The notes under the pieces: generated by a model
The model's database searches: none
What the model was told of the DNA's origin: nothing
Seen by the model: the letters and a program-made list of their open reading frames with translations, nothing else
NCBI RefSeq assembly: GCF_002795845.1
Contig: NZ_CP011797.1
Location: forward strand, 2,131,501 to 2,195,500
Source: Reinekea forsetii
GTDB taxonomy: Bacteria; Pseudomonadota; Gammaproteobacteria; Pseudomonadales; Natronospirillaceae
DNA length: 64,000 bases
Direction of reading: 5' to 3'
Program-made: the position numbers and the translations under genes
In this document: positions 1-64,000 of the stretch, piece after piece
Numbering within the stretch: position 1 is the first letter of the stretch
Layout of the letters: each line of letters starts with the position of its first letter

Positions 1-1332
1 TGTGAGCCGGAAACGTTGCTTTAGATAGAGCGCCAGCGCGCGAATAACCCGATCGCCCATGGCATGCCCATAGCTGTCGTTAACCTGCTTAAAGCGATCG
101 AGATCGATCATCACAAAGGTCAGCGGCAAGGCAGCCTCGAGGTTTTGGCCAATCAGCTTGGCCAGGGTGTCGAGGGTATGGTTGTGGTCCACTAGGCCGG
201 TCAAGCTGTCTCGGATCATCTGCGCGCGCAGGCCCCGATGCCGCCGACATCGGTTGAGTACGGTGGCAATCAGCACCGTTTTCGGCACCGGCTTGGTGAG
301 AAAATCATCCCCACCTCGGCCGACGGCATCGAGCTGTTTGTCGATATCGGATTCGGCCGATAAATAGAGGATCGGGATCGAGTCGTATTTATCCTGCTGG
401 CGAATCACTTGCGCCAGTTCCGGCCCCATACAGCCGGGCATATAGATGTCCATCAGGATGGCATCGGGATTGAAGCTTTCAATAACCTCCAGCACTTCGA
501 ACGGGTCGTTAACATTGCGGGTAAACAGGCCGGCGTAGTTTAGTGTGCGTTCGGCGTACATGGCCTGGGCGCGCGAGTCATCCACCACCAAAACCCGAAA
601 CGGTGGCTCGGAGCGCAACGAATAGACACCGATCAGTTGCTCGATCAAAATATCCACATCCATCTGGCCGACATAGAGGGCAATGCCATTGGCACGCACT
701 ACGGCTAGACGTATGGCCAACGAGGGGGTCTGTTGGCAATAGAAGATCACCGGGATCGGAGCGCGCAGGTCCATCTGCAGCGTCGACACCAATGCGACGC
801 CCTGGTCGCCGAAGTCGGTGTCCACGACCATAGCGGCCGGCAATCGATAGAGGATGGCCTCGTTTAGATCGACCTGATTGGCGAAACAGTGCGCCGGGAT
901 GCCAAAGGATGCCAGCTGCTCTTTGAGCAGGGTCGCCTGAGCGCTGCCGTTAAAGCACAGATACACCGGCTTGCGACCGGCCGAGACCTGCTTCAGGGCC
1001 ATGTTGTCATTGGCACGCGAACAGGCCGTGGCGATCTGACCGATGGCGGTATTGAGCTGTTCGAGCACATCGCTCGATGGCGTGATATGGGCCTCCGCTG
1101 CGGCCAACACCGCAACGAGTTGACCAGAAGCCTCCGCCAATGGCATAAAGCCGTGCCGCTCGGCCAACCCGACCAATTTGGTCGCCGCCAGGGTGAATTC
1201 GTTGAACCAGACTTCCTGCCAATGCACCTCGGCCAGTTGCCCCCAACTGTTCACAACATGTCGGGCCTCCTCATAGACCCGTCGGGCAAAATGATCTTTA
1301 AGCTGAAGCAACTGCTGCTGTTTATCACTCAT
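1..1332 (-). CDS. Response regulator / diguanylate cyclase, 3' end missing (Hpt-like, two receivers, GGDEF)
   Basis: The reading frame opens with ATG at 1332 and is still open at base 1, so 444 residues are visible and the C-terminus is outside the window. Residues 1-100 are helical and resemble an Hpt domain, but the phosphorylated His position appears to be Thr (ATKLVGLAERHGF). Residues about 122-235 look like a degenerate receiver. Residues about 243-365 are a canonical receiver: VLVVDDS, phosphoacceptor Asp in ILMDIYMPG near 293, and Lys in LTKPV near 345. A GGDEF domain begins near 375 (DSLTGL) and reaches DLDRFKQVNDSYGHAMGD; the GGDEF active-site loop itself is beyond the edge. By family the protein should make cyclic di-GMP under phosphorelay control, but catalytic competence cannot be judged here. 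It lies downstream of the transglutaminase gene with a 120-bp gap. Confidence 0.85.
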   Translation of the reverse strand, partial: MSDKQQQLLQLKDHFARRVYEEARHVVNSWGQLAEVHWQEVWFNEFTLAATKLVGLAERHGFMPLAEASGQLVAVLAAAEAHITPSSDVLEQLNTAIGQIATACSRANDNMALKQVSAGRKPVYLCFNGSAQATLLKEQLASFGIPAHCFANQVDLNEAILYRLPAAMVVDTDFGDQGVALVSTLQMDLRAPIPVIFYCQQTPSLAIRLAVVRANGIALYVGQMDVDILIEQLIGVYSLRSEPPFRVLVVDDSRAQAMYAERTLNYAGLFTRNVNDPFEVLEVIESFNPDAILMDIYMPGCMGPELAQVIRQQDKYDSIPILYLSAESDIDKQLDAVGRGGDDFLTKPVPKTVLIATVLNRCRRHRGLRAQMIRDSLTGLVDHNHTLDTLAKLIGQNLEAALPLTFVMIDLDRFKQVNDSYGHAMGDRVIRALALYLKQRFRLT

Positions 1333-1452
1333 GTGTGATGATGGGTCCTTTATCTCGACTGCTGACAGCTGGCAACGGTGCATTTTAAAACGGCTGACCG
1401 ATGCCACTAGTATCTACCTATAAGGTTAGATGCTAATCGCATAGTCTGCGAA

Positions 1453-3447
1453 CTAAAGGCTGCGTCGTCGGCGCTGTTTGACGAGGCGATGTCGAGCGGC
1501 GCGGAATTCGCGCGCGGCGATCGGCTCGGCATGGCGATAGAGCGAACCCTCAATAAGGTCGGCCAGCACCCACAACGCGCTGTGGCTCGGGTGCTGCGCC
1601 GCCAAACGCTGAAAATAGGTCTGCACCGTTTCCGCATCGGCGCGGGCACCGTACCAACGTTCGATGCGCGCCAAGCTGCGGTAGGGTTCTCGTTGGCGGG
1701 TGGGCCAGGTCACCATGCCCAAACCCCAGGCCAGCGCGAAGCCGACTAGGGCCATCAAACTGAGGATGGCGATGGCCAGCTTCAGGGGTGAAAAGCGCCC
1801 AAAGGCCGACTCGAACCAAGCCTTGGCCACGCTGTTGTCGTAATCCAGAATCAACACCTGCCATTGATATAACATCGAGTCCCAGTAAAGACTCAGCCCA
1901 TTTAACAGGCTGAGCGACCCCATTCGGGACAACAGTGGCAGATCGCCGGGCTGGGAGCGGCGAAACAGGGTATCCAAGTTCATCTCGATCCGATCGGGGG
2001 CTACCGCCGCCGTGGGGTCGATACGCTGCCAGCCTTGACCGAGCCAGACCTCAAGCCAAACATGCGCCTCCATCTGGCGCACTTGCACATAATCCCCGGT
2101 CGGGTTGTAGGTGCCGCCTAGATAGCCGCCCACTAGGCGGGTGGGAATGCCGACCGAGCGCAAAATATAGCCCACCGCGCTGGCGTAGTGCGAGCAGAAA
2201 CCCCGGCGGCCGGTGAGCCAAAAATCGGCCAGACTTTGGTCGCCCGGATAGGCCGGCGGCTGCAGGGTGTAGAAAAAACCTTCGGTTCGAATATGGTGCA
2301 TTAGGCCATCGATAAAGTCGCCGTCACTGGCGTATTGCGCGCGCTGGGTCTGAGCCCATTGGCGCAAAGGCTCGTTGCCCTGCTCCGGCAATAGCACATT
2401 GGACGCGATCAATCCGCTTTGATCGGGCCAGTTGACGGTACGGTGACTGCTCGCGCGATAACGCAGCAGACTAGTGATCGGCGTACGGCTGGCGGCGCGC
2501 GCATCGGGCAAAATAACGCCCTTGCCGGCCTCGATGGCGCTCGGCCAGTCCAAAAAATACAGCCAACGTTGGCCGCTGTTTTCCATCAGCACCGAATAAC
2601 GCGACGCGGGCCCCACTCCGCTGGGTAACTTCGCCTGCGACGGCCAGGCAAAAGGGTTAGCGCTGCGGTATTCGGCTTGCCAAGACCGACCGTCAAAGAC
2701 GCTCAGGGTGTTGCCGCGCCAATACCACTGATTGCGGGCCGGTAAGGGCGTATCGAAGGCAACCCGAAAGACCGGCGCGACCGACTGCGCCAAGCGCTCC
2801 ACCGAGCCGGGACTGATCTCATCGGTCATACCGGTCTGCGCCCCGCGCTGATCATTGGGGATCTGCCAGAGCGGCGGCAGGCGCGGAAAAAACAGATAGC
2901 CGGCCACCATAATGGGCAGCGCAGCAAGCAAGATAAGACTCGATTGGGTCAGTCCATACCGAGCGTTATAGTGTCCGCCCGCGGTAACGGCCTGCAAGGC
3001 TAGGGTATTAAAAAACAACAGTAGGCTAACGATCAGGGCCGCTATCGGATCGAATCGATAGAGCAGCAAGACACCGGCCAAGAAATAGCCCAAGTAGATC
3101 TGAAAAATACCATCACGGCGGCGCAGCACCTCGAGCGATTTTAGCAGATAACCCAACAGACAGAGGGCGACAGCACTGTCCAGCGAGTAGCGATTCAAAC
3201 CAGAGGCCATCAAGGCCCCGAGCCCCATCAACACAGCCGCCCAGAGGACCATGGCCGGTGGCTTACGCATTTGACCGTGCAGCACCCGCCAACGCCAGAG
3301 GCCGACCACGAGAAACAGCGCGAAAAACCAACCGGGCAAATAGGGAAGAAAGGCCAATAGGGTCATCAATTGCACCAGCAGCAGGTACTTCAGGCCGGCC
3401 TGGTGCAGGGCCCGCAGATGCGGCGGGATATAGGTGCTATCAGTCAT
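1453..3447 (-). CDS. TgpA-like transmembrane transglutaminase (DUF3488/transglutaminase-like)
   Basis: A 664-residue inner-membrane protein. A cluster of hydrophobic helices fills about residues 15-190, a periplasmic transglutaminase-like domain follows, and one more helix sits near 555-580. The papain-like triad is visible: Cys near 417 in RRGFCSHYA, His in EAHVWLEV near 460 and Asp in RIDPTAA near 475. The short cytoplasmic tail ends in a run of Arg. The frame extends upstream to 3537 inside the DUF58 gene. The ATG at 3447 is chosen because it gives the typical MTDSTYIPPH start and overlaps the DUF58 stop by 8 bp, suggesting translational coupling. MoxR-DUF58-TgpA trios are widespread; Pseudomonas aeruginosa TgpA is essential, but its substrate is not well defined. 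Confidence 0.9.
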   Translation of the reverse strand: MTDSTYIPPHLRALHQAGLKYLLLVQLMTLLAFLPYLPGWFFALFLVVGLWRWRVLHGQMRKPPAMVLWAAVLMGLGALMASGLNRYSLDSAVALCLLGYLLKSLEVLRRRDGIFQIYLGYFLAGVLLLYRFDPIAALIVSLLLFFNTLALQAVTAGGHYNARYGLTQSSLILLAALPIMVAGYLFFPRLPPLWQIPNDQRGAQTGMTDEISPGSVERLAQSVAPVFRVAFDTPLPARNQWYWRGNTLSVFDGRSWQAEYRSANPFAWPSQAKLPSGVGPASRYSVLMENSGQRWLYFLDWPSAIEAGKGVILPDARAASRTPITSLLRYRASSHRTVNWPDQSGLIASNVLLPEQGNEPLRQWAQTQRAQYASDGDFIDGLMHHIRTEGFFYTLQPPAYPGDQSLADFWLTGRRGFCSHYASAVGYILRSVGIPTRLVGGYLGGTYNPTGDYVQVRQMEAHVWLEVWLGQGWQRIDPTAAVAPDRIEMNLDTLFRRSQPGDLPLLSRMGSLSLLNGLSLYWDSMLYQWQVLILDYDNSVAKAWFESAFGRFSPLKLAIAILSLMALVGFALAWGLGMVTWPTRQREPYRSLARIERWYGARADAETVQTYFQRLAAQHPSHSALWVLADLIEGSLYRHAEPIAAREFRAARHRLVKQRRRRSL

Positions 3448-4411
3448 AACCGAATTGCGCCAAGGCTCGACGCACCCGCGCGAGCTGTTCCGGGCCCTGG
3501 TCGGCGCACACCACCGTGCCCGGCAAGCGCAGCTCATAGGCCTGATGTTGCTCAGTCATCAGCTGGCTATGATAGGCCAGCGCCGAGAGCCGCGCTTCGT
3601 CCGCTAATCCGGGGAACTGATCCCAATCGAGAACGTCATTGCCCGATTGATAGTCGGTAAAAGCCTTGACCACCAGCTGATCGCGTGAAAAGCTCGCCCA
3701 GTGCAACCGATGGATGGCATCGCCGGCGACATAGGGCCGTAAACTGTGAAAATCTTCGCTGCCAGCGCGGTAAAATGGGTCGTTAGGCGGGTTCTGCTCG
3801 GCTTCGTGCCCACCCCCGGCCAGTTGCCGGTCGTATTGCACGGCTAGAGGATAAGCCCAGGCTTGGACATCGATTTTCAGGTTAGACCAGGCCACGATCA
3901 GGCCGAAGGGAAAGCGACTCTCGATGCGGAACCGGGGCGCTGTTATCGGGCCGCGCGCCCGCGCCAGCAAGGGCAGTCGCACCGTCACCGATGGCCCGTT
4001 CATGGCCACCGATACCACCCCCCACTGCTTATGAATCACTTCGAATGGGCCTCGATTTTGATTACGCGGTGCGCTCAGTAACAGGCTGATCTCGGCCATC
4101 TGACCAACCTCCACCAGCGAGCCGACCTGGCCACTGATGCACAGACCACTAAGATTGCGATAGGTCAGATGAACACTGGCCCACAACATGGCAATCAGCC
4201 AGAAGCCCAGGGCGTAGTTCAATGCGCTGTCAAAATTAATCGCCAACAGTAAAATCAATAGAGCCACTAGCAGCAGGATACCGCCCTGAAGGGTTGGGAC
4301 AATAAAGATGCGCGCTTGATTGAGCGTCACCGAGCGTTGCAGGGGCAGGCGGCGCTCCAGCCATAGCCCTAACCTGCGGTGCATCCATAGGCGAACTCGA
4401 CTCACAGCCAC
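3440..4411 (-). CDS. DUF58 domain protein (MoxR-associated)
   Basis: A 323-residue protein starting with GTG at 4411; this codon overlaps the TAG stop of the MoxR gene by one base (TAGTG), a coupled arrangement. Two hydrophobic segments near residues 35-85 anchor it in the membrane. The signature DUF58 stretch, YRAGSEDFHSLRPYVAGDA followed by IHRLHWASFSRD, lies around residues 210-245. DUF58 proteins usually carry a von Willebrand A-like fold and work with MoxR AAA ATPases. The specific role here is unknown; context puts it with the downstream transglutaminase in one envelope-associated unit. Confidence 0.9.
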   Translation of the reverse strand: MAVSRVRLWMHRRLGLWLERRLPLQRSVTLNQARIFIVPTLQGGILLLVALLILLLAINFDSALNYALGFWLIAMLWASVHLTYRNLSGLCISGQVGSLVEVGQMAEISLLLSAPRNQNRGPFEVIHKQWGVVSVAMNGPSVTVRLPLLARARGPITAPRFRIESRFPFGLIVAWSNLKIDVQAWAYPLAVQYDRQLAGGGHEAEQNPPNDPFYRAGSEDFHSLRPYVAGDAIHRLHWASFSRDQLVVKAFTDYQSGNDVLDWDQFPGLADEARLSALAYHSQLMTEQHQAYELRLPGTVVCADQGPEQLARVRRALAQFGYD

Positions 4412-5337
4412 TAGCGGGTACCGACCACATCGACCGAGTCGAGGATCAGCGTCAGCAAGGATTCGCTACTCATAGCGCTCAGGGCCTTCAGGCGGTGCCC
4501 GGCAACGGCGGGGAAAATCGCCTGGACATCATCGGGTACCACGTAATCGCGACCAAAGCTCAGAGCATAGGCCCGCGCCGCCAACGCGACCGACTGCGAC
4601 GCCCGAGGCGACAACCCCACCACGCACAGAGCCGGATCCCGGGTTTTCTGCACCAAGCGCATGATGTAGCCCAGTACCGCGCCGCTTAATTCGACCTGTT
4701 GGACCTGACCTAACAGCTCCGGCCAATCGGCCGGCAGCAATATCGGCACCAGGTCCGCCATGCGCTGTCGACCGAGCTTGCCCATTAGCAAGTCCTGTTC
4801 GACCGCGGCGTCGGGGTAGCCCAGACTGATACGGATGAAAAACCGATCGAGCTGGGATTCTGGCAAGGGATAGGTACCCGACTGAGACTGGGGATTTTGA
4901 GTCGCGATGACAAAAAAAGGCTTGGGCAAGGCCATGGTTTGGCCGTCGACCGACACCTGCTGCTCTTCCATCGCTTCCAATAACGCCGATTGGGCCTTAG
5001 GCGTGGCGCGATTGAGCTCATCGGCTAAGAGCAGCTGGGTAAAGACCGGCCCGCGGTGAAAACGAAAGTCCTGTTGATCTCGATCGAATATCTGGGCGCC
5101 AATCACATCGGCGGGCAACAGGTCGGCGGTAAACTGAATACGTTGATAGTCCAGGCCGAGCAATCGACCCAGAGCTTGAGCGAGTGTGGTTTTGCCGACG
5201 CCGGGTACGTCCTCGAGCAGAACATGGCCGCCACAGAGCAGCGCAACCCAAATCAGGCGTATCTTGTCCGACTTGCCGGCCACCACCAGACCGCCCTGCT
5301 GCATAAGTTGTGCGGTTAGCGCGGCAATGGCTGTCAT
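4411..5337 (-). CDS. MoxR-family AAA+ ATPase
   Basis: A 308-residue cytoplasmic ATPase. Walker A is GVGKTTLAQ (about residues 45-55). Walker B is LLLADELNRATPKAQSALLE (about 100-120), followed by the MoxR-typical MEEQQVSVDG. Sensor 1 lies in FFVIATQNPQ and the arginine-finger region in LPESQLDRF. The AAA lid domain with the LSPRASQSVALAARAYAL motif completes the protein. MoxR proteins act as chaperones that remodel or activate partner complexes. Here it heads the MoxR-DUF58-transglutaminase cluster and is separated from purF by a terminator and about 130 bp, so it should have its own promoter. Confidence 0.93.
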   Translation of the reverse strand: MTAIAALTAQLMQQGGLVVAGKSDKIRLIWVALLCGGHVLLEDVPGVGKTTLAQALGRLLGLDYQRIQFTADLLPADVIGAQIFDRDQQDFRFHRGPVFTQLLLADELNRATPKAQSALLEAMEEQQVSVDGQTMALPKPFFVIATQNPQSQSGTYPLPESQLDRFFIRISLGYPDAAVEQDLLMGKLGRQRMADLVPILLPADWPELLGQVQQVELSGAVLGYIMRLVQKTRDPALCVVGLSPRASQSVALAARAYALSFGRDYVVPDDVQAIFPAVAGHRLKALSAMSSESLLTLILDSVDVVGTR

Positions 5338-5466
5338 CTATGGTCTGCTCCGTCCGAGAATAGTATGGAACCAGACCGCCAGAATAACCGGCTAGAACAG
5401 ACCCCGTCCCCTTAGGTATAGCAAAACCCCATCGGTCCGGCCGGATATTTCCCCCAAACGGCGGCC

Positions 5467-5492
5467 AAAAAAAAGGCCGCTCAAGGCGGCCT
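5467..5492 (-). terminator. Intrinsic terminator after purF
   Basis: A 7-bp perfect stem (AGGCCGC with GCGGCCT, 5-nt loop) at 5474-5492. On the minus strand it is followed by a run of eight T (A-run 5467-5474 on the plus strand). It lies 19 bp past the purF stop and separates the purF operon from the MoxR cluster. Confidence 0.85.
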
Positions 5493-5510
5493 CAGTCGAA
5501 TCTAGGCGGC

Positions 5511-7031
5511 TTAGCCCTCATCGTCATTGTGTAGGTCGACCATCGAGGAGTCGCTGACCAGCACCTTGCTTTTGTTGTCGTCTTTGCGCAAAGTCTCGAG
5601 CGCGTCCAGATAGGCCTGATCGATATCGCCGGTGACATAGGCACCATCGAAAACCGAGCAGTCAAAATCATGCACATCGGACTTTTTCGTTTGCGTTGCC
5701 GTTTTGAGATCTTCCAGCTTCTGATACACCAGCCAGTCGGCGCCGATAGCCTGCCGTATTTCGTCGGTCGTGCGACCGTGCGCGATCAGCTCCTTGGCCG
5801 CCGGCATGTCGATACCATAGACGTTGGGGTACAGAACCTCCGGTGCCGCCGAGGCGAAGTAGACATTTTTCGCGCCCGCATCACGGGCCATCTCAATGAT
5901 TTCATAACAGGTGGTGCCACGAACAATAGAGTCATCGACCAGCAAGACATTCTTGCCCTTAAACTCCAGACCGATGGCATTCAATTTCTGGCGCACCGAT
6001 TTTCGCCGCTCGGTTTGGCCCGGCATAATAAAGGTCCGGCCGATATAGCGGTTCTTCATAAAGCCTTCGCGGAAATTCACGCCCAATCGATTGGCCAATT
6101 GCAGGGCCGAGGTGCGACTGGTATCCGGAATCGGTATAACCACCTCAATATCGTGATCCGGGCGTAACGCCAGGATGCGCTCTGCCAGGGCATCGCCCAT
6201 GCGCAGCCGAGCCTTATAGACCGAGATGCCATCGATGATGGAATCGGGTCGGGCAAAATAAACAAACTCGAACATGCACGGCGTTTTGTTAACCACTTCG
6301 GCGCATTGCTGCACGTGCAGTTCGCCGGCGGCATCGATAAAGATCGCTTCACCGGGGGCCACATCGGCAATCAGCTCAAAGCCAATCACGTCCAGGGCAA
6401 CACTTTCCGAGGCCACCATATATTCGATGGCGCCGTTGTCCGCAATACGCTTGCCATAGACCAGGGGGCGAATACCATTGGGATCGCGAAAGGCAACCAT
6501 GCCCAAACCGCTGATCAGCGCGACCACACCATAAGCCCCACGGCAGCGACGATGGACCCCGGCAACCGCGAGGAAAATATCCTTGGGTTCGGGTTTGAGC
6601 TTGGCTTGAAGCTGCAATTCATGGGCAAATACGTTGAGCAAGACCTCTGAATCGGAGGTGGTATTGATATGACGCAAATCGGACTGAAACAGGGCCTGAT
6701 GCAATTCGATCGAGTTGGTCAAATTGCCGTTATGGGCCAGAACAATGCCGTAGGGTGAATTGACGTAAAAAGGCTGGCTCTCAGCAGTACTGCTGTTGCC
6801 GGCGGTCGGATAGCGCACATGACCGATACCGATATCACCGACCAAGGACTGCATATGGCGACTGTGAAAGACATCGCGCACCAAGCCATTGCTTTTGCGC
6901 AGAAAAAACTTACCCTTGTCTTCGGTGACGATACCCGCAGCATCCTGACCGCGATGCTGTAACACGGTTAGAGCATCATATAACAACTGATTGACCGGTG
7001 ATTGACCCACGATCCCGACTACACCACACAT
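5511..7031 (-). CDS. purF: Amidophosphoribosyltransferase
   Basis: 506 residues, the usual proteobacterial length. It catalyses the first committed step of purine synthesis: glutamine plus PRPP to phosphoribosylamine. The protein starts MCGVVGIVG, so Cys2 becomes the N-terminal nucleophile of the class II glutamine amidotransferase domain, and no propeptide is needed. The PRPP-binding loop [13 protein letters not shown] lies near residue 357 in the phosphoribosyltransferase half. Its start is 3 bp from the cvpA stop, and it is the last gene of the folC-SPOR-cvpA-purF run, ended by the terminator at 5467-5492. This gene order is conserved in gammaproteobacteria. Confidence 0.98.
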
Positions 7032-7034
7032 GCG

Positions 7035-7532
7035 TTACTCTCCTCCAACTGACAAAATTGCACCCGATGCCTTTTGAATATTTTCGCCAGTCCATCGAAT
7101 CACCGGTTCAAAATAAGGCAACACCATTGAATCTTGCCAAAACTGGTCCAATGCAAATAGTCGACCCAAGGCTAAAATGGCAACGACTATCACAAGACCC
7201 CGTAACAGGCCAAAAACCACCCCCAACACCCGATCCATTCCGGTCAGGCCGGTCATGCGCACAAACTCACCCAACAGGTGGTTGACTAAGGCGCCGACTA
7301 TTAGGGTGGCTATAAATAGAATAACAAAGGCCGCCGTATAGCGATGAACATCATTGGCCAGCCAATCGACCATCAGCACGGCCAGCTTATCGCTGAACAA
7401 GCGCGCAATCAGCAACGCGGCAACCCAAGATGCCAATGACATGGCTTCCTTGGTAAAACCTCGCTTAATGCTGATCAGTGACGAGACAAGCAAGATGCCT
7501 GCGATGATCCAATCGATTAACGTCATAGTCAT
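7035..7532 (-). CDS. cvpA: CvpA family membrane protein
   Basis: A 165-residue inner-membrane protein with four hydrophobic segments (about residues 5-22, 28-48, 63-88 and 100-125) and the CvpA-typical DWIIAGILLVSSLISIKRGF opening. CvpA was named for colicin V production; related proteins affect envelope stress and purine phenotypes, but no biochemical activity is firmly assigned. Its position directly before purF, with a 3-bp gap, is the conserved arrangement and suggests cotranscription. A second ATG at 7526 could also serve as start. Confidence 0.93.
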   Translation of the reverse strand: MTMTLIDWIIAGILLVSSLISIKRGFTKEAMSLASWVAALLIARLFSDKLAVLMVDWLANDVHRYTAAFVILFIATLIVGALVNHLLGEFVRMTGLTGMDRVLGVVFGLLRGLVIVVAILALGRLFALDQFWQDSMVLPYFEPVIRWTGENIQKASGAILSVGGE

Positions 7533-7616
7533 TCCGGCAGTGAAATCGCGCGCATTCTAACAGGTATCATCATTTTGTGAATGCCTTAAATAATACCCAA
7601 CCAATAGGTCAATAAA

Positions 7617-8162
7617 TCATTCTCGATAGCGGACAATTAATCCCTGAAGACTGAATTTCGTCTTCACCAGGCCATTGAGTCGGTCCGCTACCTGCTTGGT
7701 GGGCACCGGCCCGACAAATACCTGGGTAAAGATGGTGCCATCGGAAAGCAGTTTTTTGCGAATATAGGTCTCGAACTCCGCAGCTCGCAGCTGGTCGCGC
7801 AGGACATTGGCTTTGTCAATCTCTCGGAAGCTGGCCACCTGAACCGACCACAATCGAGATTGCGTGGCGCTGCTCGACGCCGGCACGGCGATCGGTGCGC
7901 TTGCCGGCGGCTCAGCAACGACCGGTTGCGCGGCCTCAACTGGCTCCGTCGCCACAAGTGCGTCACCGGCTTCGACCCTGGTCTCGAACGCAGACACCGG
8001 GCTGGGAAGATTCGATAAATCGGGCACTTTCGGCTTTGGCGGGATCTGGGTGATCTGCACCGGGATACGCCCTTCGGCATCGAACAAGACCGGGGCAATC
8101 AGCAGTACGGCGGCGGCCAAGACTAGAATCCCGACGACTCGCTGTTGTAATTTACGTTCCAA
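7617..8162 (-). CDS. SPOR-domain protein (DedD-like)
   Basis: 181 residues. A short cytoplasmic N-terminus and one transmembrane helix (about residues 10-27, VGILVLAAAVLLIAPVLF) lead to a Pro/Ala/Val-rich linker and a C-terminal SPOR domain (about 105-181, with WSVQVASFREIDKANVLRDQ). SPOR domains bind denuded septal peptidoglycan and the topology matches the cell-division protein DedD, which sits at the same place between folC and cvpA in related genomes. The start is 1 bp from the folC stop. Confidence 0.88.
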   Translation of the reverse strand: MERKLQQRVVGILVLAAAVLLIAPVLFDAEGRIPVQITQIPPKPKVPDLSNLPSPVSAFETRVEAGDALVATEPVEAAQPVVAEPPASAPIAVPASSSATQSRLWSVQVASFREIDKANVLRDQLRAAEFETYIRKKLLSDGTIFTQVFVGPVPTKQVADRLNGLVKTKFSLQGLIVRYRE

Positions 8163-8163
8163 A

Positions 8164-9381
8164 TCAGTTCTCCAGCAAATTAAGGGCAGCAGCGACTGTG
8201 TAGAAAGACCCGCCGATAAACACCGGCTCGCCGGGAAAGTCCCGATCCAGCTGCGCTAAGGCCAACTCTAGCGTCGCAAATTGCGGGCTGTCGGCACGCC
8301 CCGTCGCCAGCGCGAGTTGCTCTGCGCTGCAGCCGCGCGGGCCGGCTAGAGTAACAAAGTTAATCGACAAGGCCCCCTGTGCCAACGCCGAGCAAAAGCC
8401 CTTGGCGTCCTTATCCTGGACCATACCCAGCACCAGATGGAATTTTTGTGCACCGAACTGGCGAGCGATGTAGGCCGCAGCATGGGGATTGTGGCCGACA
8501 TCGAGAATATAGTGTCGACCCCTATGTTCGCGTGACTGCATCCGACCCGCCAGTCGAATTGACTGCAAGGCTACTTGAGCCATCACCGGCGTCAGCGCAA
8601 AGGGGGACAGACTGAAGGCTTGCAGGGCCGCGGCAGCATTGGCCAGCGGTATGCTGATCGCGCCAGCATCGAGTTCACCCCCTTGCCACACCAACGTTGC
8701 ACCGACCACCTTATGGTGATCGCCAAACCGATAGGCCTGGGCGCCGACCTGGTCAATATAGGCGTTAAGGGTTTCTGGTAGGTCGCTCGAACCGAGCACA
8801 ACAGGACGCTGCGCCCGACAAATACCGGCCTTTTCACGCCCAATGGAAGCCAGATCCGGCCCCAAGAAATTTTGGTGATCCAGACCAATATTGGTAATAA
8901 CAGCAATATCTGGATCGATAATATTCACCGCGTCCAGGCGCCCGCCGAGCCCGACTTCCAATACCCAGACCGACAATTCGGCCTGTTCAAAGAGCCAAAA
9001 GGCGGCCAGTGTGGTGAATTCGAAATAGGACAGACTGGTCTCGGCACGCGCCAACTCAACCGCGCACAGCGCTTGGACTAGCAGGTCATCGCTGACTGGC
9101 TGGTTATTGATTTGAATGCGTTCGTTGAAATGAAACAGATGGGGTGAGGAATACCAACCGACCGACTGGCCCGCGGCGCGACTCAGGGCGGCCAGAGCCG
9201 CTGTGGTGGTACCCTTGCCATTGGTGCCGGCAACGGTAAACACGAAGGGGGGCCGGTCGCGCTGCAGCAGCCGTGCTGCGACAGCGCTCAGGCGAACCAG
9301 ACCCAGCTCAATTTCCTGAGGGTGAATGGCCTCTATATACGCAAGCCATTGCGCCAATGGCGACTCAATTGATGGGCGCAT
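8164..9381 (-). CDS. folC: Bifunctional dihydrofolate/folylpolyglutamate synthase
   Basis: 405 residues of the Mur-ligase superfamily; it adds Glu to dihydropteroate and extends the polyglutamate tail of folates. The ATP P-loop [15 protein letters not shown] is near residues 48-62. Further family motifs are [26 protein letters not shown] near 150, and [10 protein letters not shown]-type residues in [13 protein letters not shown]. The C-terminal domain carries [10 protein letters not shown]. Its ATG overlaps the end of accD by 17 bp, so translation is probably coupled. The accD-folC pair is conserved in gammaproteobacteria. Confidence 0.96.
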
Positions 9382-10228
9382 TCACAAGCTTTTTCAGCAA
9401 ACCGGCGAGTCGGGGTCGCATATCATGCCGCGCTACGATCATATCGATTGCACCCTTTTCCAGCAAAAATTCGCTGCGTTGAAAGCCTTCAGGCAGTTTT
9501 TCGCGCACCGTTTGCTCGATAACGCGCGGACCGGCGAAACCGATCAAAGCATAGGGTTCTGCCACGTTGATATCGCCTAACAGAGCCAAGGAGGCCGAGA
9601 CGCCACCAAAACAAGGGTCGAGCATGACCGATACATACGGCACACCGGCTTGGCGCAACTTCTCCAGCACGGCACTGGTTTTGGCCATCTGCATCAGTGA
9701 AAACAAGGCTTCTTGCATGCGCGCGCCGCCGGATGTGGCAAAACAGATGAACGGGATGTTCTTCTCTAAGGCAACATTGGCGCCGCGCACAAACTTCTCG
9801 CCGACAACAGCACCCATGGAGCCACCCATAAAGTTAAAATCGAAGGCTGCTACCACAACCGGCAAGCCCTCAACCAATCCTTCAACGGTAATCAGCGCGT
9901 CGTGTTCATTGGTTTTCTTTTGCGCAGCGACCAAACGATCTTTATAGCGCTTACCGTCTTTGAATTTCAGGCGATCTTGCGGTTTGACATCGGCGGCAAT
10001 TTCAACCCGACCTTCGGCATCCAGGAACAGATCGATACGTCGACGGGCACCAATGCGCATGTGATGTTCACATTTAGGGCACACGTCCGAGTTTTTTTCC
10101 AGCTCAGGCCGATACAGGACCGCACTGCACTTGGGACACTTTTTCCACAGCCCTTCCGGTACATTGGATCGATTGTCGGCATCGGACCGAATCATCGAAG
10201 GTACGATTTTCTCCAACCAACTGCTCAT
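9365..10228 (-). CDS. accD: Acetyl-CoA carboxylase carboxyltransferase subunit beta
   Basis: 287 residues. With AccA it forms the carboxyltransferase that moves CO2 from biotin to acetyl-CoA, the first step of fatty acid synthesis. An N-terminal zinc finger is clear (Cys31, Cys34, Cys50, Cys53). The crotonase-fold body contains [15 protein letters not shown] and [18 protein letters not shown], which form the acyl-CoA oxyanion region, and [14 protein letters not shown]. It follows trpF with an 84-bp gap. Confidence 0.97.
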
Positions 10229-10312
10229 AATGCCCTCGCTTTGTGATGAATTTGAATTGTTCTATTATTATTGAATACACCCCGTCCGGGAATCACCGAA
10301 CGGCGGACACAC

Positions 10313-10972
10313 TTATGCCAAAATTTCATTGACGGTTTGATCCGCAGACATCACCGACTGAACAAATAGCGCCATTTTCTGCGCTGACTTGATGCCAGGC
10401 GCCGTTTCGATACCGCCACTGACGTCTACAGCATAGGGTCTTATCTGCTCGATGGCTACAGAGACATTGGTTTCTTTTAGCCCACCCGCCAGCATCAGTT
10501 TGCCGGCCAACTCGTCGGGCACCAGGGACCAGTCAAAGATGTGGCCGGTACCTCCTGGAATGCCAGGTACATAGGCGTCAAGCAGAATCAGGTCCGCGTC
10601 ACGGTGCAGGCTAACGAGCTCTACCACCGCGCCGGCGTCTTTTACCCGTAAGGCTTTGATATAGGGCTTGCCAAACTGCTGACAAAATTCGGGCGACTCA
10701 TAACCGTGAAATTGCAGCATATCGGCCCGTGTTGCGGCAATAACCTCACGCACAAAGCCGGCATCGGGATTCACCATCAGCGCAACACGCCGGGTCAACG
10801 CCGTGGTCAACGCGGCCAGGGGTTCTGCTAGGGCCAACGTGAGCGATCGAGGGCTGGGTGGATAAAACACCAGACCCACCGCGTCGACTCCGAGCTGACA
10901 GGCGGCAATAAGGTCTTCGGGGCGGGTCATGCCGCACATTTTAATACGCGTGCGACGATAATCAGGAGCCAT
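10313..10972 (-). CDS. trpF: Phosphoribosylanthranilate isomerase
   Basis: 219 residues from the chosen ATG at 10972. The frame extends to a TTG at 10990 inside truA, but the ATG gives the typical start just ahead of RIKMCGMTRPEDL and leaves 4 bp after the truA stop. A TIM-barrel enzyme of tryptophan synthesis that isomerises phosphoribosylanthranilate to CdRP. Visible motifs are the catalytic Cys in KMCGMT, LQFHGYESPEFCQQF, the catalytic Asp in LILLDAYVPGIPGGTG, and the phosphate-binding LAGGLKETNV and VDVSGGIETAPGIK. Its separation from other trp genes, next to truA, is the normal pseudomonad pattern. Confidence 0.96.
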   Translation of the reverse strand: MAPDYRRTRIKMCGMTRPEDLIAACQLGVDAVGLVFYPPSPRSLTLALAEPLAALTTALTRRVALMVNPDAGFVREVIAATRADMLQFHGYESPEFCQQFGKPYIKALRVKDAGAVVELVSLHRDADLILLDAYVPGIPGGTGHIFDWSLVPDELAGKLMLAGGLKETNVSVAIEQIRPYAVDVSGGIETAPGIKSAQKMALFVQSVMSADQTVNEILA

Positions 10973-10976
10973 GGCT

Positions 10977-11837
10977 TTATACCGGATCAAAAGGGTTCGT
11001 CATTGTATCAATAATTGGCTGAATAAAGCTCGGACCCGCTGGCCTATTTGGCAGATCGATCAGATCATAGCGCGCACGGACAAAATACAGCCCGGTTCCC
11101 TTCGCCGTGACACCGCCGAGGCGACGCTCCCGACCCTCCAACACCTGGCGGGCCCAATCGATCTCTTGCTGCTCCCGACCGATGGCCAGTAGGACCCCGA
11201 CCAGATTACGAACCATATGATGCAAAAACCCGTCGGCCCGGACTTGCAGTACCAACAGGTCGCCAAAACGCCGGATGCTCAACTCTTTGAGCGTCTTAAC
11301 CGGAGAATGGGCCTGACATTCGGCGGCCCGAAAGGCACTGAAATCGTGCCGGCCAAGTAATAGATCGGCCGCGGCTTGCATGCGAATCGCGTCAAGTGGG
11401 TTGCGCTCCCAAGTGGCCAGCTCGTGCAGGTGCGCCGAGCGCACCCACTCGTTATGAATAACAAAACGATAGACCCGTTCGGTGGCGGAAAACCGAGCAT
11501 GGAAACGCTCATCGACTGGGCAGACCCACTTGACCCGAATATCCATCGGCAGCTCACTGTTGATGCCCATCAACCAACCGTAGTCGGAACGCTCGCTGGC
11601 GGTATCAAAATGCACCACCTGATTGGTGGCGTGAACGCCGGCGTCGGTTCGACCGGCCACAAAGGTGGCCACCGGTTCGTTAGCCACTCGACTGATGGCC
11701 GCCTGCAAAAAGGCCTGAATAGTGGGGACGCCGGTCTTCTGGACTTGCCAGCCACTGTAATGGGTACCCTTAAACTCGATGCATAGGGCCAGCCGAAACC
11801 GATCGGTGTTGCGGGTAAAGGGAAATATATCGCTCAT
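10977..11837 (-). CDS. truA: tRNA pseudouridine(38-40) synthase
   Basis: 286 residues. Makes pseudouridine at positions 38-40 of the tRNA anticodon arm. The catalytic Asp lies in FVAGRTDAGVHATNQVVHF (near residue 68). The C-terminal half carries the family motifs FHARFSATERVYRFVI, HDFSAFRAAECQAHSPVKTL and the active-site wall FLHHMVRNLVGVLLAIG. Translation overlaps nothing upstream; the fimV terminator precedes it, so a promoter between 11838 and 11873 or readthrough is expected. Confidence 0.97.
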   Translation of the reverse strand: MSDIFPFTRNTDRFRLALCIEFKGTHYSGWQVQKTGVPTIQAFLQAAISRVANEPVATFVAGRTDAGVHATNQVVHFDTASERSDYGWLMGINSELPMDIRVKWVCPVDERFHARFSATERVYRFVIHNEWVRSAHLHELATWERNPLDAIRMQAAADLLLGRHDFSAFRAAECQAHSPVKTLKELSIRRFGDLLVLQVRADGFLHHMVRNLVGVLLAIGREQQEIDWARQVLEGRERRLGGVTAKGTGLYFVRARYDLIDLPNRPAGPSFIQPIIDTMTNPFDPV

Positions 11838-11873
11838 CAGGTGGTCGCTAATCCTAGGTAACGGTTGTGCAAT

Positions 11874-11897
11874 AAAAAAGCCGCTGTTAAGCGGCTT
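11874..11897 (-). terminator. Intrinsic terminator after fimV
   Basis: A 7-bp perfect stem (AAGCCGC with GCGGCTT, 6-nt loop), followed on the minus strand by a T-run. It lies about 30 bp beyond the fimV stop, between fimV and truA. Confidence 0.85.
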
Positions 11898-11926
11898 CGA
11901 TTCAGGCTGCAGGGCTTACTGGGGCT

Positions 11927-14479
11927 TTATAGTTGTCCGAGCAAGGCTTCGGCTTGGGCCTTTTGAGACTCGTTGCCTTCGGCGGCAACCTCCTCCAAAA
12001 TATCCCGAGCGCCGTCCTTATCGTCCATTTCTATATAGGCTCGAGCTAAATCCAGCTTGGTGCTGGCTTCATCACTGCCGGACAGAAAGTCGAACTCATC
12101 TTCGTCTAATTCAGCTTCAATATCGAAGGGATCGGCCGGCGCGGATAAGGTCTCTGGCTCAGCAATATCGGCCGCGGGGGCGGACGCCAATTCAATTTCA
12201 TCATCGCTCAGCTCAGCTAAGATCTGATCGTCGATCGCGCTGTTCAGCGCCGATTCGGTGTCCAGATCGTCCAGGTCGGCAAACGGATCGTCATCGGCTG
12301 ACAGTGGATCGGTCAGTTCCAGCTCCGTATCGCTGATTAGCGTGGCTGATTGTTCGTCTTCTTCCGAGGAGAAATCCAGAACCGGCACATCGTCGTCTGC
12401 CGTAAGGTCGAGCTCAGCAACGGGCAGAGCCTCGTCCAGATCCCCTAGGTCGAGACTGAAATCCAAGTCATTGGCGAATTCATCGGTCTCTGAGACTGCG
12501 TAGTCATCCAGTGCCGAGCCAATGAGCTCGTCGTCCGCTTCTGCCGTCGCGGCTTCATCGCCTGCGCTGTAGTCAATTGCGTTATAGCTTTCAGCCTCTG
12601 CGGGCTGGGCATCGAGTTCGTCAAAGTTCAGCTGAACCTCACCCGAGGCGGTCGGCAGCGGGGCTTCGGCGGTGTCCAAATCGACTTCGTCGGCATCCGA
12701 CTCAACACTCTGACCCGCTACCCCGATCAACATTCTAGCGCGCCATTGTGCGGCCTGCTGCAGTTGTTCACTCGACAAGGAGAGTCGATCAGCCAGCTTG
12801 GCAAAGGATCGGGTATCGCCTTTCTCGGCATGCACTTCGAGCAGTTTCATACCGATGTCGGTACGCTCAGGATACTCCGCATAGACTTCCTTGAGCTTCT
12901 CTTCGGCCTGGTCATATTTTTGATAAGCCATATACATTTCGGCTTCGACCACGGCATCGAGGGTTTCAGGTTCGTCCTGGGCTGTGGCCTCAAATTCCGC
13001 CTCATCTTCAGCTAGCAGGCCCTCTTCGAAGTCGGCGTTGAAGTCATGGAATTCATCGCTCTCCGCAACCGCTTGCCTTAACTCGCTGGGCGCCTCATCG
13101 TCGTCATCTTGCTTGCTGCGAAACAAGAAAGGCAAGACCAGCAGGGTTACCACGGCAAGCGCCGCAATGCCCATATTGGTTGTACTGGTCGTAACCCAAG
13201 CAAATACCGTACTAATGGCCGCTTTAACCTTATCCAAGATGCTGTCGAGCGTCAGGGCGGTGGTGTCTGCAGGTACAGCGGGCGCAACCACCGCCGGCTC
13301 TGCATCGGGCACAACCGCTTGCGCGGCCTCGGTCTGCGCCAAACTTTGCTGCACTTCGGCTAGGCCAGCGTTTTGAATATCGAGCATGCGTTCCATAATC
13401 TCGATCTGCTCTTGCAAATCGGCAACCCGAGACTGCAACTCGGTTTTTTCAAGTTCAAATTGATCGTTTAACTCTTCGGCGACGAACAGCTGATTTTGCA
13501 GCCGATCGACTTCGGCCGTCACGTCACCGGCCGCCGTGGTGGTCTCGAGCTCACTGTCGGAGGTTAACTCCAGATAACCATCGGGATTGTTCTCCTCGCC
13601 ACCGACTGGCATTGCGGAGGCGGTATTCTCAGACGCCGATAGTTGCACTTCGGTGTTGTTATTGACCGGGGTCCGCAGTTTCGGTGCGGCGCCGTTGTTC
13701 TGCGCCTGCACCTCATTAATGGCCTCATTCAGGGTGCGCGCGGCAATCTGCTGGCTACTCGGCAAGGTCAAAACACTGCCCGCCTTAACCCGGTTAATAT
13801 TGTTTTTTAAGAAGGCCTTAGGATTTAAGTCCTGTATTGCCAACATAATCTGCTGCGGCGAATAGCCTTCTCCACTGGGGATCTGCAAGGCAATTTCCCA
13901 GAGTGTATCGTTCCGTTTAACGCGATATTCACCCTCAGCAAGGCTGTCATCTCGAGGGCTTACCGGCTTCGATACCGGGGCCTGCTCGCTAACGGTGTCG
14001 CTAATGACCGTCGTCGTCAGTAACTCGGTGGTCGCCGCGTTCGATGAGGGCTCAACCACCAGTGCGCCGACGGCCAGACCCGTATCGAAAACGGGCGGGT
14101 CGAGGAGAATGGTGTACTCTTTTAGTAACCGACCACCTGGCCAGTTTATTTCAACCAGAAAATTCAAAAAGGGTTCGCGAATGGCCTGCTGAGTGGCCAG
14201 GGTCACGACGACCTCACCGGAAGCATTTTCCTTTACGCGGAACTGGATGTTAGATAAGAAAAAACTCCGCTCCACCCCGGCCCGGCGAAAATCGTCATTA
14301 CCCGCGAGCGTCGGCAACACTTCGCCTGCGGTTAAGCCTTGCAGCTGAATCAATTGGATTTCAGCGTCCAAGGGTTCATTCAGATTTGACTTCACCTCAA
14401 TGTCACCAAGACCTAAACCAAAGGCCGAGCCAACAATGGATAGAAGCGTCACGAGCACTGCAGAAGTTTGTTTTTTCAC
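11927..14479 (-). CDS. fimV: FimV-like pilus assembly / polar hub protein
   Basis: 850 residues. An N-terminal signal peptide (about 1-22) precedes LGLGDIEVKSNLNEPLDAEI, the start typical of FimV. A periplasmic domain is followed by a LysM peptidoglycan-binding module (about 182-245, EYRVKRNDTLWEIALQI), a coiled coil (about 315-375), one transmembrane helix (about 433-452), a long strongly acidic Asp/Glu/Ala-rich cytoplasmic region and the conserved C-terminal FimV domain with TPR character (TKLDLARAYIEMDDKDGARD). FimV organises type IV pilus and chemosensory functions at the pole in Pseudomonas. Its place between asd and truA is the conserved context. Confidence 0.95.
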   Translation of the reverse strand: MKKQTSAVLVTLLSIVGSAFGLGLGDIEVKSNLNEPLDAEIQLIQLQGLTAGEVLPTLAGNDDFRRAGVERSFFLSNIQFRVKENASGEVVVTLATQQAIREPFLNFLVEINWPGGRLLKEYTILLDPPVFDTGLAVGALVVEPSSNAATTELLTTTVISDTVSEQAPVSKPVSPRDDSLAEGEYRVKRNDTLWEIALQIPSGEGYSPQQIMLAIQDLNPKAFLKNNINRVKAGSVLTLPSSQQIAARTLNEAINEVQAQNNGAAPKLRTPVNNNTEVQLSASENTASAMPVGGEENNPDGYLELTSDSELETTTAAGDVTAEVDRLQNQLFVAEELNDQFELEKTELQSRVADLQEQIEIMERMLDIQNAGLAEVQQSLAQTEAAQAVVPDAEPAVVAPAVPADTTALTLDSILDKVKAAISTVFAWVTTSTTNMGIAALAVVTLLVLPFLFRSKQDDDDEAPSELRQAVAESDEFHDFNADFEEGLLAEDEAEFEATAQDEPETLDAVVEAEMYMAYQKYDQAEEKLKEVYAEYPERTDIGMKLLEVHAEKGDTRSFAKLADRLSLSSEQLQQAAQWRARMLIGVAGQSVESDADEVDLDTAEAPLPTASGEVQLNFDELDAQPAEAESYNAIDYSAGDEAATAEADDELIGSALDDYAVSETDEFANDLDFSLDLGDLDEALPVAELDLTADDDVPVLDFSSEEDEQSATLISDTELELTDPLSADDDPFADLDDLDTESALNSAIDDQILAELSDDEIELASAPAADIAEPETLSAPADPFDIEAELDEDEFDFLSGSDEASTKLDLARAYIEMDDKDGARDILEEVAAEGNESQKAQAEALLGQL

Positions 14480-14856
14480 GATAATCCTTTTCCCTTTTCT
14501 TCAACTTTGACAATAAACACCGATCTCGAAGCCTATTGAAGAGGAATCTTGCTTTAAATGGGGTAGCGCCTTGCTAAAAGAGCACCAATTCGAACTTGAA
14601 AATCTAATAACCGGTTATTGTAGCCAAAGGTGCAGAAAACACATTCAATAATCCTTATAAGTATTATTTATAAAAGGATTTTTAGCAACAAACGGTGCCA
14701 ATCAGTTCTCTTTTTGTGACGATTATTCGCCAATCGGGCAAAAAAAAGGCGACCGCTATGGGTCGCCTCTATTTACAGGCTTCTGAATTACAACGAAAAA
14801 TCGTCTAGCTGGGCTTTTTTAGCGCAAGCGCCAATAAGCTCGAGTGATTCTCCTTG
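14480..14856. other. Intergenic region between asd and fimV
   Basis: 377 bp without a credible gene. It holds the asd terminator (14740-14767) and AT-rich DNA upstream of fimV. Within the latter, an inverted repeat AATCCTT (14650-14656) faces AAGGATT (14674-14680) with further A/T complementarity inside; it could be a protein-binding site or an mRNA hairpin in the fimV leader. No convincing -35/-10 pair could be assigned. Confidence 0.5.
14740..14767 (-). terminator. Intrinsic terminator after asd
   Basis: GGCGACC at 14748-14754 pairs with GGTCGCC at 14761-14767 (7 bp, 6-nt loop). On the minus strand a run of eight T follows (A-run 14740-14747 on the plus strand). It lies about 90 bp past the asd stop and isolates fimV from the leu/asd unit. 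Confidence 0.85.
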
Positions 14857-15969
14857 TTAAAGGTCGCCTTTTACAATTGCCAGCATACGGCGCAGTGGCT
14901 CGGCGGCGCCCCAAAGCAGTTGATCGCCGACGGTGAAGGCGGAAATATACTCAGGTCCCATCGCCAGTTTGCGAATGCGACCAACCGGAATGGCCAAGGT
15001 ACCGGTTACCGCGGCCGGCGTCATCTGACTCACGGAAGATTCCTTGTCATTGGGCACCAGGCTGACCCATTCATTGGCATTGCCAATCAGCTGCTCGATG
15101 GTCGTTAAGTCAACATCGCGGCGTAGTTTAATGGTCAGCGCCTGGGCATGACAGCGCATCGCACCAATGCGGACACACAGACCGTCGATCGGAATGATGC
15201 GCTCACCCGTGGCCAATATTTTGTTCGCCTCTACCTGAGCCTTCCATTCTTCTTTGGACTGGCCACTGGCCATGGCCTTATCGATCCAAGGGATCAAGCT
15301 GCCTGCCAATGGTACGCCAAACTGCTCGGCTGGGTAGTCGTCGGAACGAATGAAGTCGGCGACCCGACGGTCGAGATCGAGAATGGCACTGGCCGGGTCA
15401 TCAAGCAGAGGTTGAGCGACCGTGCCCATGGCGCGCATCTGACTCATCAATTCGCGCATGTTTTTGGCACCGGCACCGGATGCGGCTTGATAGGTCATAG
15501 GCGAGACCCACTCGATCAGATCCTCGGCGAACAGACCGTGCAGGCCCAGCAACATCAAGCTAACGGTGCAGTTACCGCCGACAAAGGTCTTCAACCCGGT
15601 CTCGATACCACGATCGATCGCGCTGCGGTTAATCGGATCGAGGACGATCAACGCATCGTCCGCCATGCGCAGTGTGGAGGCCGCATCGATCCAGTAGCCC
15701 TGCCAACCGCTTTGGCGCAGCGGGCCATATACTGCCTCGGTATAGTCGCCACCCTGACAAGTCAGGATCGCATCGCACGCGCTCAGCGCCGATAGATCGT
15801 TGGCATCGGCCAATGGACTAGAGCCTTGGCCGACATCCGGACCGGCCTGACCGGCCTGACTGGTGGTGAAAAATACCGCTTCAATGTTGTCAAAGTCGCG
15901 CTCTTCTCGCATCCGCTGCATCAACACCGAACCGACCATACCGCGCCAACCTACAAAGCCTACTTTCAT
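14857..15969 (-). CDS. asd: Aspartate-semialdehyde dehydrogenase
   Basis: 370 residues, of the long gram-negative type. It reduces aspartyl phosphate to aspartate semialdehyde with NADPH, on the route to lysine, methionine, threonine and diaminopimelate. The N-terminal nucleotide-binding start is [18 protein letters not shown]. The nucleophilic Cys lies near residue 134 in [11 protein letters not shown]. The substrate-binding region includes [16 protein letters not shown] and the later [16 protein letters not shown]. It lies 51 bp downstream of leuB; leuCDB-asd is the conserved pseudomonad order. Confidence 0.97.
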
Positions 15970-16020
15970 AATCTATTCTCCAATCCCTGTATTGCGTGCA
16001 AATTCTGTTAATTTTTGAAA

Positions 16021-17100
16021 TTAAGCCTGTAATGCGGCCAGTACGGCATCGCCCATCTGGGAGGTCGATACCCGTTCGGTTCCGACACTGTAAATGTCCG
16101 CGGTACGCAAACCCTGATCCAGTACCTGGCCCACAGCCGCCTCAATCGCCAGAGCCGCGGCCTCAGCGCTGAGTGAGTAACGCAACATCATCGCCACGGA
16201 TAAGATAGTCGCCAACGGATTGGCAATGCCCTGCCCAGCAATATCGGGCGCACTGCCATGAATCGGCTCATACATGCCCTTACCATTGGCATCCAAAGAC
16301 GCGGACGGTAACATGCCGATGGAGCCAGTTAACATCGCGGCGCAATCGGACAGTATGTCGCCAAACATATTGCCGGTGACCATGACATCAAACTGCTTGG
16401 GTGCGCGCACCAGTTGCATGGCGGCATTATCAACATACATATGGCTGAGTTCGACGTCCGGATATTCGGCGGACAATTCAATCATCACATCGCGCCAGAG
16501 CACCGTTGCCTCGAGGACATTGGCCTTATCGACCGAACACAGTTTCTTGCCGCGCTTTTGCGCCGCAACAAAGGCCTGACGGCCGATGCGCCGGATCTCG
16601 GTTTCGTTGTAAATGTAGGTATTGAAGCCTTCTCGATCACCCTGGGCATTGATGCGCACGCCACGTGGCTGACCAAAATAGATACCCCCGGTCAGCTCGC
16701 GGACGATCAACAGATCCAAACCCGCCACCAATTCAGGCTTCAATGAGCTGGCATCGGCCAGTTGCGGGTACAGAATGGCTGGGCGAAGGTTGCCAAACAG
16801 ATTCAGCCCGGCACGCAGACCCAACAGCCCTCTTTCTGGCCGCAGCGCCATATCGACCTTGTCCCACTTGGGGCCGCCGACGGCACCCAAGAGCACCGCG
16901 TCACTCTCTTGCGCGAGCGCTAGGGTGGCCGCGGATAAGGGTTCGCCATGGGCATCGATAGCTGAACCGCCGACCAGATCGTGCACACTGACCAAATCGA
17001 GGGCAAAACTGTCGTTGACTGAGGCAAGAATTCGCTCGGCCTGAGCCATGATTTCCGGACCGATGCCATCACCGGGCAGTATCAATATTTGTCGTGACAT
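16021..17100 (-). CDS. leuB: 3-isopropylmalate dehydrogenase
   Basis: 359 residues from ATG 17100. The open frame reaches 17151, but the extra residues run into leuD and only the 17100 start gives the family opening [17 protein letters not shown]. An NAD-dependent decarboxylating dehydrogenase of leucine synthesis. Visible motifs are [14 protein letters not shown] and [14 protein letters not shown] in the substrate site, the catalytic Lys in [15 protein letters not shown], and the metal-binding Asp region [20 protein letters not shown]. The C-terminal NAD motif is [20 protein letters not shown]. Confidence 0.97.
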
Positions 17101-17110
17101 GGAGAATACC

Positions 17111-17758
17111 TTATTTAATTTGGCCAAAGACCCAGGGATGCTGTTGCGCATGGGTCAACTCATATTGTTTGATTTTGTCGGCTTCTAACAGCGTAAGACC
17201 TATATCGTCGAGTCCATTTACCAGACAATGCTTTCTAAAATCATTGACCTCAAAAGCCACGCTATTGCCGTCGGCATCGATCACCTGCTGATTGGGCAGA
17301 TCAACGGTCAGAGTAAAGCCGACTTGCGCATCGAGTCGTTTAAACCAACGCTCGATTTGGCCGTCGTCGACAACAATAGGTAGAACGCCATTTTTAAAGC
17401 AGTTGTTATAAAAGATATCGGCAAAGCTGCTGGCAATCACCACGCGAAAGCCATAGTCCTCGAGTGCCCAAGGCGCGTGTTCGCGGCTTGAACCGCAGCC
17501 GAAGTTGGCACGACTCAGGAGGATAGACGCCCCGGCAAAGCGAGCCTGATTGAGCGGAAAGTCGGGATTCAACGGCCGCTGACTGCTGTCTTGGCCCGGC
17601 TGACCTTCGTCCAAATAACGCAGCTGATCAAACAGATTGGGGCCGAAACCACTGCGTTTAATCGACTTAAGGAACTGCTTCGGAATGATCATGTCGGTAT
17701 CAACATTGGATCGATCCATCGGGGCAACCAGCCCAGTTACGGTAGTTAAGGCTTTCAT
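17111..17758 (-). CDS. leuD: 3-isopropylmalate dehydratase small subunit
   Basis: 215 residues, the normal length of the swivelling subunit that pairs with LeuC. Family motifs are [16 protein letters not shown] near the N-terminus and [20 protein letters not shown] near residues 78-97, the substrate-contacting aconitase loop. Its ATG overlaps the leuC stop by 4 bp (ATGA), so the two subunits are translationally coupled; leuB follows after 10 bp. Confidence 0.97.
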
Positions 17759-19182
17759 GATTGGGCTCCCATTTGGCTGATGTCGACAAAATGACCGGCA
17801 ATAGCCGCGGCCGCGGCCATGGCCGGACTGACCAGATGGGTGCGTCCGCCGAACCCTTGGCGACCTTCAAAGTTGCGATTCGATGTGGAAGCACAGTGTT
17901 CACCCTGGCCCAATTTGTCGGCGTTCATCGCCAGACACATCGAGCACCCCGGCTCACGCCATTCAAAGCCAGCGGCGATAAAGATCTTATCCAACCCCTC
18001 GGCTTCAGCTTGCTGCTTGACCAGGCCACTGCCCGGCACGACTAAGGCCTGTTTTAGGCTGGCCGAGACCTGCTGACCGTTGGCGACTGCCGCCGCGGCG
18101 CGCAAATCTTCGATACGCGAATTGGTGCAAGAACCGATAAAGACGCGGTCGAGCTGAATATCTTGAATCTTTTGGTTGGCCTGCAAGCCCATATAGACCA
18201 GGGCCCGTTCGATTGCGGCGCGTTGTTCAAGGTTGGCGATGGCGGCCGGATCGGGCACTAGAGCACTGACCCCCAAGACCATTTCCGGTGACGTGCCCCA
18301 GGTGACCTGAGGTTCAATATCGGCGGCATCGAGCACCACTTCGCGGTCAAAGACCGCCTCTGGGTCACTGACCAAATGCTGCCAGGCATCGGCCGCCTGA
18401 TCCCACAGAGCGCCCTTGGGCGCAAAGGTTCGCCCCTTAAAGTAATCGATGGTGGTTTGGTCAACCGCCACCATACCGGCGCGCGCGCCTGCTTCGATGG
18501 CCATATTACAGACCGTCATCCGCCCTTCCATGCTCAACGCTTGGATCGCCGGGCCGGCAAATTCGATCGCATGGCCGGTACCACCGGCCGTGCCGATCTG
18601 ACCGATAATATATAACACCAGGTCCTTCGCGGTGACGGTCGAACGGGCAATTCCCTTGACGGTTATGCGCATGTTTTTCATTTTTTGTTGAATCAAGCAC
18701 TGGGTGGCCAATACGTGTTCAACTTCTGAAGTCCCAATACCAAAGGCTAAGGCACCCATGGCGCCGTGCGTAGAGGTATGGGAGTCGCCACAGACGATGG
18801 TCATGCCGGGCAACGTTGCGCCCTGCTCGGGGCCGACAACGTGCACGATGCCCTGATTGATATCATCCATATCGAACTGGCGCACCCCATAATCCTGACA
18901 ATTATCGTCCAGGGTCTGGACCTGGATGCGGGAGATCTCATCGCTGATGCCGGCAATACCCGCCGCACGCTCGGTGCGCGTGGTCGGCACATTGTGATCG
19001 GGGGTCGCGATATTGGTATCGAGACGCCACGGTTTACGACCGGCTAAGCGCAGACCTTCGAATGCCTGGGGTGAGGTCACCTCGTGCAACAACTGGCGGT
19101 CGATATAGATCAGCGCGGTGCCGTCTGCGCGACTGGAAACCACATGGGAGTGCCATAATTTGTCATATAGGGTCTGTGCCAT
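17755..19182 (-). CDS. leuC: 3-isopropylmalate dehydratase large subunit
   Basis: 475 residues from ATG 19182. The open frame extends to 19233, but the ATG gives the family start [15 protein letters not shown] and has a purine-rich AGGCAGG upstream. An aconitase-type enzyme isomerising isopropylmalate. The three [4Fe-4S] Cys are in GSCTNSR (near 349) and GCSMCLAMN (near 410). Also visible is [20 protein letters not shown]. First gene of leuCDB; a promoter is proposed at 19232-19259, facing the divergent LysR gene. Confidence 0.97.
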
Positions 19183-19231
19183 AAAGGACCTGCCTGAGTT
19201 GGGTTTAGCGACTATTTTGAGTGATCTGGAC

Positions 19232-19259
19232 ATTGTAAATAGACATTTAGATAATACAA
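19232..19259 (-). promoter_or_regulatory. Proposed leuC promoter
   Basis: Read on the minus strand, TTGTAT (19254-19259) is a -35-like hexamer and TACAAT (19232-19237) a -10 with five of six consensus bases, 16 bp apart. This would give a leader of about 40 nt before the leuC ATG. The same bases form an inverted repeat (TTGTA facing TACAA), a plausible contact for the divergent LysR regulator. Assigned by eye. Confidence 0.45.
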
Positions 19260-19273
19260 ATTTATTATTTTTA

Positions 19274-19295
19274 TATAATCCATTCCAAATAGGAA
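19274..19295 (+). promoter_or_regulatory. Proposed -10 box and ribosome binding site of the LysR gene
   Basis: A perfect TATAAT at 19274-19279 is followed by AGGAA at 19291-19295. The AGGAA sits 6 bp before the codon ATC at 19302, exactly where a start codon is expected. The -35 is weak. This spacing is the main support for placing the LysR start at 19302. Confidence 0.5.
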
Positions 19296-19301
19296 TACTT
19301 T

Positions 19302-20183
19302 ATCGATATCCCCAGCTTAGAAGCTTTTCTGGCCGTTGCCGAACTCGGCTCATTTAGCCGCGCCGGCGAGCGCCTGTTTCTGACTCAGCCGGCCATCTCC
19401 AAACGCATCGCAAATTTGGAGAGCCAACTGGCGTGTCCGTTGTTTGATCGCATCGGGCGCGACGTCTACCTCACCGAGGCCGGAGAACTATTGCGCCTGC
19501 GCGCGCGCGCCGTCATCGACGAATTACGAGACATTCAAACCTCGGTAAGCCAACTCAATAATCGCGACATCCGCCAGCTGAGCATGGCCAGCAGTCACCA
19601 TATAGGTTTGCACTATCTAGGGCCATTGCTCAAGGCCTTTGTCGATCAAAACCCGTTGGCTCAGCTGGACTTGCGCTTTATGGAATCTGAGCTGGCCATC
19701 GCCAGCCTGTTGAAGCGGGAGGTCGAATTGGTTTTTACCACCATTCCCAGCCCGCTCAACAATTTACTCGATGCCCAGGTGATTTGGCGCGACCAGCTAA
19801 AGTTTGTCGTCGCCCCTGACCACCCGTTAGCGCGTCGCCAAGGCACGGTGCGCCTCAATGAGCTGACCCAGACCACGGCCATTTTGCCGGACCCACAGAC
19901 CACCACCTATCAAATTATCGAACAAACCTTTCAGCGTCACCATATTCCCCTCAAGCGGGTACTGAACGTCAACTATCTAGAAACCATCCGCGCCCTGGTC
20001 GCCAATGGCCTGGGTTGGAGCCTATTGCCGGCGACTATGATTGATGACAGCCTGGCGATCTTAAGCGTCGACAAGGTTGAATTGACGCGCAACCTGGGCA
20101 TTATTTGGCACCGCCAACGCACCATCAGTCGCGCTGCGGAAGTCTTTATGACCTTGCTGGCACAAGCCACCGCAGCGCGCTAA
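19302..20183 (+). CDS. LysR-family transcriptional regulator, apparent AUC start codon
   Basis: 293 residues if translation starts at ATC 19302. The deduced N-terminus, Met-DIPSLEAFLAVAELGSF then SRAGERLFLTQPAISKRI, is a complete LysR winged-helix DNA-binding domain, followed by a periplasmic-binding-like effector domain (about 90-290). No ATG, GTG or TTG occurs in frame between the upstream TAG (19290) and the end of the helix-turn-helix; the first TTG (19416) would cut it off. ATC at 19302 aligns with the Met of LysR proteins and has AGGAA 6 bp upstream. The gene diverges from leuC, as a LysR gene does in Pseudomonas, so leucine-pathway control is an inference. Confidence 0.85.
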   Translation: MDIPSLEAFLAVAELGSFSRAGERLFLTQPAISKRIANLESQLACPLFDRIGRDVYLTEAGELLRLRARAVIDELRDIQTSVSQLNNRDIRQLSMASSHHIGLHYLGPLLKAFVDQNPLAQLDLRFMESELAIASLLKREVELVFTTIPSPLNNLLDAQVIWRDQLKFVVAPDHPLARRQGTVRLNELTQTTAILPDPQTTTYQIIEQTFQRHHIPLKRVLNVNYLETIRALVANGLGWSLLPATMIDDSLAILSVDKVELTRNLGIIWHRQRTISRAAEVFMTLLAQATAAR

Positions 20184-20760
20184 AGCCAAGACCGGCGAGC
20201 AGGCCCCAGAGGTGTGCGCGATAGGCGATATCGGCCTCGATAAAGTCGCCAACCCAAGAGGACGAAGCCATGGGCATGGACACCCAGCCGTTTTCGGCGC
20301 ACACCTTCACGCTGACGGCGGCGATAAAGACTAGCCGCACGGGCAATGAGTAATAAGGCGACTGGGCGGCCAGCACCACTAACCAGCCGTAGAGCAGGCC
20401 CGATAAGCCGACATAGAGGCCATAGTCAGAGGCCCAGAGCATGATACTGGCGACCAGCCAAACCGTCACCAACCCCACGCCATCGGCGAGCGAAATACGC
20501 GGCGGCACCAATAGCCCCATAACCACCAGGCCCCATTGATTGAGCAACCAATGGCGCAGGTTCAACTGGACTAGCCAGGCGGTAAAGGGCCGCCAAAGCT
20601 GCCCCATAGCGGTCTTAGCTGCATCATACTGCAACGCCTCGGAGAGCAGCGGCAGGGAGCAGAGTAGAGTGCCGAACGACAGCCAGAGCAGCCCTCGAAC
20701 GGTGGGTCGAACGGTCAAAAACCGTTCCATTACTAACAGGGTTGGCCTGAACTTTATCAT
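20146..20760 (-). CDS. Rhomboid-family membrane protease, rhombosortase-like
   Basis: 204 residues with about six hydrophobic helices. The serine-protease core of rhomboids is visible: GLSG with the candidate nucleophile Ser in YVGLSGLLYGWLV, and His in AHLWGLLAGLGF near the C-terminus. The segment GQLWRPFTAWLVQLNLRHWL with a following Asn matches the rhomboid helix 2 pattern, but one His position is Gln. Size and motifs fit rhombosortase, which processes GlyGly-CTERM proteins; no GlyGly-CTERM tail was found on other proteins in this window. The 3' end overlaps the convergent LysR gene by 38 bp. Confidence 0.75.
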   Translation of the reverse strand: MIKFRPTLLVMERFLTVRPTVRGLLWLSFGTLLCSLPLLSEALQYDAAKTAMGQLWRPFTAWLVQLNLRHWLLNQWGLVVMGLLVPPRISLADGVGLVTVWLVASIMLWASDYGLYVGLSGLLYGWLVVLAAQSPYYSLPVRLVFIAAVSVKVCAENGWVSMPMASSSWVGDFIEADIAYRAHLWGLLAGLGFSALRWLVPARS

Positions 20761-20820
20761 GCAATTTATCTACAAAACGGTACAATGCCGGCCTCAGATC
20801 TGAAGCCAGTGGTTAATAGA

Positions 20821-21708
20821 ATGTGGTTTAAAAACGTACAGGTTTATACCTTCACCGAAGAGTTCAGCCATTCCACCGAGCAAATGGAAGCCGCGCTAGC
20901 AAAATTCCCCTTTACGCCCCTGAGCCAATTGCAGGAAACGACTTTCGGCTGGGTAGCGCCCTTTAAAGATTCCGATATTTTGGTTGAAACGGTGGCCGGA
21001 CGGATTTTCCTCTGCGCCCAAATCCAGGATAAGATCCTACCAGCTAGCGTCATTAATGACTATTTGCTTGAGCGCTTAGACGCTCTGGAAGAGGCCGAAG
21101 GTCGCCGAGCCGGCAAAAAGGAGCGCGAGCAGCTCAAAGAAGACGTTCGGGCCGAGCTACTGCCTAAGGCTTTTCATAAAACTCGCCGAGTGAGCGCATG
21201 GATCGATCCTAAGAACAAATGGCTGGTGGTCAATGCATCCAGTGAGAAATCAGCCGATGATTTTACCGCCCAGTTGCGCGAAGCCTTGGGTACCCTGTCG
21301 GTCGTGCCATTGGCCAAATCAGCCTCCGGTGCGGAAATCTTAACCAGTTGGTATCTGGACTCGACTACCCTACCGACCGGTACCGAGTTAGAGGCCGAAA
21401 TGGAGCTAACCATGGTGCAGGATCCGGCGGTTAAGGCCAAGTATAAGAATCTCGACTTGGCTGCACCAGAGATCCAACTGTCACTCGACAGCGGTATGCG
21501 TATTCGCCAAATCGCGATGGCCTTTGCCGACCAGTGCCAGTTTGTTCTCAATGAAAAATTTCAGATCAAGCGGCTGAAATATGAAGACAAGTTGGTGGAA
21601 CAGGCCAATGATTCCGACGACCCGCGCAGCGATGCCCTGATGATGAGTGACACCCTGAGTCAATTATTGTTACTGTTGGAACCCTATACGCTCAGCGAAG
21701 GCGTTTAG
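20821..21708 (+). CDS. rdgC: Recombination-associated protein RdgC
   Basis: 295 residues from ATG 20821, giving the standard MWFKNVQVYTFTEEF opening; the open frame continues upstream to 20785 without family support. RdgC forms a ring-shaped dimer that binds duplex DNA and restrains RecA. Family motifs include FGWVAPF near residue 45, the Lys/Glu-rich RRAGKKEREQLKEDVRAELL helix, AWIDPKNKWLVVNASSEKSAD and the C-terminal IRQIAMAFADQCQFVLNEKF. No strong Shine-Dalgarno sequence precedes the start. Confidence 0.96.
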   Translation: MWFKNVQVYTFTEEFSHSTEQMEAALAKFPFTPLSQLQETTFGWVAPFKDSDILVETVAGRIFLCAQIQDKILPASVINDYLLERLDALEEAEGRRAGKKEREQLKEDVRAELLPKAFHKTRRVSAWIDPKNKWLVVNASSEKSADDFTAQLREALGTLSVVPLAKSASGAEILTSWYLDSTTLPTGTELEAEMELTMVQDPAVKAKYKNLDLAAPEIQLSLDSGMRIRQIAMAFADQCQFVLNEKFQIKRLKYEDKLVEQANDSDDPRSDALMMSDTLSQLLLLLEPYTLSEGV

Positions 21709-21717
21709 GCTAGAAGA

Positions 21718-21751
21718 TTCTGTCGTCGCGTTGTTTGCGCCGACGGCAGAA
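21718..21751 (+). other. Strong hairpin after rdgC
   Basis: Eleven consecutive pairs, including one G-T, join 21718-21728 with 21741-21751 around a 12-nt loop, beginning TTCTG and ending CAGAA. It starts 10 bp after the rdgC stop. There is no T-run, so it may be a stabilising 3' structure or a weak terminator. Confidence 0.5.
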
Positions 21752-21808
21752 CGTGACTGGCGAGCAACTGCTATTCTGTGATCAAATGGCAGCAACAGTT
21801 TCGCTGGG

Positions 21809-22468
21809 ATGCGTCAAATGGCACCAAGATACCTCAGATCAGTACTGGGTTCACTGCTTAGCGCCGGATTGGCGTGCTTTTGCGGTGCCGACAGCGTCGT
21901 TCCCGCGGCCAATGTGCAACCGCCCCCGGTGCAATCGCCCCGCCCCTCCCTACCCGCTATTGCCCCCACCTCGAACACTGTATCAACCCCGCCCGATACA
22001 AGGGTCAAGAACGACGGTCTAGAGATTGATGGTCTAGAGATTGATGTTCTGGAGATTGATGGTCTGGAGATTGACGGCCCGGTGGCGAATGTCGTTGAGG
22101 TCAGCGAAAGTTTTTATCGCTTGGTTTTGGATGATACCGGCCAAGGCTTTAACCGCGTGGCGACCGCTGAAGCACGCCCAGGTGACCTGATCGAGCTGGT
22201 GATCAGGGCGGTCAATCAAAGCGATCGAACACTGGAAGATATTGAGTTGATCAACAGCGTGCCATCTGGTGCCATCCAGTTGCTTGCCGATTCGTTCCAA
22301 TGGGATCCCAGTAAGGGCCTGTACCGTATTTCGCGCGATGGCGAAACCTTCTTTCAGGCCGATGCCGACCTCGACCCGGCGGATATCCACTTTATCCAGT
22401 GGCTCATCTTTTCGCTTAGGCCGGCAGAGTCGCTGCAACTGGCCTATCGCATACAGATTGATCCCTGA
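21809..22468 (+). CDS. Exported protein with a GLEID repeat and DUF11-like domain, function unknown
   Basis: 219 residues. A hydrophobic N-terminus (about 8-25) suggests export; LACFCG has a Cys but is not a canonical lipobox. A Pro-rich linker follows (about 38-65), then four tandem pentapeptides of the form (G/V)LEID (about 70-89). The C-terminal 120 residues contain RPGDLIELVIRAVNQSDRTL and a following LEDIELINSVPSGA, like the beta-sandwich repeats (DUF11 type) of surface proteins. I recognise no specific function. It is transcribed towards the convergent DUF2489 gene. The exact start is uncertain because no clear ribosome binding site precedes it. Confidence 0.7.
   Translation: MRQMAPRYLRSVLGSLLSAGLACFCGADSVVPAANVQPPPVQSPRPSLPAIAPTSNTVSTPPDTRVKNDGLEIDGLEIDVLEIDGLEIDGPVANVVEVSESFYRLVLDDTGQGFNRVATAEARPGDLIELVIRAVNQSDRTLEDIELINSVPSGAIQLLADSFQWDPSKGLYRISRDGETFFQADADLDPADIHFIQWLIFSLRPAESLQLAYRIQIDP
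22016..22075 (+). repeat. Four tandem 15-bp repeats inside an ORF
   Basis: Units at 22016, 22031, 22046 and 22061. The first two are identical (GGTCTAGAGATTGAT); the third and fourth differ at two or three bases. Each encodes GLEID or VLEID, so copy changes stay in frame. Confidence 0.9.
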
Positions 22469-22475
22469 GCCCGGC

Positions 22476-22934
22476 TCAGGCGGGCGGTTGAAAGGTGACC
22501 AGCTGTTGAAAACAACCGAGCAGCTGTTGCCGATAGCGCCCTTCGATGTCGATACGACTTTGATCTTGGGCCTTGCGCTCTGCGGAGGTTAATTTCTTGC
22601 GCTGTTCGTGGGTGTCAAAGCCCTGCAGATGTTCATAGACCTCGTCCAGCACCTCAAAGGGGGCCCGAATTTCGGCTGGCAACAGCAAGGCGTCCAACAA
22701 CACCTTACAGCGGATGGTCGCCTCCGATAGGTTTAGGTCGTTGTTCACCACGGTGCCGGCAATTAATTGCAGGCTTTCGATCAGGTAGACCCGTTGTTCC
22801 GCTTGCTTCTGTGCCAAAGCCTGTTGTTTCAGCTCATTTTCTGCCGCCTGTTGGCGAACCTGCCATAGATATCGTCCTGCAATTGCTGCTAGAACCACGA
22901 TTATCGTGATCGCTAAGCCTAATAACACCATCAT
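22476..22934 (-). CDS. DUF2489 family membrane-anchored protein
   Basis: 152 residues from ATG 22934, preferred over the GTG at 22949 because GGAG lies 9 nt upstream of the ATG. One transmembrane helix (MMVLLGLAITIIVVLAAIAG) is followed by a Gln/Glu/Lys-rich coiled coil (about 25-50) and a cytoplasmic helical domain with YLIESLQLIAGTVVNNDLNL and then SEATIRCKVLLDALLL, the conserved core of DUF2489. The role is unknown. It lies just upstream, on the same strand, of nothing obvious; YheU precedes it by about 80 bp. Confidence 0.8.
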   Translation of the reverse strand: MMVLLGLAITIIVVLAAIAGRYLWQVRQQAAENELKQQALAQKQAEQRVYLIESLQLIAGTVVNNDLNLSEATIRCKVLLDALLLPAEIRAPFEVLDEVYEHLQGFDTHEQRKKLTSAERKAQDQSRIDIEGRYRQQLLGCFQQLVTFQPPA

Positions 22935-23014
22935 GTTTTTGTGCTCCACTTATTCGGCCCGCCTCTTGCCAGCGAGCGCTTAAATCGACGGCGACCGTGG
23001 CCGTCGACACCTAG

Positions 23015-23269
23015 TTAACCGTTGTTAAATTCATCCACTGGCCAAGTGGGCAAGATACTGACCGCGTCGGCATCGACCAGGTTAATGGTTTGACTTTCGT
23101 CATCCCAGGTAACGACCAGTTTTTTGCGCCGCATTTGCTCGATGACCTGCTCGATCACCTGATCGCGATCCTCAATGTCGCCTACCCAATCCTGGGACTG
23201 ACGACTTAACCAGTCCTCAATAACTGCGCTTAACACCTCAGATGCCAGTCGTTCATGGGGTATTATCAT
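23015..23269 (-). CDS. YheU / UPF0270 family protein
   Basis: 84 residues. The start MIIPHERLASEVLSAVIEDW and the ending LVVTWDDESQTINLV match the UPF0270 (YheU) family of small cytoplasmic proteins. The central insert and C-terminal extension are slightly longer than in the Escherichia coli protein. Function unknown. Probably cotranscribed with the upstream unknown gene (33-bp gap) and perhaps the DUF2489 gene. Confidence 0.82.
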   Translation of the reverse strand: MIIPHERLASEVLSAVIEDWLSRQSQDWVGDIEDRDQVIEQVIEQMRRKKLVVTWDDESQTINLVDADAVSILPTWPVDEFNNG

Positions 23270-23302
23270 AATGCTATATCAATCCTAGGGTTTTATCGGG
23301 GG

Positions 23303-23749
23303 TTACCGAATTGGCTGGGTATTCAGCCGAAATGACACATCCTGCTCCCATTCACAGCGCACCGATAAGTCTTCACTGGGGGCATGAAAGGCACAAGCGC
23401 TTTCCCAATAAAAGGTGTGTTTGCCCGACAGTTCCGTTTCCAGATGGACCGTCGCGGCGACCCAGTACATGCTTTTCAGTAGGGCTTCAAACTTTTTCAG
23501 CCATTGCGCCCAATGGTATTCCACGGCCTGATAGGAGGCCGCAAAATGAATCACCTGGGTCTGATAGGTGCCCTGTTCGAGCTCGTCTTCTGGAATCGAA
23601 AACATACTGCTGGTGAGATAGGGAAAAATATCCAGGTCATCTAATGCCAGTAAGGCGGCACAATTTATCAGCCGGCTGCGCACCTGAAACTGGCTGTCGT
23701 TGGACACAACATCCTTAATAATGCCATACACTATCGTTTCTTGATCCAT
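23303..23749 (-). CDS. Hypothetical protein, 148 aa
   Basis: A soluble, acidic 148-residue protein starting MDQETIVYGIIKDVVSNDSQ, with no signal peptide and no transmembrane segment. It has aromatic-rich stretches (YQAVEYHWAQWLKKFEALLK, HTFYWESACAFHAP) but no motif I recognise. The codon pattern is like its neighbours, and it sits between ligA and the YheU gene on the same strand, so it is likely a real lineage-specific gene. Confidence 0.65.
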   Translation of the reverse strand: MDQETIVYGIIKDVVSNDSQFQVRSRLINCAALLALDDLDIFPYLTSSMFSIPEDELEQGTYQTQVIHFAASYQAVEYHWAQWLKKFEALLKSMYWVAATVHLETELSGKHTFYWESACAFHAPSEDLSVRCEWEQDVSFRLNTQPIR

Positions 23750-23808
23750 GTCCGCCTCAAACTGATGGTTATTAATGCCCTGCGCAGGCCCGCTTCATAT
23801 CGTCAAGG

Positions 23809-27059
<3,251 letters not shown>

Positions 27060-27077
27060 AAGTTCTACCTAAGCCGG

Positions 27078-30000
27078 TTACATGGCTGCCATTTGGGCTG
27101 CTTCTTCGACATTTACTGTCACCAACCGAGAAACACCCGGTTCGTTCATGGTGACGCCCATCAACTGATGGGCCATCTCCATTGCCGCCTTGTTATGTGT
27201 AATATATATAAACTGTACGTGTTCCGACATGGCTTCGACCAATTTAGCGTAACGATCCACGTTGGCGTCATCCAATGGCGCATCCACCTCGTCCAACATG
27301 CAGAAGGGCGCGGGGTTCAGCCGGAAAATTGAAAACACTAGGGCGATCGCGGTTAGAGCCTTTTCGCCGCCGGATAACAGATGAATGGTGCTGTTTTTCT
27401 TACCCGGGGGCCGGGCCATAATGGCGACACCGGTATCGAGCAGGTCTTCACTGGTCAATTCCAGATAGGCGTGCCCGCCGCCAAATACCTTGGGAAATAA
27501 TTCCTGCAGGCCACTGTTGACCCGATCGAAGGTCTCTTTAAAGCGCGTGCGGGTTTCTTTATCGATTTTCCGGATTGCATTGTCCAGAACTTCGAGCGCT
27601 TTTTGCAGGTCCAGATCCTGTTCGTCCAGATAGCGTTTGCGCTCGCCCTGAGTTTGATATTCTTCGATCGCGGCCAAATTGATCGGTCCGAGACGCTGAA
27701 TTTTAGTGGCCGTGCGCTCCAGCGAGGCTTCCCAGTCGGCTTCGTTAGCCTCTTCGGGCAAATTCTCAACCACGGTGGCCAGGTCGAATTGCTGCTCAGC
27801 CAACTGTTCCTGCAGGGTGCTGCGCCGCGTCATCGAGGCTTGGGCCGCCATTCGGCTTGCCTCAAGAGCGCTGCGCGAGGTGGCTGCCTGCTGATCGAGG
27901 CCATGGCGTTGCTGCTCGAGATCGCGCATCCGGCTATCGGTATGATCGACAATTGCTCGCTTTTCGGCTAACTGCTCTTCCAGTTCGAGCCGGCGTTCGA
28001 GCCGATCTTCAAGTTCCATCTGCACATCATCTTGCGGATCATCGCGCAAGGTCACTTGTTCATTGAGTTTGGCCAAGCGTTCTGCCGCTCGAGCTTTGGC
28101 GGCTTGGGCGCGTTCAAAGGCGATCTGAAAGGCGTCCACCTCGGCCTGCAATTGTTGCCGCTTTAATTGCATTTGGTGCTGTTGGTCACGACTCAGACGC
28201 ACCACATCGCGTTGTTCGTCAATATCGATACGGTATTCTTCGCGCTCACCCACCAAGGCATCGCGCTCATCGACGTCGTCTTCCATCGAATCGAGCGCCT
28301 GCTGCAATTCTTCCCGATTCAGTGTCAGCGCTTCGCGTTCTTCAGCAATTTGGTGCTCAACCTCGCCGATGTCCTGATCGAGGCGCAGGCGCCGAGCCTG
28401 CAACTCTTCGGCCTGGACTCGTTTACCACCCAGCTCTGCTCTGATATCGGCTAGGGCGCGGTTCAATTGTTGATTTTCAATCTGCAGTTGATCGCGATCT
28501 TCTTCCACAGCTTTGAGCTGCATTTGGGCCACATCAAGGTTCACCGCCAAATCGTCTTCGCTGGCTTCGAGCTCATCGATGAGCTCGACCAACTGCTCGG
28601 CTTCCTGTTGCAGACTCAATAAACCGTGTTGATTGGCCTCGCCCCGGCTCAGACGCAGCCAGTTCGGCCCGACCCAAATGCCATCTTGGGTAATGCAGCT
28701 CTCGCCCGGTTGCAAGGTCGGTTGCAGAGCCAGCGCAGCCTCCAAAGAGACGACCGCTCGGACCGGGGCCAACCAGCTGCGCAACGACCGGTCACAGCGC
28801 ACCTTACTGAGTAGCGAGTCGGCCGATACCGGCATACTGACGCTGGTAGCGCTGATCAGGGTTAGGGTGCCATCTTTAAAGCGTGCCAAGGGCTCGAGCA
28901 AAGCGCCGAGATCCTCAACACAGATCGCCTGCAGCGATTCACCCAATACGGTCTCGACCGCAGTCTCCCAACCCGGAGTCACTTGCAGGTCTTGGGCTAG
29001 ACGCTTCGCTTCACGCAGTTGGTGGCTGGCCAACCAGTCTTGCACACCGGGCGCTTCATCGCCCAGAGAGGCCTTAATGAGCGCTTTAACTGTGCTATGG
29101 CGCGCGTTTTTTTGCTGCAACTCATGGCGCGCCTGAGTTAAGGCGCTGCGGTTGGTTTCCAGGGTCTCGCGCTGCACCAGCATGCGTTCCGATAAGTCAT
29201 CGAAGCGGATTTGACCGTCCTCACCCTTAATCTCAAGCCGTTCCGACTCCTCGATCAGGCGGGCCAAATTTTCAGCTTCCGGATTATCGGCAATTGCCTG
29301 ACGCTCTTGATGCAGAGACTCTTGACGCCGGTGTAACTGTTCGGCGACCCGTTCAAGGTGCTGTATGCGCGACTGGGCTACTTCGGCCTGACGCTTGGGG
29401 CCTTGGGCATTGAGATTAAAGGCGTCCCACTTACCCTGCCAGGCGCTCTGTTTTTCTTCCAACAGCACCAAGCGGTCAGTCGCCTGTTCGGTACGTTCTT
29501 CAGCGGCCTCCAGTTCCGGCTCCAAAAAGGTAAGGGACTCGCGTTTCTCTTCAACCTTGTCGGTGTCGGTTGCCGCTTCGCCGGCGGCTTCGTGCAACTG
29601 GCGCTCCGCTTCTTGAATATCCTGTAACAACTGAACCGACTGCTCTTGGCGGTGGTGCAGGGTCTGTTCGAATCGGGCAATCTCATTGCCGAGCTGATAA
29701 AACTGTTCTTGGACCCGATTAAAGGCCTCTGTAGCGTCGTGGTGTTGTTCGCGCAGGATTTCCACTTCGAGGTCTATGTGTCGTTGTTGGGCGACGAAGG
29801 ATTCGTACTGCGTCTCGAGCTCGGCGATCTTGAGTTCCTGATGACTGACGTCTTGGTGCAGCCGCTGCCAGCGCAAAGCCGACAACTGGGCGCGGGTTTG
29901 CCGCTCCTCGGCCTTTAAGGTCTTATATTTTTCGGCCGATTGGGCTTGGCGTTGCAGATGCTGCAGTTGACGTTCGAGCTCTTCGCGCAGATCGGTTAAA

Positions 30001-30578
30001 CGTTCGAGGTTTTCCCGCGTGCGACGCATACGGTTTTCGGTCTCTCGGCGACGTTCTTTGTAACGCGATATTCCGGCGGCCTCTTCGATATAGACGCGCA
30101 ACTCTTCGGGCTTGGATTCAATCAAGCGCGAGATCATGCCCTGCTCGATAATGGCATAGGAGCGTGCGCCCAAGCCGGTGCCGAGGAAAATGTCGGTGAC
30201 ATCCTTGCGGCGGCACTTGGTGCCATTTAAAAAATAGCTTGAATCACCATCACGCGTCACCTTGCGGCGAATTGAGACTTCGTTGTAGGCGGCAAATTCG
30301 CCTCGCAGGGTGTGATCGGAATTGTCAAACACCAACTCGACACTGCACTGACTGACTGGCTTGCGCGAACTGCTGCCATTAAAAATGACGTCCGTTTTCG
30401 ATTCCCCGCGCAGATGTTTGGCCGACGACTCGCCCATCACCCAACGCACCGCATCGATGGTGTTTGACTTGCCACAGCCATTCGGGCCGACGATCGCCGA
30501 CAGATTGGTTGGAAAAGGAATTGTCGTCGGGTCCACAAATGACTTGAAACCGGCAAGTTTGACACTTTTTAAGCGCAT
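27078..30578 (-). CDS. smc: Chromosome segregation protein SMC
   Basis: 1166 residues, full length. The N-terminal ATPase head has Walker A GPNGCGKSNTIDAVRW (about 31-46). Long coiled coils (about 170-500 and 670-1010) flank a hinge near 510-660. The C-terminal head has the ABC signature LLSGGEKALTAIAL and Walker B CMLDEVDAPLDDANVDRY. Forms the ring-shaped condensin that organises the chromosome. It is followed at 18 bp by zipA. Upstream lies the structured region at 30708-30774 and a bidirectional terminator, so the smc promoter must lie within 30579-30785. Confidence 0.98.
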   Translation of the reverse strand: MRLKSVKLAGFKSFVDPTTIPFPTNLSAIVGPNGCGKSNTIDAVRWVMGESSAKHLRGESKTDVIFNGSSSRKPVSQCSVELVFDNSDHTLRGEFAAYNEVSIRRKVTRDGDSSYFLNGTKCRRKDVTDIFLGTGLGARSYAIIEQGMISRLIESKPEELRVYIEEAAGISRYKERRRETENRMRRTRENLERLTDLREELERQLQHLQRQAQSAEKYKTLKAEERQTRAQLSALRWQRLHQDVSHQELKIAELETQYESFVAQQRHIDLEVEILREQHHDATEAFNRVQEQFYQLGNEIARFEQTLHHRQEQSVQLLQDIQEAERQLHEAAGEAATDTDKVEEKRESLTFLEPELEAAEERTEQATDRLVLLEEKQSAWQGKWDAFNLNAQGPKRQAEVAQSRIQHLERVAEQLHRRQESLHQERQAIADNPEAENLARLIEESERLEIKGEDGQIRFDDLSERMLVQRETLETNRSALTQARHELQQKNARHSTVKALIKASLGDEAPGVQDWLASHQLREAKRLAQDLQVTPGWETAVETVLGESLQAICVEDLGALLEPLARFKDGTLTLISATSVSMPVSADSLLSKVRCDRSLRSWLAPVRAVVSLEAALALQPTLQPGESCITQDGIWVGPNWLRLSRGEANQHGLLSLQQEAEQLVELIDELEASEDDLAVNLDVAQMQLKAVEEDRDQLQIENQQLNRALADIRAELGGKRVQAEELQARRLRLDQDIGEVEHQIAEEREALTLNREELQQALDSMEDDVDERDALVGEREEYRIDIDEQRDVVRLSRDQQHQMQLKRQQLQAEVDAFQIAFERAQAAKARAAERLAKLNEQVTLRDDPQDDVQMELEDRLERRLELEEQLAEKRAIVDHTDSRMRDLEQQRHGLDQQAATSRSALEASRMAAQASMTRRSTLQEQLAEQQFDLATVVENLPEEANEADWEASLERTATKIQRLGPINLAAIEEYQTQGERKRYLDEQDLDLQKALEVLDNAIRKIDKETRTRFKETFDRVNSGLQELFPKVFGGGHAYLELTSEDLLDTGVAIMARPPGKKNSTIHLLSGGEKALTAIALVFSIFRLNPAPFCMLDEVDAPLDDANVDRYAKLVEAMSEHVQFIYITHNKAAMEMAHQLMGVTMNEPGVSRLVTVNVEEAAQMAAM

Positions 30579-30707
30579 CTAGTCCTAAAATCTATAATGT
30601 ACAGTTAGGGTCGATTCTAGCGTCAATCGGGGCTGGGGGGAACCCAAACAAAAAGGTCATTTTAGCCAGACTATTCAATAACTTAGCGATTTTCCAGATC
30701 TGAAGGG

Positions 30708-30774
30708 GTGGCATTGGGCTGCGTTAACGGCAGCACCCGAGTCAGGTTAACTCGGGCCGAATCCCTTGCGCCAC
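30708..30774. ncRNA. Candidate structured RNA: three-way junction between smc and ccmI
   Basis: Within the 257-bp gap between smc and ccmI, an outer helix GTGGC (30708-30712) with GCCAC (30770-30774) encloses two hairpins. Hairpin A pairs GCTGC with GCAGC (30718-30734) and has loop GTTAACG. Hairpin B pairs CCCGAGT with ACTCGGG (30736-30756) and has loop CAGGTTA. GTTA in loop B can pair with TAAC in loop A, a possible kissing contact. Read on the plus strand, the fold is followed by a terminator with a T-run, as for an independent small RNA; read on the minus strand it would be part of the smc leader. No known riboswitch consensus was recognised. Confidence 0.35.
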
Positions 30775-30785
30775 AACAGGGGGCC

Positions 30786-30824
30786 AAAAAAAACCCCGAC
30801 CGGATGCTCGGTCAGGGTTTTTTT
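30786..30824. terminator. Bidirectional intrinsic terminator after ccmI
   Basis: A 10-bp stem with one mismatch (ACCCCGACCG facing CGGTCAGGGT) lies between an A-run (30786-30793) and a T-run (30818-30824). It can therefore terminate transcripts from either side: ccmI on the minus strand, 12 bp past its stop, and any plus-strand RNA from the structured region. Confidence 0.85.
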
Positions 30825-30835
30825 AATCGGTCGGA

Positions 30836-32041
30836 TCAGGGCATATTGATCGTCAGTTCAACATTCGTTTCCACCTGATTCAGAGACACCTCGACCGCGT
30901 CGGTTCCCCAATCACCCGGTTGAGCGTTAGCGATGCCGGTCAACGAGACCCGAGCGGTGACCTCAACCACGTCTTGGCTGGAGATGCCGGCCATCGGACC
31001 CATGGCGTCGGAATCGCTCAGCATCACGGTGACGTTCTGAGCTCTGATAGCCAATCGTTTGACCGCCAATGGCATGCGGCTGCCGATCGGCCGGGCATAC
31101 ACAAACAGCGCCGCGTCTTTGGACAAGCCTTCCCAGGCAGCCGGAAGGTTCACCCGAACGACAATCCGGATTGGCTCATCAACGGCATAATCAATGCCTT
31201 GAGCCAAGAGCCGATCTTTCGCCTCGGCAATAAATTCGTCTATTACCTGCGAATCGGCGTCAAGGTTATTCAGCTTCAACCGAGTCCAGTATTCGATCGC
31301 CTTCTCATTCTTGCCTAGATCAAAGCTCAAGCGTCCGGCCAAGCCTAGCGCTGTGTCGTTTTGAAAATAGCTGAGCGACTCTTCAAATGCCGCCAAAGAC
31401 AACTCACTGGCACCCAAGGTAGCCTGTACCTGGCCTATATAGGCGAGGATGGTGGACTCATCTTCGGCCTCGTGTTCGACCAGCCGTAATTGGGCCAGTA
31501 CTTTATTCAAACTGAGCAGCGCTTCCGGATAGGCTTCCATATCCATCTGCATGCGCGCCAAGCGGAACCAACCCTCTATATCTTCGGGCGTTTTTTCGAG
31601 CAGCTGCTGATAATCATTGAGCGTCTTGCTGACCTGTTCAGGTGACAGATTGGCGTCGGAGGCCAGCTGCGCGAACTGCTCCTTGACCTGCACGGCCGGA
31701 TAAGCCCCAATCTTGTTGTAAGTTAACCAGGCACCGCCAAATATAGCCAAGGTGAACAGTGGCACCCAGACCCAGGACATCTGACTGACCTGGCCGCGCG
31801 AGCTGCGGTCAGTCTCGGCATCGGCGAGCAAGGCCTTTTCTTCTTCTAAACGAAACGATTGATATTCAACATCACTCAGTTCGCCACTGTCGCGCAACTG
31901 GTCCAAGCGTGCCAACTGTTCCTTGTGAATCGATAATGACCGCTCGACGGATTCAACCCCCTGCTCCTTCTGGCTGCGCTGGCGCACTGCAAAGAGTACG
32001 AAAACCAACACCGGTATGACCCAAATAGTTAAAATCAGCAT
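30836..32041 (-). CDS. ccmI: Cytochrome c-type biogenesis protein CcmI
   Basis: 401 residues. Two transmembrane helices (about 2-18 and 92-112) flank a cytoplasmic leucine-zipper-like loop (SVERSLSIHKEQLARLDQLR). A periplasmic TPR domain (about 120-280) follows, then a beta-rich C-terminal domain (about 290-401). CcmI presents the C-terminus of apocytochrome c to the CcmF-CcmH haem lyase. Its start shares one base with the ccmH stop. The last gene of the ccm operon, followed by the terminator at 30786-30824. Confidence 0.93.
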   Translation of the reverse strand: MLILTIWVIPVLVFVLFAVRQRSQKEQGVESVERSLSIHKEQLARLDQLRDSGELSDVEYQSFRLEEEKALLADAETDRSSRGQVSQMSWVWVPLFTLAIFGGAWLTYNKIGAYPAVQVKEQFAQLASDANLSPEQVSKTLNDYQQLLEKTPEDIEGWFRLARMQMDMEAYPEALLSLNKVLAQLRLVEHEAEDESTILAYIGQVQATLGASELSLAAFEESLSYFQNDTALGLAGRLSFDLGKNEKAIEYWTRLKLNNLDADSQVIDEFIAEAKDRLLAQGIDYAVDEPIRIVVRVNLPAAWEGLSKDAALFVYARPIGSRMPLAVKRLAIRAQNVTVMLSDSDAMGPMAGISSQDVVEVTARVSLTGIANAQPGDWGTDAVEVSLNQVETNVELTINMP

Positions 32042-32511
32042 TAAGACTTATCCTCCATCAAGGCCTTGAGCCGCTGTTGTTCATCCGCGGTTAACTCAGT
32101 TGGAACACCCTGTCGGCTTGAGCGAGTCAGTCGAATTAGCAGGGTCAGGCCGGAAATCAATAAAAATGCCGGCACAATCCATAACCAGATCGTAACAAAG
32201 GACATTTGCGGTTTGTAGATGACAAATTCGGTGTACCGATCGACCATAAAATCGATGATTTCTTGATCGTTAAAGCCTTGATGCAACATTTCATAGGTCT
32301 TTTGACGAATGTCTTGGGAAATCGGCGCATTGGAATCAGCGACATTTTGGTTTTGACATTTGGGGCAGCGGAATTGAAAGCTCAACTCCTCATACCGATC
32401 GCGCAGACCGTCATTGTCAAAGGTTAACAGTTCGCTGGACGCCTGGGCTCCGGAGGCCAGCAACGCGCATACCAGCACGAGACCGGCATAATAGGTTCTA
32501 AGCCATTTCAT
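32041..32511 (-). CDS. ccmH: Cytochrome c-type biogenesis protein CcmH
   Basis: 156 residues. A signal anchor (about 5-23) leads to the periplasmic CcmH domain with redox pair Cys-Pro-Lys-Cys in LSFQFRCPKCQNQNVADSNA (near residue 50), and a second transmembrane helix (about 105-125) precedes a short cytoplasmic tail. Acts with CcmF and CcmG in apocytochrome thiol reduction and haem attachment. Overlaps ccmG by 14 bp. Confidence 0.96.
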   Translation of the reverse strand: MKWLRTYYAGLVLVCALLASGAQASSELLTFDNDGLRDRYEELSFQFRCPKCQNQNVADSNAPISQDIRQKTYEMLHQGFNDQEIIDFMVDRYTEFVIYKPQMSFVTIWLWIVPAFLLISGLTLLIRLTRSSRQGVPTELTADEQQRLKALMEDKS

Positions 32512-33031
32512 CGAAGATCGCCTTCAATTTATTCTGCCAGTTAACATCCGTAATTGGGCCCTGAAAGCGGTAGCGCACCTCGCCGGAGGAATCGACAAAG
32601 AAGGTCTCCGGTGCGCCGGTGACACCCAGATCAAAACCAAGGTCACCATTGGGATCGAAAATATCAATGCTGTATGGGTTGGCGTATTCGCTTAGCCAGG
32701 TCAGCGCTGCGGCCCGATCATCCTTATAGTTGATGCCGATGATTTTCACGCCTTGTGCGGCTAGGGAGTTCAACACCGGATGTTCGTACTTACAGGATGC
32801 GCACCAGGTCGCCCAGATGTTCACCAACATCGGCTCACCGACCAGGTCGGAAACGGTTAGGAACTTCTTACTGTCTTCTAAACGGCTCAATTTAAAGTCC
32901 GGCAAGGGGTCGCCGGTAAGGGCCGACGGTACTGCCTTGGGATTGACTCCGCTCAGCAAGGCATAACCGAATACGCTAAATATCATCAGTACGACGATCA
33001 GCGGAATTATTAAGAGTGGCTTGATTTTCAT
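32498..33031 (-). CDS. ccmG: Thiol:disulfide interchange protein CcmG/DsbE
   Basis: 177 residues, thioredoxin fold anchored by one N-terminal helix (about 5-25). The active site is WATWCASCKYEHP near residue 75 (Cys-Ala-Ser-Cys). The family's acidic insert is represented by GVKIIGINYKDDRAAALTWL. Reduces the apocytochrome or CcmH disulfide in the periplasm. Overlaps ccmF by 4 bp and ccmH by 14 bp. Confidence 0.96.
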   Translation of the reverse strand: MKIKPLLIIPLIVVLMIFSVFGYALLSGVNPKAVPSALTGDPLPDFKLSRLEDSKKFLTVSDLVGEPMLVNIWATWCASCKYEHPVLNSLAAQGVKIIGINYKDDRAAALTWLSEYANPYSIDIFDPNGDLGFDLGVTGAPETFFVDSSGEVRYRFQGPITDVNWQNKLKAIFDEMA

Positions 33032-34983
33032 GCTGTGGCTCCCTTCTTCGTTGAGCGATAGCGTTTATCTGTGATACTGAGGGTGCCGCCGATCGCCATC
33101 AACACTGCGCCGAACCATAACCAACGAATAAAGGGTTTGACCTGAAGTCGGATCGACCAGACTTGCCGTTCGTCATCGAGCGGTTCGGCTAACGACACAT
33201 AAAGATCGCGAAACAGATTGCCATCGATGCCAGCTTCGGTCATGACATTATTCTTGACCGGGTAAAAGCGCTTTTCCGGGTTTAATACCGCGACCGCCTT
33301 GTCGTTGCGATAGACATTGATCACGCCTTGATCGGCAACATAGTTCGGTCCCTGCACCTTACCGATGCTTTCAAATTCAAAACGGTAATTTTCCAGGACA
33401 ACTTCATCGCCCGCGGTCATACGGAAGTCGCGCTCGATGTCCAAATTAGATACCAGCACCACACCGGTGGTCGAGACCAACAACCCCAAGTGGGCAATCC
33501 ACATACCCCAGAAACCGACGCCCGCTTTGCGCACACCGGCGAGAAAGCTTTTGCTGTGCCGGGTTTTATCCATGACCAGTCGAATTAGGCTGGCCGCCGT
33601 CCAGAATACCAGGGACAGACCCAACCAAATTTGCCAGTGCAGTTCACCGGACAGGGTCCAGGGCAGCACTAAGGCGATCACGATTGCCCCGGCCGCGATG
33701 GCCAGCAAAAATCCAGTCCAGTTCTTTAGTTGGTCTTTTTTCCAGCGCATCAGTTGACCGACAGCAATAAAACAGAGCAAGACCACCATCAGCAAGTTGA
33801 ACGCCAGATTAAAAAATGGTGCGCCGACCGATAGCTTGCGCCACCCGAAGGCATCGGCAAAGAGCGGTAAAAGCGTACCGAATAGCACCGCAAAGGCGAT
33901 AACCACCAGAAGGATGTTATTCATCAGAATAAAGGACTCGCGCGAGACTAGCTCGAACTGGCCATTGATTTTAATCTTGCCAGCGTTGAGCGCATAGAGG
34001 GTCAAACTGCCGCCAATGGTTAAGGCCAGAATTACCAGAATAAACAGACCACGTTCTGGGTCAGCGGCAAAAGAATGGACACTGGTGAGCACCCCCGAAC
34101 GGACCAAGAAGGTGCCTAACAGGCTGAACGAGAAGGCAAAGATCGCCAACAGCACCGACCAACTCTTAAACAAATTGCGCTTTTCAGTCACCGCCTGTGA
34201 GTGAATCAAGGCCGTACCGATGAGCCAAGGCATAAAGGACGCGTTTTCAACCGGATCCCAAAACCACCAGCCGCCCCAGCCTAGTTCGTAATAGGCCCAC
34301 CAGCTGCCCAAGGCGATGCCCAGAGTCAAGAAGGCCCAAGCGACATTGGTCCAGGGTCGCGACCAGCGCACCCAACTGGCATCAAATCGGCCGGTTAAGA
34401 GCGCGGCAACGGCAAAGGCGAAGGCCACAGAGAATCCGACGTAGCCCATATAGAGGGTGGGCGGATGAATGATCAGGCCTATATCCTGCAAGAGCGGGTT
34501 GAGGTCGGAACCGTCCACCGGCGAGATGGGTAGGAACCGCTCAAACGGGTTAGAGGTAAAGAGAATAAACATCAGAAAAGCAAAGGCAATAAGGCCGAGA
34601 ACTCCCAGGACCGCGCCCTTGAGCTCGAAGTTCAGCGTGCGCGCGAATACTGTGACCGCAACGGTCCAGCCGCCCAACATCAGGATCCACAAGAGCATCG
34701 ATCCCTCATGGTTGGCCCAGGTCGCCGACATCTTAAAGTACCAGGGTAAGGCACTATTGGAATGTTGACTGACCAGATAGACCGAGAAATCATCGGTCAA
34801 AAAGGCATTCATCAGGATACCGAACGACACGACTAGGAAAAAAAACATTCCCCAGGCCAAAGCCGGTGCGGTGCGCAACAGCGACTCGTTTTTAAGTTTC
34901 AAGCCCACCAACGGCAAAACCGCGAGCAAAAACGAAAACAGCCAAGCCAGGATTAGTGAAAACTGCCCAAACTCTGGAAACAT
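33028..34983 (-). CDS. ccmF: Haem lyase CcmF
   Basis: 651 residues, a polytopic inner-membrane protein of about 15 helices. The WWD haem-handling region is WWAYYELGWGGWWFWDPVEN, just before ASFMPWL. Conserved His residues occur in NHEGSMLLW and IHPPTLYMGYVGF. Together with CcmH and CcmI it attaches haem to the apocytochrome CXXCH motif. Starts 10 bp after ccmE. Confidence 0.97.
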   Translation of the reverse strand: MFPEFGQFSLILAWLFSFLLAVLPLVGLKLKNESLLRTAPALAWGMFFFLVVSFGILMNAFLTDDFSVYLVSQHSNSALPWYFKMSATWANHEGSMLLWILMLGGWTVAVTVFARTLNFELKGAVLGVLGLIAFAFLMFILFTSNPFERFLPISPVDGSDLNPLLQDIGLIIHPPTLYMGYVGFSVAFAFAVAALLTGRFDASWVRWSRPWTNVAWAFLTLGIALGSWWAYYELGWGGWWFWDPVENASFMPWLIGTALIHSQAVTEKRNLFKSWSVLLAIFAFSFSLLGTFLVRSGVLTSVHSFAADPERGLFILVILALTIGGSLTLYALNAGKIKINGQFELVSRESFILMNNILLVVIAFAVLFGTLLPLFADAFGWRKLSVGAPFFNLAFNLLMVVLLCFIAVGQLMRWKKDQLKNWTGFLLAIAAGAIVIALVLPWTLSGELHWQIWLGLSLVFWTAASLIRLVMDKTRHSKSFLAGVRKAGVGFWGMWIAHLGLLVSTTGVVLVSNLDIERDFRMTAGDEVVLENYRFEFESIGKVQGPNYVADQGVINVYRNDKAVAVLNPEKRFYPVKNNVMTEAGIDGNLFRDLYVSLAEPLDDERQVWSIRLQVKPFIRWLWFGAVLMAIGGTLSITDKRYRSTKKGATA

Positions 34984-34993
34984 GTAAACTCCG

Positions 34994-35437
34994 TTAATAG
35001 GTGGTAGAGGCCTGACCGGCTTGCTCTAGAGCGTGGGTCACTTCCGGTGGCATATAGGTTTCATCGTGTTTGGCTAAAACGGTGTCGGCGGTAAACAGAT
35101 TCGCCTCACCCAGTTGACCAATCACCACGACGCCCTCACCTTCCTTAAATAGATCCGGCAAAATGCCGTCATACACAATCGACACATCCGCTGAGAAGTC
35201 GGTCACCTCGAAGAATACCTTTAAACTGCCCTCTTCGCGCTCAACGCTGCCGGCCTTAATCATCCCACCGGCCCTGATAACTTGGGCCTTGGGTGCCAGA
35301 CCCTGGCTAATTTCCGTCGGCGTAAAGAAATAGTTCAAATTTTGCCGCAGTGCAAAGATGGCCAAGAACACTGCAATACTGACGCCACAGACACCCAGGA
35401 GTATCAATAGCAGACGCTGTTTTCGCTTCGGATTCAT
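34994..35437 (-). CDS. ccmE: Haem chaperone CcmE
   Basis: 147 residues. One N-terminal transmembrane helix (about 9-28) anchors a periplasmic OB fold. The haem-binding motif near the C-terminus is KHDETYMPPEV, where the His binds haem covalently and the Tyr is the axial ligand. The signature VIRAGGMIKAGSVER lies near residue 53. Its ATG overlaps the ccmD stop (ATGA). Confidence 0.97.
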   Translation of the reverse strand: MNPKRKQRLLLILLGVCGVSIAVFLAIFALRQNLNYFFTPTEISQGLAPKAQVIRAGGMIKAGSVEREEGSLKVFFEVTDFSADVSIVYDGILPDLFKEGEGVVVIGQLGEANLFTADTVLAKHDETYMPPEVTHALEQAGQASTTY

Positions 35438-35607
35438 GCTTGCTCCCGACGTAATTTACGTTGATGATCTTTGACCAGCTGTTTCGCTAGATAACGCGGC
35501 CCGAGAATATTAAAGAGCACAACAATGGTGGCCAAGCCATAGGCTAACCAGACATAGAGGCCGTGTTCGCCCATCTTCAAAAAGGCCGAAAAGGATTCGA
35601 ACGCCAT
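35434..35607 (-). CDS. ccmD: Haem exporter protein CcmD, 57 aa
   Basis: A small gene of 57 codons between ccmC and ccmE. The protein opens MAFESFSAFLKMGEHGLYVW, has one transmembrane helix (about 15-37) and a basic C-terminus rich in Lys and Arg. Length, topology and position are those of CcmD, which helps release haem-loaded CcmE from the CcmABC complex. The start ATG overlaps the ccmC stop (TAATG) and its TGA overlaps the ccmE start (ATGA), so all three are coupled. Confidence 0.93.
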   Translation of the reverse strand: MAFESFSAFLKMGEHGLYVWLAYGLATIVVLFNILGPRYLAKQLVKDHQRKLRREQA

Positions 35608-36365
35608 TATAAACCTCCCAGTTGTTCAATTTCTTTTTGCGCCCAAAGGGCCTTGCGCTCGCGCTTGAGAATTTCCAGTCGAGCGCGAATAAACATCCAG
35701 GCCAAGAATGCCAAATAGAAGCCTAAAATAGATAGCAGCAGAGGCACCAACATGCTGATGTGCATGGGCGCCTTTTCGGTAAACTTCAGCGTAGCGGGTT
35801 GATGCAGGGTCGTTACCAGGTTTACCGAGTATTTAATGATTGGAATATTCACGACTCCGACCAAAGCCAAGATAGCCGCGGCTCGATCGCCACTCTCTGG
35901 CCGCTCCATGGCGTTGTGCAAAGCCCAGAGGCCAAGGTAGAGCAAGAACAGGATCAGCATCGAGGTGATGCGCATATCCCATACCCACCAGTCACCCCAG
36001 GTCGGCTTGCCCCAGATGGCCCCGGTGGCCAGCGCCAGAAATGCCATGGTCATACCGATTGGGATACACGCCTTGGCCACATAGAAGGCCAACTTGATGC
36101 GCCAAATCAGGCCGACCGCCCCGGCTATCGCGATGGTCATGTAGATGGCCTCGGACAGGAAGGCCGACGGCACATGGATAAAGATGATGCGATAACTGTT
36201 GCCCTGGACACGTTCAACCGGAGAAAAAGCTAGGCCCCAGACCAGCGCCACGCCAATCAGCACAAAGGCCGCCCAGCCAAGCCAAAAGCTCCAGGGTTTG
36301 GACATCTGATAAAACCACTTCGGCGAACTGCACTTGTGGAACCATCGAACAAAAATTTGCCACAT
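35607..36365 (-). CDS. ccmC: Haem exporter protein CcmC
   Basis: 252 residues from ATG 36365, favoured over the ATG at 36386 because GGAG precedes it at a suitable distance and MWQIFVRWFHKCSSPKWFYQ resembles the family start. Six transmembrane helices. The WWD-type haem motif is GKPTWGDWWVWDMRITSML, with conserved His in IIFIHVPSA and near the C-terminus (TTLHQPATL). It loads haem onto CcmE. There is a 92-bp gap to ccmB. Confidence 0.95.
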   Translation of the reverse strand: MWQIFVRWFHKCSSPKWFYQMSKPWSFWLGWAAFVLIGVALVWGLAFSPVERVQGNSYRIIFIHVPSAFLSEAIYMTIAIAGAVGLIWRIKLAFYVAKACIPIGMTMAFLALATGAIWGKPTWGDWWVWDMRITSMLILFLLYLGLWALHNAMERPESGDRAAAILALVGVVNIPIIKYSVNLVTTLHQPATLKFTEKAPMHISMLVPLLLSILGFYLAFLAWMFIRARLEILKRERKALWAQKEIEQLGGL

Positions 36366-36457
36366 CGACTCTTGTCTCCAGATCATTCAATTACCGCGCC
36401 CTGCTTTGTTGGGTAGGGCTACGGCTACGTATTGTTTAGGACTTCGAACTGGGCACG

Positions 36458-37129
36458 CTAATCGCCCACTGTTACATTTAAGGCGGCGACCGTCAGCCAG
36501 GGTGTGAGCGCAAAGGCCCCGGCGGTAAAGGCACCCAAGAGCGCCAGGTAACCTTGCCAAGGCTGGTCCGTGGCCATAGCCTGAACCGTTGAAGTGCCGA
36601 ATATCAACACCGGCACCAGAATCGGCATAATCAAAATCGTTAACAATAGACCACCCTTGCGCAACCCGACGGTTAAAGCCGCACCCACACTCCCGATCAG
36701 ACTCAGAGACAGGGTGCCAAGCAATAATGAGAGCATCAGCACCGGTACCGCTTTGGCTGGTAATGCCAGCATCACGGACAATACTGGCGATAATACCGTT
36801 AATGGCAAACCGGTCACCAACCAATGACTGATGATTTTACACAACACTAACAATTGAGGGGGCACCGCCGCTAAAAGCATCTGTTCAAGAGTGCCGTCAT
36901 CGAAATCATTGCGAAACATCAGGTCGAGCGATAAAAGTGAGGCCAAGAGCGCAGACACCCAGAGGATGCCGGGCGCCATCAGGGCGAGTTTGGCCAAATC
37001 CAAGGTCACACCTATCGGAAAGAGACTGACCACCACAACAAAGAAGAACAGTGGGTTCAACAGGTCTGCCCGACGCCGGAAGGCCAAAGTCATTTCTCGC
37101 GTCAGGGTGGTGCGCAGGATGGCAATCAC
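36458..37129 (-). CDS. ccmB: Haem exporter permease CcmB
   Basis: 223 residues, six hydrophobic helices, opening with LRTTLTREMTLAFRRRADLL and then NPLFFFVVVVSLFPIG. RNDFDDGTLEQMLL is the conserved cytoplasmic loop. Forms the membrane part of the CcmAB ATPase that drives release of haem-CcmE. Overlaps the ccmA stop by 4 bp. Confidence 0.95.
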   Translation of the reverse strand: MIAILRTTLTREMTLAFRRRADLLNPLFFFVVVVSLFPIGVTLDLAKLALMAPGILWVSALLASLLSLDLMFRNDFDDGTLEQMLLAAVPPQLLVLCKIISHWLVTGLPLTVLSPVLSVMLALPAKAVPVLMLSLLLGTLSLSLIGSVGAALTVGLRKGGLLLTILIMPILVPVLIFGTSTVQAMATDQPWQGYLALLGAFTAGAFALTPWLTVAALNVTVGD

Positions 37130-37755
37130 AATGGGGCTCCAATGTGCAGAGGGCGCACGGCAGCATGATGGAGGCCGTGATGACTGGTCATAATAACCGT
37201 ACCACCTTGCTCGGCGAAGCTGACAATGCGTTGCTCAAGCTGATTCACGGCGCTAGCATCCAGCGCGGTGAAGGGCTCATCCAACAACCAGAGTCGTACC
37301 TCTGGCAGATCGAGGTAGAGTCGGGCCAACGATACTCGGCGCTGTTGGCCGGCCGATAAACTGTGCGCGGGAACGTCTTCATAGCCGCGTAAGCCGACCG
37401 TCGATAAGGCCTGCCACAGGGCTTCTGGGGCCAACACCTGATTGTGTAAGGCCATGGCGAAGGCGAGATTTTCCAATGGGGTTTGCAACAGGGTGACGGC
37501 TGGCCGGTGGGCCAGATACCAGAACCGATTGCCGTCGAGCGCATCGCCGTCAGCCACGGGCGCATGCCAGGTGACATTGCCTTCGACCACCCAGCTCAGG
37601 CCAACCAGGCGACGTAACAGCGTGGTTTTTCCGGCACCATTGGCACCCTGTATGTGGAGGATTTCACCCTGGTCGACAGCGAATGACAAATCTGCAAATA
37701 GAATTCGCTCATCTCGCTCACAGAATAGGTCTGCAGCTTTTAACAACTCAGGCAT
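37126..37755 (-). CDS. ccmA: Haem exporter ATP-binding protein CcmA
   Basis: 209 residues, an ABC ATPase. Walker A is GANGAGKTTLLRRL (about 37-50), the signature HSLSAGQQRRVSLARLYLD, Walker B VRLWLLDEPFTALD and the switch His in VIMTSHH. First gene of the ccmABCDEFGHI operon. Its upstream region, shared with the divergent FliK-like gene, carries two palindromes (37807-37839). Confidence 0.96.
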   Translation of the reverse strand: MPELLKAADLFCERDERILFADLSFAVDQGEILHIQGANGAGKTTLLRRLVGLSWVVEGNVTWHAPVADGDALDGNRFWYLAHRPAVTLLQTPLENLAFAMALHNQVLAPEALWQALSTVGLRGYEDVPAHSLSAGQQRRVSLARLYLDLPEVRLWLLDEPFTALDASAVNQLEQRIVSFAEQGGTVIMTSHHGLHHAAVRPLHIGAPL

Positions 37756-37806
37756 AAACCTATCCAGAATAAAAGTGTGCCGAGTATAACCACCTGTAAT
37801 AGAGCA

Positions 37807-37839
37807 TTGGTAACCTTTACCAAAGCTTGAGATATCAAG
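37807..37839. promoter_or_regulatory. Two palindromes in the ccmA / FliK-like divergent promoter region
   Basis: TTGGTAA-CCT-TTACCAA at 37807-37823 has perfect 7-bp arms, and CTTGA-GATA-TCAAG at 37826-37839 has perfect 5-bp arms. They lie side by side midway between the divergent genes. A TATTAT at 37866-37871 is a possible -10 for the plus-strand gene. Likely operator sites; the binding protein is unknown. Confidence 0.45.
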
Positions 37840-37912
37840 AATTTCAGCCTGGCGCCGATATAGACTATTATCTTCCCCTGATAAAGTAGCTTACCCAGCA
37901 GGTGGTCACTAT

Positions 37913-39337
37913 ATGGCAAATGATGGCATCCGATTGCCCAGCGACAGCACCGTGACCAGTCAAAAAATCATTCGCGGCGGGGGCGAACCTGAAACAACCG
38001 CTCTACCGTCAAAAAACCTCCCACTCACGCCGATGTCGCCTCTGGTGACCGTCGTACTGCAATCGAAAACCCTATTAGCGGGCAACAAGGCCTCCCTTTT
38101 CGAGCTTATTTTGCAGAATGACCCGAAAAGCGCGCCCCCCTTGAGTGTGTTCTCGGACGCCCCGATCCGACCGGGCACCTCCCTACTCCTGGAATTCGAT
38201 AAGCATCAACAATACCAACCGGTTCGGCAACCGACCCAGGCCCAACTCACCAAACTGGTCAATTTGGAACTAGATTTTTGGCGCGGACATCTCTTACCTA
38301 AGGCCGACGCGCGCAACTTCCCCACCCTACCGAGTCCCGTTGAACTGACCGGCCTAGCACACAGATTTAGCGCCCTGAGTCCGCTGGTGCATTGGCTAAA
38401 CCAACGGCCAACCAGCCTCAGCAGCCCAGTGGTGGCTGCTTGGATTCGTGAGACCGTTGCCCTGTCGCAACTGCGCTATTGGAGCAGCATGCCCAAGGGC
38501 CGTGCTTCGGGCCTGGCCGCTCTGGGCTCAGGTATGTCCTTGCTAGAGGGACTGGACAGCATAGACGCAGCGCCACCGAGCAGCGGCCATGCCAACTTAC
38601 CCAGTCCTGCCGGCGTCAACCCTAAGATGGCCGACTCCGGCCTACAGGCGCCACTGGAAATCAAACTCGGTCAATGGCTCGGGTTGATGGATGACACTAT
38701 CAAGGCAGCACCGGATCAACTCAATAGCCGGTTAAAACAACAGGCGGCGGCATTAATTGCGCAATCCCTGCAGCAAGCGAACAAGATTCGTGCGCAGAAC
38801 CCGCTGGAGGCCAGTCAAAATGCAAACTCGAGCAAGGACGACAGTCCACTGCTCGCCCTGCGCAATTGGCTTGAAGCGAGTCAAGCTCGGATTCAGAACA
38901 GTGCTATTTTGGGCGCCTCGGCCCAATGGTCGGCGCCCGATCAGCCGACGGTTCAGCAGATGCAGTTGCCCTTGATCTGGCTCGGGCTGACCAGTTGGGC
39001 CGACATCGAATGGTGGCAAGAACAACACCGCAATACCGCCAACGCCGACAAGGACGCCCGCGCGCGCCGCCGCTGGCGCATGAAGGTCTATCTGTCCTTG
39101 GCACCGATGGCCGACATCTGTGCCGATATTGATTGGGGCGGCGATGCCACCCAGCTAACGTTTTGGAGTGAGGATGCGGCCACGCTCAGCCATCTGAATA
39201 CCTTATTACCTAAGCTGGAGAGCTGGACCGCCGGCTTGGGTGAGCGGAATATAACCACCAAGCACGGCATGCCCAAAAAAATGAATGCCGATCGACAAAA
39301 AGAGAAAGACAACCACCTAGTGGATATCCACACATGA
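37913..39337 (+). CDS. FliK-like (flagellar hook-length control type) protein
   Basis: 474 residues with AGGTGG 8 bp before the ATG. Long Gln/Ser/Pro/Leu-rich N-terminal and central regions, with no membrane segment. The C-terminal part (about 345-450) contains QQMQLPLIWLGLTSWADIEW, a charged segment and RRRWRMKVYLSLAPMADICA followed by DIDWGGDATQLTFWSED. This resembles the Flg_hook domain of FliK. Proteins of this type sit beside ccmA in pseudomonads, next to an FhlB-like gene as here. Their function outside the main flagellar cluster is not established. Confidence 0.75.
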   Translation: MANDGIRLPSDSTVTSQKIIRGGGEPETTALPSKNLPLTPMSPLVTVVLQSKTLLAGNKASLFELILQNDPKSAPPLSVFSDAPIRPGTSLLLEFDKHQQYQPVRQPTQAQLTKLVNLELDFWRGHLLPKADARNFPTLPSPVELTGLAHRFSALSPLVHWLNQRPTSLSSPVVAAWIRETVALSQLRYWSSMPKGRASGLAALGSGMSLLEGLDSIDAAPPSSGHANLPSPAGVNPKMADSGLQAPLEIKLGQWLGLMDDTIKAAPDQLNSRLKQQAAALIAQSLQQANKIRAQNPLEASQNANSSKDDSPLLALRNWLEASQARIQNSAILGASAQWSAPDQPTVQQMQLPLIWLGLTSWADIEWWQEQHRNTANADKDARARRRWRMKVYLSLAPMADICADIDWGGDATQLTFWSEDAATLSHLNTLLPKLESWTAGLGERNITTKHGMPKKMNADRQKEKDNHLVDIHT

Positions 39338-39663
39338 CAGATTCAACCGTAAATAAGGCTGCCACCTTGCAATATAAGGGGCGAAAAACCCCGATTGTGT
39401 CGGCCTTTGGCGAAAACGAACAGGCTCAAGCCATCCTCAAGCTGGCCCAGCAACACCAGATTCCGGTCTATGAAGACGAAGACCTGGTGAATATCCTTAG
39501 CCAGCTGGATGTCGGCAAGGCAGTCCCGCCGGAGCTGTTCGAATGGGTGGCCAGCGTATTGGCCTTCGCTTTTTTCGCTAAAAACGAGGTGCCCGAAGGC
39601 TTCTCACCCACTGCGACGCGCACCGCCTATAAACGGATGCGCGAAAACTATGGCGATGTCTAA
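39334..39663 (+). CDS. FhlB-like protein (soluble FlhB C-terminal domain)
   Basis: 109 residues; the ATG overlaps the FliK-like stop (ATGA). The sequence matches the cytoplasmic C-terminal domain of FlhB/YscU export-switch proteins: LAQQHQIPVYEDEDLVNILS followed by QLDVGKAVPPELFEWVASVL. There are no membrane helices, and the autocleavage motif NPTH is replaced (ALQYKGRKTPIVSAF), as in FhlB proteins that can partly substitute for the FlhB domain. Pairing with a FliK-like protein suggests a role in export-apparatus specificity switching, by analogy. Confidence 0.88.
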   Translation: MTDSTVNKAATLQYKGRKTPIVSAFGENEQAQAILKLAQQHQIPVYEDEDLVNILSQLDVGKAVPPELFEWVASVLAFAFFAKNEVPEGFSPTATRTAYKRMRENYGDV

Positions 39664-39787
39664 ACTGACAAGGTCTAGCCTGCCAGGGTCGCCCTGCCAG
39701 AGGCCAAACAAACCGCGCCACCGTCAAAGCAAACGGTCGCGCGATGAGCCCGGTGTCTTTCAAGGTAGTTGGCACTCTTTTTAGTCA

Positions 39788-40747
39788 TTACGCTGCTTGA
39801 TCACTCTCACTCTGTATATCATCTGGATTCAATGTAACACTCCCTACAGGCTCACAATTTCGGATATCGCCCGACCAGCGATACGGCTTGGCTTTTTTCG
39901 CCGCCGTTATGACCTTTTTTCGGTTCAATAATATGCCCCCGTCTTGACCTGCATGACGCTGGGCTGGCGTGACAAAGTTAATCTTGCTGTGCTTATGTTT
40001 CTCGTTATACCAAACCACAAAGTTCTCCACCCAGTCGCGCGCTTCGGTCAACCCGGCAAAGCCAGATGAGGGCCATTCGGGACGGTATTTTAAGGTCCTG
40101 AACAATGCCTCTGAGTAGGGGTTGTCATTGCTCACGCGCGGCCGACTGTAAGACGACAGCACACCCAGTTCTTCCAGCTTGGCTTTCATCGTGAGGGCCT
40201 TCATCGGTGCACCGTTATCCGAGTGCAGCACCAGGGGCTTGTTAAAGCTTTGCTCGCGCAACATGCAGCGCTGGACCAATTCCGCAGCCAGCTCACCACA
40301 CTCTCGATCATGGACTTCATAGCCCACGATCTTGCGACTGTAAATATCTTCAAATAGGTAAAGGTAGTAAAACTGACCCTTTACTCTTGAGGCCAAATAG
40401 GTGATATCCCACGACCAAAGTTGATTGGGCCCTGAGGCCGTATGGCTGGTCGGCTTCCCTGTTTTGGTTGGTGCTTTACTCCGGCCGCGATGATGTAGCT
40501 GATTGTGTGCCTTCAAAATACGGTAGAAACTCGCTTCCGATGCGAGGTAGATACCCTCGTCTAACAGCGTTGGGACCAGCTGTGACGGCGGTAAACTGGC
40601 ATATTGAGGCTCATTACTCACCGCTAAGATCACCTGCGTTTCCTGCTCACTGATTTTATTGGCTGGCACCGGCCGACTGGCCAGTGGCCGCTGGTCCATG
40701 CCAACCAGACCCGCTCGGTACCAACGACGATAGGTCCTGAGGCTCAA
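39788..40747 (-). CDS. IS3-family transposase OrfB (copy 1)
   Basis: 319 residues from the TTG at 40747, but the frame is open upstream to the slippery site at 40879-40885, so the natural product is probably the OrfAB fusion of about 515 residues. An N-terminal helix-turn-helix (ACEEAELSLRTYRRWYRAGL) precedes the rve integrase core with DDE residues: Asp in WSWDITYLAS, Asp in VLHSDNGAPMKALTM and Glu in NPYSEALFRTLKYRPEWP. All look intact. Confidence 0.92.
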   Translation of the reverse strand: MSLRTYRRWYRAGLVGMDQRPLASRPVPANKISEQETQVILAVSNEPQYASLPPSQLVPTLLDEGIYLASEASFYRILKAHNQLHHRGRSKAPTKTGKPTSHTASGPNQLWSWDITYLASRVKGQFYYLYLFEDIYSRKIVGYEVHDRECGELAAELVQRCMLREQSFNKPLVLHSDNGAPMKALTMKAKLEELGVLSSYSRPRVSNDNPYSEALFRTLKYRPEWPSSGFAGLTEARDWVENFVVWYNEKHKHSKINFVTPAQRHAGQDGGILLNRKKVITAAKKAKPYRWSGDIRNCEPVGSVTLNPDDIQSESDQAA

Positions 40748-40839
40748 CTCAGCTTCCTCGCAGGCGCGACTCAGGCGAGCCCCACTGTTCGTGGCCTGGT
40801 GTATTAATGCTACCGTGGCGATGCGCTCGGGCAGTGGCG

Positions 40840-41340
40840 TTAGCTCTCCTCGCCGCCGTCCTCCCAGAGCGCATTGAGCTTTTTTCGTAACACTAACAAA
40901 GCCACCGTTTCGGCCAGCGCCTTTTCCTTGAAGCGAAGATCTTTTTTGAGCAGTTTGATCTCCACCTTGTCCTTCTTGGCTTGGTGTTTGACCGCGCTGC
41001 CTTGGGCTTCACTGGTCTGGAATCCCTGGAGACACTCGCTCTTCCAGCGCTGCACCTGCTCAGGATAGAGGCCTTTTGCACGGCAGTACTGGCCCAGCTC
41101 AGATGCTGACAACGCAGCCGTTTGGATGACCACTGAGAGCTTGGCGTCAGCCGTCCAATCGTCGGCAGATAACGTCTTTCCTGGCACAGGCATTCCTTGT
41201 TGTTTGGCGGTATCGCGCCAATTATAAAGGGTTTTTAACGATATGTGTTCCTGCCGGGCAATCTGGGCCACAGTGACGTTGTGGGGTGGCAACATTTTCT
41301 TCAAGATCGATTCTTTCCGTTCTGCTGAATATCGAGCCAT
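40840..41340 (-). CDS. IS3-family transposase OrfA (copy 1)
   Basis: 166 residues from ATG 41340 (MARYSAERKESILKKM); the frame extends to a TTG at 41397 without support. A helix-turn-helix (VTVAQIARQEHISLKTLYNW) is followed by a second helical DNA-binding segment and a Lys-rich coiled coil (AKKDKVEIKLLKKDLRFKEK). Near the end, the codons CGA AAA AAG form the frameshift site to orfB. Confidence 0.9.
   Translation of the reverse strand: MARYSAERKESILKKMLPPHNVTVAQIARQEHISLKTLYNWRDTAKQQGMPVPGKTLSADDWTADAKLSVVIQTAALSASELGQYCRAKGLYPEQVQRWKSECLQGFQTSEAQGSAVKHQAKKDKVEIKLLKKDLRFKEKALAETVALLVLRKKLNALWEDGGEES
40879..40885 (-). other. Programmed -1 frameshift site of IS copy 1 (A_AAA_AAG)
   Basis: On the minus strand the orfA codons read CGA-AAA-AAG-CTC, giving the classical slippery heptamer A_AAA_AAG in the zero frame. 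A -1 slip continues in the orfB frame without a stop through ELTPLPERIATVA into OrfB. Confidence 0.85.
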
Positions 41341-41452
41341 TCCGTTCTCATTAACCGCCCCCTGATCTGGTTTTAGGTGGAATCTAGAGGGTGACAACTA
41401 TCCTGACACAGGGGGCGGTGTCTTTCAAGGTAGTTGGCACTCTTTTTAGTCA

Positions 41453-42412
41453 TTACGCTGCTTGATCACTCTCGCTCTGTATATCATCTGGATTCAATGT
41501 AACACTCCCTACAGGCTCACAATTTCGGATATCGCCCGACCAGCGATACGGCTTGGCTTTTTTAGCGGCCGTTATGACCTCTTTTCGGTTCAATAATATA
41601 CCCCCGTCTTGACCTGCATGACGCTGGGCTGGCGTGACAAAGTTAATCTTGCTGTGCTTATGTTTCTCGTTATACCACACCACAAAGTTCTCGACCCAAT
41701 CGCGCGCTTCGGTCAACCCGGCAAAGCCAGATGAGGGCCATTCGGGGCGGTATTTTAAGGTCCTGAACAAGGCTTCTGAGTAGGGGTTGTCATTGCTCAC
41801 GCGCGGCCGACTGTAAGACGACAGCACACCCAGTTCTTCCAGCTTGGCTTTCATCGTGAGGGCCTTCATCGGTGCACCGTTATCCGAGTGCAGCACCAGG
41901 GGCTTGTTAAAGCTTTGCTCGCGCAACATGCAGCGCTGGACCAATTCCGCAGCCAGCTCACCACACTCTCGATCATGGACTTCATAGCCCACGATCTTGC
42001 GACTGTAAATATCTTCAAATAGGTAAAGGTAGTAAAACTGACCCTTTACTCTTGAGGCCAAATAGGTGATATCCCAGGACCAAAGTTGATTGGGCCCTGA
42101 GGCCGTATGGCTGGTCGGCTTCCCTGTTTTGGTTGGTGCTTTACTCCGGCCGCGATGATGTAGCTGATTGTGTGCCTTCAAAATACGGTAGAAACTCGCT
42201 TCCGATGCCAGGTAGATACCCTCGTCTAACAGCGTTGGGACCAGCTGTGACGGCGGTAAACTGGCATATTGAGGCTCATTACTCACCGCTAAGATCACCT
42301 GCGTTTCCTGCTCACTGATTTTATTGGCTGGCACCGGCCGACTGGCCAGTGGCCGCTGGTCCATGCCAACCAGACCCGCTCGGTACCAACGACGATAGGT
42401 CCTGAGGCTCAA
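41453..42412 (-). CDS. IS3-family transposase OrfB (copy 2)
   Basis: 319 residues, almost identical to the copy 1 product, with the same intact DDE motifs (WSWDITYLAS, VLHSDNGAPM, NPYSEALFRTLKYR). The one protein difference seen is NRKE where copy 1 has NRKK. Expected to be made as an OrfAB fusion through the heptamer at 42544-42550. Confidence 0.92.
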   Translation of the reverse strand: MSLRTYRRWYRAGLVGMDQRPLASRPVPANKISEQETQVILAVSNEPQYASLPPSQLVPTLLDEGIYLASEASFYRILKAHNQLHHRGRSKAPTKTGKPTSHTASGPNQLWSWDITYLASRVKGQFYYLYLFEDIYSRKIVGYEVHDRECGELAAELVQRCMLREQSFNKPLVLHSDNGAPMKALTMKAKLEELGVLSSYSRPRVSNDNPYSEALFRTLKYRPEWPSSGFAGLTEARDWVENFVVWYNEKHKHSKINFVTPAQRHAGQDGGILLNRKEVITAAKKAKPYRWSGDIRNCEPVGSVTLNPDDIQSESDQAA

Positions 42413-42504
42413 CTCAGCTTCCTCGCAGGCGCGACTCAGGCGAGCCCCACTGTTCGTGGCCTGGTGTATTAATGCTACCGTGGCGATGCGCTCGGGCAGT
42501 GGCG

Positions 42505-43005
42505 TTAGCTCTCCTCGCCGCCGTCCTCCCAGAGCGCATTGAGCTTTTTTCGTAACACTAACAAAGCCACCGTTTCGGCCAGCGCCTTTTCCTTGAAGCG
42601 AAGATCTTTTTTGAGCAGTTTGATCTCCACCTTGTCCTTCTTGGCTTGGTGTTTGACCGCGCTGCCTTGGGCTTCACTGGTCTGGAATCCCTGGAGACAC
42701 TCGCTCTTCCAGCGCTGCACCTGCTCAGGATAGAGGCCTTTTTCACGGCAGTACTGGCCCAGCTCAGATGCTGACAACGCAGCCGTTTGGATGACCACTG
42801 AGAGCTTGGCGTCAGCCGTCCAATCGTCGGCAGATAACTTCTTTCCTGGCACAGGCATTCCTTGTTGTTTGGCGGTATCGCGCCAATTATAAAGGGTTTT
42901 TAACGATATGTGTTCCTGGCGGGCAATCTCGGCCACAGTCATGTTGTTTGGTGGAAACATCTTCTTCAATATCGATTCTTTCCGTTCTGCTGAATAGCGA
43001 GCCAT
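42505..43005 (-). CDS. IS3-family transposase OrfA (copy 2)
   Basis: 166 residues from ATG 43005. Differs from copy 1 at several positions in the helix-turn-helix and beyond (MFPPNNMTVAEIARQE, GKKLS, CREKGL), while the C-terminal half and slippery codons are the same. The two copies have therefore diverged since they shared an ancestor. Confidence 0.9.
   Translation of the reverse strand: MARYSAERKESILKKMFPPNNMTVAEIARQEHISLKTLYNWRDTAKQQGMPVPGKKLSADDWTADAKLSVVIQTAALSASELGQYCREKGLYPEQVQRWKSECLQGFQTSEAQGSAVKHQAKKDKVEIKLLKKDLRFKEKALAETVALLVLRKKLNALWEDGGEES
42544..42550 (-). other. Programmed -1 frameshift site of IS copy 2 (A_AAA_AAG)
   Basis: Identical heptamer and flanks to copy 1, placed at the same position before the orfA stop, so both elements could produce OrfAB. 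Confidence 0.85.
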
Positions 43006-43081
43006 TTTGTTCTCGTTAACCGCCCCCTGATCTGGTTTTAGGTGGAATCTAGAGGGTGACAACTATCCTGACACAGGGGGC

Positions 43082-43355
43082 AAAGGCGATGCTTATACTT
43101 GGTTTTAGCTGTTATGAAATTATTAGCCACACGTTCACGTAACGTGGCTTGTTATCGTTATGACTAAACACATAACAACTCAAACACATCACATAGAAAC
43201 AACACTTAAGAATATGTAAGAAAATAACTATTATCTTACATTTAGACGTAAGTCATTGATGTATGGAAGGTATTTGTAAGACACATTTTGGTTGCTCAAA
43301 ACAAACATCAGAAAATACACTGTATGTACGAAAACATTACATTTAGGTGGTTTAG
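43082..43355. other. AT-rich non-coding DNA upstream of the plus-strand recombinase
   Basis: About 270 bp without a gene, clearly richer in A/T than the surrounding chromosome. It contains an imperfect inverted repeat around AGCCACACGTT and AACGTGGCT (about 43124-43148) and several GTAAG/CTTAC copies (near 43216, 43234, 43248 and 43275), of the kind expected for integrase arm-type binding sites. The 13-bp inverted repeat half at 43248-43260 lies here. Confidence 0.5.
43248..43260 (+). repeat. 13-bp inverted repeat, left half
   Basis: GTAAGTCATTGAT, present in opposite orientation at 45296-45308. The two halves bracket both recombinase genes, about 2.06 kb apart end to end. Confidence 0.75.
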
Positions 43356-43925
43356 ATGGCACAAGCAAAGACACTTAGCAAAGCAGAACTCAAGCAGCTG
43401 TTAGACGTAACAAATTCGTGCAGTCGTTACGCAGAACGTGATGCAACGATGCTGCTGTTTACTCACTTGTGTGGTTTACGCATAGGTGAAGTGGCTGCGC
43501 TGCGTTTTGACGACATACTTGATGCAAACGGCAACGTACGTGACGAAATGACACTTGATGCAGCACGAACAAAGAGCAAGCGAGCACGTAAGATATTTCT
43601 GCCAAAGCAGATGCAGCGTCAACTGATAGAGTACGTTAACAGCTTAAACAAACAACCACTGCACGGTTATTTATTCTCTACACAGAAGCAAGCACACTTT
43701 AGTGCAAATACAGCTACACAGCACTTACAACGCTTGTATTCACGTGCTGGGATTAGTGGTGCTACGTCGCACAGTGGCAGACGCACTTGGCTTACTGCAC
43801 TTAGTCAGAGAGGTGTTAGTGTATTTGTGCTAGCAGAGATGGCTGGACATAGAAGCATACAGACAACTCAGAGATATGTGACAGTAAATGACGAAATGAA
43901 ACGCAACGCAGCAGAATTGATTTAG
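43356..43925 (+). CDS. Tyrosine recombinase (catalytic domain only)
   Basis: 189 residues with AGGTGG just upstream of the ATG. The catalytic residues of the tyrosine recombinase family are visible: Arg in LCGLRIGEVAAL, His-x-x-Arg in TSHSGRRTWLTAL, His in MAGHRSIQTTQRYV and the nucleophile Tyr in the same motif. The N-terminal core-binding domain of full-length integrases is absent or minimal. Base composition is AT-richer than neighbouring chromosomal genes, in keeping with acquisition. Its stop overlaps that of the convergent recombinase by 3-4 bp. Confidence 0.88.
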   Translation: MAQAKTLSKAELKQLLDVTNSCSRYAERDATMLLFTHLCGLRIGEVAALRFDDILDANGNVRDEMTLDAARTKSKRARKIFLPKQMQRQLIEYVNSLNKQPLHGYLFSTQKQAHFSANTATQHLQRLYSRAGISGATSHSGRRTWLTALSQRGVSVFVLAEMAGHRSIQTTQRYVTVNDEMKRNAAELI

Positions 43926-45157
43926 AGAACTTCAATAGTGCCATCGGCATTCCGCTTATAGTCAGCAACAGCGTTGGTTAAACGGATTTCATCATTCAAG
44001 TGATAATACGTCTTTTCAATCTGCGCCACGCTAGTGCCACACATATCTGCTATCTGCCTAAATGTTAAGCCACTCATAATACGCTGCGTAATCATAAAGT
44101 GACGCAAGCTGTATGGTACTAAGTCACGTATTTCTCTGTCTGAAATGTCAGCTAACTCAATCATCTTGTGCCAATGATAAAGCAGTGTACGTTTGCTTAT
44201 TTCACTTTCACCATCCAACGTAAACACAAGTTCATCAGCTCTCTTTGGCTTAGATATTTCGCGTAAGCGTTCGAAGTACTGTCCGTTACGACACAAGAAG
44301 GTACGACTTGTACGTACTTTGCTTGTTTCTGCTCGAACGTGTATGCGTGCTAGCGTTTGTTCACTACCGTTTGCTGAGTGTCGTTCTAGCTGCACATCAC
44401 TCCAACGTAACTGCTTTTGTTCGCCAACACGTAAACCACTATTAGCTGCAACTAGCATATAGTGCTGCACGATTTTTCGCACTCTAAGTTCAGCGTCATC
44501 TAGCTTGTTGTGTTTGGCACAGTAGGTACGCATTGCACGATAGAGTGTTTCGTATTCATCGTTAGTTAACGTTGCTCTGCGTATCGCTTCATTACCTTTG
44601 TCTAAGCGTGGTAATTTCTTAAACTCAAAGCTGTCAATGTGAGTCTCGCCGTTCTTATTCAGCCACTTCATCAATGCATTTATAGTGCTTTGTTCGTTTT
44701 GAACTGTGACTTGTTTGACTTTGGTGTTGGTGGTTTTGTGGCGATGGTAGAAGTAGTTTTCGCAGTCAGTGCGTTCGAGTTCTTTGAGCTTAGTGTCTTT
44801 GCCAATGAAGCTAAGGAAGTGCTGTAGATGTGTTGCGATAGTTGCTAAGCGTCCACTCACAATGTGTCCAAGCTCAACGTCACGCTTACGAAAGCTCAAG
44901 TACTTCTCAACACCTTCTTTGGTGGTAATTGAAAAGTAACTCTTGCCTTGTTGCAAGTTACCGTAAATCTCTAAGTAAGCAGCCTTGCCACGCTCTACAG
45001 CAGTGCTCTCGCTGCGTGTGCGTAGGCTTTTACGTGCGTACTTATTCTCTTTAGGCAACCACAAGCGAAACTGCCAATACTCGCCTCGCTTGTACACACA
45101 AGCTTCATCAAATATTGTTATTTCACCTTCAGCAAAGTTTTGTTTTTTAAGTGCCAA
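43922..45157 (-). CDS. Site-specific tyrosine recombinase / integrase, 411 aa
   Basis: 411 residues from TTG 45157; no ATG occurs in frame between the upstream stop and this codon. The N-terminal arm-binding-like segment (FDEACVYKRGEYWQFRLWL) and SAM-like core-binding domain (about 75-175) precede the catalytic domain. Catalytic Arg is in NSGLRVGEQKQLRW, the second Arg in PYSLRHFMIT, and the nucleophile Tyr in EKTYYHL. The usual first His is Tyr (PYSLR) and the second is Thr (CGTSV), a variant I associate with some integrase subfamilies. Composition is AT-rich. It lies 161 bp from the guaA stop, pointing away from it. Confidence 0.88.
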   Translation of the reverse strand: MALKKQNFAEGEITIFDEACVYKRGEYWQFRLWLPKENKYARKSLRTRSESTAVERGKAAYLEIYGNLQQGKSYFSITTKEGVEKYLSFRKRDVELGHIVSGRLATIATHLQHFLSFIGKDTKLKELERTDCENYFYHRHKTTNTKVKQVTVQNEQSTINALMKWLNKNGETHIDSFEFKKLPRLDKGNEAIRRATLTNDEYETLYRAMRTYCAKHNKLDDAELRVRKIVQHYMLVAANSGLRVGEQKQLRWSDVQLERHSANGSEQTLARIHVRAETSKVRTSRTFLCRNGQYFERLREISKPKRADELVFTLDGESEISKRTLLYHWHKMIELADISDREIRDLVPYSLRHFMITQRIMSGLTFRQIADMCGTSVAQIEKTYYHLNDEIRLTNAVADYKRNADGTIEVL

Positions 45158-45318
45158 GTTTGCTCGCAGAGTTACTATTATTTTCAGTAGTCACACGTTT
45201 GTGCAACATTCTGTGTAACTGTACGAGAAAACTTCAATTAAATCAATGATTGATTTTTCATGTGAAACAAATGTGTAAGTAATTAATATAATTAAATCAA
45301 TGACTTACAATAGAATAA
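45158..45318. repeat. AT-rich junction between integrase and guaA with direct repeats
   Basis: 161 bp. The 13-bp AATTAAATCAATG occurs near 45237 and again near 45290, and the right half of the 13-bp inverted repeat (ATCAATGACTTAC) is at 45296-45308, 10 bp from the guaA stop codon. Further GTAAG is near 45275. Read as the recombinase-side end of an integrated element. Confidence 0.55.
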
Positions 45319-46896
45319 CTACTCCCACTCAATGGTCGCCGGCGGCTTGCCGGAAATATCGTAGACCACACGAGAAATACCGCTGATCTCATTGATAATA
45401 CGATTGCTGACCTTACCCAAGAGTTCATAGGGCAGATGGGCCCAGCGGGCGGTCATAAAGTCGATGGTTTCAACCGCACGGATGGCAATGACCCACTCGT
45501 AGCGACGGCCGTCACCGACCACACCGACAGACTTAACCGGCAAGAACACCGCGAACGCCTGTGAGGTTTTCTGGTACCAGCCGGCTCGATGCAGCTCTTC
45601 CATAAAGATGGCGTCAGCCTCACGCAACAGATCGGCGTATTCGCGCTTCACTTCGCCGAGGATGCGTACACCCAAGCCGGGGCCTGGGAACGGATGGCGA
45701 TAGACCATGTCGTAGGGCAAGCCTAACTCCAAACCGATTTTGCGCACCTCGTCTTTGAACAGTTCACGCAACGGTTCGACCAGCGCCATCTTCATGTTGT
45801 CGGGCAAGCCGCCAACATTGTGATGCGACTTAATAACGTGTGCCTTGCCGGTTTTGGACGCTGCTGACTCGATCACATCGGGGTAGATAGTGCCCTGAGC
45901 CAGGAAGTCGACCTCTTGAATCAACTTGGCCTGCTCATCGAAGACATGGATAAATTCGCGGCCGATAATCTTACGTTTGGCTTCTGGATCGGCCTCGCCT
46001 TTTAAGGCATCGAGGAAACGATCCTGGGCATTGGCGCGAATCACCTTGACGCCCATATTGTCGGCGAAGAGTTTCATCACCTGGTCGCCTTCGTTCTTGC
46101 GCAGCAGACCGTTATCGACGAAGACACAGGTCAGCTGGTCGCCGATGGCCTTGTGCAATAAGGCCGCCACTACCGAGGAATCGACGCCGCCGGATAGGCC
46201 CAAGAGCACCCGACGGTTGCCCACCTGATTGCGCACCTTCTCGATCTGATCGTCGATAATATGTTCGGCGGTCCATAGCGCGTCGCAACCGGCCAGGGTG
46301 CGTACAAAGCGCTCGAGGATATCCAAGCCCTTTAGGGTATGGGTCACTTCGGGGTGAAATTGCACGCCAAAGAAGCGCTTGGCCTCATGGGCCATGCCTG
46401 CGATCGGACAACTCGGGGTCGACGCCATGAGCTCAAAACCGTCCGGCAGCTGAGTGACCTTATCGCCGTGACTCATCCAGACATCGATGTAGTCCACGCT
46501 CTCTGAGTGACGATCCGATAGACCCTGCAAGAGACTGCCCTGGGCGGCCACCTGCACTTCGGCGTAACCGAATTCTTGGTGCTCGGAATTACTCACCACG
46601 CCGCCGAAATGCTCGGCCATGGCTTGCATGCCGTAACAGATCCCTAACACCGGAATGTCCAGATTAAAGACCAGCTCGGGCACGCGCGGGCTATCGATTA
46701 GGCCAACCGATTCCGGTCCACCGGACAAAATAATGCCCTTGGGCTGAAACGCACGGATCTCGTCATCGCTGACATCGAAGGCGCGAATTTCACAGAACAC
46801 ACCCAATTCGCGCACGCGACGGGCAATCAGCTGGCTGTATTGAGAGCCAAAATCCAAGATCAAAATCTTGTCGGAGTGGATATTTACAGGGTTCAT
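45319..46896 (-). CDS. guaA: GMP synthase (glutamine-hydrolysing)
   Basis: 525 residues. Converts XMP to GMP. The class I amidotransferase domain has Cys in [15 protein letters not shown] (near 87) and His/Glu in FHPEVTHT (near 184). The ATP-pyrophosphatase domain starts with the PP-loop [16 protein letters not shown] (near 236), and the dimerisation domain ends in PATIEWE. The C-terminus is intact, so the adjacent integrase element did not disrupt the gene. A strong hairpin lies upstream at 46966-46999, and guaB is further upstream on the same strand. Confidence 0.98.
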
Positions 46897-46965
46897 AGTG
46901 TTCGTCAGCCTTGAAAAATTACATCAATGGTGGCTTAACCGGCTCAGTGTGGACCACGCCAAACG

Positions 46966-46999
46966 GGTCCTTGGGGCGACGCGCCTGAACCCAAGGGCC
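46966..46999 (-). other. Hairpin in the guaB-guaA intergenic region / guaA leader
   Basis: GGTCCTTGGG (46966-46975) pairs with CCCAAGGGCC (46990-46999), ten pairs including one G-T, around a GC-rich loop that can pair further. It lies 70 nt before the guaA ATG and has no T-run, so it may be a structured leader element. Confidence 0.4.
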
Positions 47000-47071
47000 A
47001 GGCGTGCGGTGCGCTTGAGCAGTTGATGCCAGGTTAAAATAGCGATCGTAAAAAATTTGTGCGCATCGAGT

Positions 47072-47099
47072 AAAAGCCAGGGCCGACGCTCGGCCCTGG
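47072..47099 (-). terminator. Intrinsic terminator between guaB and guaA
   Basis: A perfect 10-bp stem (CCAGGGCCGA with TCGGCCCTGG, 3-nt loop) at 47077-47099, followed on the minus strand by CTTTTA. It starts 5 bp past the guaB stop, so guaA expression needs readthrough or its own promoter. Confidence 0.8.
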
Positions 47100-47103
47100 T
47101 GCC

Positions 47104-48573
47104 TTAACTGACTCGATAGTTCGGTGCTTCCTTGGTGATCTGCACATCGTGCACATGCGACTCTTTCATGCCCGCGCCGGTAATCTGGACAAATTCCGGC
47201 TTGGTGCGCATATCGAGAATAGTCTTACAGCCGGTGTAGCCCATAGCGGCACGCAGACCGCCCATCAGCTGATGGACCACCGAGGTCATCGGACCCTTAA
47301 CCGCGATACGGCCTTCGACACCCTCCGGCACCAGCTTCTCAACACCGCTCTCGACGGTCTGGAAGTAGCGATCGCTGGAGCCTTGCACCTGCGCCATGGC
47401 ACCGAGCGAACCCATGCCACGGTAGCTCTTGTAAGAACGGCCCTGGAACAGCTCAACCTCACCGGGCGACTCATCGGTACCGGCAAACATACCACCGGCC
47501 ATAATGGCGGATGCCCCGGCAACAATCGCTTTGGCGAGGTCACCGGAGAAGCGGATACCGCCGTCGGCAATCAGGGGAATACCATAGGGTTCGAGCGCTT
47601 CGGCGACATTGGCCACGGCACTGATCTGCGGCACGCCAACACCGGCGACGATGCGCGTGGTACAGATCGAGCCTGGGCCGATACCGACCTTAACGCCATC
47701 GGCGCCGGCCTCAGCCAACGCGATTGCAGCGGCACCGGTGGCAATATTGCCGCCAATCACATCGACCTGCGGAAAGGTCTGCTTGACCCAACGGACGCGA
47801 TCGATCACGCCCTTGCTGTGGCCGTGGGCGGTGTCGACAATAATCACATCGACCCCGGCATTGACCAGCGCTTCGACCCGATCGGGGGTGTCGGCGCCGG
47901 TACCGACTGCCGCGCCTACGCGCAAGCGACCGTATTCGTCTTTACAGGCATTGGGATAGGAGCGAGCCTTGTTGATGTCTTTCACCGTCATCATGCCGGT
48001 GAGCTTAAAGTTCTCATCGACCACCAAAACCTTTTCGATGCGATGGATATGCAGCAGGTCACGCACCTTGTCCTGACCCTCACCTTCAAGCACGGTAACC
48101 AGCTTATCTTTACCGGTCATGATGGTGGCAATGCCGGCATCAAGATTGCGCTCAAAGCGCACATCGCGGCTGGTGACGATACCGACCAGGTCATCGCCGT
48201 CGAGCACCGGAACGCCGGAAATATTGTGTTCCGAGGTCAGGTTGATCAGTTCGCGTACCGAGGCGCTGAGTCCGATGGTAATGGGGTTACGAACCACACC
48301 GGCCTCGTATTTTTTCACCAAGCGGACGTGATGGGCCTGTTGTTCGATGGTCATATTCTTATGAATAATGCCGATACCGCCTTCCTGCGCCATCGCAATC
48401 GCCAAACGGGCTTCGGTGACTGTATCCATTGCGGCCGAGACCAGGGGGATATTGAGTTCGATATTACGGGACAGGCGAGTTTTTAACGTGACTTCCTTAG
48501 GCAGCACCTCGGAATAGCCGGGTACGAGCAAGACATCGTCAAACGTTAGGGCGGTCTGGGCAATGCGCAACAT
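47104..48573 (-). CDS. guaB: Inosine-5'-monophosphate dehydrogenase
   Basis: 489 residues. Oxidises IMP to XMP with NAD, the first step towards GMP. A TIM barrel is interrupted by two CBS domains (about 93-205). The catalytic Cys lies in [20 protein letters not shown] (near 306). Further motifs are [20 protein letters not shown], the flap [11 protein letters not shown] and YTGCKTI near the C-terminus. Divergent from xseA, as in many gammaproteobacteria. Confidence 0.98.
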
Positions 48574-48656
48574 GTTCTGTTTCCCTCTGATGGAGTGGAA
48601 AAAAAGATGATTCGACGTTAAATACGGCTTTCACGGCTGAATCGAGTTGGCGCGGC

Positions 48657-48697
48657 ATTATAACTAGATTTGCCAAATAACATAGCTTTATGGCAAA
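48657..48697 (-). promoter_or_regulatory. Proposed guaB promoter with flanking inverted repeat
   Basis: Read on the minus strand, a perfect TATAAT lies at 48657-48662, about 85 bp before the guaB start. Just upstream, TTTGCCA (48669-48675) and TGGCAAA (48691-48697) form a perfect 7-bp inverted repeat spaced by 15 bp, covering the expected -35 region and the xseA side of the divergent region. The -35 hexamer itself is weak. Confidence 0.45.
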
Positions 48698-48771
48698 ATT
48701 CCTTCTTTATATAGAGTGCACCATTGCGGGCCCTCAAAAAGCATCGTCAACCAGGCCAAGCAAAGCGCCCT

Positions 48772-50148
48772 ATGTTATCAAACAAATCTGCTCTGTTATC
48801 AAACCAACCCTCGAGCCTCTCCGGCCAACCCAGTGCGACCTTAACGGTTTCCCAACTCAATCGGCAAGTGAAGCAACTGCTGGAAACCCAATACCCGGCG
48901 ATACCGGTGCGCGGCGAAATTTCGACCCTGAGTCGACCGGCGTCCGGTCATATCTATTTCACGCTCAAAGACGCCAATGCGCAGATCCGCTGCGCGATGT
49001 TTCGTAGCCAGTTGGCCAACAATAAATATAGTCCAAAACAGGGCGACGAGGTCTTGGTTTTTGGTCGGCTTAGCCTCTATGAGGGCCGCGGCGATTATCA
49101 ACTTATTGTTACCTCCATGCAGCCGATCGGCGATGGCGCCCTGCAGACGGCCTTTTTCCAGCTCAAGGAGCGGCTCGCGGCCGAAGGCCTGTTTGACGAA
49201 GTACACAAAAAGCCCTTGCCCGCCGATATTCAACGCGTTGGCATCGTCACCTCCGCCACCGGCGCCGCCTTGCACGATATTTTAACCGTCCTAGAGCGTC
49301 GCTGTCCGGCCCTGGAGGTCATTCTCTACCCGACCCAAGTTCAAGGCAATGAAGCCGCAGCAACGCTGGTGCAGGCCATCGAGTGCGCCAATGCGCGCGA
49401 TGAGGTCGATATCTTGATCGTCGGCCGCGGCGGCGGTTCACTCGAAGATCTGTGGTGTTTTAATACTGAGCCGGTCGTGCGCGCCATCTTCCACTCGGTA
49501 TTGCCGATTATTTCCGCGGTCGGCCATGAGGTGGATGTCTCGATCGCCGACTTTGTCGCCGATATCCGCGCCGCGACGCCATCGCAGGCGGCCGAGTTGG
49601 TCAGCCCCGATCAGTACGAGCTGATGCAGCGCTTCGATCAGGGCGAACAACGCCTGCTCTCGGCCATCAGCCGCCTGATACGCATCCAGGGTCAGCTGTT
49701 AGTCAGTCTGAGCAAGCGTCTGAAAAATCCGGCGGTAACGGTGCAGGAAGGTTTTGCCACCCTGAGTGGTTTGCAGGTGCGGCTCAATCGCGCCATTGCC
49801 CGGCCCCTGCTGCAACACCAACAACAACTCGACGGCCTGCAAAGGCGCCTGGGCCAGGTTAGCCCTCAGCTCACCATCGAGCGCGATCGGCGCATGTTGA
49901 TGCAGTCCGAACAGCGCCTACAGCGTGCCTTAGATGGCACGCTCGAGCGCAAAAAGGGCCGTTTTCAACAACTGATCGGCAAACTGAATCTGTTGTCGCC
50001 CTTGGCCACCCTGGAGCGGGGCTATTCGATAACCCGGGACAGCCAGGGTACGGTTATCCAACAGAGCCACCAGGTTCAGGTCGGCGGTGAAATTGAGACC
50101 CTATTGAAAGACGGCAAGATAATCTCGATCGTGGAGCGGATTCTGTAG
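48772..50148 (+). CDS. xseA: Exodeoxyribonuclease VII large subunit
   Basis: 458 residues from ATG 48772; the frame extends to a TTG at 48724 without family support. An N-terminal OB fold (TVSQLNRQVKQLLETQYPAI, then VRGEISTLSRPASGHIYFTL) is followed by the catalytic region with VGIVTSATGAALHDILTVLE, ILIVGRGGGSLEDLWCFN and VGHEVDVSIADFVADIRAAT, a coiled-coil stalk and the C-terminal LERGYSITRD. Degrades single-stranded DNA from both ends with XseB, whose gene is not in this window. Confidence 0.97.
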   Translation: MLSNKSALLSNQPSSLSGQPSATLTVSQLNRQVKQLLETQYPAIPVRGEISTLSRPASGHIYFTLKDANAQIRCAMFRSQLANNKYSPKQGDEVLVFGRLSLYEGRGDYQLIVTSMQPIGDGALQTAFFQLKERLAAEGLFDEVHKKPLPADIQRVGIVTSATGAALHDILTVLERRCPALEVILYPTQVQGNEAAATLVQAIECANARDEVDILIVGRGGGSLEDLWCFNTEPVVRAIFHSVLPIISAVGHEVDVSIADFVADIRAATPSQAAELVSPDQYELMQRFDQGEQRLLSAISRLIRIQGQLLVSLSKRLKNPAVTVQEGFATLSGLQVRLNRAIARPLLQHQQQLDGLQRRLGQVSPQLTIERDRRMLMQSEQRLQRALDGTLERKKGRFQQLIGKLNLLSPLATLERGYSITRDSQGTVIQQSHQVQVGGEIETLLKDGKIISIVERIL

Positions 50149-50156
50149 GCCAGCCG

Positions 50157-50171
50157 GGACGCACCGCGTCC
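50157..50171. other. Hairpin between convergent xseA and LRR-kinase genes
   Basis: GGACGC-ACC-GCGTCC forms a perfect 6-bp stem in the 26-bp gap between the two stops. No T-run on either strand; at most a weak shared terminator. Confidence 0.4.
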
Positions 50172-50174
50172 TGC

Positions 50175-51440
50175 TCAGCCTAATAGAGCCTGACCCTGGA
50201 TCTCAACCACTCGTTGTCGCAGGCGCTGATAGTCGCCGCTTCCCTGATCGTGTTCGGCACACACCCCGAGTAGATCCTCGATAAAATGCGCCAGCGCGCG
50301 GCGTTCAATGCGCTTGACCTGCCCCTGCTGCGCTGGGGTCAACATCTGATACAGGCTCGCGGCACCGAAGTCACCGAAGATAATATTGGCCTGCGCATCA
50401 AACAGGGTGTTGTGGGCATAGAGGTCGCCGTGGCAGACCTGGTTGGCATGTAGGTGATCGAACACCGCATCCATCTGAGCAATCATCTTATCGATCTGCA
50501 CGATGGAGAGGCTGAAACCTAGGCTAAAGGTATCGCGCGTGCAGCTGTCGAGGCTGGGCGGCAAGCCCAGATTAGTGAAGTGCGCGGGGATCAAATTCAT
50601 GATCAGCGCGAGATGGCCCGGCTCATTGACTTGCGCCAAGGACCGCACCAAATTGGGATGATTACCCACTTTTAAACAGGCCTGCAATTCATCATCGGGG
50701 TAACCATCGCTGGTAACCTCGCCTTTAAAGACCTTCACCGCTATCGCCTCGGGAAACTCGCTTTGCGGGCTGTTCCAGAGCGCTTGTGAAATTACCCCGG
50801 ACGCGCCCTGACCCAGCACCTGAGCAAGGCTATAGCGGCTGGAGGCGATCATGGGCACCTGATTGACCCGGTCATCGGATCGACTAAAGGGATTGCCGGC
50901 AAAGGCAAACCAGGCCAGCTTGGGCAAACTCAAGAGTTGCTCTGGGCAATGGCTTAATTGGTTGGCTGAGATGCGCACCAACTCCAGGTTAACCGATTGG
51001 GCCAGGGTCTGCGGTAAATGGGTTAAGCGATTGCCCGCCAAGGCCAGCTTCTGCAGCCGGGGTCGCTGGCCGAGCGAATCGGGCAAGGTCACGATCTGGT
51101 TATCCGTTAGGATCAACCAACGCAGTTGCGCCGGCAAGGCATGCTCGGCAACCTGCCGGATCCGATTCGACTTAAAGCCAACCATTTCCAAGTTGACGCA
51201 CAGGCCGAGCACTTCCGGCAGTGCTTCGAACAGATTATTGGACGCGAAAATTATTTTCAGCTGGGTCAATTGCGCCAGCTCGGCCGGCAGCGTGGTGAGC
51301 CGATTATTGGACAGGTCCAAAACCTCTAAGCTACTTGCTAGAGTGAGTATTTCCACGGGAAAGGCGGTGAGATTTTCGGACAGCGTCAGCCGCTTAATGC
51401 CGGCGAGTTCGCCTGACTTCAGTTGTGCTAGGGTTTGCAA
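50175..51440 (-). CDS. Leucine-rich-repeat protein with C-terminal Ser/Thr kinase domain
   Basis: 421 residues from TTG 51440, which has AGGA 9 nt upstream and gives the family-like start QTLAQLKSGELAGIKRLTLS; the frame extends to 51491. About seven LRR units (consensus LxxLxLxxNxLxxLPxxL) fill residues 10-195. A kinase domain follows: Gly-rich loop QVLGQGASGVISQAL, Lys in IAVKVFKG, catalytic loop VCHGDLYAHNTLFD and DFGAASLYQ, so it looks active though short. Such eukaryote-like LRR kinases occur in several gammaproteobacteria; the target is unknown. It starts 88 bp after the ABC permease gene on the same strand and may be cotranscribed with it. Confidence 0.85.
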   Translation of the reverse strand: MQTLAQLKSGELAGIKRLTLSENLTAFPVEILTLASSLEVLDLSNNRLTTLPAELAQLTQLKIIFASNNLFEALPEVLGLCVNLEMVGFKSNRIRQVAEHALPAQLRWLILTDNQIVTLPDSLGQRPRLQKLALAGNRLTHLPQTLAQSVNLELVRISANQLSHCPEQLLSLPKLAWFAFAGNPFSRSDDRVNQVPMIASSRYSLAQVLGQGASGVISQALWNSPQSEFPEAIAVKVFKGEVTSDGYPDDELQACLKVGNHPNLVRSLAQVNEPGHLALIMNLIPAHFTNLGLPPSLDSCTRDTFSLGFSLSIVQIDKMIAQMDAVFDHLHANQVCHGDLYAHNTLFDAQANIIFGDFGAASLYQMLTPAQQGQVKRIERRALAHFIEDLLGVCAEHDQGSGDYQRLRQRVVEIQGQALLG

Positions 51441-51528
51441 AATATGACGTCCTGGAGGATAGCGGCAAGTGCCGGGCAGTGTACGCAACACGGGACTGGA
51501 ATTACAGCCCCGCGCCCTGCCCTAAGCC

Positions 51529-52854
51529 TTATGAGGCGGCGCGCAAGGCATCACCCGGTGCCATATTGGCCGCTTTCCGGGCGGGGAAGTAGACCGCACC
51601 GGCGGCAACTAGTGCGGTCACGACGAGCGGCACCAGTACAGCCAGCCACGACAGTGGGAACTGCAACTGACCGGTCACGGCAAACATTGCCAAGGGCCCA
51701 CCGCCTGGCAGTGTCAGGGTGCCCAGGACGGCGGCTAAGATAAATGCACAGACGATCCCGACGCTGGCGCCCATCAGTGCCGTTAGCACCGATTCGGCGA
51801 TAAAGAGGCGAAAAATCCAACTGCGTTGCGCGCCCATGGCACGCAGGGTACCGATTTCCTGAACCCGTTCCAGTATCACCATGCGATATGCGTTGGTGAT
51901 GCCGACCATAATAATCAGCAACATCACCACAAAGACGGCCAGCGAAATGGCCTCCAGGGCGCCGATTAAAGACAGTACATCGGACATGGCATCGTTGAGA
52001 TTGGTCACGGTAAAGCGTGTGCCCTGCCACGGCTCGTCTATGTGTTCGATCAGATTGCCCGACATGCCCATCATTCGGCGTTTCATTGGATTCTCTTCGT
52101 CGGCCGGCTGCACGCTAGCCTGTTCACCAAAGTAGGCCAGGAGCCGGTCACGTATGGCATCCATATCGCTAATTTGCGCGAGTACTAGATTCAGTTGCTG
52201 ATAGGCCTCAGGCGGCAAACCGATCAGTCCGTTGACGTCGCTCAAATTAGCGTAATTGGTGACCTCGTTAAGGCCCTCCGGATCGGCAATCACCGCGGCA
52301 ATGGTCCACTCCACTAAGTTCTGCTGGCCGGTCACGGTACTGGCGCGAATCAGAATCGACTCACCTGCGGTAACCCCCAGTTCATTGGCCACCTTTTCTG
52401 GCACGATCAGCATTTTCGCCTGGGACATCAGACTGACGTCACCGGCGATACGCGCCATATTGTCGAAGACATTGGTCTCGACGCTAAAGTCGACACCGGC
52501 CACGGTGCCCTGCACCGCTTGGCCGCCAAAGGATAGGGTCGCCGCGCTGGACGAGCGTTTATTCTGCTGCACGATGCGATCGGCCAAGGGCGCCAGGGCT
52601 CGACTTACTAAGGCGCGATCTTCGATCACGGCCAGATTGCGGTTGGAGGCGGTAACGATTTCGCCACTGATGTAGACGTGGCCGCCCAGCGCCTTGGAGA
52701 AATTGCTTTCAACACTATTGGCCATGCCCACGGTGAGACTGTTGACCAGGGTGATAATCATCACGCCAAACGCCATCGACAAGGCCAACATCAGACTGCG
52801 TTTGCCTTGGCGAGCAACATTACGGTATGCCATGTTAATCATATTAAGTTTCAT
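51529..52854 (-). CDS. FtsX/MacB-type ABC transporter permease (second)
   Basis: 441 residues. An N-terminal helix (about 20-42) opens a large periplasmic MacB-PCD-like domain (about 45-290), and three C-terminal helices of the FtsX fold follow (about 305-330, 355-385, 400-425). Also present is the cytoplasmic motif ERVQEIGTLRAMGAQRSWIF typical of this class. In this superfamily the permeases drive periplasmic substrates by mechanotransmission (MacB) or extract lipoproteins (LolCE). Follows the first permease after 17 bp; the two likely form a heterodimer with the ATPase at 54375-55142. Confidence 0.9.
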   Translation of the reverse strand: MKLNMINMAYRNVARQGKRSLMLALSMAFGVMIITLVNSLTVGMANSVESNFSKALGGHVYISGEIVTASNRNLAVIEDRALVSRALAPLADRIVQQNKRSSSAATLSFGGQAVQGTVAGVDFSVETNVFDNMARIAGDVSLMSQAKMLIVPEKVANELGVTAGESILIRASTVTGQQNLVEWTIAAVIADPEGLNEVTNYANLSDVNGLIGLPPEAYQQLNLVLAQISDMDAIRDRLLAYFGEQASVQPADEENPMKRRMMGMSGNLIEHIDEPWQGTRFTVTNLNDAMSDVLSLIGALEAISLAVFVVMLLIIMVGITNAYRMVILERVQEIGTLRAMGAQRSWIFRLFIAESVLTALMGASVGIVCAFILAAVLGTLTLPGGGPLAMFAVTGQLQFPLSWLAVLVPLVVTALVAAGAVYFPARKAANMAPGDALRAAS

Positions 52855-52871
52855 CTACTGTGCTCCGGGCC

Positions 52872-54371
52872 TTAGCCTTGCATCGCTTTTAATGGGCTCA
52901 CTTTAAGGGCAATACCCAATGGGTACAGACAGGCCAATACGGCCCCGAGCGTCATCATCGATACCGCCTGCAGCACTGCGCTGACCGACACCGATGGATA
53001 GAGCGCATCACCTCCGAATAAAATTTTGATAATATCGTTTGCCGCCGGCAAACCATTAATGCTGATCAGCCACAGTGCCACCGTCCCCACTAGCACCCCG
53101 ACCAGAGCCGAGGCCAGCGCGAGGATCAGAGTTTCGGTCAGAATCATTTTGCGGACAAAGGCTTTTTGAGCCCCGATAGCGCGCATCGTGCCAATTTCCT
53201 GCAACCGTTCGGTGACCGAGATGACTAGAGTATTCATGATAATAAGGGTGGCGACGAAGGCGACCAGTACCACCAAACCATTGAGGATCAGCTTGATACC
53301 GCCGACCAAATTGCCGATAAAACCGGCGGCCTGGGTCCAATCGCCGACCCGCCAATTCAGATCGTTGGCGTCCACCCAAGCCTGCAAGCGCTCTTGGGTG
53401 ACCGCCACATCGGCCGGATTGTCCAACAACAGCACCGCGAACTGAGCCTGCACCGGGAGCGTAACGTGCGCCGCGACACCGGGACTGGAATGAGCGGCAA
53501 GCGCTATCGGCTCAGCCACGACCGACTCATTGCTCAGCTCGGGGGTGATCAGGCTAGAGCCGTTACCAAATAGGTCAGGCGCCGCCGTGCCCATCAGCGT
53601 GGCCTCGCCAAACAGACTGTCCTCAGTGACCTGGCCTAAAATCTCGCTTTCCGCTGCGGACAGCTGCACCTCTATGACTTGCTGGTGGTTTAACGACAGC
53701 AGCGCTTGTGAGGTTTTCAGGTCTACCAGGCTCATCAGCTCCAACTGCGGCGCGGCGATGGTTTTAAAGGCAAACAGGCCGCTGATCGTGACTTCACGAA
53801 TCTTGATGCCATTGTCACCCATCACGGTGATCAATAGCGTTTCGCCCACCTTGATAGGACTGCCCTGAGCCTCCGCGAGCGCATCGGCCACGCCAATACT
53901 AAGCGCAATCGACGGCGCGTCACCAGACCAGAGCCCGCCCTCAAGCCAGGTCAATGGCTGTGCGAAACTGTGCTGCCAAACGGTTGGGTCGATACCCCAG
54001 AACAGCGAACCACCCTGCTCGCCCTGGTTAGTCTCCAATATACCGCGACCGACCGTAGTCGGTGAGACCGACTGGACATTGGCTTGCGCCGCCAATTGGC
54101 CAGCAAATTCGTCGAACCGCTCCAGTGCCTGGACCCCGTCCGTGCCGAATGACCCAAAGATACTCAGGTCGCCTTCATCCTCGACCGGCGCATAGATAAA
54201 GATGTCACCGCTGTATTGTTCGGTAAAGCTGTGGCGCAAGCCGACCGAAATGGAATCCATAATCGAATTACCCATCACCAACAGGGTCACGCCCAGCGCG
54301 ATCAGGCCCCCTACGATCAGGGTTTTGCTGCGATGTTCGGTGAGATTGCGCAGTGCGATTTTGGTAATCAT
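52872..54371 (-). CDS. FtsX/MacB-type ABC transporter permease (first)
   Basis: 499 residues with the same plan as its partner: N-terminal helix (about 17-38), a larger periplasmic domain (about 40-345) and three C-terminal FtsX helices, with ERLQEIGTMRAIGAQKAFVR as coupling motif. The periplasmic domain is about 60 residues longer than in the second permease. Starts 3 bp after the ATPase stop. LolC/LolE-like or MacB-like transport are both possible; nothing here fixes the substrate. Confidence 0.9.
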   Translation of the reverse strand: MITKIALRNLTEHRSKTLIVGGLIALGVTLLVMGNSIMDSISVGLRHSFTEQYSGDIFIYAPVEDEGDLSIFGSFGTDGVQALERFDEFAGQLAAQANVQSVSPTTVGRGILETNQGEQGGSLFWGIDPTVWQHSFAQPLTWLEGGLWSGDAPSIALSIGVADALAEAQGSPIKVGETLLITVMGDNGIKIREVTISGLFAFKTIAAPQLELMSLVDLKTSQALLSLNHQQVIEVQLSAAESEILGQVTEDSLFGEATLMGTAAPDLFGNGSSLITPELSNESVVAEPIALAAHSSPGVAAHVTLPVQAQFAVLLLDNPADVAVTQERLQAWVDANDLNWRVGDWTQAAGFIGNLVGGIKLILNGLVVLVAFVATLIIMNTLVISVTERLQEIGTMRAIGAQKAFVRKMILTETLILALASALVGVLVGTVALWLISINGLPAANDIIKILFGGDALYPSVSVSAVLQAVSMMTLGAVLACLYPLGIALKVSPLKAMQG

Positions 54372-54374
54372 GGG

Positions 54375-55142
54375 CTACTCCGCCTGTGCCATCGGTTCGG
54401 CTGCAGGGGCGTGATCACCGGTTGCGCTTTTACCGTTCTGAAAATATTCATCGATGATGGTGCCGTCCTGCAGTTTCACCACATGATCGGCGATTTCAAC
54501 GACGCGCGGATCGTGCGTCGAAAAGACAAAGGTGGTACCCAACTCCTGATTCATTTGATGCATCAGCGCAATGATCTGCGCCCCGGTTTTAGAATCCAGG
54601 TTGGCAGTCGGTTCGTCGGCCAGCACAATGCTCGGTTTGGTCACCAACGCTCGGGCGATGGCCACCCGCTGACGTTGACCGCCAGACAGTTCGTTCGGGC
54701 GATTGATGCGCCGATCGGCCAGACCAACCTGTTCAATCAAATGATTAATCCAGTCCTGTTGTTCGGCGGGCGCCCAATTGGCATAGGGATTGTGCTTACT
54801 GCTGTCGAGCAAGAGTGGGAATTCAATATTTTCACGCACATTGAGCACCGGAATCAAGTTAAAGGACTGAAAGATAAAGCCCAGCTTTTGATGGCGTAAA
54901 CGGGTTATCTCGACTTCGCTCATGCTGCCGGTAATGATGCCGTTTATCTCCACCTGGCCCGACGTCGGTGCGTCGATGCAACCAATCAAATTCAGAGCGG
55001 TCGATTTACCGGATCCAGACGGACCGCTTAGGGCAATGAAATCGCCAGCATGGGCCGCAAAACTGACGTCATTCAAGGCCTTCACCAGGGTGTTACCCAA
55101 TGCGTACTGTTTGGTCACGCTATCTAACTTAATTACTGCCAT
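54375..55142 (-). CDS. ABC transporter ATP-binding protein (LolD/MacB class)
   Basis: 255 residues. Walker A GPSGSGKSTALNLIG (about 40-54), Q-loop FIFQSFNLIPVLNV, signature ELSGGQRQRVAIARAL, Walker B IVLADEPTANLD and switch His in FSTHDPR. The C-terminal 25 residues (GKSATGDHAPAAEPMAQAE) extend past the usual end. First gene of a minus-strand operon with two FtsX-type permeases, divergent from a LolA/RseB-like gene. Confidence 0.93.
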   Translation of the reverse strand: MAVIKLDSVTKQYALGNTLVKALNDVSFAAHAGDFIALSGPSGSGKSTALNLIGCIDAPTSGQVEINGIITGSMSEVEITRLRHQKLGFIFQSFNLIPVLNVRENIEFPLLLDSSKHNPYANWAPAEQQDWINHLIEQVGLADRRINRPNELSGGQRQRVAIARALVTKPSIVLADEPTANLDSKTGAQIIALMHQMNQELGTTFVFSTHDPRVVEIADHVVKLQDGTIIDEYFQNGKSATGDHAPAAEPMAQAE

Positions 55143-55224
55143 CGTTCGTCTCCGTTACCTTTTGTGAATAACGCTATTAAAACCGTATCTGGGAGGCATC
55201 GACATTGATGAAAAAAAACGCGCC

Positions 55225-55250
55225 ATAACAATTTGTTATAATCTGTTATC
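55225..55250. promoter_or_regulatory. Candidate operator and -10 box in the divergent ABC / LolA-like promoter
   Basis: ATAACA-ATT-TGTTAT (55225-55239) is a perfect palindrome, and a third half-site TGTTAT follows at 55244, exactly 10 bp after the second. A perfect TATAAT at 55237-55242 lies within it, with no good -35, suggesting activator-dependent transcription of the plus-strand operon. Half-sites spaced by one helical turn suit an OmpR-type regulator such as the one encoded at 57439. Confidence 0.5.
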
Positions 55251-55323
55251 GGATAGCAATGGGCTCAGCGCGGGCGCTTTTCTACACTGAGCCACATCAA
55301 AACAGCCCAAACGAGCCGAACCT

Positions 55324-56091
55324 ATGAAACTATTGACGAACTCCCGCAGCCTGCTCACGACAGCCTTGACCAGCAGCCTACTTTTAGCTGGCGTATGGGC
55401 CGCTGCCGAGAGCGGCAGCGACACCCTGGCAGCAATCGACCGCAACACCAATTTGCTCGACAACGATGTCTCGATGGTGGCGACGATGATCACCGAGAGC
55501 ACGGCCGATGGAGTGGACAAAAATGTTGTTCGGATGTTTCGCCGGGATCGTGATGATACCTTTTTAATTCTGTTTCAAGAGCCGGAAAATATTCGCGGCC
55601 AAGGCTATCTGCAGATCGATGAAACCCTGTGGTTTTACGACCCGGAGAGTCGAAAATTTACCCATACTTCGATTAAAGATAGTTTTAAGGACTCCGACGC
55701 CAATAATTCGGATTTCGGCTCATCAGCCTGGGCCATCGATTACCGCGTCACCGGTTCCGTGGCGGCCAAACTGGGCTCCTTTTCGACCCATCTGCTAACC
55801 CTGGCCGCAACCAGTGATGAGGTGACCTACCCGAGCATGAAAATTTGGGTCAATGACAGTCCCCTGCTGGTACTCAAAGCTGAAGCCTATAGCTTAAGCG
55901 GCCGCCTGATGCGCACCTCCTACTTCCCGTCCTATACCCAGGCCGGTGACGCCTATATGGCAACGAAAATGATTTTTGTCGACGAAATCGTCAGCGGCGA
56001 TAAGACCACCCTAACCTTCGATCAGGTCAGCACCATCGATTTGGACGATTCCGTCTTTACCAAAGCCTATGTTGAACGCGTCAACAAATAA
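55324..56091 (+). CDS. Periplasmic outer-membrane lipoprotein-sorting-type protein (LolA/RseB fold)
   Basis: 255 residues. A signal peptide (about 1-27, cleavage after VWAAA) is followed by a single domain matching the COG2834-type family: FLILFQEPENIRGQGYLQID, ETLWFYDPESRKFTHTS and DVEVLTYPSM-like residues in TSDEVTYPSMKIWV. The fold forms an open beta-half-barrel that holds lipid chains in LolA and RseB. Divergent from the ABC genes and 11 bp before the beta-barrel gene, so it probably ferries a hydrophobic cargo between them. Confidence 0.85.
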   Translation: MKLLTNSRSLLTTALTSSLLLAGVWAAAESGSDTLAAIDRNTNLLDNDVSMVATMITESTADGVDKNVVRMFRRDRDDTFLILFQEPENIRGQGYLQIDETLWFYDPESRKFTHTSIKDSFKDSDANNSDFGSSAWAIDYRVTGSVAAKLGSFSTHLLTLAATSDEVTYPSMKIWVNDSPLLVLKAEAYSLSGRLMRTSYFPSYTQAGDAYMATKMIFVDEIVSGDKTTLTFDQVSTIDLDDSVFTKAYVERVNK

Positions 56092-56102
56092 GGAGTTTAT
56101 CG

Positions 56103-57380
56103 ATGCAGCCATTCACAACCTACTCCAGCCGCACTGGTCTGGCCCTTACGATGGTGCTTGCCGTCGGCCAGGTGAACGCCGGCGACGATGTCTTTGGCAC
56201 GCCAGCCGAACCCGGTGACGACCTGTTTGGCGGTGCGTCATTGGTGACTGACGTCATTGCCAACGAGGTGAATTTGGCCGAAGACATGCTCACTGGGGAT
56301 GAGGTACTCAACTGGTCCGGGTCGTTCGCCTGGCAAAGCGCTGGGATTTTGATCGACCAGCCGACGGTTGAACATGACCCCCAGGTGCAGTCCGAATTGT
56401 CGGGCAATCTGAAACTCGATGCCCGGCCCAATGTCGACTATCGTGTTTTGCTCAACTTAGATTACAGCGCGACGGCCGATGGCAGCAGCAGTTTGTTGCG
56501 CGAAGCCTTTGCCGATTTCGACCTCGACAACCAACTCTTTATTCGTGCCGGGCAACAAACCCTGCAGTGGGGCGTGGGCTACTTTTACAGCCCAGCCGAC
56601 ACCCTGAGTCAGGACTCGATCGACGCCAATGACCCCGATCAGGATCGGATCGGCACCATGGCGGCTAAAATCCATAAGCCCAAGGGTACCGCCAACTACT
56701 ATGCCTATCTGATTCCCGACGATACCGCCAACAGTTACAGTATCGCCGTTAAGGGTGAATGGTTATTGGGCAGTCAGGAATGGGGCCTAGGTGTTGTTAG
56801 GCAGGCCAATAACGAACTCAACCTAGTGGTCACCGGTTCGGTTCCGACCGACCTGGGCGATCTGTTCACCGAATATAATCTCAGCTTGGGCGAAACCAGC
56901 CTGGGTTTAAGCGCTGCTGGCTCGCTGTATGACCGCAGCGATGAGCTGTTGCAGCAATTTACCGTGGGCATGCGTGCCAGCCAGGATATTGGGCCGGACA
57001 GTTCACTGAGCCTGAGTGGGCAGTACTATTACAATGGACTCGGTTATACTGAGCCGACTTGGTCCACTGCAGCCAACGATTGGCAGAGCCTGACCTTAGG
57101 CCGCGAGGTCGCGGAACAGCTCAGCCAACAACTGGCCGCCCTGATGATTCAGCTAGCGGATCCCTACGGTCTGCCCCTAAGCGCCTCGATGCTAGCTTTA
57201 AGCAGCCTAACCGATGGTTCAGCGATGCTCAAAAGTACCGTCACGCTGAGCCCGAATGACTTTGTTAGCACGGCTCTGAGTGTCACCACTCTGATGGGCG
57301 ATCCGGGCGGCGAATATGCCCCCATGGGCGACCTGAGTCGTTACGAGTTGACCCTGACGCTGGGCAGCCAGAGCTTTTAA
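56103..57380 (+). CDS. Outer-membrane beta-barrel protein, function unknown
   Basis: 425 residues, preceded by AAGGAG. A signal peptide ends at VGQVNA (about residue 24). The mature protein has alternating amphipathic strands and ends with aromatic Phe (GSQSF), as outer-membrane barrels do. REAFADFDLDNQLFIRAGQQ followed by TLQWGVGYFYSPAD resembles the strand-turn motif of DUF1302 and related porin-like families. Cotranscribed with the LolA/RseB-like gene and followed after 58 bp by the two-component genes. Confidence 0.75.
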   Translation: MQPFTTYSSRTGLALTMVLAVGQVNAGDDVFGTPAEPGDDLFGGASLVTDVIANEVNLAEDMLTGDEVLNWSGSFAWQSAGILIDQPTVEHDPQVQSELSGNLKLDARPNVDYRVLLNLDYSATADGSSSLLREAFADFDLDNQLFIRAGQQTLQWGVGYFYSPADTLSQDSIDANDPDQDRIGTMAAKIHKPKGTANYYAYLIPDDTANSYSIAVKGEWLLGSQEWGLGVVRQANNELNLVVTGSVPTDLGDLFTEYNLSLGETSLGLSAAGSLYDRSDELLQQFTVGMRASQDIGPDSSLSLSGQYYYNGLGYTEPTWSTAANDWQSLTLGREVAEQLSQQLAALMIQLADPYGLPLSASMLALSSLTDGSAMLKSTVTLSPNDFVSTALSVTTLMGDPGGEYAPMGDLSRYELTLTLGSQSF

Positions 57381-57438
57381 TGGCTCCGGATGAAATGTAT
57401 AGACCCTAATGCACCTAGGCTACAACAGAGACCCACTG

Positions 57439-58140
57439 ATGAGTGTACGGATCCTAATAGTCGAAGATGAACCCGAGCTGGCCGAATTGATCGCGCTCTA
57501 TTGCGAACACGCGGGCTGGCAAAGCATTGTCTGCGGCAGTGCCGAAGAAGCCTTGGGCGCGCTCAAGGTCGCCAGCTTTGCCTTAATCACCCTGGACATC
57601 AATTTACCCGGTATCGACGGTTTTGAATTTCTAGCCAAGATTAGGCTGCAAACGCAGGCGCCGGTGGTGATCGTCAGTGCGCGTGAGTCCGATGGCGAGA
57701 TCATCAACGGTCTGGAGTTGGGTGCCGACGAATACGTCACCAAACCCTTTGCCCCCAAGGTATTGATTGCCCGCATGTCGGCCCTACTGCGTCGCCAGGA
57801 AAGCCGGGTGCCGAATAAAGAACAGTTCAACTTCGGCACCCTGGTATTGGAACCCGATGCCTTTGCGGTTAAGAACGGCGCTGAGCGAATCAATTTATCG
57901 ACCCGGGAGTTTGATATTCTCTTGGCCTTGGTGCAAGCCAATGGTACACCGGTCAATACCTATGAGCTGCTGGAAAAGGTTTGGGGTTCTCAAACCACCG
58001 AAACCTCCGCGGTTGGCGTCTATATCCAACGCTTGCGTAAAAAACTCGAATCGATACCGGGCAACCAGGGGCTGATAGAAACCGTCCATGGTCGCGGCTA
58101 TTGCATCAACAGCCAGCGACACGGAGGCGAACCGGAGTGA
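57439..58140 (+). CDS. OmpR-family response regulator
   Basis: 233 residues from ATG 57439; the in-frame ATG at 57409 would add ten residues lacking family support. Receiver domain with VEDEPELAEL, phosphoacceptor Asp near 54 in LITLDINLPGIDG and Lys in YVTKPFAPKVL. The winged-helix output domain is intact (INLSTREFDILLALVQANGT to VHGRGYCIN). The stop overlaps the kinase start (GTGA), so the pair is coupled. Confidence 0.95.
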   Translation: MSVRILIVEDEPELAELIALYCEHAGWQSIVCGSAEEALGALKVASFALITLDINLPGIDGFEFLAKIRLQTQAPVVIVSARESDGEIINGLELGADEYVTKPFAPKVLIARMSALLRRQESRVPNKEQFNFGTLVLEPDAFAVKNGAERINLSTREFDILLALVQANGTPVNTYELLEKVWGSQTTETSAVGVYIQRLRKKLESIPGNQGLIETVHGRGYCINSQRHGGEPE

Positions 58141-59456
58141 ACCTAAAACGGCAAATAATTCTGCTGATCGCCGGCATTCTGATTATTCCGCTGGTCAGCA
58201 TCGGCATCGTGTTCACCATTCTTATGTCGAATGAAACCGCCGAGGGCTTGGCCTTCGAATACCGCCATGATAGCCATCTTATCCAAGGCTGGCTGGATGG
58301 CGAGCGGGGCGCAGACTTTCCGACCATCAAGACCGATCAAGATATTTTTATCGAACTGGACGGACGCCTGGTGTTCAGCAGTATCGAAGGTCTAGAACCG
58401 GCGCAAATGGCCCAGATCCTGGCCGATCATGACGTCCTGTCGAGCTTGTATCGGGTAGCGAACGGCGAGTACCGCATCTATCATCTCTATCCCGCACAGA
58501 GCTGGCAAATCGCAACCAACAACAGCAAGTTTGCCTTGCTGGTTCCGACCACCCTTATTCTATTTATCGCCAGCATGGCGGGCTGGATTTTACGCAGCAT
58601 GCACCTGAAGGTGCGCCAGCTAGTGACCACCACGCAAACTATCGCGCGCGGCGATCTCAGCCAGAATCCAACGTTCGAGGGCAAGGATGAATTTTTTCTG
58701 CTCGGCGAAAGTTTGGAGTCCATGCGCCAGCAGCTTAAGAATGATCAAGACAATCGAACGCGCCTGCTGATGGGTATTTCGCACGATCTAAAGACCCCCC
58801 TGGCGAGCATCATCGGCTATGTTCAGGCCATCCAGGATGGCCTCGCCAAGACCGATGCAACCCGCGCCAAATACATCGATATTATCGCCGTTAAATCGGA
58901 ACTATTGGACAGCCGCATCCGCGCCTTGATTGAGTTTGTAAAGCTGGAAACGAGCCAGTGGCAGGTCAATAAAAAAAACCAGGACCTCAATGCCTATATC
59001 GAGACCTGGTTTGCCGAGTTGAGTAATGATATTGAGGTCAGTGGCCGTTTTAGCGCGCTGAGCAATGGTTTGCCAAGCAACCTAGCGCTGAATTTTGACA
59101 GTGAATTGTTGCGTCGTGGCTTAGACAACCTGGTGTCCAATGCCATCAAATACAGCCCCCTTGAAAGCACCGTATACCTGGCCATCCACCTGGTTAGTCA
59201 CAACGGCGACCCGGAGGTCAAGCTGCAGGTTAAAAATACTGGCATGCCCTATTCCACTGGCCAGCAAAAAAGCCTCTTCCAAGCCTTCTATCGCGCCGAT
59301 AACGGCCGCAATAAGGACGGCATGGGGCTAGGCCTGACCGTGGTCGAAAAGGTGGCCCAGCTGCATGGCGGCCGGGCCCATTATCAGTATCTAGACGAGC
59401 AGCATGTTTTTAGTCTAACGCTGGCCTGCTTAACGCCGCCCGCTACTATTTTTTAG
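58137..59456 (+). CDS. Sensor histidine kinase
   Basis: 439 residues from GTG 58137, overlapping the response-regulator stop. Two transmembrane helices (about 6-28 and 135-155) bracket a roughly 105-residue periplasmic sensor domain. HAMP follows (about 158-208), then the H-box GISHDLKTPLASIIGY with the phosphorylated His near 217, N-box LDNLVSNAIKYSP and G-box KDGMGLGLTVVEKV. The periplasmic domain has no recognised ligand motif. It probably senses an envelope state connected with the neighbouring transport genes. Confidence 0.94.
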   Translation: MNLKRQIILLIAGILIIPLVSIGIVFTILMSNETAEGLAFEYRHDSHLIQGWLDGERGADFPTIKTDQDIFIELDGRLVFSSIEGLEPAQMAQILADHDVLSSLYRVANGEYRIYHLYPAQSWQIATNNSKFALLVPTTLILFIASMAGWILRSMHLKVRQLVTTTQTIARGDLSQNPTFEGKDEFFLLGESLESMRQQLKNDQDNRTRLLMGISHDLKTPLASIIGYVQAIQDGLAKTDATRAKYIDIIAVKSELLDSRIRALIEFVKLETSQWQVNKKNQDLNAYIETWFAELSNDIEVSGRFSALSNGLPSNLALNFDSELLRRGLDNLVSNAIKYSPLESTVYLAIHLVSHNGDPEVKLQVKNTGMPYSTGQQKSLFQAFYRADNGRNKDGMGLGLTVVEKVAQLHGGRAHYQYLDEQHVFSLTLACLTPPATIF

Positions 59457-59466
59457 TGACCCTCCT

Positions 59467-59547
59467 CTACTCTTTAGTCACCCGCGACTGCTCTTTCGAC
59501 ACCTGCTTGTGCTCTTTAGAAACTCACTACTGTTGTTTAGAAACCCG

Positions 59548-59550
<3 letters not shown>
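59467..59550 (-). repeat. Four imperfect tandem repeats of about 21 bp at the end of the protease gene
   Basis: Units of roughly 21-22 bp start near 59467, 59488, 59510 and 59530; each carries CTCTTT or TGTTTA followed by an AAACCCGCTA-like end. The last unit includes the protease stop codon (59548-59550). Read on the minus strand, several units contain TAG or TAA, so they provide stops just beyond the natural one. Confidence 0.6.
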
Positions 59551-61968
<2,418 letters not shown>

Positions 61969-62370
61969 CTAGACGTCATATCGATAACAGGTTGCACTGA
62001 TCGAAAAAACATCACAGAGCAGGCGGGTACTCACTTGGAAGTCGACTTGGGCATGCTTGGCCAGCTCACGCCGCAGAGCTGGCGTTAAAGCTTTTTTACG
62101 ATGATCGCCTTGGCCATCTCAGCCTTGATTTTCTCATCGGCGTACAGTTTTTTCAGACGTCGAACTTCGCCCTCCAACTCCTTGATGTATTTGACACCCG
62201 ATTCGCCGACACCACCGAACTTAGCGCGCCACTTATAAAAGGTTGCCGAACTGATGCGATGCGTACGGCATAGGTCAACAACCCTGACCCCGGCCCTATC
62301 CTGTTGTAAGATATCGGCAATTTGGTCGTCGCTAAAGCGTGAAATTCTCATAAATAAAAGCTCCCTGCTA
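61969..62370 (-). mobile_element. Remnant of an IS3-family (IS407-like) element
   Basis: An intact orfA (62085-62351) is joined, through the slippery heptamer A_AAA_AAG at 62091-62097, to the first 40 codons of orfB (ALTPALRRELAKHAQVDFQV then STRLLCDVFSISATCYRY), which stop at 61969. A full orfB would be about 280 codons, so most of it and the left end are deleted. OrfA and the OrfB start resemble the IS407 subgroup and are unrelated to the tandem pair at 39.7-43.1 kb. Confidence 0.8.
62085..62351 (-). CDS. IS3-family OrfA (IS407-like), in a truncated element
   Basis: 88 residues, the full length of this type of OrfA. A helix-turn-helix (FSDDQIADILQQDRAGVRVV then CRTHRISSATFYKWRAKFGG) is followed by a leucine-zipper-like helix (LEGEVRRLKKLYADEKIKAE). 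Ends IVKKL just after the slippery codons. It can no longer give a working OrfAB. Confidence 0.85.
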   Translation of the reverse strand: MRISRFSDDQIADILQQDRAGVRVVDLCRTHRISSATFYKWRAKFGGVGESGVKYIKELEGEVRRLKKLYADEKIKAEMAKAIIVKKL

Positions 62371-62455
62371 TGGTGTGAAGATTAGAACATCCTTTTTTTG
62401 GCGACATGACCCTTGGCTTGGTCAAATCCCGACCGATTAGGGTAACGCGGCACCC

Positions 62456-63400
62456 TCAAGCTTTGAGCCCTAGGCCTTCATCGAAACCGAAACGGCAATT
62501 CATATTTTGCACCGCAGCACCGGAGGCGCCCTTGCCCAGGTTGTCCAATCGGGCACTCAAAAATATCTGCCCGCGCTTGGCATAGACAAACAACTCGACA
62601 TCATTGGTGCCGTTAGAGGCCGTGGCCTGCAGATAACCGTTGTGCAGTGCGTCATAATCATTAAGCCGATGTAATCTAACGAAGGCTTCGTGTTGGTAAA
62701 ATAGTTGATAAATTTCCTGAATGGTCTGGGCATCGCCGTTTAACCAGCTTTGCTGCAGTGGCACACTCACCAACATGCCGCGCTTAAAAGCACCCACGGT
62801 CGGAACAAAGAGTGGTGCCATATCTAGGCCATTGACGTGCTGCATTTCGGGCAAATGCTTGTGGTCTAGACCTAAACTTTTATAGGCCGCAACTGCATGA
62901 ACCCTCTGGTCATCTGGCATCGCCTCATACTCGTCAATCATCGCCCGCCCGCCCCCGCTGAAGCCGGTAATCGCCTGCACGCTCAATGGGTAATTTTTAG
63001 GCACAATGCCCGCCCGAACGAGAGGCTGAATCAGCAATGCAAAGCCGGTGGGGTAACAACCAGGGTTAGCAATGCGTGGTGCAACTCTTAAGGCCTCGCG
63101 AGCTCCAACCAATTCCGGAATACCATAGACCCAGTCCTTATGGGTCCGAAACTCGCTGGACGCATCGATAACGACCGTTGTGTCGGGGTCTATCCATTGA
63201 CTCGCTACGCGACTGCCGGCATCAGGCAGACACAAAAACACCACATCCGCATCCTGCATCGCCGCCTTGCGTACAGGCGTGTGCTTGCGCTGTGCTGAGT
63301 CAATTTCGATCAGTTCAACGCTGGGATGACGGATCAACCTTTCCTTGAGTTCCAGACCTGTCGTTCCAAATTGACCATCTATAAAGGCTTTTATCTTCAA
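62456..63400 (-). CDS. argC: N-acetyl-gamma-glutamyl-phosphate reductase (type 2)
   Basis: 314 residues, the shorter gram-negative form. NADPH-dependent third step of arginine synthesis. The N-terminal dinucleotide-binding motif is FIDGQFGTTGLEL, the catalytic Cys is in RIANPGCYPTGFAL (near 117), and the substrate region includes AITGFSGGGRAMIDEYE with His in LDHKHLPEMQHVNGL. Starts with TTG at 63400, preceded by AGGGACGG; no in-frame ATG fits the family. It stands alone, with no other arg gene nearby. Confidence 0.94.
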   Translation of the reverse strand: MKIKAFIDGQFGTTGLELKERLIRHPSVELIEIDSAQRKHTPVRKAAMQDADVVFLCLPDAGSRVASQWIDPDTTVVIDASSEFRTHKDWVYGIPELVGAREALRVAPRIANPGCYPTGFALLIQPLVRAGIVPKNYPLSVQAITGFSGGGRAMIDEYEAMPDDQRVHAVAAYKSLGLDHKHLPEMQHVNGLDMAPLFVPTVGAFKRGMLVSVPLQQSWLNGDAQTIQEIYQLFYQHEAFVRLHRLNDYDALHNGYLQATASNGTNDVELFVYAKRGQIFLSARLDNLGKGASGAAVQNMNCRFGFDEGLGLKA

Positions 63401-63864
63401 AACATCCGTCCCTGCGCCAGTTCGATCGGCTTAACATAACCCAGCACAGGCAGCATATAAAACAATACCGACCCACAACGACGGCCTAAAAAAGAACAGG
63501 GTGGATTATTTTTTTAAATTAAAAATATTAAGATAATAATTATTTATAGTGGAGATTTTATAACATGCTTTTTTGACAACCAGACCAAGGCCATAAAACT
63601 AGAGAGGCGCTTGGCCAGCCTGGCATATCAATAACCATAAACCTCTACTTATAAATTATATTATTAATTTTATTACTTATTTTTTTGTGAAAATATTTAT
63701 TATTTTTCTTGATAAACATACTTACAGCTATGTATATTTATGCCTGAAATATTTAGATGAATACACCCAAATACAAGCCTTAACGCCATATTTAACAGAC
63801 TATTAATTAGACTTATCGAATTTAAACTGGATAAAAATACCTACTGGTATGGAATGGAGTCAGC
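63401..63864. other. AT-rich intergenic region with a possible promoter
   Basis: 464 bp without a gene. Bases about 63500-63860 are strikingly AT-rich compared with the rest of the window. A sigma70-like pair TTGATA (63709-63714) and TATATT (63733-63738), 18 bp apart, points to the partial gene at 63865, leaving a leader of about 120 nt. AT-rich promoters of this kind are often silenced by H-NS/MvaT-type proteins. Confidence 0.45.
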
Positions 63865-64000
63865 ATGGACAAGCCACTTAATTCGGAAAACTTCTCCACC
63901 GGCCAAGTCGCCGCTCAGGCTAGATACCAAACAACTCAGATGGCCAAGTCGTTGATTGATTATCCAAACAATCCAAACGATACCACTCGGCTCTGGCCCG
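63865..64000 (+). CDS. Unidentified protein, 5' end only
   Basis: Open from ATG 63865 (GGAG 8 bp upstream) to the window edge: 45 codons. The visible protein begins MDKPLNSENFSTGQVAAQAR, is hydrophilic, has no signal peptide, and shows no motif I recognise. The AT-rich upstream region and good ribosome binding site support a real start. Confidence 0.55.
   Translation, partial: MDKPLNSENFSTGQVAAQARYQTTQMAKSLIDYPNNPNDTTRLWP

Follow-up and report, generated by a model that had tools for sequence, protein, structure and literature searches.

A recurrent gene cassette of an FtsX-type ABC transporter, a LolA-like carrier and a porin-like barrel in Reinekea forsetii, a putative trans-envelope exporter

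In Reinekea forsetii, seven genes at positions 51529-59456 of the window (the whole analysed stretch of 64,000 nucleotides) form two divergent units with 181 bp between them. They encode an ABC ATPase, two FtsX/MacB-type permeases, a LolA-like carrier, a porin-like barrel, a response regulator, and a histidine kinase:

51529..52854, minus strand: FtsX/MacB-type permease B, 441 aa (profile matches, hydrophobic segments, identities)
52872..54371, minus strand: FtsX/MacB-type permease A, 499 aa (profile matches, hydrophobic segments, identities)
54375..55142, minus strand: ABC ATPase of the LolD/MacB/FtsE class (ABC_tran 116.9 bits; TIGR02211 LolD 217.1 bits)
55143..55323, no strand: divergent intergenic region, 181 bp, with a tandem repeat
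55324..56091, plus strand: LolA-like periplasmic carrier, PF17131 (profile match)
56103..57380, plus strand: outer-membrane barrel, porin/AlgE-like (18 predicted strands)
57439..58140, plus strand: OmpR/PhoB-type response regulator (profile match; identity to spirochaete regulators)
58137..59456, plus strand: sensor histidine kinase (HAMP, HisKA, HATPase)

The ATPase has the Walker A motif GPSGSGKS, the signature LSGGQ, and an H-loop, and its 217.1 bits with the LolD profile are under the cut-off of 307.75. Permease A has a hydrophobic segment at 19-37 that is followed by about 330 aa and three C-terminal segments, and permease B has such a segment at 20-38, then about 260 aa and C-terminal segments. 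Permease A is 42% identical to its counterpart in locus L016 and 33-35% to those of five spirochaete loci, and permease B is 37-40% identical to all of these. The preliminary description would have been contradicted by permeases that are clear orthologues of a characterised exporter, but they score far under the cut-offs for LolC/E (TIGR02212; 57.3 and 60.9 bits, cut-off 362.45) and reach only 20.5 and 31.5 bits with the MacB profile (cut-off 966). Among the nine proteins scanned in the cassette region, none matched an adaptor (MacA), TolC or RND pump family.

The carrier matches PF17131 (LolA_like) with 135.7 bits at a cut-off of 30, which is its sole family match at E<=0.01; PF03548 (LolA) is not matched. 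It begins with a hydrophobic signal-like segment that has no lipobox cysteine, and its fold matches the DUF1329 structure 4z48 with Z = 25.6. An RseB-like stress sensor was rejected, as the RseB fold match is much weaker than the LolA-like ones. The barrel has a fold near AlgE and Wzi, with no Omp85 fold among the listed structural matches, and ends in a C-terminal F, and its acidic N-terminal tail, of low confidence in the model, contains the motifs DDVF and DDLF (F42). With DUF1302 (PF06980) it reaches 17.5 bits, under the cut-off of 23.2; this family is matched by 5 of 52 aligned barrels at E<=0.001, and the distant cassette barrels of L062, L065 and L069 do pass the cut-off. The parts are predicted to span inner membrane, periplasm and outer membrane, as had been read from the sequence before.

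The kinase consists of a hydrophobic segment, a sensor region of about 100 aa, a second hydrophobic segment, and HAMP, HisKA and HATPase domains, and its gene overlaps with the regulator gene at GTGA. The regulator is 44-48% identical to six spirochaete cassette regulators, and in 6 spirochaete loci the pair comes after carrier and barrel with the gene order preserved. Locus L016 has no two-component system, and a mere displacement of the system to another place in its genome, G131, was rejected, since the window kinase finds no match there at E<=1e-20. Between the divergent units, at 55230-55249, lies the tandem repeat AATTTGTTAT/AATCTGTTAT, a single copy in the window. A 9-of-10 repeat with 10/11-bp spacing was reached in 15 of 2000 shuffles, no promoter-like match was reported within 55143..55323, and the repeat is a candidate site for the regulator.

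The first five genes (ATPase, permeases, carrier, barrel) are a recurrent cassette. In 132 other loci, gathered via profile or sequence matches to the carrier and thus related to one another, some as near copies and some from the same genome, the genes beside the carrier include a permease (126 loci), a barrel (115) and an ATPase (108), and all four families occur together in 92, with loci cut by contig ends scored as misses. Loci counted as lacking the ATPase include long-flank spirochaete loci in which it lies apart from the permeases (L109, L115, L205 and L208, and further L216, L217, L234 and L242). The search profile A1 was made of two spirochaete and six gammaproteobacterial carriers, and its scores favour their kin. 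In L075 and L088, carrier and barrel have no FtsX/ABC profile match within 7 kb, and the 11 plasmid records with a match all stay below 60% identity. It had been proposed that the ABC pair, carrier, barrel and two-component system form one linked unit, which unlinked homologues in other genomes would have called into question; the homologues of carrier, barrel and ABC genes are linked there, and for the seven genes the observation of a linked envelope gene set is confirmed. The adjoining LRR kinase, also suggested as a member, does not belong to the cassette: within the order, 9 of 145 genomes have homologues of this kinase (E<=1e-40) and 9 of 145 have homologues of the carrier, with R. forsetii itself as the only overlap, and the LRR-kinase profile labelled no open reading frame in the 132 loci.

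New here is an acidic D-x-L-F-like motif in the flexible N-terminal tail of the barrel, and a search of the open-access literature found no paper on this motif or on the porin-type cassette. Two motif patterns were written after the first set of loci and before the result of a hold-out set, which comprised the 40 top-ranked places unused before, except those in G851 and G839, which lie near contig ends. A barrel, taken as an open reading frame of >250 aa within 3 kb of the carrier, was found in 37 of the 40 (in L209 and L210 it lies further upstream, in L231 none was seen), and the motif was present in 33 of these 37 loci as compared to 11.1 expected, with one barrel (L228) being a mis-started frame, the genomes coming from the same phylum as the first set, and G889 and G870 giving three loci each. 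The strict motif is missing in 39 of 109 barrels examined, a few of them mis-started frames; these 39 include 12 of the 15 barrels from one-permease loci and also L203, L222 and L223, which belong to the two-component set.

Phylogenetically, the window falls in a supported clade with five of the six two-component spirochaete loci and one relative without such a system. The position of L110 differs, being with the window group at 80/87 in the first tree, which omitted most gammaproteobacterial carriers, and outside of it in the second, which added these, with a chosen 32 spirochaete loci. Of the 94 other loci in the first tree, 88 are without a counted sensor pair, with some of these truncated at a contig end. 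The window copy is nested among spirochaete copies, which argues for a cross-phylum transfer, and the cassette was most likely acquired from a spirochaete-type donor. Among 6 genomes surveyed in its own family, R. forsetii alone has the carrier (E<=1e-10), and none of the 12 family genomes fetched has the cassette next to xseA.

With the LolCDE-LolA-LolB pathway, the cassette shares an ATPase, two FtsX-type permeases and a LolA-fold carrier, but it is accessory, has a barrel in place of LolB and a PF17131 instead of a PF03548 carrier, and scores under the Lol cut-offs. The genome encodes LolA (PF03548), LolB and LolC/E outside of the cassette. An ordinary Lol operon is excluded by the profile cut-offs and these separate genes, and the cassette therefore represents a parallel route; the earlier remark that LolB is lacking holds for the nine cassette-region proteins scanned, but not for the cell. 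MacAB-TolC shares MacB_PCD and FtsX domains and a related ATPase, but here the ATPase is a separate gene, the two permeases differ, and there is no MacA or TolC gene. The nearest published logic is that of Borrelia BBJ23-29, although carrier and barrel differ: a MacB-type ABC, a LolA-like carrier and an outer-membrane barrel are clustered as in the window, but its seven genes comprise no sensor pair, one homodimeric permease, an Omp85-type barrel and two TPR proteins, and the paper states that no LolB homologue was identified there (PMC13078400). The BBJ26 ATPase is 33% identical to that of the window (1.9e-44) and the BBJ27 permease weakly similar to the permeases (2.4e-7, 1.3e-5), whereas the carrier and barrel profiles did not match BBJ28 or BBJ25 at E<=1 and the BBJ25 N-terminus has no D-x-L-F tail, and an identity of the two systems was rejected on carrier and barrel. 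The RND-DUF1329-DUF1302 system AmeABCD likewise combines a LolA-superfamily periplasmic protein, a DUF1302 outer-membrane barrel and an inner-membrane pump, and the window carrier resembles the DUF1329 structure named above, but the AmeABCD pump is an RND (HAE3) protein instead of a split FtsX-type ABC, there is an additional periplasmic AmeC, and a sensor pair is not seen in the accessible part of the source (PMC6394551). In the flexirubin locus of F. johnsoniae, a LolA-like paralogue (LolA2) has been proposed for one special cargo, but it is paired with a LolB paralogue (LolB2), and the main text does not mention FtsX (PMC11885536).

The cassette is probably a dedicated trans-envelope exporter of an amphiphilic, likely acyl-anchored molecule, parallel to Lol, in which the tail of the barrel would dock the carrier. 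Judging from the protein families, the ATPase would drive the two-permease FtsX-type transporter, and this would lift the substrate out of the inner membrane's outer leaflet by a MacB/LolCDE-like mechanotransmission. The carrier, by its fold, could take over the substrate and ferry it through the periplasm in its hydrophobic half-barrel, then dock on the barrel's acidic, flexible D-x-L-F tail, and the barrel would receive the cargo instead of LolB. The two-component system may sense the substrate or the state of the envelope and control the shared promoter region, with signal and target site being presumed. Less compatible with such an exporter are the absence of a substrate gene fixed beside the cassette, the 39 barrels without strict motif and BBJ25 without tail, the lack of a two-component system in L016, and the unsure placement of L110. 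The outward direction, moreover, is suggested by the ABC type alone, and uptake channels, too, have porin folds.

What is exported might be a lipoprotein or a glycan, both special cases of this exporter. A private Lol system for one or a few dedicated lipoproteins, with surface exposure assisted by the barrel, is unlikely: it agrees with the LolCDE/LolA logic and with lipobox-like frames directly adjoining the cassette (13 of 158, e.g. at L204 and L229, as compared to 19 of 518 further out), but the enrichment is weak (Fisher p 0.03, uncorrected), the pattern is home-made, several of the 13 look doubtful on inspection, and around the window cassette no lipobox gene was noticed. Clustering of 1260 open reading frames, taken from the window together with 93 further loci, gave no conserved cargo gene, as only cassette families occur in more than five loci. 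Somewhat less likely still is the export of a lipid-linked glycan or glycolipid to the cell surface, which the fold near AlgE and Wzi would suit. The cassette lies inside polysaccharide clusters in several spirochaetes, between glycosyltransferase and dTDP-sugar genes in L207 and next to an ABC-2 permease of one cluster in L218, L224, L233 and L236. Among 124 of 137 flanking frames (13 were dropped by eye as spurious or second-sensor frames), Pfam found 6 Glycos_transf_1, 3 Glycos_transf_2, 3 Glycos_transf_4 and 2 Bac_transf, and 3 each of NTP_transferase, Epimerase, RmlD_sub_bind and UDPG_MGDP_dh, which are raw counts in which one protein may match several families. On the other hand, no glycan genes were seen by eye beside L203, L206, L215, L222, L223 or the window cassette.

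A different function, conceivable but on balance improbable, would be inducible detoxification of, or resistance to, a membrane-active amphiphile, be it an antimicrobial lipopeptide, a detergent or a terpene, which the two-component system detects and which ABC, carrier and barrel extrude. Such roles have been proposed for AmeABCD (monoterpenes) and for the Bce modules (peptide antibiotics). The co-inheritance of an FtsX-type ABC with a sensor pair, the analogy to RND-DUF1329-DUF1302 systems as far as the available text describes them (PMC6394551), the accessory presence within the family, and an HtrA-type (trypsin/PDZ) protease that adjoins the cassette in L203 are in line with it. The cassette has no adaptor or TolC-type gene, however, and most other loci of the first tree have no counted sensor pair. 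The window sensor with its region of about 100 aa is also unlike Bce-type sensors, which are not known to have a large periplasmic domain. A chance neighbourhood of unrelated envelope genes, finally, is negligible, as recurrence in other loci and co-inheritance on the tree refute it for the seven genes, even if the LRR kinase does look unrelated.

More speculatively, and rather doubtful in this broad form, the cassettes may represent a LolB-free, cross-phylum class of exporters with a porin as acceptor, whose D-x-L-F tail captures the carrier so that cargo passes into or through the barrel, with an own sensor in one clade, and which would serve surface lipids, glycolipids or lipoproteins in spirochaetes and some gammaproteobacteria. 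The F of D-x-L-F would be a specific, testable contact, and as R. forsetii has a single-contig genome with an ordinary Lol pathway, the dedicated route could be deleted while lipoprotein sorting is kept, provided that the route is dispensable. If true, these bacteria would have a private route to the surface, for each station of which a compact recurrent gene set supplies the parts, and this would bear on the LolB-independent delivery of surface lipids, glycolipids and lipoproteins to the outer membrane, for example in spirochaetes.

In Reinekea forsetii, eight genes lie in the window between xseA, which ends at 50148, and the gene of a thermolysin-type M4 protease (59548-61707), and the leftward and the rightward gene sets are separated by 181 bp.

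Genes of the window locus
50175-51491, leftward: LRR kinase, HGD and DFG motifs present
51529-52854, leftward: permease B, an N-terminal hydrophobic segment, a region of ~260 residues, then several hydrophobic segments at the C-terminal end
52872-54371, leftward: permease A, the same layout with a region of ~330 residues
54375-55142, leftward: ABC ATPase with Walker A, signature and H-loop motifs
55324-56091, rightward: carrier (LolA-like, PF17131), signal-like N-terminus without lipobox cysteine
56103-57380, rightward: porin-like barrel, C-terminal phenylalanine
57439-58140, rightward: response regulator
58137-59456, rightward: histidine kinase, GTG start at 58137

The segment layout of both permeases is that of the FtsX/MacB plan. 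The LRR kinase, which the preliminary description had possibly included, is ruled out as a cassette member: homologues of its family occur in 9 of the 145 genomes of the order, and these overlap with the nine carrier genomes of the order only in R. forsetii itself.

The linkage of carrier, pump and barrel recurs at other loci. Carrier matches were found in 9/145 genomes of the order (the own genome among them), in 29/369 of the class, and in the spirochaete phylum in 47/149 genomes at E<=1e-25 and, in a second search, in 146/392 at E<=1e-40. Besides the window, 132 loci were examined: 10 from the order (nine places and L025, a second cassette of the own genome), 32 from the class, 50 spirochaete loci of a first draw (48 places together with L014 and L015), and 40 spirochaete loci held out for testing barrel-tail patterns fixed beforehand. 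Within 7 kb of the carrier and in this order of sets, a permease was present at 10/10, 30/32, 48/50 and 38/40 loci, an ATPase at 10/10, 29/32, 40/50 and 29/40, and a barrel at 9/10, 22/32, 45/50 and 39/40, the profiles having been made from early loci, so that the first locus sets contribute members to them. Spirochaete cassettes usually run ATPase, permease A, permease B, carrier, barrel, all in the same direction. At eight spirochaete loci (L109, L115, L205, L208, L216, L217, L234, L242) permeases, carrier and barrel are present and no adjoining ATPase gene was found; the ATPase may be shared or encoded elsewhere there. L075 and L088 are carrier-barrel pairs with no FtsX/ABC profile match within 7 kb, perhaps served by another pump type. 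The second, distant cassette of the own genome (G000:C1:1509992-1515165; L025 9793-14966) is ordered LolA-like, permease, permease, ATPase, barrel, and its barrel, judged by eye, lacks the tail motif described below.

The closest relative is L016 (carrier 55%, ATPase 62%), which shares the divergent arrangement of the window, without the LRR kinase and without the two-component system. In both carrier trees, the window and L016 stand among spirochaete rows, apart from the other gammaproteobacterial carriers, and the simplest reading is that the window cassette was acquired from a spirochaete-type donor. For single branches the direction of transfer may be the reverse, and several of the spirochaete genomes are draft contigs, single ones of which may be contaminated. 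Next to xseA, the cassette is absent in all 12 genomes fetched out of the 20 other genomes found for the family. One of these loci, L264, belongs to a member of the same genus; there a gene for an M4 protease with 64% identity to that of the window lies near xseA and the cassette is missing. Elsewhere the host genome encodes a LolB, a LolA of family PF03548 and a permease of the LolC/E type that scores 463 bits. A second gammaproteobacterial cassette group, L017 to L020, has its carriers beside that of spirochaete L112 in the second tree and is perhaps a second transfer. Translations of window 39788-45157 show two transposase-like genes of 319 aa each, which differ at a single residue and have 1.7 kb between them, and also an integrase-like gene whose end adjoins the 3' end of guaA; this region is possibly an element integrated at guaA.

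At L110, L203, L206, L215, L222 and L223, too, the barrel gene is followed by genes of a regulator and a kinase in the order of the window, with regulators 44-48% identical to that of the window and kinases 27-36% identical across the aligned parts; the alignment with the L203 kinase starts at residue 1 and takes in the sensor region. In an IQ-TREE tree of 95 carriers, the window, L016 and the last five of these loci are grouped at 100/95, the window and L016 being placed with L203 and L206 at 99/84; support for adding L110 is 80/87. On this tree the two-component label requires two changes, and 0/500 shuffles needed as few. In the second tree (42 gammaproteobacterial and 32 spirochaete rows) the same seven rows return at 99/91, nested in a larger set supported at 99/93, whose 28 rows comprise 26 from spirochaetes and 2 from gammaproteobacteria; L110 falls outside the group of the window here, and its placement is therefore unsure. 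L238, with a more distant regulator (8e-45) and kinase (8e-34) on the opposite strand, was left out of the count. At E<=1e-20 the window kinase finds no counterpart in the genome that carries L016, most simply explained by loss. A candidate regulator site is the tandem repeat AATTTGTTAT-AATCTGTTAT at 55230-55249, in the divergent intergenic region; its spacing is typical of OmpR-family sites, it is the sole copy in the window, and 15 of 2000 intergenic shuffles reach it. The repeat search reported none of the direct type for the intergenic stretch of L016, and a promoter scan of the window's divergent interval gave no match.

Most barrels of the two-permease type carry, right after the signal peptide, an acidic stretch with D-x-L-F-like motifs, DDVF and DDLF in the window. 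The loose pattern was found in 49/73 barrels of the first set (17.2 expected from shuffles of the same segments) and in 41/47 of its closer barrels (11.8 expected). With patterns fixed, 33/37 hold-out barrels had the loose form (11.1 expected) and 28/37 the strict form (4.4 expected), as compared with 73/219 and 25/219 segments outside the tail; carrier N-tails had the strict form in 3/40. The phenylalanine of DDLF, F42, is among three invariant columns of 52 aligned barrels picked by profile score, and the strict motif occurs at 61/85 two-permease and 3/15 one-permease loci, in counts uncorrected for relatedness. As the motif is short, conserved and in a periplasmic tail, it suggests a docking site. 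The carrier would be its most evident partner, but the tail may instead bind a domain of a permease or the lumen of the barrel itself. Among distant cassettes, L062 (5551-7434) and L069 (9743-11563) encode barrels in which an N-terminal SPOR domain (peptidoglycan binding) precedes the DUF1302 barrel in place of the tail motif.

As for the substrate, some spirochaete cassettes lie within polysaccharide or O-antigen-type gene clusters (L207, the best case, L218, L224, L233 and L236), and lipobox-like ORFs make up 13/158 of the ORFs adjoining cassettes versus 19/518 further off (p 0.03). The flanks of L203, L206, L215, L222 and L223, inspected by eye, hold neither glycan genes nor a common cargo gene, and neither the glycan clusters nor the lipobox neighbours decide the substrate.

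The closest published logic is that of Borrelia BBJ23-29 (PMC13078400), followed by RND-DUF1329-DUF1302 (AmeABCD, PMC6394551) and by LolCDE-LolA-LolB. Searches of the open-access literature turned up no description of the porin-type cassette or its spread, nor of the sensor clade or the tail motif.
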